DNA from: a virus
Reading direction: 5' to 3' (one strand)
Length of the DNA: 28,844 nt
IMG/VR virus record: IMGVR_UViG_3300046012_000105
Span: 1 to 28,844 of that record
In this document: in pieces, positions 1 through 28,844 of the stretch
Layout of the letters: each line of letters opens with the position of its first letter
How positions within the stretch are numbered: position 1 is the stretch's first letter
The notes under the pieces: model-generated
The model's database searches: none
What the model was told of the DNA's origin: nothing
What the model saw: only the letters and a program-made list of their open reading frames with translations
Made by a program: the position numbers and the translations under genes

Positions 1-177
1 GCACCCGGCGGAGTAGTCGCCTCCTGAGAACGCCTCGTAGTCGGGCAGGCTCGGCTTGCTGGTGCCCTCGTGATCCGTCCACTCGGCGTATGCCTGTGCG
101 AGGGATGCAAACTTCGGCTGTTGGATCGCCGTCGAGCGGCCAGCGTTCTCCATCCAGAGGACTGCTACCTGTGGCAT
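1..177 (-). CDS. Small phage protein, 3' end cut off by window edge
   Basis: The reading frame opens with ATG at 177, one base after the stop of the GH26 tail gene, and stays open to base 1, so 59 residues are visible and the C-terminus is missing. It starts MPQVAVLWMENAGRSTAIQQ and continues with an aromatic, acidic stretch (YAEWTDHEG, PDYEAFSGGDY). No domain is recognised. The tight spacing places it in the same tail operon, so a small tail-tip, host-recognition or lysis-cassette protein is possible, but no function is assigned. High third-position GC supports real coding. Confidence 0.6.
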   Translation of the reverse strand, partial: MPQVAVLWMENAGRSTAIQQPKFASLAQAYAEWTDHEGTSKPSLPDYEAFSGGDYSAGC

Positions 178-178
178 C

Positions 179-3100
179 TCAGAAGGCTCCGAATCCCCAC
201 GCGCCCTCGAGCACGATGGCCGCGGCAGCACTGTTGGACGCTTCCTGCACCTCGCTGACGATAGTCGGCGCAGGCGATCCTGTCACGATGCCGTCCACGA
301 CTGTGACCGCCTCTCCGGTGAACGGCGCTAGGTCTGACAGGCTCGGGGGCTGACTCCACAGCGGCGCCTGCTGACCGCCTCCGCCTCCGCTCGAGGTCGT
401 GACCGAAACCGCGTTGCTGGCGCTCGACACGTTCCCGCTGGTGTCGATCGCCTTGACGGTGTAGGTGTAGGTCGTCACGGCGGTGAGGCCGCTGTCCACG
501 AAGCTGGTCACGCCCGCGCTGACAGTCCCGACGATGACCGATCCTCGCAGCACCTGGTAGCCCGCCACGTCGCTGTCGGGGCTGGCTGTCCATCTGAGGG
601 ATGCGGTGGTGTCAGAGACAGCGGTGGCCTGGAGGTTGGAGGGCGCAGCCGGAGGCGTCGTGTCCTGTGTGCCGCCGGCGCCGTCGAGGCGGATGTAGCG
701 CTTCCAGTCGGTGTCGCCGTTGACCTGGCCGAAGTCGCCGCCGATGTCGATCGAGCCGCTGACGGGATCCTGAGAGTAGAACCACAGCTTTAGCGGGTTG
801 CTCTCCCCCGAGGTCTGCTGGAAGCTGATCGTGTTATAGGCGACGGTGTCGGTAGTGGAGGAGCCCCACAGGAACAGGAACATGCCGTCCGAGGCGACAT
901 CTGATCCGGTGCTATAGGCGGTGTTCTTCTTCGGCATCACGAAATTGCCGTGATGTCCGAACGCCGCATAGTCGACGCCGTTGATCGACAGCTTCGCGCT
1001 GGCCTGCACGTTGCCGTCACACTCGGCGTACCAGTAGCCCTGTGTCGAGAAGGCGGAGAGGTTATTCGGCCCTCCGCCGTTCCAGTCGGTGCAGATCGCC
1101 GCTCCTCCGCCCTGGCCGAAGTCGCCGGTCTGAACGACGAAGTTGTCATCGACGGTGATCGAGAGGCAGTGCTGAGCGCCGCTCTCGCTCGGGAACTGGA
1201 AGCCCCAGGACATCGCCGCGCCGGTCACGCCGTTGAACGCCTGCAGCGCGTTGGGGATGTCGCCGCCGACGATGATCTTGCTGCCGTCGCTCTTGGCTCC
1301 GAGTCCCTTGCATGTGCCCGAGGCGATGCTGGCGGTGAACGCCGAGTCGACGCCCCACGTCCCGCCGCTCTTCACGATCCGGGCGACGCGCTTGTGGACA
1401 GCCGAGCCGCCGGCGCTCGTGAACGTGCCGACAGCCCATCCCCTGCTCGAGCCGTCCTGGATCACCATCCGCGTGACGATGCCGCCCGTGAACTGCAGGT
1501 CGGGGCTCGCTGCCTGCACGCTCGCAGCGGTCGTGTCTGTCGGGCCGCTCAGCGTGTTGAGGATCGCGAAGCCGTGGCGGGTCGAGCCGGCGATGGCCGA
1601 GAATGCGCCCCACACCGCCAGGGTGCCGTCGCTCAACAGCTGGCAGCCGCGGACGATGTCGTCGGGCGCCGGCGCATAGGTCTGGATGACCGCGCCTGTC
1701 GCCTTGTTGTACGCGGCGATCATCGGCGTGGTCGTCCTGTCGACAGAGCCGCCGCCGCTATGGTCGATCGTGTGGTCGCTCTCTCCGACGACGTACACCA
1801 CGCCGTTGCGCTCAGCCGCTCCCCACATCCGGCCGACATCGTTATTCGTGGATGTCCACGCCGAGCTGTAGAAACCAGGCGTGTCCGGGATCGGCGCGAG
1901 CGAGAAGCTGCCTCCGCTGGCCTGCGGCGTCGTCACGGCGACGGTGGTGGTGAACGCCGAACGGTTGCCGGCCGCATCGACGGCTCGCACCTCATAGTGG
2001 TACGTCGTAGCGGCGATCAGGCCCGAGTCGAGGAACGGCGAACTCGACGGGGAGGCGACCTGCGCGAACGCGACCGATCCGAGCGAGCGCCACACCTCAT
2101 AGTGATCAACGCCGACGTTATCTGTGGCGCCGCTCCAGTCGACCCTGGCCGAGCCTGGCCCTGTCGCCTGGCCCGCGATCGTCGTCGGCGCGGACGGCGC
2201 GGTGGTGTCGCTGCCTCCGCCTCCGCCTCCGCCGAAGTCCGAGTAGTAGCCCGAGAACTCAGAAGCGCTGGACAGATCCTGCATCGCCTGGAGGGCTGCC
2301 GCGCTCAGCGAAGCCGATTTCGTGCCGGTCGAGTTCGACCAGGCCACGTCGATATGGTCATCGTCCACCGAGCCGGTGTAGTTCCACAGGATCAGCGCTG
2401 AAGTCTCCTGGTACTTCGGCAGCAGGATGCTGGAGCGGAGCTCGGCCACCATCTGATCCTTCGTGACCTTCGGGCTGTTGTTTCCGCTCCACGCGCCATA
2501 TCCGTTCTCAGCGATCCCGAACGGCTTGGCGTGGCTGACAGCGAAGTTGTAGATGTCATCGACGTTGCCTGAGAACTGGTGGCGGTACAGGTCGAGCATG
2601 ATCCAGTCGACCACGTCATCGCCGGGGTAGTAGGTCAGCTTGTTGCCGTCCGGGTCGAACTGCGTAGGACACCAAACCCAGATCATGTTGTCGGCTCCAG
2701 CGGCCACAGCAAGGTCGTGCAGGTGGCGATAGGCCGCGATGTAGGCTGCCTGTCCCGCGCCGCCTGTGCCGCCCTGGTAACCGCCGTAGGCGCCCATCGC
2801 GGGAATGTTCATCTCCATCCACAGGTTGAAGAAGATCGGCGCGTCGATGGCTGCGATGGCAGCGAATGCGGCGGTGTAGGGGGCGTCATACCCGCCCGCG
2901 GTGATGATGTCGATCCCCTTGTAGGTGTGGCCTCCGCTCGACCAGCCGGTGGTGTTGCTGTACCCACCGCCGGCGGTCTTGACCGGGAATCCTGTGGCGC
3001 CCGAGCCCTGCGATCCGTGAGCGATGAAGTAGGCGACCTTCGGGCTGGTCAGCGCCGATGTCGAGCGGGCCAGCGCGTTCGGCCATGGGAACGTCCCGCC

Positions 3101-3307
3101 CTGGCCCGGGCCCTTTCCGCCTGGCCCGTTCCCGAACGGGAAATGCTCGCGCCGGATGGCCATGCGCCGGCCGAGCTCGCCTGAGGTCTCGATCCCGTTG
3201 GTGCCGGTGAAGTTGTGGTCATCGTCGGCGCCGAAGTAGACCTTCGGGGCAGGCGGGACAGCGAGGCGTCCGCCTGCCAGTAGCCGTCCAGCTGTGATCC
3301 TGCTCAC
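179..3307 (-). CDS. Tail protein with GH26-like glycoside hydrolase, FN3 and propeller-like domains
   Basis: This 1042-residue protein starts with GTG inside a GTGA overlap with the tape measure gene. Residues about 20-345 look like a GH26 (beta-mannanase type) TIM barrel: FFNLWMEMN gives a candidate acid/base Glu165, IWVWCPTQFDP and YYPGDDVVDWIMLDLY (227-241) are typical of the family, and FGIAENGYG gives a candidate nucleophile Glu267. A Gly linker (359-365) leads to an FN3 domain (368-460). Residues about 465-870 have repeated VVGES / GGD-type blades ending GGDFGQVNG, resembling a beta-propeller. A second FN3 domain follows (about 880-970), then a short Ig-like tail. No signal peptide is seen, as expected for a virion protein. 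The likely job is cutting or binding a mannose-containing surface polymer during adsorption. The His before the acid/base Glu in classical GH26 enzymes is Met here, so activity is not certain. Confidence 0.82.
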   Translation of the reverse strand: MSRITAGRLLAGGRLAVPPAPKVYFGADDDHNFTGTNGIETSGELGRRMAIRREHFPFGNGPGGKGPGQGGTFPWPNALARSTSALTSPKVAYFIAHGSQGSGATGFPVKTAGGGYSNTTGWSSGGHTYKGIDIITAGGYDAPYTAAFAAIAAIDAPIFFNLWMEMNIPAMGAYGGYQGGTGGAGQAAYIAAYRHLHDLAVAAGADNMIWVWCPTQFDPDGNKLTYYPGDDVVDWIMLDLYRHQFSGNVDDIYNFAVSHAKPFGIAENGYGAWSGNNSPKVTKDQMVAELRSSILLPKYQETSALILWNYTGSVDDDHIDVAWSNSTGTKSASLSAAALQAMQDLSSASEFSGYYSDFGGGGGGGSDTTAPSAPTTIAGQATGPGSARVDWSGATDNVGVDHYEVWRSLGSVAFAQVASPSSSPFLDSGLIAATTYHYEVRAVDAAGNRSAFTTTVAVTTPQASGGSFSLAPIPDTPGFYSSAWTSTNNDVGRMWGAAERNGVVYVVGESDHTIDHSGGGSVDRTTTPMIAAYNKATGAVIQTYAPAPDDIVRGCQLLSDGTLAVWGAFSAIAGSTRHGFAILNTLSGPTDTTAASVQAASPDLQFTGGIVTRMVIQDGSSRGWAVGTFTSAGGSAVHKRVARIVKSGGTWGVDSAFTASIASGTCKGLGAKSDGSKIIVGGDIPNALQAFNGVTGAAMSWGFQFPSESGAQHCLSITVDDNFVVQTGDFGQGGGAAICTDWNGGGPNNLSAFSTQGYWYAECDGNVQASAKLSINGVDYAAFGHHGNFVMPKKNTAYSTGSDVASDGMFLFLWGSSTTDTVAYNTISFQQTSGESNPLKLWFYSQDPVSGSIDIGGDFGQVNGDTDWKRYIRLDGAGGTQDTTPPAAPSNLQATAVSDTTASLRWTASPDSDVAGYQVLRGSVIVGTVSAGVTSFVDSGLTAVTTYTYTVKAIDTSGNVSSASNAVSVTTSSGGGGGQQAPLWSQPPSLSDLAPFTGEAVTVVDGIVTGSPAPTIVSEVQEASNSAAAAIVLEGAWGFGAF

Positions 3308-5394
3308 CCGATGCTCCTCACTCGCCTGGCCACTGAATCCATCAGGCTCTCCGCGATGGCTTCGGCATCGTATCCGGGAGACACGACGGTGACATCACCG
3401 AAGCTGAACGTATGGCCTCCTCTGACAGCGCCAGCGCCGGCGAGGGCTGGCGCCCCGAGGCCCGCTCCGCCAGGCGCCACGGCGCGGCTGATCGCGGGTG
3501 CTACGCGGCTGGCGGCTCGCAGGACATCGGCCTGGCCGCTGAGCAGTCCCTGCTCGAGGCCGGCCATGATGGCTCGGCCGTGCGGGATCAGCAGGACGCG
3601 GTCATAGTCGAGCGGGCCTTTGATGCTGCTGATCTTGCCGGCGATGCTGCCAGCGAAATTCGTCACGTCGTGGAACTTGTCGGTGATGCCGGACAGGAGG
3701 CCCGCTATCAGCTGGATGCCGGCGTTGTAGAGCGTCCGGCCGAGGTTGCCGACAGCTCCCAGGATGCGGCCTCCGATGCCTCGAGCGAAGCTGACGACGC
3801 GCCCCATGTAACGCTGGATCGGGTTGAGGAGCGATTCCCCGATGCGTGTGGCGATGCTCAGGAACCGTCCGACCAGGCCGCTGATGGATGAGGCGAGCCC
3901 CGAGAACTTGTTGATCACCGCGCTGAAGATGCGTCCCGCCAGGCCGATGACCTTCTCCGCCATGCTGGCGAAAAGGTCGTTCACGCGGGCGACGAAGCGC
4001 AGCACGAACGTGACGGCTCGGCCGAACACCCCACCGAACCGCTCGATCATCCCGAGGAACTTCGCGCTCTTGGCTGCGGCTCCGATCATGGCAGGGCCGA
4101 GCAAGAATCCGATGACCTCTCCGACCTTCACCAGGATGGGCCGCAGAGGAGCCGCAGCCGTGCCGATACGGCCGAGCACCTTCGCCACGATACTGACGAT
4201 CGGGATCAGGATCTTGAGGGTGGCAACTATCGACCCGACGACACCTATCAGCACGCCCTGGAGGACAGGCGCGATCACATTGGTGATGAACGGCGCCATC
4301 GGCGCGAGCGCCTGCAGCAGCTGACCGAACAGCGGGATGATCTGCTGCATCGCGGAGGAGATAGCAGGCTCGATCGTCTGAGTGAACACGTCGGCCACGG
4401 ACATGATGAGCGGCAGCACCTGTGGCGCTATCCGCTCGAACGTCGGGATCAGCGTGCCGGACACCAGCGCGGAGATGCGCGACAGCGACCCCTCGAAGAA
4501 GCTCAGGATCTGCGGCCCGAACGCGTGGGCGAGTCCTTCAGCCCCTGTGATCACGGTCTGCAGGCCCGAGCCGACCTGTCGCGCTATCGCCTGCGCCTTG
4601 CCGCCGTGCATGAGGAAGCTGGCGAAGGCGTTGGCGCCCTGAGAGAACGCGTTGAACAGCGGCCGGCCAGCGGTAGCGATCACGCCCTGCAGCGAGTCGT
4701 GGACGTTGCTCATCGCGCCGGCGAATGTGCCTGACTGGCGCACCATCGCCCCTTGGAACGACGTACCGAACGCCTCCAGGATCGCCTTCTTCGCCTCTGC
4801 GCTGGAGATCTTGCTGTCGGCCACAGCCTGCCGGAACTTCCCTATCGGCATATCCATCGCCGCCGCGATCTTGGCGAGCGAGCCAGGCACCGCATTGTTG
4901 ATCTGGAGGAGGTCCTGCATGTGCGCCGTGCCCGCCGTCGTCACCTGGGTGTACGCCGTCGTCAGGAGGCTGAGCTGCGCCGACGATCCGCCTGTCGCCG
5001 CTACGGCATCGCCGAGCTTGGTCATCACCGGGGTGAGGTCTCCGAGTTTCGTCCCGGTGCCGAGCAGCTGCTGCGCGACAGGCAGGATCTGCTGGAGCTC
5101 GAACGGCGTCTGCTGAGCGAACTTCACGACCTGATGCAACGCCTCGCCGCCCTTTTTGCTGGAGTGCTCCAGCGTCGAGAAAGCCACCTTGGACTGCTGC
5201 AGCTGGCTGTTGAAGTCGATGATCGCGCTCTTGGCGAAATCGACCGCCTTGTAGGCGCCGAAGCCGAGAGCGATGGCGCCCCCGAGCTTCACGAACCCGG
5301 GGACGATCGAGCGCTCAGCGCTGGACTGGAAGCCTGAGGTATCCGGCCGGACGGTAATGAACGCGTCACCGATGCTGCCTCCACCGCCGAACAC
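3304..5394 (-). CDS. Tape measure protein
   Basis: This 696-residue protein fixes tail length and is probably injected with the DNA. The N-terminal 230 residues match the tape measure N-terminal domain pattern: SIGDAFITVRPDTSGFQSSA, a FAQQTPFELQQILPVAQQLL block, then a GTAHMQDLLQINNAVPG block. The rest is long hydrophobic and helical segments (about 330-560), for example VLQGVLIGVVGSIVATLKIL, as usual in tape measures. The start is GTG at 5394, one base after the stop of the frameshifted chaperone frame. At roughly 1.5 angstrom per residue, 696 residues would correspond to a tail near 100 nm; this is an estimate from the general ruler rule. The next gene is the GH26 protein, with no obvious distal tail (Dit) gene between them. 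Confidence 0.93.
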   Translation of the reverse strand: MFGGGGSIGDAFITVRPDTSGFQSSAERSIVPGFVKLGGAIALGFGAYKAVDFAKSAIIDFNSQLQQSKVAFSTLEHSSKKGGEALHQVVKFAQQTPFELQQILPVAQQLLGTGTKLGDLTPVMTKLGDAVAATGGSSAQLSLLTTAYTQVTTAGTAHMQDLLQINNAVPGSLAKIAAAMDMPIGKFRQAVADSKISSAEAKKAILEAFGTSFQGAMVRQSGTFAGAMSNVHDSLQGVIATAGRPLFNAFSQGANAFASFLMHGGKAQAIARQVGSGLQTVITGAEGLAHAFGPQILSFFEGSLSRISALVSGTLIPTFERIAPQVLPLIMSVADVFTQTIEPAISSAMQQIIPLFGQLLQALAPMAPFITNVIAPVLQGVLIGVVGSIVATLKILIPIVSIVAKVLGRIGTAAAPLRPILVKVGEVIGFLLGPAMIGAAAKSAKFLGMIERFGGVFGRAVTFVLRFVARVNDLFASMAEKVIGLAGRIFSAVINKFSGLASSISGLVGRFLSIATRIGESLLNPIQRYMGRVVSFARGIGGRILGAVGNLGRTLYNAGIQLIAGLLSGITDKFHDVTNFAGSIAGKISSIKGPLDYDRVLLIPHGRAIMAGLEQGLLSGQADVLRAASRVAPAISRAVAPGGAGLGAPALAGAGAVRGGHTFSFGDVTVVSPGYDAEAIAESLMDSVARRVRSIG

Positions 5395-5395
5395 C

Positions 5396-5991
5396 TCAGG
5401 CTCCTCTCACTCCGCCGAACGCCCGCATCGCCTCGAGCAGGTCGGGATCCATCACATCGCTACGGCCGGCAGCGTCCAGGCGAGCGTCGAGGCTACGTCG
5501 CTCCTCATCGTCCATGGTCTCCACTGCCAGCGCGTAGCAGATGTTGATCCACCGCCTTACTCGAAGCTGCCCGATAGAGGGACCGCCGGCGAGGGCGAGC
5601 CTGCCGTCAATCGCGTCCCAGTTCCGCCGTCCCCATCCGTCGAGGGCGAGGACGGCACCTGAGGGCGCCCTGTCGCCACCACCAGGCAGGTCTCGATCAC
5701 GTTCTGGACGTCTACCAGCGTGACCTCGGGGTGCTCCCCGAGCATCGTCATGAAGCGGTCGCCCTCGCCCTCGGGCAGGAAGCCCATCAGCGCATCCAGG
5801 ACGACCTTCATGTTCTGAGCGTCGCCGGCGGTTCCGTCGAGCCTGCTCAGCACCGCCAGGGCTGTCGCCGGCGGCTCGGGCAGGCGGTGGAACACCTCTC
5901 CCCCGAGCTTGAACTGCAACTCCTCGGGGTCGATGTTGGCTGCGGCGGCGGCCAAACGCTCCTTGCGTTCCTGATCGAAGTCGCGCACCAT
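5396..5991 (-). CDS. Tail assembly chaperone, long form by probable -1 frameshift
   Basis: A second open frame overlaps the end of the 144-residue chaperone ORF and runs on to a TGA at 5398-5396, one base before the tape measure start. Read in the -1 frame it gives RRNWDAIDGRLALAGG, then QLRVRRWINICYALAVETMD, then an acidic, Asp/Glu/Arg-rich end finishing FGGVRGA. This frame has no convincing start of its own, has coding-like third-position GC, and sits exactly where lambda-type phages place the T part of the G/GT frameshift pair. The joined protein would be about 198 residues. It should bind the tape measure and recruit tail tube subunits. The shift point is not pinned down: the overlap covers at least 5557-5700 and no textbook X-XXY-YYZ heptamer stands out. 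Confidence 0.75.
5557..5700 (-). promoter_or_regulatory. Region containing probable -1 programmed frameshift site
   Basis: Both the chaperone frame and the -1 frame are open across this stretch, and the upstream frame ends here. The slip must happen before the TAA at 5559-5557. Candidate slippery spots are the GGGGAC run at 5634-5629 (frame reads GAT GGG GAC) and the CCCTC runs around 5652-5643. Neither is a perfect heptamer, so the exact point is left open. Confidence 0.45.
5557..5991 (-). CDS. Tail assembly chaperone, short form (gpG-like)
   Basis: This 144-residue protein starts with ATG at 5991 behind a clear AGGAGG ribosome site five bases or so upstream. It begins with a charged helix (VRDFDQERKERLAAAAANID), then an ELQFKLGGEVFHRLPEPP segment typical of actinophage tail chaperones (a core that reads the substrate, then helices around LDGTAGDAQNMKVVLDALMG). 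It ends in a low-complexity Pro/Ser/Gly tail before TAA at 5559-5557. Its place directly before the tape measure gene, and the second frame that continues from it, support the call. Family members chaperone the tape measure during tail assembly and are absent from the virion. Confidence 0.82.
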   Translation of the reverse strand: MVRDFDQERKERLAAAAANIDPEELQFKLGGEVFHRLPEPPATALAVLSRLDGTAGDAQNMKVVLDALMGFLPEGEGDRFMTMLGEHPEVTLVDVQNVIETCLVVATGRPQVPSSPSTDGDGGTGTRLTAGSPSPAVPLSGSFE

Positions 5992-6004
5992 AGCCTCCTC
6001 TCGG

Positions 6005-6343
6005 TTAGTGGATTAACCCTGTGCTGCGAGCCCAATCATACGCTGGACCCCAGAAGGGATACGTGGCGCCGTTGCGGAGGCCGAATTCCAGCGGCCGGGC
6101 ATACACCACGTTGGTGCCGAGAAGCGCCATCGGGCCGCGACTGTCGGATGACATCACATAGGTGAGCGACGCGCGGAGGTTGCCGGTGTCGACACGTGGG
6201 CCTGGCCTGCCGCTCGCGTTCACCTTCGCCCTATCCACGATCAGGCTGGCGCGGCGAGCGACCTCACGGCCGACAGGGCCGCCGCTCGAGCGCAGCAGCT
6301 GGTCGACGGCCGCTTGGTGCCACTGCACTCTCCCCTCAGCCAT
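6005..6343 (-). CDS. Neck / tail-completion protein, HK97 gp10-like
   Basis: This protein of 112 residues starts at ATG 6343 in an ATGA overlap with the preceding gene. An N-terminal helix region (GPVGREVARRASLIVDRAKV) is followed by RVDTGNLRASL and LLGTNVVYARPLEFG, the signature block of the HK97-gp10 family of head-tail joining and tail-completion proteins. The C-terminus (YPFWGPAYDWARS) also fits. It should sit at the neck where the tail joins the connector. The location between the connector genes and the chaperone/tape measure pair agrees with that. Confidence 0.8.
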   Translation of the reverse strand: MAEGRVQWHQAAVDQLLRSSGGPVGREVARRASLIVDRAKVNASGRPGPRVDTGNLRASLTYVMSSDSRGPMALLGTNVVYARPLEFGLRNGATYPFWGPAYDWARSTGLIH

Positions 6344-6846
6344 CAGCTAGGAAAGAATCCGTCGATCTGGACGATGAACGGGATTTGCCAGCCGTTCAGC
6401 ATCCCGCCATCGCCATATGGGACGATGATGCCGACGGTGCGAGGCTTGACCTGGAACGGCCCGAGGATCGCGTCTAGCCCGCCGTCGTCGGGCCGGTCGA
6501 CAGAGTTGTAGAGAAGCCACACGTCGCTGAGCAGCAGCGCCGTGTACGCGTTGATCTCCTCATCGCTCGGAGCGGTGCCGTCGTCGGACATCTGCGGGCT
6601 CGCCCTGGCGACCGTGACCAGCATGTTGATGAACGGGAGGCCCAGGCCCGGGTTGGGGCTCTGAGCGTCCGGCCGGCGAGCCGTGTCCAGCGTCCCGATC
6701 TCAACCACGATCTGCTCGTCGTCGAGGGCGGCGGTGCCGACCTGGATGTTGCGCCTCCGAGGAGCCGACTCTCCGAGCGTGGCCGCCGCCCAGTCGAGCA
6801 GGGCGGCGGCCAGGTCGTACAGCCCCATGGAGGGGTCGCTGCTCAC
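6343..6846 (-). CDS. Probable tail terminator or connector protein
   Basis: The frame is open from 6921, but the first 25 codons would be an Arg/Pro-rich antisense-like stretch lying over the previous gene. GTG at 6846 forms a GTGA overlap with that gene's stop, giving 167 residues; ATG 6828 (161 residues, beginning MGLYDLAAALLDWAAATLGE) is the alternative. The protein has an N-terminal helix, then beta-rich segments (QIVVEIGTLDT, RTVGIIVPYGDGG, GWQIPFIVQIDGFFP). Position between adaptor and gp10-like gene, size and fold pattern (helix, then sheet) suggest a tail terminator or completion protein. This is inferred from synteny; no sequence signature is recognised. Confidence 0.55.
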   Translation of the reverse strand: MSSDPSMGLYDLAAALLDWAAATLGESAPRRRNIQVGTAALDDEQIVVEIGTLDTARRPDAQSPNPGLGLPFINMLVTVARASPQMSDDGTAPSDEEINAYTALLLSDVWLLYNSVDRPDDGGLDAILGPFQVKPRTVGIIVPYGDGGMLNGWQIPFIVQIDGFFPS

Positions 6847-7349
6847 GCCGGGTCGACGCCCTCGGGCAGGTCGTCGCCCTCGTCCAGGTCGAGCTCGGCG
6901 TAGAGGTCGTCGCGGCTCCACACGCCCGCGGCGATGCCGTGCTCGTCCGCGAACGCCTCGGACACCTCCACCTCGCCGGCGCCGTCGTCCTCGGTCTCCG
7001 GGACGCTCGACCCGGCCTTCTGGTCGAGCTCGCGGGCGTAGTCGCGCAGCTCGGCCACCTTCATGCCGGACAGGCCCGAGTGGTCACCCGGATGCCGCGC
7101 CTCGATCTGCTCGGTGACCTGCGCCTTGGTCATGGCGTCGTAGTCGGGCGCCTCGCCCACGTCGCCCACGGTCGTGCCCGCCGACCCGAGGATGTGCTGA
7201 GCGGTGATGTCGCCGCTCGCTGCGCGGGCCTTCAGGAAGTCGGCGGTGCTGGCACCGTCCGTGTTCTGCACGACGTGATCGCCGCGCACCTCGAGCAGCG
7301 TCCCTGCGCTCTGCTCGACCTCTACCAGATGCGGCTCTGTGAAGCTCAT
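6843..7349 (-). CDS. Small acidic protein with helix-extension-helix-like segment
   Basis: ATG at 7349 has a strong AGGAGG site about seven bases upstream and gives 168 residues; an upstream ATG at 7403 would overlap the previous gene. The first 40 residues are beta-like (PHLVEVEQSAGTLLEVRGDH). Residues about 85-125 (YDAMTKAQVTEQIEARH, then GLSGMKVAELRDYARELD) look like a paired HeH/SAP-type helical motif, which in phage proteins often occurs as small linker or nucleic-acid-contact modules. The C-terminus is very acidic (AELDLDEGDDLPEGVD). It lies in the connector region, so a virion or assembly role is likely, but none can be assigned. Confidence 0.6.
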   Translation of the reverse strand: MSFTEPHLVEVEQSAGTLLEVRGDHVVQNTDGASTADFLKARAASGDITAQHILGSAGTTVGDVGEAPDYDAMTKAQVTEQIEARHPGDHSGLSGMKVAELRDYARELDQKAGSSVPETEDDGAGEVEVSEAFADEHGIAAGVWSRDDLYAELDLDEGDDLPEGVDPA

Positions 7350-7371
7350 CTCGATCCTCCTCAGGATTCGT

Positions 7372-8154
7372 TTACCGCAGTTCGCCGGGGAGCGGCAGGA
7401 CATCCGGACTCCACACCGCGGTGCGAGAGCGCCGGCCTTTCGGATTGTAAGCGTTCAGGAAGGCGTCCACCATCGGCAGGCCCGACTCGCCCGAACGGAT
7501 CTTCTGCAGCTGCTGGCGAGTCATCGTCACGCCCTGGCGAGTGATCTGTGTCACGCCGAACGCTGCGAGGCGGCTCGGCTGGCTGCTCATCGCCAACGCG
7601 ATCTGCACTCCGAGCTCGATAGCGGCGAGCTGTCCTGCGCTCGGAGCCATCACGCCCCATTCGTAGGTCACACAGAAGGTGCCAGGCTGATCATCATCGG
7701 CGGCGAGGTTCTGACACCACGGCCACAGCGCCCCGTCCTTCCTGACCAGGTACTGGCGATCCTTCACGGTGTAGGCGCTCGGGGCGACCACGGTGCCGTC
7801 GATGGTCACGCGGGTGACCTGCCGGACGTGTCCGCCCAGGAGGATCGCCGGCACGATGCCGCAGCCGCATGAGAAACCGTCGCTGCAATGCCACCTGTCT
7901 CGGTCCCACCGCCACGGCGACGGGATCAGGTGGCCTGACCCCTCCAGCACCTGAGTGAATCCGCAGCCGCACACCGGGTTGCACGGCCGGACAGTCCGCG
8001 TGCACACGCCGGGGAAACGCCGCTGGCTGACCTCAAACAGCATGTCCGAGGCAGCCTTGGCGGCCGCGTCCAGGTCGAGGTCGTCACGGTTCGCCACCTT
8101 CGGCTCGGCCTGAGCCAGGTCATCACCGCTGATCCATGCCGTGCAGACGCCCAT
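7372..8154 (-). CDS. Head-tail adaptor (connector) protein
   Basis: This protein of 260 residues starts with ATG at 8154. It shows the pattern of the head-to-tail adaptor family common in actinophages: ASDMLFEVSQRRFPGVC followed by TVRPC, CGC clusters (NPVCGCGF, FSCGCG), VTRVTIDGTVVAPSAYTV, then an aromatic WPWCQ segment, TFCVTYEWG, the ITRQGVTMTRQ block and a final FLNAYNP / VWSPD end. In this family the protein docks under the portal and opens the way to the tail. The many Cys residues (at least nine) could bind metal or form disulfides. Its place after the capsid and before the gp10-like gene fits. Confidence 0.8.
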   Translation of the reverse strand: MGVCTAWISGDDLAQAEPKVANRDDLDLDAAAKAASDMLFEVSQRRFPGVCTRTVRPCNPVCGCGFTQVLEGSGHLIPSPWRWDRDRWHCSDGFSCGCGIVPAILLGGHVRQVTRVTIDGTVVAPSAYTVKDRQYLVRKDGALWPWCQNLAADDDQPGTFCVTYEWGVMAPSAGQLAAIELGVQIALAMSSQPSRLAAFGVTQITRQGVTMTRQQLQKIRSGESGLPMVDAFLNAYNPKGRRSRTAVWSPDVLPLPGELR

Positions 8155-8163
8155 GGCGCCCCT

Positions 8164-8832
8164 TTAGCTGATCGTGACGTAGGCGCCGGCGCTGTCAGAG
8201 GGGATCGTGGTATCCCACATCCAGCCGCCCTGTCGGCCGACCACGAACGGCTGATCACCGAACGCGCCGTCCGCAGGCCATGAGTCGTTCGCCTCGGTCG
8301 AGCCCGCGATGGCCGCGGTGTAGGCGTCGTTGTTCAGCGTCGAGTTGTCGAGCCGGTACTGGCCCGCGGGGAAGATCCACCGGACGTACGGGCCCGGGGA
8401 GGGCAGCGGCTTGTTCTGGTTGATGTACGCCTTCGCCCAACCCTCGATCGCCGCGTACGGCGGGTCGGGAGCGCTCGCGCCCATCTGGTCAGGGAAGCTA
8501 CTGCCGACCAGCGTGGCGGGCGTGCCCGCATCGTCGATCGTCGCGGCTCCGACCAGGATGTCCTGCAGCGCCGGCTCGAGCGCCGCGAACTGCAAGCCGA
8601 GGTCGAAGCCCTTGAGCCTCATCACCGCCGGCAGCCGCATGACGATCTGGCCGCAGCCGTTCTTCACCACGACCTCATCCTGCGAGTCGTACTGAGGCGA
8701 GATGCTGCACTCGATCTGCTGATGCGATGTGTAGCCCGCCGTCGCGCTGGCGACCGGCGCCAGCGTCGTGGTGTCAAGACGCGCTGCGCGGAGGGCGCAG
8801 AATCGGATCGTGTTGGGAATCTGGTTCGCCAC
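8164..8832 (-). CDS. Probable major tail (tube) protein
   Basis: GTG at 8832 with an AGGAGGAA site four bases upstream gives 222 residues. The N-terminal half resembles actinophage tail tube proteins: NTIRFCALRAARLD, a YTSHQQIECSISPQYDSQDE segment, VKNGCGQIVMRLP, then MRLKGFDLGLQFAALEPALQ and ILVGAA. That is the usual order of a beta-sandwich subunit where each subunit recognises a base-sandwich neighbour. The C-terminal part (GPYVRWIFPAGQYRLDNS) is also beta-rich. Unusually it lies before the adaptor and neck genes, not directly before the chaperone pair. Confidence in a tube role is moderate; another virion protein with this fold is possible. Confidence 0.6.
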   Translation of the reverse strand: MANQIPNTIRFCALRAARLDTTTLAPVASATAGYTSHQQIECSISPQYDSQDEVVVKNGCGQIVMRLPAVMRLKGFDLGLQFAALEPALQDILVGAATIDDAGTPATLVGSSFPDQMGASAPDPPYAAIEGWAKAYINQNKPLPSPGPYVRWIFPAGQYRLDNSTLNNDAYTAAIAGSTEANDSWPADGAFGDQPFVVGRQGGWMWDTTIPSDSAGAYVTIS

Positions 8833-8841
8833 GCTTCCTCC

Positions 8842-9762
8842 TCACAGGGTCATGTCGACCTTGACGCCGACCTTCCAGGACGGATCCCACTCGATCAGAT
8901 ACGTCCGCTCGACGCGCACGGTGACGATGTTTGCAGATCGGTCGACTGCCTCGAACTCCTCAGTCGCGTCGGGATACACCTCGCTACGCCTGATCCTCGG
9001 AGTGCTGGTCGCCCACCACCACGCCTGGCCAGGAGCGGTCGCCGCGGTCAGCCCCGCAGCCTCAGGAGCATCCTGAGCGACATACCCCGTGCCGGGGATC
9101 AGGAGCGTACCCATGTGCGTCTGGATGCGGCCGTTCGACGCCTGGAACTCCAGACCGCCGAGCAGGCTCAGCGCTCCGGGCGTCACATGGATGCTCGCGC
9201 CGCCCTGGCCGCTCATCTCCGCGATGGCATCCTCGAGCAGCGCCAGCGCCGCTACCGGCTTCTGCGCCGTGTCCGCCATCGGATACAGATCCGCCGCCCC
9301 GAGGTCGCTCGTCAGGTGCGGATTCTCCGGCCGAGCCGCGCCGTTGTAGAACTCGCGCTCCACAGCCTCAGGCTCGACAGCTGCCAGCAGTGTCCGGCCG
9401 CGAGCGACCATCCGCTGCCAGTTCGCCGCCTGGCCGGCTGCCGCGCCGGAGGCGGACAGCTCGACCAGCACGGTGAACGCGTCGAACGGATCACGCGAGA
9501 ACGGCTTGACTCCATCGCCCTTCGGCCCGCTCGTGGAGTCGGCCTGCCCGCCACCCGGCGGCACGTAGACATCGACACACCCGTTGTCCCAGTCGACCGC
9601 CCACCTGGCCGCCTTCACGGTCGGGTAGTTGTCGGCCACGACCCCCCGATCAACGCGGTCGAGATCCGTCAGGACATCGGCCATGCCGATCAGGCTGTAG
9701 CGAGGCGGGACAGGCGCTCGCCCTTCGACGGGCACCTGTCCCTTGATCGCGGTGACGCTCAC
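8842..9762 (-). CDS. Virion structural protein of unknown role
   Basis: GTG at 9762 follows an AGGAGG site and gives 306 residues. Not recognised with confidence. Visible pieces are a helical segment with a VEREFYNGAARPENPHL motif in the middle, an ALLEDAIAEMSGQGGASIHV segment after it, LEFQASNGRIQTHMGTLLIP and a beta-rich C-terminus (IVTVRVERTYLIEWDPSW). Position between the major capsid and the tail-tube-like gene suggests a structural protein; a capsid-lattice or tail-tube-associated subunit would fit. It carries no Cys cluster, signal peptide or membrane segment. Confidence 0.6.
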   Translation of the reverse strand: MSVTAIKGQVPVEGRAPVPPRYSLIGMADVLTDLDRVDRGVVADNYPTVKAARWAVDWDNGCVDVYVPPGGGQADSTSGPKGDGVKPFSRDPFDAFTVLVELSASGAAAGQAANWQRMVARGRTLLAAVEPEAVEREFYNGAARPENPHLTSDLGAADLYPMADTAQKPVAALALLEDAIAEMSGQGGASIHVTPGALSLLGGLEFQASNGRIQTHMGTLLIPGTGYVAQDAPEAAGLTAATAPGQAWWWATSTPRIRRSEVYPDATEEFEAVDRSANIVTVRVERTYLIEWDPSWKVGVKVDMTL

Positions 9763-9789
9763 AGCAGCCTCCTACCCTCGCTCCGTCGA

Positions 9790-11673
9790 TCAGGCCGAGG
9801 CGAGCTCGATGCCGCCGTTGGCGCCGGAGGCCGTGATGGTCTCAGTGACCCACCAGCCCTCCTGGCCCGTGAAGGCCACGCCCTCGAACGACTCCGCGAA
9901 CGTCTGCATGTCGTTGGTGCTGTTGAGGGTGGAGTCCCGCACCACGCCGAGATCCATCTCGCCGCCGTCGAGGAACACGAAGCTTCCCTCGGGGAAGATC
10001 GCCCACTGGACGGCGGTCGGCATGACCGGGAAGGTGAACGGCGTCGTGCCGGTCGGAGCGGAGATCAGCTGGCCGGTGCCGGTGCTCGGGCTGTCGATGT
10101 AGTACGTCAGCCTGACGTTCGCCTGGTCGCGCAGGCGAGCGGTCATGTCGGCCCGCATCTTGAAGCGATCCTCCTCGCTCTTGGCGAGGTCGAGCATGAG
10201 CAGGTCGGGCAGCCACTGCGGCGCCAGGACGTTCAGCGCCAGGTTCGGGTCGCGGAACCGGCTGCGGAAGCTGAGCGCCGCGATCAGGATGCGGTTCAGC
10301 CACTGCGAGAACGCTCCGAGCGCAGCCGTCACGAAGTTCGTCGACGTGCCGGTGGTGCCGGTCGCCGCGCCCCATTCGCCGGTCAGCTGCGCCGCGGTCA
10401 CCGCGGTGAGCGCCGCCTTGATCTGGTCGAGGAGGACGGTCTCCGCGTACTCAGCGAAGGCGACAGCCAGGAGCCGCTGCCACTCGTCGATGAGCTCGGG
10501 GAACGTCCGCTGCAGCACGTTGCCGAAGGTCAGCGACCGGGAGATCATGTAGAAGTCGACCTCCGTCCAGCTCGGACAGGTCACCCGCTGGCTCGGCTTC
10601 GTGTACTGGTTGGCGACCCCGGAGGAATCCGCGGTCATCGTGATCTTCTTGAGCGCCTTGCCGGTCGTGTCGGTCGCGCCGGCGGTGAGGATGCTCGACA
10701 CCGGGATCGGCGGGACGAACCGGATGCCGCCGCGCTCAGCGTTGAACGTCGGCAGCGAATCCCGCACCGGCCGATCCGTCACCCCGTAGCTCTGGAGGTT
10801 GTAGCTCGGCTGGATGGGAGCGCACAGGCCGCCTGAGGCGACCAGCACCTCGGGCGCCAGGGCGTCGCGGATCTTGCGGGTGTTGTCGGCGTCGGCGCCT
10901 TCCCGCAGGATGCGGCTCTCCGGGTACTCCGCCCGGAGCGTTGCGATCGTGAACTTCTCGCCGTCGCCCTCGGTCGCCCGCTTGCCCCGGCCGCGGCCGC
11001 CCATGGCGAGCGAGCGGTTGATGCTGCGGGCCTTGCGGAAGAACGCCTCGCTGACGGCGGTCTCGGTCTGGAACTCCTGGCCGAGCGCGATGTTGTCGAG
11101 GTTGCTGGAGGCGACCAGCGTGTGCGGAACCTCGATCCCGTCCGCCTGTCCGGCGCGGCGGTCGTGGCTCGGGTTCGCGGCCGGCAGCGCGGCGCGGCGC
11201 CGGGCAGCTGCGGGCGTCGAGCGGCGGCGGGCGCTCGCGGCGATGGGCTCGGCCTCGGGCTCCTCCGCCGGCTCATCCGCGGCCTCGGGCTCGGCCGGCT
11301 CGTCCTCGGGGTCGCCTTCGCCCTCCGGGTCGCCCTCGCCGTCCTCGGGGTCGTCGCCGTCCGCCTCGGGCTCCATCGCCTGGCGCTGGCTGCGGATCCG
11401 CTCGAGGCGGGCCTGCTCCTCCGCCTCTTCGGCGGCTGCGGCCTCGCTGCGGCTGGACTGCTCCGCCATGATGCGCTGGCAGACGTCGGCGCCCTGTGCC
11501 ATCTGCGCTTCGACCTCTTCGGCCGACAGCTCGCCGATGGTCTCGGTCGTGCCGTTCTCGAGGTCGGACACGACAGCGTCGGCCGTGGCCTGGTAGTCGG
11601 CCAGCGTGCTGGCGAGCTCGTCGTCCGACATCGCGGCGATCTGCTCTGCGGTCAGGTTCGGGAACAGTTCCAT
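9790..11673 (-). CDS. Major capsid protein with fused scaffold-like N-terminus
   Basis: ATG at 11673 has an AGGAGAG site at good spacing and gives 627 residues; an ATG 30 bases further up lacks one. Residues 1-100 are mostly helical (NLTAEQIAAMSDDELASTL), 101-143 are a run of Glu, Asp, Pro and Gly, and about 145-175 are Arg/Ala-rich. This resembles the scaffolding (delta) part of HK97-type capsid proteins, normally removed by the maturation protease. The shell domain begins near 215: GGLCAPIQPSYNLQSYGVTD, a RPVRDSLPTF segment, GGIRFVPPI, a T-loop-like YTKPSQRVTCPSWTEVDFY and, further on, FAEYAETVLLDQIKAAL. No separate scaffold gene is seen upstream, which agrees with the fusion. Confidence 0.85.
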   Translation of the reverse strand: MELFPNLTAEQIAAMSDDELASTLADYQATADAVVSDLENGTTETIGELSAEEVEAQMAQGADVCQRIMAEQSSRSEAAAAEEAEEQARLERIRSQRQAMEPEADGDDPEDGEGDPEGEGDPEDEPAEPEAADEPAEEPEAEPIAASARRRSTPAAARRRAALPAANPSHDRRAGQADGIEVPHTLVASSNLDNIALGQEFQTETAVSEAFFRKARSINRSLAMGGRGRGKRATEGDGEKFTIATLRAEYPESRILREGADADNTRKIRDALAPEVLVASGGLCAPIQPSYNLQSYGVTDRPVRDSLPTFNAERGGIRFVPPIPVSSILTAGATDTTGKALKKITMTADSSGVANQYTKPSQRVTCPSWTEVDFYMISRSLTFGNVLQRTFPELIDEWQRLLAVAFAEYAETVLLDQIKAALTAVTAAQLTGEWGAATGTTGTSTNFVTAALGAFSQWLNRILIAALSFRSRFRDPNLALNVLAPQWLPDLLMLDLAKSEEDRFKMRADMTARLRDQANVRLTYYIDSPSTGTGQLISAPTGTTPFTFPVMPTAVQWAIFPEGSFVFLDGGEMDLGVVRDSTLNSTNDMQTFAESFEGVAFTGQEGWWVTETITASGANGGIELASA

Positions 11674-11714
11674 CTCGGGCTCTCCTCGCGGAAGGGATCT
11701 CACACCTATGCCGC

Positions 11715-11752
11715 GGGCGCCCCGCGCCCGACTCGATGGCTACCACGTAGCC
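11715..11752 (-). promoter_or_regulatory. Two short perfect hairpins upstream of capsid gene
   Basis: The 116-base gap between the 117-residue gene and the capsid start holds two inverted repeats with 6-bp stems and 3-base loops: GGGCGC/GCGCCC at 11715-11729 and GGCTAC/GTAGCC at 11738-11752. There is no U-run after either, so they do not look like an ordinary intrinsic terminator. They may slow polymerase, mark an RNA-processing point or protect the 5' end of the capsid message. The gap also carries no ORF. Confidence 0.5.
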
Positions 11753-11789
11753 GACAGGGCAGGAGCCTAACACAGAGGCTCGGACGGCG

Positions 11790-12143
11790 CTACTGGATGC
11801 GCGGCTTGCGGACGGTGAACATGCCCTCGTCCTGGCCTACGATCGTGCCTGAGGATTCCCACCGCCAGTACCAGCGGCCGGGGGTGGTGGCCAGGACGCG
11901 GCCTTCGCGCTGGCCGATGGTGCCGCCTGCGGGCGAGTCGATCGTGATGTCCTGCGGGCTGGTGTCCGTCGGGCCTTTCACCTTCAGATGGATGATGCTC
12001 GGGGAGTCCTCTGTGTAGCCGTCCGGCGCATTCGGATCCTGAGGCTCGCTCGGAGTCTTGAGGCGATACACCGTCGTCCGGATCACGATCTCATCTCCGA
12101 CATCGAATAGCTGTGTCGTGGTGTCGATGGGTGGCCCGGTCAT
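11790..12143 (-). CDS. Ig-like beta-sandwich virion protein
   Basis: This protein of 117 residues starts at ATG 12143 in an ATGA overlap with the repeat-protein gene. The pattern is that of small phage proteins with one Ig-like beta-sandwich: LFDVGDEIVIRTTVYR, then SPSIIHLKVKGP, TPGRWYWRWESSGTIVGQ and EGMFTV near the C-terminus. Such proteins occur beside capsid or head-completion genes and are often decoration or fibre-base proteins. Its place between repeat protein and major capsid supports a capsid-surface role, though this is an inference. Confidence 0.6.
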   Translation of the reverse strand: MTGPPIDTTTQLFDVGDEIVIRTTVYRLKTPSEPQDPNAPDGYTEDSPSIIHLKVKGPTDTSPQDITIDSPAGGTIGQREGRVLATTPGRWYWRWESSGTIVGQDEGMFTVRKPRIQ

Positions 12144-14290
12144 GAGAGAACGCTAACAGACTCGACGGCGGCGGCGACTGTCGTGTGGAACACCGCGGCG
12201 CTCCTCACGACGCTCTGCAGGACGGTCGCCGGCGCGACCACCACGAAGAACACGCCCGGAGCGTTATCGGAGATCACGAAGGCGGTATCGGTGCCCTGGC
12301 CAGCATCCGCAGCGATGATCGCGACGATCACTGGCAGCGCCGCGTCGGAGCCGACAGCCTCATCGGCGCCGAAGATGAAGATCCGGAAGGTGGCGGTGTC
12401 CACGCCTCCGCCTTCGTCCGAGCTGGCCAGGGCGGCGCTGAGCACAGAGGCGTCGGCGCCATGTGCAGAGTCGATCAGGACGCGCTTGAGGCCGGTCTGC
12501 TCCTGGCCGTGCGCGGCGTCGATGGCGATGATGCCCGCTCGGGCGGTGCTGCTGTCGACAGCGGTGGCGAGATCCTGAGCGGCGAGGCGGATGTGGACGG
12601 TCGCTGTGTCGTTTCCCACGGCGGCGTCGGTCACGCTCGAGCGGGCGCGGAGCAGGCTCGCGTCGGTGACAGCTGCGGCGTCGTGCATGACGGGCGGCTG
12701 TGCGTGCACCGCGGCACTGTCGGCGCCTGCGGCCGAGTCGCCGGCGGTGAGTCGAGCCCGAGGAGTCGCCACATCGGATCCGCTGCCCGCGTCGGTGGCG
12801 CTCTTGGACTGGTCGCCGCTGTCGGTCGAGATGCTGCTGTCATCCGATCCTGTGGCGCTGTCTGAGGCTGTGAGGCGGACATGGAGGCTGGATGAGTCGC
12901 TGCCCTGGCCAGAGTCGTGAAGGGCGCGAGAAGCCCGCTCAGCGCCTGATCCGCTGTCGCTGCCTGTTACCCGAGCGCGGAGCGTGGAGGCGTCCGCGCC
13001 GTGGGCGCTGTCAGAGGCGTGCAACCCCTTGTCGCTCGCCTCCACTCCAGTCGCGGCGTCAGTGCCGGTCGCCCGAGCGTGGAGCGCGGCCGTGTCAGCC
13101 GCTGCCGCCGCGTCGGATGCGGCCTGCCTGACACGCACCACGGCGGTGTCGCTGCCGTGGCCGCTGTCGGTGCCGGTGACGCGTGGCCGAACGGTCGCCT
13201 GCTCCGATCCCACAGCCGTGTCGGCTCGGGGCAGAGAGGCGTGGAGCGTGGACGCGTCGGCTGCCGCGCCGGCGTCGCTGCGCCGTTGGATCACCTTGCT
13301 GCTGTCGGCTCCTGTCGCACTGTCCGACCGTGCCAAGGCGGCGCGGAGGATCGACGCATCAGCGCCATGGCCGCTATCGGATCCTTTGTGAACGACCTTG
13401 CTGGCGTCGGTGCCCACAGCCGAGTCCGCCGCGGCGATCCGCGGCCGGACGGTGGAGGCGTCGGCTCCTGTGGCGCTATCCGCTCGCGCCTGCGCCGCGT
13501 GGAGCGTCGACGCGTCCGATCCTATGGCGCTGTCGGTGCGGGAAGGCTTGGCCTTCAGCGTCGACGCGTCCGAGCCCGCTGCGGAGTCGGTGCCTGACTT
13601 CGACGTAGTAGCGGGCTGCTCAGGCACATAGATCAGCAACTCGCTGTGGTCGTTCGTGGTGTCGGTGAAGCTGTATCCACCGCCAAAGTTCGACACGCCG
13701 TCCGCGGTCAGGATCCCCCACGCGGCGACACCATGCAGGAAGTTGGACGTGCCACCCACCCGATCCATGATCTCGGTGGATGTGTTGCCGCTAGGCGTAC
13801 CTGTCACCGTGTTGGCGGGCACGACATGAGCCGAGGCGTAGAGCATGAACACCTGGCCCGCCGGCGGGATGAGCGTCATGGTCAGCGGATTGCCGGAGCC
13901 CGCGCTGTTTCCGATCGAGTTGGCGCCCAGGTTCTGAGAGAGGAGCAGGCCAGGCACGCCGATCGCGACGTAGTCCTTCCGCGATGTCGAGCCATTCCCG
14001 AAGCCGAGGGTCAGGCTTGAGCCTGACGGCAGGCCGGCGGGGAGCGGGACACGCACGACGGACACGCTGTTGGGGTTCGTCGTGCTGTCCCGAGAGTAGA
14101 ACTCCGCCGCCGCGTCGTTGCCGGTGCCTGAGATCGAGTCGACGTGAGAGGCCGCTCCGAGCCTCTGCGCCACCGCGACCACCAGCGAATCTCCAGCCGC
14201 GATAGCGGCCGTCGTGGTGATCGTCAGGCTGGCGCTATTCGTCTGGCTGTTGTTCTGAGCGACGACCGTATAGGGCGTTCCGATCGGCAT
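12140..14290 (-). CDS. Repeat-rich virion protein (about 25 units of 18 residues)
   Basis: This protein of 716 residues starts at ATG 14290 behind AGGAGG. Residues 1-225 form a beta-rich globular part (SLTITTTAAIAAGDSLVVAV, LLSQNLGANSIGNSAG, HSELLIYVPEQ). From about 234 to 675 the chain is a run of about 25 units with consensus D(S/A)A-x-G-(A/S)-D-(A/S)-S-x-(L/V)-x-(A/R)-R, mostly 18 residues and sometimes 14-19. The last units become hydrophobic, and the end (about 676-716) is a Val/Ala-rich tail. Regular Asp-x-x-Gly-x-Asp spacing could suit a beta-solenoid or a fibrous rod, possibly calcium-binding. It lies between head genes, so a capsid fibre or decoration protein is a reasonable guess. 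No family is recognised for the repeat part. Confidence 0.75.
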   Translation of the reverse strand: MPIGTPYTVVAQNNSQTNSASLTITTTAAIAAGDSLVVAVAQRLGAASHVDSISGTGNDAAAEFYSRDSTTNPNSVSVVRVPLPAGLPSGSSLTLGFGNGSTSRKDYVAIGVPGLLLSQNLGANSIGNSAGSGNPLTMTLIPPAGQVFMLYASAHVVPANTVTGTPSGNTSTEIMDRVGGTSNFLHGVAAWGILTADGVSNFGGGYSFTDTTNDHSELLIYVPEQPATTSKSGTDSAAGSDASTLKAKPSRTDSAIGSDASTLHAAQARADSATGADASTVRPRIAAADSAVGTDASKVVHKGSDSGHGADASILRAALARSDSATGADSSKVIQRRSDAGAAADASTLHASLPRADTAVGSEQATVRPRVTGTDSGHGSDTAVVRVRQAASDAAAAADTAALHARATGTDAATGVEASDKGLHASDSAHGADASTLRARVTGSDSGSGAERASRALHDSGQGSDSSSLHVRLTASDSATGSDDSSISTDSGDQSKSATDAGSGSDVATPRARLTAGDSAAGADSAAVHAQPPVMHDAAAVTDASLLRARSSVTDAAVGNDTATVHIRLAAQDLATAVDSSTARAGIIAIDAAHGQEQTGLKRVLIDSAHGADASVLSAALASSDEGGGVDTATFRIFIFGADEAVGSDAALPVIVAIIAADAGQGTDTAFVISDNAPGVFFVVVAPATVLQSVVRSAAVFHTTVAAAVESVSVLS
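12266..13591 (-). repeat. Coding tandem repeat, about 54 bp units
   Basis: The DNA for residues 234-675 of the 716-residue protein is a degenerate tandem repeat with period near 54 bp (18 codons), about 25 copies. The copies have diverged at third positions and in length (42-69 bp), so it is an old coding repeat kept for protein structure, not a recent expansion. It has no spacer/repeat identity and is not a CRISPR array. Confidence 0.7.
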
Positions 14291-14324
14291 CGCTCGCGCC
14301 TCCTGACGCTAGACGCTCAGGAGA

Positions 14325-14948
14325 TCAGGTGATCGTGACGGCGCCGCTGAGCGTCCACGTGCCGGTCGCCTTGGTGCCCAGGCTCTCGACCTTGCGGTTG
14401 AACAGCGGAGCGGCGACGGTCGTGCCGTTGGCGGTGCCGGCATCCACGCCCCACTCGTTCCAGGCGAAGTTCGCCTCGCCCGTCGCGAAGTCGCTCTGCC
14501 AGGTCACGACCTGGCCAGACCTGCTCGGGAACGTAGCGTTCATCACCTTGAACTGGCGGTGCGTGCCGCCAGCGATGGCAGCAAGATCGGTGTCGGTCGC
14601 CGCGGCAGCGGTCGTGCCGTCGCCCACACCCACACGGCTGTGTGTCGCGTCGAGCGCCTGTCCGCCAGCAGCGATCAGCAGATCCTCCATCCGCTGGATA
14701 CCCGCGTTGGTCAGCAGGTTGCCCTCCACGAACCGCTCCCCGAGATCCGGGTTGCCGATGAGCTTTCGCAGCAGGGCGCTGGACACGCCCTCGCCGCGCA
14801 GCAGTCCCTCGCGCCGACGCACGAACTCGCAGGCGTCCTCGCTCCACTTCTCGAGATGCCAGCGGAACTGCCAGCGGGCAAAGTCGATGGCCGGGATCTG
14901 AGCAGCGACTGCGGCGCCGTCCGTTCCCACGCTGATGTCGTGGCTCAT
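14325..14948 (-). CDS. Phage virion protein, probable capsid-associated or fibre-type
   Basis: ATG at 14948 follows GAGGAGAG and gives 207 residues. N-terminal helices (FARWQFRWHLEKWSEDACEF) are followed by LLTNAGIQRMEDLLIAAGG, VGVGDGTTAAAATDTDLAA, then FKVMNATFPSRSGQV and FAWNEWGVDAG, ending FNRKVESLGTKATGTWTLS. This whole block is a recurrent pattern in tailed-phage proteins found near capsid genes and in some fibre N-termini; the function is not established. Beta-rich ends and position between the protease and repeat protein suggest a virion component. Confidence 0.6.
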   Translation of the reverse strand: MSHDISVGTDGAAVAAQIPAIDFARWQFRWHLEKWSEDACEFVRRREGLLRGEGVSSALLRKLIGNPDLGERFVEGNLLTNAGIQRMEDLLIAAGGQALDATHSRVGVGDGTTAAAATDTDLAAIAGGTHRQFKVMNATFPSRSGQVVTWQSDFATGEANFAWNEWGVDAGTANGTTVAAPLFNRKVESLGTKATGTWTLSGAVTIT

Positions 14949-14958
14949 GGCTCTCTCC

Positions 14959-16557
14959 TCACTCGGTCGCGGAGCCTGCGGGCTCCATCTGGCGCCGCAG
15001 GTCTCGCGGCGTGCTCGGGGTCATGCGGGCTCGGGCCAGGCGTGCCCTGGCGGATGGGGTCAGGTCGCTGCGCTTGGGCTCCCACACACCGACCCACTCG
15101 CGCAGCTCAAGGTCGCCTCCGGCGGAGGCCACAACCGCGGTCGGCTCGGTGATCGGGAAACCTGGATAGTTCACGGCAAGCACGGCGATGAGCTCGGTGT
15201 GTCCGCCGGCGGGCCTCCAGTCGCCCGAGCACTTCGCGCCGCGGATCTCTCGCGCCTCCGCAGCGGTGACGGTCGAACGCAAAGCGCCCGCCATCGCGAT
15301 CCCATACTCGTCCCGATAGAGGCAGATGTCGGCGGCGACACGGCCGCTGTCCTCGTACATGTCTCGGACGAGCGCGACATCGCGGATCTGCGGGTCGACG
15401 TGGCTCGTCCCGAACGTCAGCGAGCCAGCCCGCACGCGATCTCCGCCTTCGCAGACGACATCATGCAGGTGGAAGTAGCGGTAGTTGCTGCGGCTCTCCG
15501 GCATCTGCACACACCGATCGGGGTAGCCGAGGTGGCATGTGCCCGCCAGGGCGACGTAGCCCCACACGCGGCCGTCGTCCTCCACGTTGATCGACACGAG
15601 CCTGTCGGCGTCCTCCAGCATGTCCTGCGGGTAGTCGAACCACGCTGCGGGAGGCTCGACAGGCGCGAAGCCTGCTGGCGCCAGCGGAGCGGCAGCTGCG
15701 GCTGCGGCGGTGATGGTGCGCGGCAGGCGGATCGTGCCGGCGGCGCTGGCCTGAGCCGCGGGGAAGGCGTGCTCCTGCGCCTCGCCGTCGATGGTGACGG
15801 TGATCCCGCCGTCGATGCCGGGATACTCGGCCACCATCTCATCGACCGCATCATTGATCTCGGACACCTGCGCGTCGGTCGCGGTCCCGCCGTCGTCGCC
15901 CGATCCGCCGTCGCCTGGAGGCGGCGTGTCGCCGCTGGCGTAGCTGGCTGCCGTCACGGCGTCGGCGCTCGCATCGCCGCGCCGCACGCCCGTGATCCGT
16001 GCTCCGCCGAAGGCGGCGAACGGGACGATCGTGGCGCCCATGATCTCGTAGCGGGTGAAGCGCAGGTACTCGTCGTCGGTCGAGAACTTGATCACGATCT
16101 CGCCGTTCTCGTCCTCGCCCTCGAACAGGCTATCCCACATCTCCTCCTCAGCTGCGGCGTTGATGTGGAGCTCGACATCCTGCGCGACAGGATCGACGCT
16201 CACGCCGTACAGATCCTCGGACTCGAGCAGGGCGATGGTCTGCTCCGCCTCGGGCGTCGAGTTGAAACTGCCCGATCCCTTCACGGTCAGGCCGTCCAGC
16301 GAGATGCTGCTGATCTGTCCGACGCTGTGAGACACCGGGCCGTCCATGTAGCCGTGGCTGTCGGTCGTCATCGACATGAGCGGCAGAGGCAGAGGCCGGT
16401 GCGAGAAGCCGTCCGCGGCCAGCTCGCGGCCGTCAGGCGTCCGAGTGTCCAGGAAGCACAGATCGGCGTCGAATTCCACGCGCTGCTCGCCTGTCAGAGA
16501 GCCGTCTGCGGCTGCTAGCACCACGCGGCGCAGAGCCGTAATGCGAGGGATGATCAC
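14959..16557 (-). CDS. Capsid maturation (prohead) protease with long C-terminal part
   Basis: GTG at 16557, with a GGGGAG site six bases upstream, gives 532 residues. The N-terminal 190 residues fit the HK97-gp4-type serine protease: a candidate catalytic His68 in DSHGYMDGPVSHSVGQI, a candidate Ser120 in LYGVSVDP, and the family-typical FTRYEIMGATIVPFAAF (167-183). An Asp/Gly linker (about 207-230) leads to a region of about 300 residues with a HLGYPDRCVQMP and YRYFHLHDVVCEGG segment, ICLYRDEYGIAMAGALR and a Cys in GAKCSGDW. This extra part is seen in large actinophage proteases but has no known domain by eye; the low-complexity Ala run (288-300) separates it. It should process the fused scaffold of the capsid protein. 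Confidence 0.8.
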   Translation of the reverse strand: MIIPRITALRRVVLAAADGSLTGEQRVEFDADLCFLDTRTPDGRELAADGFSHRPLPLPLMSMTTDSHGYMDGPVSHSVGQISSISLDGLTVKGSGSFNSTPEAEQTIALLESEDLYGVSVDPVAQDVELHINAAAEEEMWDSLFEGEDENGEIVIKFSTDDEYLRFTRYEIMGATIVPFAAFGGARITGVRRGDASADAVTAASYASGDTPPPGDGGSGDDGGTATDAQVSEINDAVDEMVAEYPGIDGGITVTIDGEAQEHAFPAAQASAAGTIRLPRTITAAAAAAAPLAPAGFAPVEPPAAWFDYPQDMLEDADRLVSINVEDDGRVWGYVALAGTCHLGYPDRCVQMPESRSNYRYFHLHDVVCEGGDRVRAGSLTFGTSHVDPQIRDVALVRDMYEDSGRVAADICLYRDEYGIAMAGALRSTVTAAEAREIRGAKCSGDWRPAGGHTELIAVLAVNYPGFPITEPTAVVASAGGDLELREWVGVWEPKRSDLTPSARARLARARMTPSTPRDLRRQMEPAGSATE

Positions 16558-16658
16558 GATAACTCCCCTTTGCGAGTGGTCGCCTGCACGACGCGCAGTC
16601 TAACGCGCATTCCGGCGGTGCGTGAGCCGCATCCGAAGAGCATGGTACGGTCAGTTGT

Positions 16659-17090
16659 ATGCCTATGGTTCACATCGCTTACGTAGCCGGCCTCATCGAC
16701 GGAGAGGGCACAATCACCATCGCGCGGCAGCGCCGCGGCTCCAGCCCTACCTGGCGCTACCAGCCACGGCTCCTCGTCGTGAACACAGACCTGCGATTGA
16801 TCGAGGCGGTGCGGCATGCGCTCAATGTCGGCATCGTGTACCAGTCGAAGGCTGATCGTACCGGAGCGATCCCGGCCAACTGGAATCCCGTGCACCGCTT
16901 CCAGGCGACAGCTCAGCAGGCCATCTACGCTCTCAAGATTGTCCGGCCTTACTTGATCGCAAAGGCGGAGCATGCCGATATCGTGCTAGACATGCCCACG
17001 CGATCGAAGAATCACCGAGACACGAGCGCTGTCGCCGGCCAGGTCGCGGCGTTTGAGGCCATCGCTCGGCTGAACCGCCGTGGCCGCTGA
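16659..17090 (+). CDS. LAGLIDADG-type homing endonuclease (free-standing)
   Basis: The only plus-strand gene, 143 residues. The core motif is YVAGLIDGEGTITIARQRRG (residues 8-27), an AGLIDGEG version of LAGLIDADG with the acidic active-site residue present. It is followed by LLVVNTDLRLIEAVRHAL, VHRFQATAQQAIYALKIV and RPYLIAKAEHADIVLDM, in the usual order for this family of one-motif enzymes that act as dimers. A weak ribosome site precedes ATG 16659; ATG 16665 is in frame too. It runs convergent to the minor head gene and overlaps its last 105 bases. Such genes spread by cutting alleles that lack them; the target is probably the neighbouring head-gene sequence, but this is not shown here. Confidence 0.85.
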   Translation: MPMVHIAYVAGLIDGEGTITIARQRRGSSPTWRYQPRLLVVNTDLRLIEAVRHALNVGIVYQSKADRTGAIPANWNPVHRFQATAQQAIYALKIVRPYLIAKAEHADIVLDMPTRSKNHRDTSAVAGQVAAFEAIARLNRRGR

Positions 17091-17957
17091 GCGGCCAGCC
17101 TCCCATAACGCCGGATCGCCAGTGATGTCCTCCTGAGTCGGCACGCCATCCTCGCCCTCAGGGCGATCCGTATACAGTAAAACGCACCGACAGTTGATGA
17201 CCTCCTCCGCTGGCCCTGCCGGATCGCCAGGGTAGAGGAGGCGATACCCGCCGACATCGAACGACTGCGCCTCGCCTGTCGGGACTGTCTGGCCGGACAC
17301 CGCGGCGTGGCTCGGCCGTGTCCTGCCGTCGACGGTCGCCAGCCATTGCTTATACGGCACTGCGCCGGTCATGATCGCGGCGGCGTGCTGCGCCCCGTTC
17401 TTCGCGCTGATCATCTCGGTGCGGACGATGCGCTCGCTGCGGATAGCCGACATGGCACGGACGTTCGCTCGCAGCTTCCGAGCTGTCTCCTGGATGCTGT
17501 CGCCGGCGTCATAGCCCTCCTGGATGATCTCCATGATCTCGCGGCGCTGCTCCTCCGCGATGCTGGTGATCTTCATGCCCATCTGCTCGAGCACGCCGGC
17601 CAGGAGCGGGTCGCTGAGGTTCCATGCGATGCCGGCCGCGTCGAGCGGCGGTGCTGCCTGTGCTCCGACCGCATCTGACCGCGGCTGGTAGCTGCGCTGC
17701 GAGATCGCGTGTACGGCGGAGTCGAGCGGGTAGACCTCATCCGCGTCTGGCTGGCTGAAGCTCGGCTTGGGCTGCGGGTCATCCGCGCTCGCCACAAGCG
17801 ACTGCGCGTACCGCTCGAAGCGCGTAGCCGCATCCAAGCCGAGCTCGCGCAGCACCGAACTGTATGCCCTCCGCAGGCGCGGCTCAACCTCGTCCGCAGC
17901 ATCTGCGCCGACGGCGACATGCCGGCGGAACTGCGCGGCTGTCAGACCTCCCGCCAC
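16986..17957 (-). CDS. Minor head / head morphogenesis protein (Mu F, SPP1 gp7 type)
   Basis: With GTG at 17957 the protein has 323 residues. GTG at 18005 (339 residues) is possible but would overlap the upstream gene by 64 bases. A helical N-terminus is followed by the family signature in the last third: SERIVRTEMISAKNGAQ, KQWLATVDGRTRPSHAAVSG, FDVGGYRLLYPGDP and a Cys pair in EEVINCRCVLLY. Such proteins enter the prohead with the portal and help assembly or DNA ejection. The last 50 residues after the Cys pair lie over the homing endonuclease gene, so this C-terminus may have been altered by its insertion. Downstream a 428-base gap with no other minus gene precedes the protease. Confidence 0.82.
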   Translation of the reverse strand: MAGGLTAAQFRRHVAVGADAADEVEPRLRRAYSSVLRELGLDAATRFERYAQSLVASADDPQPKPSFSQPDADEVYPLDSAVHAISQRSYQPRSDAVGAQAAPPLDAAGIAWNLSDPLLAGVLEQMGMKITSIAEEQRREIMEIIQEGYDAGDSIQETARKLRANVRAMSAIRSERIVRTEMISAKNGAQHAAAIMTGAVPYKQWLATVDGRTRPSHAAVSGQTVPTGEAQSFDVGGYRLLYPGDPAGPAEEVINCRCVLLYTDRPEGEDGVPTQEDITGDPALWEAGRSAATAVQPSDGLKRRDLAGDSARVSVILRSRGHV

Positions 17958-18220
17958 TGTCCACGCTCGAGGTAGCCGTGCCAGGTCTGCTCGACGCCAG
18001 CCCACCGAGCGGTGACGAGGATCGACGGCGACACTGTGATCGTGCCGTCGTCATGCTCGACCACCTGGTGGTTGGAGAGGTTGCCGGACAGGCGCCGCGG
18101 CCCGTCGCCAGGGCAGCGGGCATACCAGACGCCGTCGCGCAGGCCGTAGTCGCCTGGCTCATACTCGTGGGCCTCGAGGTCGTGGACACGGCGTCCGGGC
18201 GTGACATCGCCGGCGCTCAC
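17942..18220 (-). CDS. Small protein, possible DUF6527-like
   Basis: GTG at 18220 in a GTGA overlap with the portal stop gives 92 residues. Segments GLRDGVWYARCPGDG, GTITVSPSILVTARW and a WHGYLERGQW end have a layout seen in small phage proteins of the DUF6527 kind (a sheet carrying a short SPSI motif), but Cys residues are fewer. The assignment is a pattern resemblance only. It sits between portal and minor head genes, coupled to both, so it may aid procapsid assembly or DNA handling. Confidence 0.6.
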   Translation of the reverse strand: MSAGDVTPGRRVHDLEAHEYEPGDYGLRDGVWYARCPGDGPRRLSGNLSNHQVVEHDDGTITVSPSILVTARWAGVEQTWHGYLERGQWREV

Positions 18221-20235
18221 GACCAGTACACCTCCGCGGGCAGGTCTTCGGGGTCGGCGTCGAACAGGGTCTCAGCGGCGTGCCGCTCGATCGTGGCGCA
18301 CAGGCCGGCGACGGCGGCGGCGTTCCAGCCATGATGCTGCAACTGGCGGCTCAGCGTCTCTGTCCCGCCGTCGACCAACTCGGCCAGGTTCCGCTTCGGC
18401 ATGATCTCGCTCACGGTGTCGACGCCGACGAACGCGGCGAGGCCATCCTTCGGCACGTTGCGGCAGTCGGTGCACGGGTAGCGGCTCTGCCTCATCGCTT
18501 GAGCGATCCTGGTGCCCGCCAGGGCGCGGCTCTGCACCATCGCCATCCGAGCCATGCCGAGCACTTCCTGAGCGCTCAGAGCGCCCTGAGGCTGGTCCGC
18601 TTCGGGCGGTGGCGCCTCGGTGGTCTCGCTCGGCTGGTCGCCGGCGTCGGAGACATCCTCCTCGGGGTCGTCGCCGGTCGGCGGAGCGGCGCTGGTATCG
18701 CCAGCCGCCGCGATCCTGGCGACAGCGAGGAGCACCCGCGGGTTGTTGTTCGGGTTCTCCTCGGTCGGCTGGTCGTCGTCGTCGAAATCGAGCGAGTCGC
18801 GCAGAGACTTGTCTGAGATCGCGCCGCGGTCGTGGGCGTCCTTCGCGTCGGCTGCCCTGTCCGGGTTGCCCACCACGCGCTCGGCCGAGTACCACAGCAC
18901 GAACCGCTTCTCGTCCACCGCCGCGGCGGTGCCATCCTCGAGGCGAGTGGCGCGGATCGCAGGCCACAGGTAGGTCGTCGTCAGATCCCTCACCATGCGC
19001 TCCGCGACCGGCTGGCCGTATGCCTGCCACGCCTTGCGATCCACCAGCCATCCCGTCCAGTGGTTCACATCCCCGAGTCCCTTTAGCTCCTCCGGCGGCA
19101 TGTCGACGCCCATGGCGAAACGGTCGATAGCTTCCATGCGCCGTGCCGATCCGGCGTAGTCCTTCTGAGCGCCGGAGAAATCGATGAACTTGATGTTCGT
19201 TGCCTGGTCGCCAGGGCCGCGCAGGATGACCGGGACGTAGCTCGACACGTGGCCCTCGGTGCGGATGCTCGCGATCATGTGCCGCGTGATCTGCCTCATC
19301 ACCGGGTCGCTGTCGGGATCCTCATCCGGCAGCGGCGTGTCGTCCTCGTCGTCGCTCGGGGGATCCAATAGCTCCTCGGGGAGGTACAGCAGGCCGCCGC
19401 GGGCGATGCGGCTGCGGGCCGTCGCCCGCGTGTCAGCGGCGAGCAGGATCAACTCCTCGCACATGTCCATGACGCGGCGCAGCGGCGCGTCAGGGTCGCC
19501 CGAGTTGCGAGGGTGCGGAGTCCAGACGCGCCACAGCAGGCACTGGCCCGCCTCAGGCGCCGCCGGATTCGCGATCGTCAGCTTCTCCTCCTCGCTCTTC
19601 TTGCCGCCGCGGAACCGCTGGCGCGTAACCTCCACGCCCTGCTGCACCGCGCCGTTGACCGATGTCTGAGTCCGCCTCAAGCCGATCTCGACGTTGGACA
19701 GGAACTCCCACCGCTCGAGCAGGTCTCCGCCGGCGAGCGGATTCGGGTTGAACGTGCAGATCAGGTAGCCGTCGCCTGACACGAACATGACCTGGCCATA
19801 CTTCTGCTGGAGCTCGCTGCGGCCACCGCCTGGATCCTGCACGCGCTCCCACGCCTCGAGGATCTGCTGTGCGCCGGCGATGGCCTCACCGCCGCTCGGG
19901 TTGCCCTCCGAGTCGTAGGTGATCGTCGCAGGGTCGAGCAGGTCAGGCGTCAGCGGCACCGGCTCGGCGTCAGGATCGTTCGGGTCGGTGACGCCCACCC
20001 ACACCACCAGCTTGCTGAGCATCCGCCCGTAGAACTGGCTGGCGAAGCCCGCCTCGGGCACCAGATCGTAGTAGTCCCATACGCGGATGTCGGCCTCATG
20101 GCCGCGGCGGTGGACATCGGGCAGCTGGTCGCTTCCGATCTGCGCCGCAGACGCGGCCATGGCGCGGCCCTCCAGCCGGCTGCGAGCCCGCAGATGCGCT
20201 CGAGGGTCGCGCCGCGGTGCGAAGGGGATCTTCAC
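18217..20235 (-). CDS. Portal protein
   Basis: GTG at 20235, overlapping the preceding stop as GTGA, gives 672 residues. The open frame continues 73 codons upstream, but that part is Arg/Gly/Gln-rich and lies over two small genes. Typical portal segments are DYYDLVPEAGFASQFYGRML, VMFVSGDGYLICTFNPNPLA, AQKDYAGSARRMEAIDRFAM and GVDMPPEELKGLGDVNHWTG, close to the actinophage portal family. The acidic Pro/Glu-rich insert after DDDDQPTEENPNNN (about residue 530 on) and the C-terminal Cys pair (YPCTDCRNVP) are extra features. Twelve copies should form the ring through which DNA is packaged. It follows the terminase and small genes, as expected. Confidence 0.85.
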   Translation of the reverse strand: MKIPFAPRRDPRAHLRARSRLEGRAMAASAAQIGSDQLPDVHRRGHEADIRVWDYYDLVPEAGFASQFYGRMLSKLVVWVGVTDPNDPDAEPVPLTPDLLDPATITYDSEGNPSGGEAIAGAQQILEAWERVQDPGGGRSELQQKYGQVMFVSGDGYLICTFNPNPLAGGDLLERWEFLSNVEIGLRRTQTSVNGAVQQGVEVTRQRFRGGKKSEEEKLTIANPAAPEAGQCLLWRVWTPHPRNSGDPDAPLRRVMDMCEELILLAADTRATARSRIARGGLLYLPEELLDPPSDDEDDTPLPDEDPDSDPVMRQITRHMIASIRTEGHVSSYVPVILRGPGDQATNIKFIDFSGAQKDYAGSARRMEAIDRFAMGVDMPPEELKGLGDVNHWTGWLVDRKAWQAYGQPVAERMVRDLTTTYLWPAIRATRLEDGTAAAVDEKRFVLWYSAERVVGNPDRAADAKDAHDRGAISDKSLRDSLDFDDDDQPTEENPNNNPRVLLAVARIAAAGDTSAAPPTGDDPEEDVSDAGDQPSETTEAPPPEADQPQGALSAQEVLGMARMAMVQSRALAGTRIAQAMRQSRYPCTDCRNVPKDGLAAFVGVDTVSEIMPKRNLAELVDGGTETLSRQLQHHGWNAAAVAGLCATIERHAAETLFDADPEDLPAEVYWS

Positions 20236-20420
20236 TCGGCCGTGCTGACCTCGACCCGGAGGCCGTTCGCGGCGGCCACCTCGTTGATCAGGTCGGAGGC
20301 GAGTTCCGGGCCGAGGTCTGCCGCGGCGATGCTCTGCGCCGACTGGCCCGGAGCGTCGATGCTGATCCGTGTCCTGCCGTCGTCGCCTACCGGGAGGCTG
20401 AGTGTCCTGTCGGCGCTCAT
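20232..20420 (-). CDS. Small hypothetical protein before portal
   Basis: ATG at 20420 in an ATGA overlap with the preceding gene gives 62 residues, ending in the GTGA overlap with the portal gene. The sequence (LSLPVGDDGRTRISIDAPG, then IAAADLGPELASDLINEVAA) shows one beta pair and one amphipathic helix. No family is recognised. Its coupling on both sides suggests it is made in step with the portal. Confidence 0.65.
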   Translation of the reverse strand: MSADRTLSLPVGDDGRTRISIDAPGQSAQSIAAADLGPELASDLINEVAAANGLRVEVSTAE

Positions 20421-20593
20421 GCCTGCTGCCTCGCCCTTGGCAGCGGCGACGCATTCACGCGAATACGCTCCGCTCGGGGGGCTTCCTGCCGCGTGTTCTG
20501 CAAGCGCCCGCTGGTCCCTGATGTCGCCGGCGTCCGAGGCGTGCTCGGAGCGAGCCTGGCCGGCGCCGCTGATCCTCCACAGTTGCAGCCCAT
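20417..20593 (-). CDS. Small CNC-motif protein
   Basis: ATG at 20593 behind AGGAGG, just after the upstream stop, gives 58 residues starting MGCNCGGSAAPARL; the rest is Pro/Thr/Arg-rich without clear structure. Such N-terminal CNCG proteins are common near phage terminase and portal genes; their role is not known. The frame ends in an ATGA overlap, which supports real coding. The Cys pair could bind a metal or a lipid. Confidence 0.65.
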   Translation of the reverse strand: MGCNCGGSAAPARLAPSTPRTPATSGTSGRLQNTRQEAPRAERIRVNASPLPRARQQA

Positions 20594-20602
20594 GCTGCCC
20601 TC

Positions 20603-21073
20603 CTACGCGTCGAGATGCTTACCGATCAAGCCTACCGCTGCGCTGAGCGCGAGCGGCGTTGCAATCCAGAGTGTAACCCCCGCAGCGGAGAGCCAACCAG
20701 CCCACCACAGAAGCGCCAGCCAGAAGCCCGAGCACCATGGACAGTGGATCAGCTGTGCGATGTAGGCGCGGACGCGGCCGGGGTCGTCCGGGACGTGCAG
20801 GAGCTCGATGGTCTCCTCATTGTCGACCGCCAGGGCGTTGCGGCGGTGGTTCTCCTGCTTCACCGCCATGCGCCGCTGGTAGCCGTCGTGCGGGTCGAGT
20901 CCCTGATGGCGCATCAGGTCGGCCACCTCCTGCCACTCCCAATAGTCGGCGTCGGTGATCAGGAGACGGGCTCGCAGCGGAGCGGTGATGTCATCCCACC
21001 CGATGAGGCGAGCTGTCCTGAAGGCGGCGAGGATCAGCAGCAGCGCCGACCAGAATCCGGGGTGCCTGGTCAC
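20603..21073 (-). CDS. DUF1360-like membrane protein
   Basis: GTG at 21073 (GTGA overlap with the previous stop) gives 156 residues; the longer frame to 21118 would overlap that gene. A helix FWSALLLILAAFRTARLIGW is followed by a DDITAPLRARLL segment and, at the C-terminal side, IHCPWCSGFWLALLWWAGWL, then a last hydrophobic helix. The Arg/Asp-rich first helix plus CPWC-x-G-FW pattern fits the DUF1360 family of small phage and bacterial membrane proteins. Function is unknown; a role at the host membrane is possible. Confidence 0.7.
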   Translation of the reverse strand: MTRHPGFWSALLLILAAFRTARLIGWDDITAPLRARLLITDADYWEWQEVADLMRHQGLDPHDGYQRRMAVKQENHRRNALAVDNEETIELLHVPDDPGRVRAYIAQLIHCPWCSGFWLALLWWAGWLSAAGVTLWIATPLALSAAVGLIGKHLDA

Positions 21074-21183
21074 GGGTCTATCCACAGGCGTCGGCGCCGG
21101 CGACCGCAGCGCGAGCACAGCAGGAAGTAGAGGTCATCGACCTCATAGCGGTGCCAGCCGACCAGGCACAGGAGCCGCTTCAT
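21070..21183 (-). CDS. Tiny zinc-ribbon-like protein
   Basis: ATG at 21183 (ATGA overlap) gives 37 residues: MKRLLCLVGWHRYEVDDLYF, then LLCSRCG and a basic RRRRRLWIDP end. A Cys/His pair (LCLVGWH) and a CSRCG pair make one compact zinc knuckle. It is a common type of miniature phage protein, with no known activity. Its start and stop both overlap neighbours. Confidence 0.7.
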   Translation of the reverse strand: MKRLLCLVGWHRYEVDDLYFLLCSRCGRRRRRLWIDP

Positions 21184-21365
21184 GGCGCAGCCCCAGGCCC
21201 GCAGTCGAACACGGCGTGGCAGTGCGGGCACTCCAGCGTCACCGCTCCAGGCATCGGGACGGGCTGGACACCGAGGATCACGGCTGTGCCCGGGTCGGGC
21301 GCTCGCACCTCGCGCATCGCGGCGCCGCAGCGTGGACACTCGAACGTCAGATCAGCCATAGCCAT
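21180..21365 (-). CDS. Small zinc-ribbon protein
   Basis: ATG at 21365 behind GAGGAG gives 61 residues (second ATG two codons later). Two Cys pairs, CPRCG near residue 10 and CPHC near residue 46, frame a zinc ribbon. Gly/Pro-rich residues (GVQPVPMPGAV) link them. Its role could be to bind nucleic acid or protein, but nothing specific shows. Confidence 0.7.
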   Translation of the reverse strand: MAMADLTFECPRCGAAMREVRAPDPGTAVILGVQPVPMPGAVTLECPHCHAVFDCGPGAAP

Positions 21366-21546
21366 AGTTGCTCCTCTGCCACTCGGTGATCTGCATGTAG
21401 TAGAGCCGCGGCGTGTCGCTGAGCGTGCAAGCCCGATCGACTATGCCGCCCTGGCCGAGCCGCACGCGGATGTCGAGCGCGAGCCTCCACCCGGCCAGCA
21501 GGTCACAGCCGAGCGGCTGTCGCGGCGGCGGCAGAATCCGCGGCAT
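21352..21546 (-). CDS. Small hypothetical protein
   Basis: ATG at 21546 overlaps the previous stop by one base (TGATG) and gives 64 residues. It includes LAGWRLALDIRVRLGQGGIV and ends with TPRLYYMQITEWQRSNYGYG, rich in aromatic residues. The tail overlaps the next gene by 14 bases. No family is recognised. Confidence 0.6.
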   Translation of the reverse strand: MPRILPPPRQPLGCDLLAGWRLALDIRVRLGQGGIVDRACTLSDTPRLYYMQITEWQRSNYGYG

Positions 21547-21836
21547 CACATGCCGTCCTCTCGCAGGCTCATCCGGCGGCGCATTTCCGAGCGGTGGCGT
21601 CCCTGGATTCCTGGCGACACCTGGCCCTCGGGCGCTCGCCACGCGTCGGGCACCTGCTCGAGCAGCGCCGCCACAGCCTGCTCTCGGGCGCGTGGCCTGC
21701 CCCACGCCCACGCCGATACCTGTATGCCGGTCTCGACATGCGTAGCGGTGCACTGCCATTCGGTGCGCTCATGCGGCGTGCCGTCCGCGCCGTCGACCGC
21801 GACTCGCTCCGACACATAGGCGAGGTCGACGGTCAT
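21546..21836 (-). CDS. Small hypothetical protein after terminase
   Basis: ATG at 21836 in an ATGA overlap with the terminase stop gives 96 residues. The first half is beta-like (LAYVSERVAVDGADGTPHER, WQCTATHVETGIQVSAWAWG), the second helical (REQAVAALLEQVPDAW) and basic (HRSEMRRRMSLRED). It is not recognised. Coupling to the terminase suggests it may act in packaging. Confidence 0.65.
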   Translation of the reverse strand: MTVDLAYVSERVAVDGADGTPHERTEWQCTATHVETGIQVSAWAWGRPRAREQAVAALLEQVPDAWRAPEGQVSPGIQGRHRSEMRRRMSLREDGM

Positions 21837-23239
21837 CTCTGCACCGCCGTGAGGCCACGCGTGTCGGATGTCCGGCCGCGGGGATGGTTCACCCGCGTCC
21901 TGCCGCCTCCGCGCTGCAGGATCGTGTACCCGCCTGACAGGGCGTCGACCACGTCATCATGGCCGGTCGAACCCTCAGCGGAGAAACGGCGAAGCTGAGT
22001 CTCGATCAGCTTCTTATGGGGGATGCTGGCCAGGAACCGCAGCGTCCCGTTCTCGAGCGCGGCAGCTGCGCCCTCAGCCCTGTCGGCCTTGTCGCCGGTC
22101 TCCACACGCCCCTTCACGATCGAGCCTGTCAGCGCCTTGGCGAGGTTGTAGAGCTGGTCCTTCCCTGCCTGGCCGGGATCCTGAGCGAACCACTGGTGCA
22201 CACGCCGGCCGTCGCGCCTGGCTGTGCGCTTCAGGATGTCCTGTGTGCGGCCAGGGCCGTACCGGAACGCCTCACAGTCGGTGACGGTGAACAAGCCGTC
22301 AGCTGAGCGCTCCATCAACAGGCCGATCGTCCAGTCGGGGTCTCGGCGTTCGACGCTCACCTCGGTCGCGGCGAGATCCCACCTGCGGATGCGGCGCACC
22401 GCCGGCGGAGCCTTGTCCACCCACCGGATGCGATCCATGGTGAAGAAGTCGCCGTCATCCTCCACATCCCAGTCGCCCTCCAGCATCTGCTCTCGGACAG
22501 CGCCGCGCATCCCCGAGAGGCCGGCGATGTAGCTGGCCTGATCGAGATACGGGTTGTCGGCGATCCTGGCTGGCAGGTAGATGGCGTCGGGCTCTCGCGT
22601 GTCAGGCTCGACGTAGAGGCTCTTCACCCACTCATGGCCACGACCGCCAGGGTTAGACGCGGCTCGCCGGCGCAGCGGGACATCGGCCAGCGTCAGGCCG
22701 TCCGCGCTGGCCTGGAGCCTGCTCGAGGGCGCCGGCCTGCGGAGACACTTCTTCACGAAATCCCATTGGTACTCCTCGAAATGCGTTAGCTCGTCGCCGC
22801 CGACGAACTGGCCCTCGAAGCCCTGGTAGCGGCGGTGGCTCTCGCGGTGCTGCATGTGGCCGAACTGCAGCTTCGCTCCACTCGGGAACGTCCAGCGGTG
22901 CTCATCGCCGCGCCAGTACGCGTCGGTCGAGTCGAGCAGGTCGTGGCTCTGCTCGATCAGTCCGCCATCCATGGTGAGCTCGCCGTAGGTGCGCCTGAGC
23001 AGGAGAGAGCCGTAGCCTGGCACGTCGCTGTACTGGAGCGCGGCCATCAGCAGGGCGATGCTCTTGCCTCCGCCGGCGGCGCCTCCATAGAACGCGTCGT
23101 AGCAGTCGAGCCACAGGAAGGCGAGCTGTCGGGCGCTCGGAATGAGCGGGCAGTAGCGGAGGCGTGGCGGGTGGAACTGCGCCAGGAGGCGGGCCTTCTC
23201 CGCGTCGGCCTGTACCTGTGGATCCGCGATGTCGAGCAT
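21833..23239 (-). CDS. terL: Terminase large subunit
   Basis: This 468-residue protein cuts and pumps phage DNA. The ATPase part carries an adenine-binding-type segment (IPSARQLAFLWLDCYDAFYG), Walker A GGAAGGGKS (52-60, Lys59), and Walker B-like FVGGDELTHF (145-154) with Asp149-Glu150. The nuclease part has RRWDLAATE (286-293) with Asp288, a VTDCEAFRYG strand, and HDDVVDAL near the C-terminus. Length and motif order are typical. ATG 23239 has no Shine-Dalgarno site; instead a TAGAAT box lies eight bases upstream, which may mean a leaderless message. The small-subunit candidate is 2.7 kb away. Confidence 0.9.
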   Translation of the reverse strand: MLDIADPQVQADAEKARLLAQFHPPRLRYCPLIPSARQLAFLWLDCYDAFYGGAAGGGKSIALLMAALQYSDVPGYGSLLLRRTYGELTMDGGLIEQSHDLLDSTDAYWRGDEHRWTFPSGAKLQFGHMQHRESHRRYQGFEGQFVGGDELTHFEEYQWDFVKKCLRRPAPSSRLQASADGLTLADVPLRRRAASNPGGRGHEWVKSLYVEPDTREPDAIYLPARIADNPYLDQASYIAGLSGMRGAVREQMLEGDWDVEDDGDFFTMDRIRWVDKAPPAVRRIRRWDLAATEVSVERRDPDWTIGLLMERSADGLFTVTDCEAFRYGPGRTQDILKRTARRDGRRVHQWFAQDPGQAGKDQLYNLAKALTGSIVKGRVETGDKADRAEGAAAALENGTLRFLASIPHKKLIETQLRRFSAEGSTGHDDVVDALSGGYTILQRGGGRTRVNHPRGRTSDTRGLTAVQR

Positions 23240-23247
23240 GGCGCGGG

Positions 23248-23253
23248 ATTCTA
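23248..23253 (-). promoter_or_regulatory. Possible -10 box for leaderless terL
   Basis: TAGAAT on the minus strand ends eight bases before the terL ATG, with no ribosome site between. In actinobacteria a TANNNT box close to an ATG often marks a leaderless transcript. No convincing -35 element is seen 16-18 bases further up, so this is tentative. Confidence 0.35.
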
Positions 23254-23418
23254 CTACATGATTCGGGGACTATTCTGAGTCGTCCTGGAGCGCCCTGGCG
23301 AGCGCGTCCCGTCGGTCCCGCGGCGACATCCTCGCCCACCCCGGCGCCGCGCCCAATCCATCAGGTGCCACACAGCGCAGGTCACGCCGACACCAGCCGA
23401 GAAGCCTGCGGCGAACAT
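23254..23418 (-). CDS. Small membrane-anchored protein, possibly frameshifted
   Basis: ATG at 23418 overlaps the previous stop by one base (TGATG) and gives 54 residues. Residues 2-22 (FAAGFSAGVGVTCAVWHLMDW) look like a membrane helix. After that the frame turns Arg-rich (WARRRGGRGCRRG) and its third-position GC falls, while the -1 frame becomes coding-like (see the next entry). The 5' end is therefore likely real and the 3' end doubtful. Confidence 0.5.
   Translation of the reverse strand: MFAAGFSAGVGVTCAVWHLMDWARRRGGRGCRRGTDGTRSPGRSRTTQNSPRIM
23270..23371 (-). CDS. Overlapping small ORF, -1 frame of membrane gene
   Basis: GTG at 23371 gives 33 residues, containing APGWARMSPRDRRDALARAL and an acidic QDDSE end. 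Codon use from about 23353 on is high-GC at third positions, better than the overlapping longer frame. It may be the true C-terminus of that gene, reached by -1 shift near a CGG GGT GGG run or separated by a sequence error, or a separate tiny protein. No ribosome site is seen before GTG, and the weaker ATG 23329 is another choice. Confidence 0.35.
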   Translation of the reverse strand: MAPDGLGAAPGWARMSPRDRRDALARALQDDSE

Positions 23419-23624
23419 CAACATCCGAGCTCCAACTGGTCGACGGGCGGAGCGCTGCTCATCTCATCCACGGCCCGCTCGAGGTCAGGCCCGCTCGTCC
23501 TGTCAGCCTTGGCGTGGTTGGCGCAGCAGTAGCGCCGGCCGCGCTCCACCACGAACTTGCCGCGCAGCGCGGTGAAGCAGAAGGCGCAGAAGGCATCGCT
23601 GCTCGGATCGCGCTTCTCGCTCAT
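23418..23624 (-). CDS. Small Cys-rich (zinc-binding) protein
   Basis: ATG at 23624 in an ATGA overlap gives 68 residues; longer frames lie over the previous gene. CAFC (about residue 13) and a GRRYCCANH segment (Cys-Cys-x-x-His) about 20 residues later form a zinc-ribbon pattern. The acidic helix LERAVDEMSSAP ends it. No activity is known. It belongs to the run of tiny genes between terminase subunits. Confidence 0.7.
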   Translation of the reverse strand: MSEKRDPSSDAFCAFCFTALRGKFVVERGRRYCCANHAKADRTSGPDLERAVDEMSSAPPVDQLELGC

Positions 23625-23827
23625 GCCCGCATCCATAGCTTGTGGCTCGACCCTGGCACTGACAGGTCGCGGATGAAGCCTCGCCGCTGTAGGCGCCGCA
23701 GCGACACGCCGAGCAGGCGCACAGCTTCGTATCCCTCGGCCGCGCCGGCCCACACCGCCTGCATGTCGGCGTCGGCGGTCGTCCGCGGACACTCCTCGAT
23801 CAGGGCGAGCACGGCTTGGTCTGCCAT
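23621..23827 (-). CDS. Small helix-turn-helix-like protein
   Basis: ATG at 23827, two bases after the preceding stop, gives 68 residues; GTG 23842 (73 residues) is an alternative with a GGAG nearby. The layout is helix (DQAVLALIEECPR), helix (DADMQAVWAG), helix (YEAVRLLGVSLRRLQRRGF) then a short strand pair (IRDLSVPGSSHKLWMRA), like a winged helix. It could bind DNA or another phage protein. There is no clear family. Confidence 0.6.
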   Translation of the reverse strand: MADQAVLALIEECPRTTADADMQAVWAGAAEGYEAVRLLGVSLRRLQRRGFIRDLSVPGSSHKLWMRA

Positions 23828-23829
23828 GG

Positions 23830-24018
23830 TCAGTCCGGCCACCGCTCCGCTGTCCTGATCGGGACGACCTGACCTTGTACGTGGATCAGGGTTTCCTGTG
23901 TGGGGGCGTCCATGGGAGTCTCAGGGCGTTGTGTGGGCACTCCCATGGTCTCGGCCTGAAGACGCCGGTCAGACGCCTCCAGCACACGACGGATCAGGCC
24001 GTACACAGGTTCAGCCAC
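23830..24018 (-). CDS. Small hypothetical protein
   Basis: GTG at 24018, with GGAGGTGG upstream and an 8-base overlap with the previous gene, gives 62 residues. A helix (VYGLIRRVLEASDRRLQAET) is followed by Pro/Thr-rich text and a short strand (LIHVQGQVVPIRT). Longer frames to 24099 run over the previous gene with Arg/Trp-rich sequence. Not recognised. Confidence 0.55.
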   Translation of the reverse strand: MAEPVYGLIRRVLEASDRRLQAETMGVPTQRPETPMDAPTQETLIHVQGQVVPIRTAERWPD

Positions 24019-24418
24019 GCTCGACCACCTCCGCCGCGTCGAGCGCCGCCAGCGACTGGTGGCTGAGCGCCAACACGAAATGGCCATCCTCACCCACATG
24101 GATCGCTTCCTGGTCGGTGTACTGGCCGTGTCTGCTCACCCACGTCGCCTGCCACGGCTCATCCTCAGAGCCGCGACAGACGACCACCACGCACAGGTGG
24201 CCGAGATGATCGACATAGGTGAGGCGTCCGACCTGCACCAGCCTGCCGGTCTCGCCGCTGGTGCTCCAGGGCGAGAGCGCGGCGTGGTGCTGGCCAGGCT
24301 TGAAATGCGGCACACCCGCGATGGTCTCCCGCTCGAGGTAGCGCCCGCCGGCCATGTGCCACAGGTAGCGCGGCCGATCCTCATGCTTCCAGCGCTGGAC
24401 TTCACTCCTCGCTGTCAT
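24011..24418 (-). CDS. Hypothetical phage protein
   Basis: ATG at 24418 behind GAGGAGCAGG gives 135 residues; frames to 24481 lie over the previous gene. Segments are RPRYLWHMAGGRYLERET, VQVGRLTYVDHLGHLCVVVV and ATWVSRHGQYTDQEAIHVG, ending in an alanine-rich helix. Beta strands dominate. It is not recognised, but a small beta-barrel that binds a partner protein would fit. Confidence 0.6.
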   Translation of the reverse strand: MTARSEVQRWKHEDRPRYLWHMAGGRYLERETIAGVPHFKPGQHHAALSPWSTSGETGRLVQVGRLTYVDHLGHLCVVVVCRGSEDEPWQATWVSRHGQYTDQEAIHVGEDGHFVLALSHQSLAALDAAEVVERG

Positions 24419-24533
24419 CGTCCTGCTCCTCAGGCGAGTCGATGTCCTGCCATACCGCATACGCGCCCTGAGGCGGGTCATGGTTCTTCCCCCACGCGAC
24501 GCCGCCGCCGCTATCTGTGATCTGCCACGTCAT
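24402..24533 (-). CDS. Tiny acidic protein
   Basis: ATG at 24533 with AGGAGG upstream gives 43 residues: MTWQITDSGGGVAWGKNHDP, then an acidic end (SPEEQDDDSEE). It overlaps the next gene's start by 17 bases. No known family is visible. Confidence 0.55.
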   Translation of the reverse strand: MTWQITDSGGGVAWGKNHDPPQGAYAVWQDIDSPEEQDDDSEE

Positions 24534-24694
24534 GCGGCCTCCTCTCTGTTCGCCTCGCCGGCGTGGCGACAGGCGATGTCGACAGCCTCGGGAAGAGGAC
24601 AGGGATGGCCGAGCTCGACTCCGCAGCTGCAGACGGGGCGCCACAACTCGCCGCACCGCTCGGTCGCTGGCTCATGCGCCTTCTGTGCCCTCAT
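24530..24694 (-). CDS. Small zinc-binding protein
   Basis: ATG at 24694 in an ATGA overlap gives 54 residues with the Cys layout RCGELWRPVCSCGVELGHPC, then ACRHAG. At least five Cys and two His residues could bind one or two metal ions. It ends at TGA shared with the next gene's ATGA. The longer frame to 25042 is Arg/Ser-rich and mostly runs over other genes, so the short version is preferred. Confidence 0.65.
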   Translation of the reverse strand: MRAQKAHEPATERCGELWRPVCSCGVELGHPCPLPEAVDIACRHAGEANREEAA

Positions 24695-24873
24695 CGGACA
24701 GCGAGCGGCGAGATGATGGCGCGGAGCAGCGGAGAAGCAGTCTGGATCATCTGTACCGCGGGCTGCGGCTTGGATGCGCCCTGGCAACTGCAGCGCGAGC
24801 AGCGATGTGGCCCGGCCGCGGTGTGGTCGAGGATGCTGTGTCCGCAGATGCATGTGTGCGGAGTCGGGGTCAT
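24691..24873 (-). CDS. Small CxCGH/CxxCxC protein
   Basis: ATG at 24873 in an ATGA overlap gives 60 residues. HTCICGHSILDHTAAGPHRC followed by SRCSC forms a zinc-knuckle pattern seen in many small actinophage proteins (CxCGH...DH...CxxCxC). The rest is a hydrophobic helix (IQTASPLLRAIISPLAV). Function unknown. Confidence 0.7.
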   Translation of the reverse strand: MTPTPHTCICGHSILDHTAAGPHRCSRCSCQGASKPQPAVQMIQTASPLLRAIISPLAVR

Positions 24874-25127
24874 GCTGGTGTCCCTCCTGTGTGGGCATAG
24901 GCGAGCTCGAAAAGCGCGATCCGCCGGGTGGGGTAGCCGTTTGGCACGCCGACCATGGAGCCTGAGGCGAGCTGGCCATACCAGCGCTCGGACACCACGC
25001 CCTGCCAGACGACGCCGACCACAGAGCCGTGGTGGCGGACATCGGCTCGGCCGCGCTGGATGGCGGTCAGGCCGAGGTCGCCCCGAACGTAATCGGTGAT
25101 CGTTTTCTCAAACAGCGTGTCGTTCAT
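24870..25127 (-). CDS. Small hypothetical protein
   Basis: ATG at 25127, right behind a promoter-like sequence and an AGGATGAGG ribosome site, gives 85 residues. A helical N-terminus (NDTLFEKTITDYVRGDLGL) is followed by strands (SVVGVVWQGVVSERWYGQLA) and a C-terminal helix (RRIALFELAYAHTG). It overlaps the next start by four bases. Not recognised. Confidence 0.65.
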   Translation of the reverse strand: MNDTLFEKTITDYVRGDLGLTAIQRGRADVRHHGSVVGVVWQGVVSERWYGQLASGSMVGVPNGYPTRRIALFELAYAHTGGTPA

Positions 25128-25133
25128 GGCCTC

Positions 25134-25162
25134 ATCCTACATATCCGCTACATGTAATGCAA
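25134..25162 (-). promoter_or_regulatory. Promoter-like sequence
   Basis: On the minus strand TTGCAT (25162-25157) and TAGGAT (25139-25134) are separated by 17 bases, and the stretch is AT-rich in an otherwise GC-rich window. The boxes match the sigma-70 consensus at three and four positions. They lie just before the ATG at 25127, so they could start an internal message for the small-gene run towards terL. The sequence also holds a palindrome ACATGT. Confidence 0.45.
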
Positions 25163-25387
25163 TGGGCTGATCTGGATACCGATGCCTGGCAGGTTCCACT
25201 GGTCGGCCGTCACGGTCAGCCGGTCGAAGCAGGCATCGCACACGCCGACACCAAGCGCCCGCCCGTCCACAACTTGGCCTATCCAGCGCGTCGCCATCGC
25301 CGGCGCCGCTCCGCCTTCCCGAGGACAGGCAGCGCAGCGGCCAGTCGGCGGGACAGCGAACGCTCGCTCTAGCGCCCGCTCATCCAC
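25148..25387 (-). CDS. Small zinc-ribbon protein
   Basis: GTG at 25387 overlaps the previous stop by eight bases and gives 79 residues. Cys pairs in RCAACPREGG and GVCDACFDRL are about 25 residues apart and suit one zinc site. A short Trp-containing strand (ATRWIGQVVDG) lies between. It ends with LHYM. No family beyond zinc ribbon is recognised. Confidence 0.65.
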   Translation of the reverse strand: MDERALERAFAVPPTGRCAACPREGGAAPAMATRWIGQVVDGRALGVGVCDACFDRLTVTADQWNLPGIGIQISPLHYM

Positions 25388-25769
25388 GACGCCGATCCAG
25401 TTCGTGCTGCCAGCTGACAGCCATCTGCCACGCGAAGCTGACCGAAGCGAAGTAGCCCGCGGCCAGGCCCATGCCCTGCCACACGCTCAGCCCCGCACAC
25501 ACGGCCAGGAGGATCGCAACGCGAGAGAGGAGCGAGACCGCGGCTTCGGTGTCCGCTGCGATGGGCGTCCCCGGCTCTAGTGGCGCTGGCTTGTGACCGG
25601 CTCGGCTCGAAAATCTCTCGGCCTCACCGGGGCTGCTCAGGACTGACGCCCGCAATGGTCCCATCTCGCACCCGCATATCGCGGGGGTCTCGCTCCTCTC
25701 GGCCGGCTCTGCAGCGCCGACAACAGGAATATAGATCGCATCCGATCCGAAAGCAAGTTCATCGCTCAT
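25380..25769 (-). CDS. Membrane protein, two C-terminal helices
   Basis: ATG at 25769 (ATGA overlap with the previous gene) gives 129 residues. The first 80 residues are polar (ETPAICGCEMGP, SSRAGHKPAPLEPGTP). Then come two hydrophobic segments, SRVAILLAVCAGLSVWQGMG and AAGYFASVSFAWQMAV, close together like a hairpin, and a charged end (HELDRRRG). A holin-like or other phage membrane role is possible but the location in the packaging region is unusual for a lysis gene. Not assigned. Confidence 0.6.
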   Translation of the reverse strand: MSDELAFGSDAIYIPVVGAAEPAERSETPAICGCEMGPLRASVLSSPGEAERFSSRAGHKPAPLEPGTPIAADTEAAVSLLSRVAILLAVCAGLSVWQGMGLAAGYFASVSFAWQMAVSWQHELDRRRG

Positions 25770-25990
25770 CTGCGCTGTCCTCTCGGATTCCAGTACAGCG
25801 GCCACGGCTCGCCGTCGACTACCTCGATCGAGTCGGCTCGCTCGACCACCAAGCGCCACCTCGACGGGTACAGGACACTCCTCACGCGGCGAGCAGCGAG
25901 GATCAGGTAGCGAGCTCGGCCGCGCATCGACACCAGCACGTCGCCCTCCTCGAGCACGTCGCCAGGCGCAGCGTCATAAGTCAGGATCAT
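25766..25990 (-). CDS. Small beta-rich hypothetical protein
   Basis: ATG at 25990 in an ATGA overlap with the terminase small-subunit candidate gives 74 residues. It looks like a small barrel: GDVLEEGDVLVSMRGRARYL, then SRWRLVVERADSIEVVDG and a PWPLYWNPRG end. It may bind nucleic acid, but this is only a guess from size and strands. Confidence 0.6.
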   Translation of the reverse strand: MILTYDAAPGDVLEEGDVLVSMRGRARYLILAARRVRSVLYPSRWRLVVERADSIEVVDGEPWPLYWNPRGQRR

Positions 25991-26742
25991 GTGTCGCCGC
26001 CTTGCGCCAGGGCGCCGCTCTCCTCCAACGCCCGCCACGCCTCAGCCGCCTTCGCCGCATCCTCGAGCAGCGAGCCAGGCTTCCCGCTCGCCGGCGCGTT
26101 CGACACCTCCACATGCTCAGTCGACAGGCCACGCGCCAACCGCTCAGCCTGGATGACCTGCGGCAGCACCTTCGCAGCCTGGATCGCCAAGCGGAACACC
26201 TCAGCGTCGCCCATGTCCGCAAACGGATCCGCATCCTCGCCGCGGCCACGCGCCTGCTTCTCCAGCTTCTGCAAACGCCGCAGAAACATCTCCGCCGGCC
26301 TGCTCAGAGTCGCCGTATGCGCCCCGAGCACCGACGCGTGACGCTTCGCCATCTGCAACAGCTCGGTCTTCTGCTCCTCCCGCTTCTGCCGGTCAAGCTC
26401 GGCCCACCACGCGCCAGCCCTGTCGAGCCAGCGGTGGCGCGAGCTCCAGCCCTCCAGCTGGCTGATGCTCGGCGGGCGCGGCGGCTTGGCTCGTTCGCCA
26501 GGGCGGACGACTCTGAGTTGCCTACCCCCCTTCCGCTCCCGTGCTGTGCCTCGTTTGCGGCCTGGCCCGATCCGTTTGGCGTCTTCGATGCGTTCGGTGT
26601 GGATGAGGTCTCGGACTGCGCTGAGGGAGGCGTTCATTGGGCCGAGGTCTCGGTAGAGCGAGAAGGCGTGGTATGCCTCGGGGCTCTCGCTCTCCTGTTG
26701 TTCCCATGGCATCGGTGGGTTGGGGGGAAGCTGATCACTCAT
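25987..26742 (-). CDS. terS: Terminase small subunit candidate
   Basis: ATG at 26742, overlapping the cytosine methyltransferase stop by eight bases, gives 251 residues. The start PWEQQESESPEAYHAFSLYR and LGPMNASLSAVRDLIH resemble the N-terminus of actinophage small terminase proteins. Residues about 93-135 (SISQLEGWSSRHRWLDRAGA, then WWAELDRQKREEQ) form helices of DNA-binding type. A basic Lys/Arg-rich insert (55-90) divides the two. The C-terminal half is helical with LSRPAEMFLRRLQKLEKQAR. The role would be recognition of the packaging site. Distance from terL (2.7 kb) is unusual. Confidence 0.7.
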   Translation of the reverse strand: MSDQLPPNPPMPWEQQESESPEAYHAFSLYRDLGPMNASLSAVRDLIHTERIEDAKRIGPGRKRGTARERKGGRQLRVVRPGERAKPPRPPSISQLEGWSSRHRWLDRAGAWWAELDRQKREEQKTELLQMAKRHASVLGAHTATLSRPAEMFLRRLQKLEKQARGRGEDADPFADMGDAEVFRLAIQAAKVLPQVIQAERLARGLSTEHVEVSNAPASGKPGSLLEDAAKAAEAWRALEESGALAQGGDT

Positions 26743-27115
26743 CGGGGGCTCCAGCGTAGCGGGTGAGGCGTTCGCCTATCCACCGGGCGACGGGGACGGT
26801 GACGGCGTCCCCGAGGCCGGCTGCCAGCCTGGAGAACGCGAAAAAGAGTCCTGAGCGCTCGCCCTCCTCGATCCCGCGGCGCTGTCCCGCGACACTGAGG
26901 TCTTGGCAAGGGAATCCTCCACAGAGAAGGTCGACGGGCTGAACAGCGTCTCCTCGGAGGTCTCGGACATCGGCGTAGACCGGCCGGCCGAACCGTCGCT
27001 CGAGCAGGGCGCGGCGCCACTCGTCGCTCTCGCACTGCCACGCACAGGTATGTCCCGCTTCCTCGAGCCCACGATCCATACCTCCGATGCCTGAGAATGT
27101 GCTTCCGTAGATCAC
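26735..27115 (-). CDS. Truncated C5-cytosine DNA methyltransferase
   Basis: GTG at 27115 in a GTGA overlap gives 126 residues, against the usual 300-400. Motif I is present (FSGIGG, 7-12), with a GLEEAGHTCAWQCESDEW segment; motif IV has the catalytic Cys (GGFPCQ, 66-71, Cys70) and a RSGLFF motif V-like run (87-92). Then the chain goes at once to LGDAVTVPVARWIGERL (101-117), which is motif X. Motifs VI (ENV), VIII, the target recognition domain and IX are absent. The pieces join at about residues 96-101, bases 26830-26813, with the frame kept. It is likely inactive as an enzyme, or has become a DNA/SAM-binding remnant. Confidence 0.8.
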   Translation of the reverse strand: MIYGSTFSGIGGMDRGLEEAGHTCAWQCESDEWRRALLERRFGRPVYADVRDLRGDAVQPVDLLCGGFPCQDLSVAGQRRGIEEGERSGLFFAFSRLAAGLGDAVTVPVARWIGERLTRYAGAPDE

Positions 27116-27336
27116 TCGACCTCTACCTGCTGAGCCGCCTTCGGTGACGCCGACAACTGCAGGCGCCCTGGCCAACGTACACGACGCGCATACACCGCCA
27201 TATGCCCATTCCACACCACGACCACGGCACCCGCCGGGATCTTCACCTCAGCCTGCAGCGTGGCGCTACCGCTCTCCCTGTCGAACGGCTCGACCTGGAT
27301 CATCGTGTACGGGTGGAAGATGTCGCGGAACTTCAT
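27112..27336 (-). CDS. Small hypothetical protein between methyltransferases
   Basis: ATG at 27336 (ATGA overlap with the methyltransferase stop) gives 74 residues; longer frames run over that gene. It begins MKFRDIFHPYTMIQVEPFD and continues with strands (SATLQAEVKIPAGAVVVVW). It ends in the GTGA overlap with the shortened cytosine methyltransferase. Not recognised; it may work with either methylase. Confidence 0.6.
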   Translation of the reverse strand: MKFRDIFHPYTMIQVEPFDRESGSATLQAEVKIPAGAVVVVWNGHMAVYARRVRWPGRLQLSASPKAAQQVEVE

Positions 27337-28652
27337 GCGAACAGGCTCTGCTGCTGCAACCGTCGCGCAGCGATCTGTAGGTATGGCTCGCTCAGGTCGA
27401 TGCCGACACAACGCCGGCCAAGGCGTCGAGCCACATGCGCCGTCGTACCTGAGCCGATGAACGGGTCGAGGATCGTCTGCGGCTGGATGTCAGCGCCGCA
27501 GCTGCAGCCTGGCTCCCATCCCACGCTCTCTACCCGGCGCTCAGTGCGGACAGCGAATCCCGCGGTCTCCTGTCGGCGCTCCAGCGAGCGCGGCCCGTTG
27601 GTCTGCCTGCCGCCGACAGCCTCCTGGCTCGAACGCGTCACCCGGGCCCAAGGCGTGCCGCAGGCTCGACACTCACCATGCTCGCTGCTCCCGGCCATGA
27701 TGCACGGCTCGACCAGCTGCTGCGGATAGGTGGCGAAGTGCGCCTCGGGGAACGGCTCGCTCGGCACTGTCCACACAGATCGTTTATTGCGAGCAGCGAC
27801 CACAGCGTTGATCGATGATGTGTAGTCCTGGTTGTGTTTGATGCCCTGGCCGATCTGAGTCGCCGCGTTCTTCATGCCGACACCGCCTCCCCGCGGATGC
27901 GTGTTCGGAGAGGCGGGCTCGCGGATAGCGGTCGCGTCGTAGTAGTAGCGCGGCGCCTTGGTAAGGAGAAACAGGTACTCATGCGCCTTCGTGGGGCGAT
28001 CCTGCACGCTCTCAGGGAGCGGGTTCGGCTTGTTCCAGATGATGTCCTGCCGCAGATACCATCCGTCCGCCTGAAGCGCTATGGCGACACGAGCGGGGAT
28101 CATGCACAGATCCTTCGGCTTCAGGCCGCGGGGCGTGTCCGGTCGGCTGGCATGTCCACGCCCCGAGCCGTTGACCCGGTCTGAGCCGTCGTACCAGTCG
28201 CGGCCGCCGCTGCTGTAGGTATCCCCGAGGTTGAGCCACAGCGTCCCGTCGTCGCGCAGCACCCGCCACACACCGCGGAAGATCCGCACTAGGCGCTCGA
28301 CGTACTCCTCAGGCGTCGGCTCGAGGCCGAGCTGGTCATCGACCCGACGAGCGCCACACTCGCCGCAGACGTCGAGGTACCGGATACCGGGCGCGTCCGC
28401 CGGCTTGTGCCCTCCACCGCGAGCGTGCTCGGCAGACCATTCCGCGAGGCCGTCGCGGCTCGTCACGCGCCGCTCGACATGGTCGCACGACTCATCGCCG
28501 CCTGTCCATGTGCCGGTGCCGTAGTCGCGCAGCCCCCAGTACGGCGGCGAGGTAACACATGTCTGGATCGACCGCTCGGGCAGTTCGGCCAGCACCTGCT
28601 CAACCTCGCCGTGGTACAGCGCCACGTCGGCGTCGGCCAGCCAGGGCGTCAC
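27333..28652 (-). CDS. DNA methyltransferase, N4-cytosine/N6-adenine (beta class)
   Basis: GTG at 28652 in a GTGA overlap gives 439 residues; GTG 28688 would add 12 residues lying over the previous gene. Motif IV (TSPPYWG, 34-40) comes first and motif I (LDPFIGSGTT, 395-404) last, followed by GRRCVGIDLS, the order of beta-class methylases. Two Cys/His clusters (SCDH with CGECGA, and CRACGTPW with CSCGAD) could bind zinc. The segment LPESVQDRPTKAHEYLFLLT is typical of phage methylases. It probably protects phage DNA from host restriction; the base and site are unknown. Confidence 0.88.
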   Translation of the reverse strand: MTPWLADADVALYHGEVEQVLAELPERSIQTCVTSPPYWGLRDYGTGTWTGGDESCDHVERRVTSRDGLAEWSAEHARGGGHKPADAPGIRYLDVCGECGARRVDDQLGLEPTPEEYVERLVRIFRGVWRVLRDDGTLWLNLGDTYSSGGRDWYDGSDRVNGSGRGHASRPDTPRGLKPKDLCMIPARVAIALQADGWYLRQDIIWNKPNPLPESVQDRPTKAHEYLFLLTKAPRYYYDATAIREPASPNTHPRGGGVGMKNAATQIGQGIKHNQDYTSSINAVVAARNKRSVWTVPSEPFPEAHFATYPQQLVEPCIMAGSSEHGECRACGTPWARVTRSSQEAVGGRQTNGPRSLERRQETAGFAVRTERRVESVGWEPGCSCGADIQPQTILDPFIGSGTTAHVARRLGRRCVGIDLSEPYLQIAARRLQQQSLFA

Positions 28653-28807
28653 GGCTTGACCTGCACCGGCTGGCTCGACATGGAGCACAGCGCCTTCTTC
28701 ATCAGCGGCTGGTAGTGGCCGGCGAAACAGCCGCCCCGTGTCGGCACGTAGTTATGGCACTCGGGACATCGGATCGTCGTCGCCTGCCGCACCTGCCTGT
28801 CAGGCAT
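28649..28807 (-). CDS. Small zinc-ribbon protein
   Basis: ATG at 28807 gives 52 residues: an IRCPECHNYVPTRGGCFAGH segment with a Cys pair and further Cys/His, then helical residues (LMKKALCSMSSQ). It ends in a GTGA overlap with the methyltransferase. Role unknown, and it resembles other tiny zinc ribbons in this window. Confidence 0.65.
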   Translation of the reverse strand: MPDRQVRQATTIRCPECHNYVPTRGGCFAGHYQPLMKKALCSMSSQPVQVKP

Positions 28808-28844
28808 CCTGATCGGCTTCGTCTCGGATGGCGCTCCTCTGCTC
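28800..28844 (-). CDS. Partial gene, 3' end only
   Basis: From the window edge a minus-strand frame reads EQRSAIRDEADQDA and stops at TGA 28802-28800, overlapping the next ATG by eight bases. That is the same kind of tight overlap as the rest of the operon. Only 14 residues are visible, so no function can be given. Confidence 0.45.
   Translation of the reverse strand, partial: EQRSAIRDEADQDA

Follow-up and report, generated by a model that had tools for sequence, protein, structure and literature searches.

The question raised by this locus is what a protein built largely of a short Asp/Gly repeat does among the head genes of a virus. The window, which is the entire 28,844-base record and may be a fragment of a larger genome, comes from a virus whose hosts are probably actinobacteria. 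The repeat protein (P0001, 716 aa) is the product of an intact minus-strand open reading frame (positions 12140-14290). The plus-strand frame is interrupted by stops, and the GC3 of the gene (0.82, in a record with 68 % GC) matches the expectation for a coding frame. A non-repetitive head of approximately 228 aa is followed by a 25-unit array and a short C-terminal tail (Table 1).

Table 1. Features of the late operon and parts of the repeat protein, in window coordinates
Feature	Coordinates	Strand	Context or basis
Terminase	21833-23239		Late operon
Portal	18217-20454		Late operon
Mu-F-like morphogenesis protein	16986-18005		Late operon
Protease-type gene	14959-16557		Late operon
Fibre-connector-like protein, 207 aa, directly upstream of the repeat gene in the operon	14325-14948	-	AlphaFold model, fold matches, linkage to arrays
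Repeat protein, N-terminal head (residues 1-228), without repeats; proposed binding tip	13607-14290	-	Translation; analogy
Repeat protein, 25-unit Asp/Gly array (residues 235-679); proposed stalk	12254-13588	-	Unit list, conservation, arrays of this repeat type in other phages
Repeat protein, C-terminal tail (residues 680-716 and stop codon), short, hydrophobic; proposed connector-facing side	12140-12253	-	Translation; role inferred only
117-aa protein, 4-nt overlap with the stop of the repeat gene	11790-12143	-	Coordinates; no family match
Major capsid protein	9790-11703	-	

The first-pass annotation had described about 25 divergent 18-residue units behind a beta-rich head, in a gene lying between those for the protease and the major capsid protein, and this description holds. 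The 25 units have a modal spacing of 18 residues (range 14-23) and the consensus D-[SA]-[AG]-x-G-x-[DE]-[AS]-[SA]-x-[LV], with D at position 1, A or G at position 3 and D or E at position 7 in 25/25 units, and G at position 5 in 21/25. Shuffled sequences fall far below this regularity. Self-identity at a lag of 18 is 0.256 in the repeat region and 0.114 +/- 0.015 after shuffling (z 9.7), and the longest regular chain of motifs is 13 units, compared with at most three in 2000 shuffles. The composition of the head makes a beta-rich structure plausible.

Along the direction of transcription, the late operon reads terminase, portal, Mu-F-like, protease-type, 207-aa, repeat, 117-aa and major capsid genes, then the tail genes, so the 207-aa and 117-aa genes share the interval with the repeat gene. 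All three lie in a protease-capsid gap of 3255 nt, whereas the median gap in 69 relatives of the capsid family is 168 nt, with one tenth of the relatives above 2.6 kb. Neither a gene of the 207-aa type nor a repeat-array gene is present in the capsid-family relatives. Given the long gap and the absence of both genes from these relatives, the 207-aa and 716-aa gene pair looks like a module inserted at the protease-capsid junction. The 117-aa protein, which had no match in family searches and no clear relative near other arrays, may or may not be part of it.

Several other genes in the window have unusual features. In the major capsid protein, an acidic low-complexity stretch precedes the capsid fold, and the DNA there contains 12-18-bp tandem repeats (11189-11362). 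A 1042-aa tail protein (179-3307, minus strand) has a partial GH26 match (residues 189-266, 3e-7) as well as FN3 and central-tail-fibre-J matches, and is possibly a tail tip protein with a sugar-cleaving domain. The Pfam match of an N6_N4 DNA methylase (27333-28688, minus strand) is in two stretches, covering 296 residues for 181 profile positions, with an insert of about 100 aa. A 159-aa ORF (26735-27214, minus strand) matches only positions 5-97 of the 324-position C5 DNA methylase profile and, judged by this match, is a truncated or split gene.

The repeat protein has no match in Pfam or NCBIfam and no significant match in PHROG or among PDB sequences. The array is not covered by any match from these four libraries, and the head matches no family, PDB or phage sequence. 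Two PDB sequence matches, one to a multiheme cytochrome and the other to a LIM-domain chain with TETVEATEVAEA repeats, were rejected as compositional because they do not include the GxGxD core. In phages, tblastn recovered nothing with the full protein (1e-5) or with the head (E 10), and scans of viral_contigs with the whole repeat protein, its head or the capsid protein alone found nothing. However, when the first half of the array was compared with cultured phages by tblastn, weak but consistent matches were found in 211 records (190 from Mycobacterium phages; best listed E 7e-6). The listed matches fall in minor tail proteins or hypothetical genes, and each of seven matched phage proteins that were inspected contains approximately 6-8 units of this shape. 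The same search with one clean array from another locus (L079) gave nothing at 0.001. The earlier claim that the repeat belongs to no described family thus stands as far as PDB sequences and the Pfam, NCBIfam and PHROG libraries are concerned, but the repeat is not confined to this virus. Searches of the open literature, which did not cover most subscription papers, found no description of the repeat, and for the left genome end a survey of Rhodococcus phages mentions nothing beyond a tail protein. Neither the repeat family nor its linkage to the neighbouring gene (see below) appears to have been described in the libraries searched or in the open literature.

Arrays related to this one are probably those of actinophage minor tail proteins in phrog_416 (Mycobacterium phages Butters gp22 and Muddy gp25; Gordonia phage Nadeem gp27), in which some 6-8 units of 17-20 residues, with the motif D-[ST]-G-x-G-x-D, follow one another in tandem. 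The repeat shape is common to both, and common descent seems likely from the sequences. However, in the phrog_416 proteins the array is followed by a Gly_rich_2 domain at the C-terminus, found in 4/4 of the inspected proteins that were tested and assigned to phrog_416, whereas the repeat protein has 25 units and no Gly_rich_2 or other Pfam match. It also does not match the phrog_416 profile at E 0.1, while true members reach E 1e-76 or better.

A profile of two units from the repeat protein detects 7/7 of the tail proteins, yet some reversed sequences score equally high because the repeat motif is nearly palindromic. Profile scores against the tail proteins were therefore set aside as evidence, and linkage and controls were relied on instead. 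With a profile built only from the arrays of other phages, the repeat protein scores 134 bits forward, 93 reversed and at most -8.4 shuffled, and the forward score exceeds the reversed score in 6/7 tail proteins.

The 207-aa neighbour is more informative. Its AlphaFold model, made with 57 family members, has a pLDDT of 89.7 and a pTM of 0.82, and the sole good PDB match in Foldseek is a chain of the HFTV1 tail (E 3e-4). Against predicted viral structures, the matches are tail fibre and tail-collar fibre proteins and many uncharacterised proteins. VIA-align Z scores are 9.5 for the HFTV1 tail chain, 8.0 for the phi812 arm segment, 7.7 for A511 gp105, 6.2 for the GP4 fibre/fibre-tail-adaptor entry, 6.0 for a T4 baseplate chain, 5.5 for phiKZ gp139 and 4.2 for a Klebsiella phage baseplate chain, with unrelated chains at 2.8 or below. 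The fold shared with the four highest-scoring chains, taken here as fibre connectors, spans 106-134 residues of the protein. In A511, gp105 is the proximal part of the tail fibres, through which the receptor-binding proteins attach (PMC11406892), and the fibres of HFTV1 are anchored by the baseplate hub (PMC12494034). The set of structural relatives is coherent and, as modelled, the 207-aa protein looks like a phage fibre connector, though a common fold is no proof of its function. The A511, phi812 and GP4 proteins have other fibre partners and share the fold without sequence similarity at E 1, and the family profile of the 207-aa protein does not match any PDB sequence at that threshold. Sequence relatives were found in the Rhodococcus phages REQ1, Shagrat and Madraxi and in phages SP-15 and LIS04.

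The three Rhodococcus phages have the same gene pairing (REQ1 orf62 and orf64; Shagrat gp3, gp4 and gp5; Madraxi gp5 and gp8). The 207-aa relative lies within a few genes of large proteins in which an N-terminal domain precedes a D/E-x5-D/E array and a short tail. The pair differs from that in the window in lying before the terminase gene, and its repeat proteins, annotated as hypothetical, have other N-terminal domains and basic C-terminal tails. As array proteins were near connector relatives in these three phages, linkage was tested across IMG/VR. A scan with the 207-aa family alone gave 235 relatives; the best 80 served as loci, and arrays were located with a profile-free motif detector at a threshold of at least six units (shuffled ORFs, three rounds, gave at most four). 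Arrays were found in 36 of these 80 loci (37 ORFs), always on the strand of the connector relative (37/37) and at a median distance of 96 nt, with 19/37 within 100 nt. Among 80 control loci anchored on the major capsid family of this phage (1.26 Mb), none had an array of this length or a relative of the 207-aa protein; at a threshold of five units, the control contains three arrays. The difference (36/80 and 0/80) has a Fisher p of 1.7e-13, to be read with caution because near-duplicate loci are included (66 of the connector sequences are distinct, 29 of these with arrays). The 44/80 loci without an array at the six-unit threshold, partly owing to contig ends, indicate that the connector can occur without one. 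In genome contigs, arrays of at least five units were found in 7/36 loci, from assemblies labelled Nocardioides, Deltaproteobacteria, Dehalococcoidia, Brocadiaceae and Methanodesulfokora. The occurrence of the same gene pair in many unrelated tailed viruses suggests a widespread, undescribed kind of host-gripping fibre.

Most of the related array proteins have a layout of N-terminal domain, array and short end, which is that of tip, stalk and anchor. The Pfam domains N-terminal to arrays are Laminin_G_3 (L089 and L095) and BNR_4 (L095), and the other N-terminal domains have no Pfam family. From these assignments, the domains ahead of the arrays appear to be interchangeable and some of them lectin-like. 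The heads of seven related array proteins constitute one family; the head of the repeat protein at first looked similar to these by eye, but the relationship was rejected as hmmsearch and hhalign found no link. Because this head matches that of no other array protein, it is proposed as a tip by analogy only.

Most related array proteins end in a short non-repetitive C-terminal tail. In three others (L049:10893-13646, L085:7288-8934 and L091:12346-15294), the array of D-repeats is followed by long non-repetitive baseplate- or fibre-like sequence in the same protein, a hint that arrays may be on tails. In two further proteins (L071:7748-9856 and L070:7570-9879), the stretch before the array resembles a parallel beta-helix by eye, the former having no Pfam match. 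The module or its connector lies between portal and scaffold genes in L047, between portal and protease-type genes in L056 and between capsid and tail genes in L067, where a glycosyltransferase-like gene (L067:7182-8696) has the capsid gene on one side and the connector gene on the other. As module position varies in this way across phages, it is a weak guide to the site on the virion.

On balance, we think it probable that the 716-aa and 207-aa proteins together make a two-gene virion adhesion fibre with the repeats as its stalk. The 207-aa connector would dock the fibre on the virion and the 716-aa protein would be the fibre itself, its 25 Asp/Gly repeats forming an extended stalk. The N-terminal 228 or so residues would be the outer binding tip, perhaps for sugars on the host surface, and the short C-terminus would face the connector. 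Both proteins are expected in virions, and the gene pair may be a mobile module, here placed between the protease and capsid genes. Support for an adhesion fibre or rod comes from the gene for a fibre connector that is linked to the repeat gene, the lectin-like domains before equivalent arrays and the related arrays in annotated minor tail proteins. Counting against it are the lack of a sequence link between this head and the others, the loci without arrays and the repeat model, which is not trustworthy. This model of six repeats has about two strands per unit and a pLDDT of only 52, and gave no fold match in Foldseek.

The annotation had suggested a long capsid fibre or an environment-binding decoration, of which the fibre part is retained, while its capsid part draws on gene position. 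A fibre or decoration on the head, binding host surfaces or environmental polymers, would agree with the repeat gene lying between protease and major capsid genes and with the modules of L047 and L056, which are also in the head-gene region; for a tail fibre this placement is unusual. However, the repeat protein matches no known head fibre or decoration family in Pfam, PHROG or NCBIfam, the connector relative of SP-15 and LIS04 is within a baseplate cluster, and the Rhodococcus pair precedes the terminase gene. As the structural relatives of the connector are tail and baseplate parts, attachment at the tail or baseplate is more likely, and we regard a capsid site as unlikely. A linker or spacer of Ala/Ser/Gly/Asp that is flexible and for the most part unstructured, with function in the head alone, would account for the low-complexity composition of the array, the low confidence of the repeat model and the reversed sequences that equal forward scores. 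It is difficult to reconcile with fixed positions retained through 25 divergent units or with the wide gap between native and shuffled scores under the profile from other phages, and we consider it improbable.

The form of the stalk, for which the annotation had suggested a calcium-binding solenoid or rod, can be considered separately. RTX repeats carry GxGxD, and 18 residues would equal one coil. A calcium-dependent beta-roll of this type, with one GxGxD half-turn per 18-residue coil and a metal-stiffened rod, would be compatible with the two-gene fibre as a detail of its stalk. The D-x-G-x-G-x-D core includes GxGxD and the acids at positions 1 and 7 are invariant in the repeat protein. However, each 18-residue unit contains a single core, related arrays have E instead of D at 20-28 % of sites, and the Hemolysin_CaBind profile does not match the repeat protein (E 0.1) or ten related proteins (0.05), making an RTX-type roll doubtful. 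By the membership tests made, which concern sequence, the repeat protein falls outside both phrog_416 and RTX.

Adaptor-plus-fibre systems are already known, and most likely the two-gene fibre proposed here works like them, with a repeat stalk that is not among the described families. More speculatively, and with considerable doubt, this could be one case of an adhesion module widespread in tailed viruses (actinophages, assembly contigs of Chloroflexi and Proteobacteria, and a few archaeal contigs). It would combine a standard connector, a stalk with an undescribed metal-dependent repeat fold and interchangeable lectin-like N-terminal tips, reversed relative to the C-terminal tips of classical fibres, and could be mounted near the head or on the tail. 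Fibres determine which cells a phage binds, yet when their genes are not at the usual tail-gene positions they are often left annotated as hypothetical proteins. With the recognisable repeat, the fold and its dependence on metal can be tested on a short construct, and the stalk repeat with its connector gene provides a sequence handle for finding adhesion fibres, and the swappable tips they carry, in many uncultured phages.
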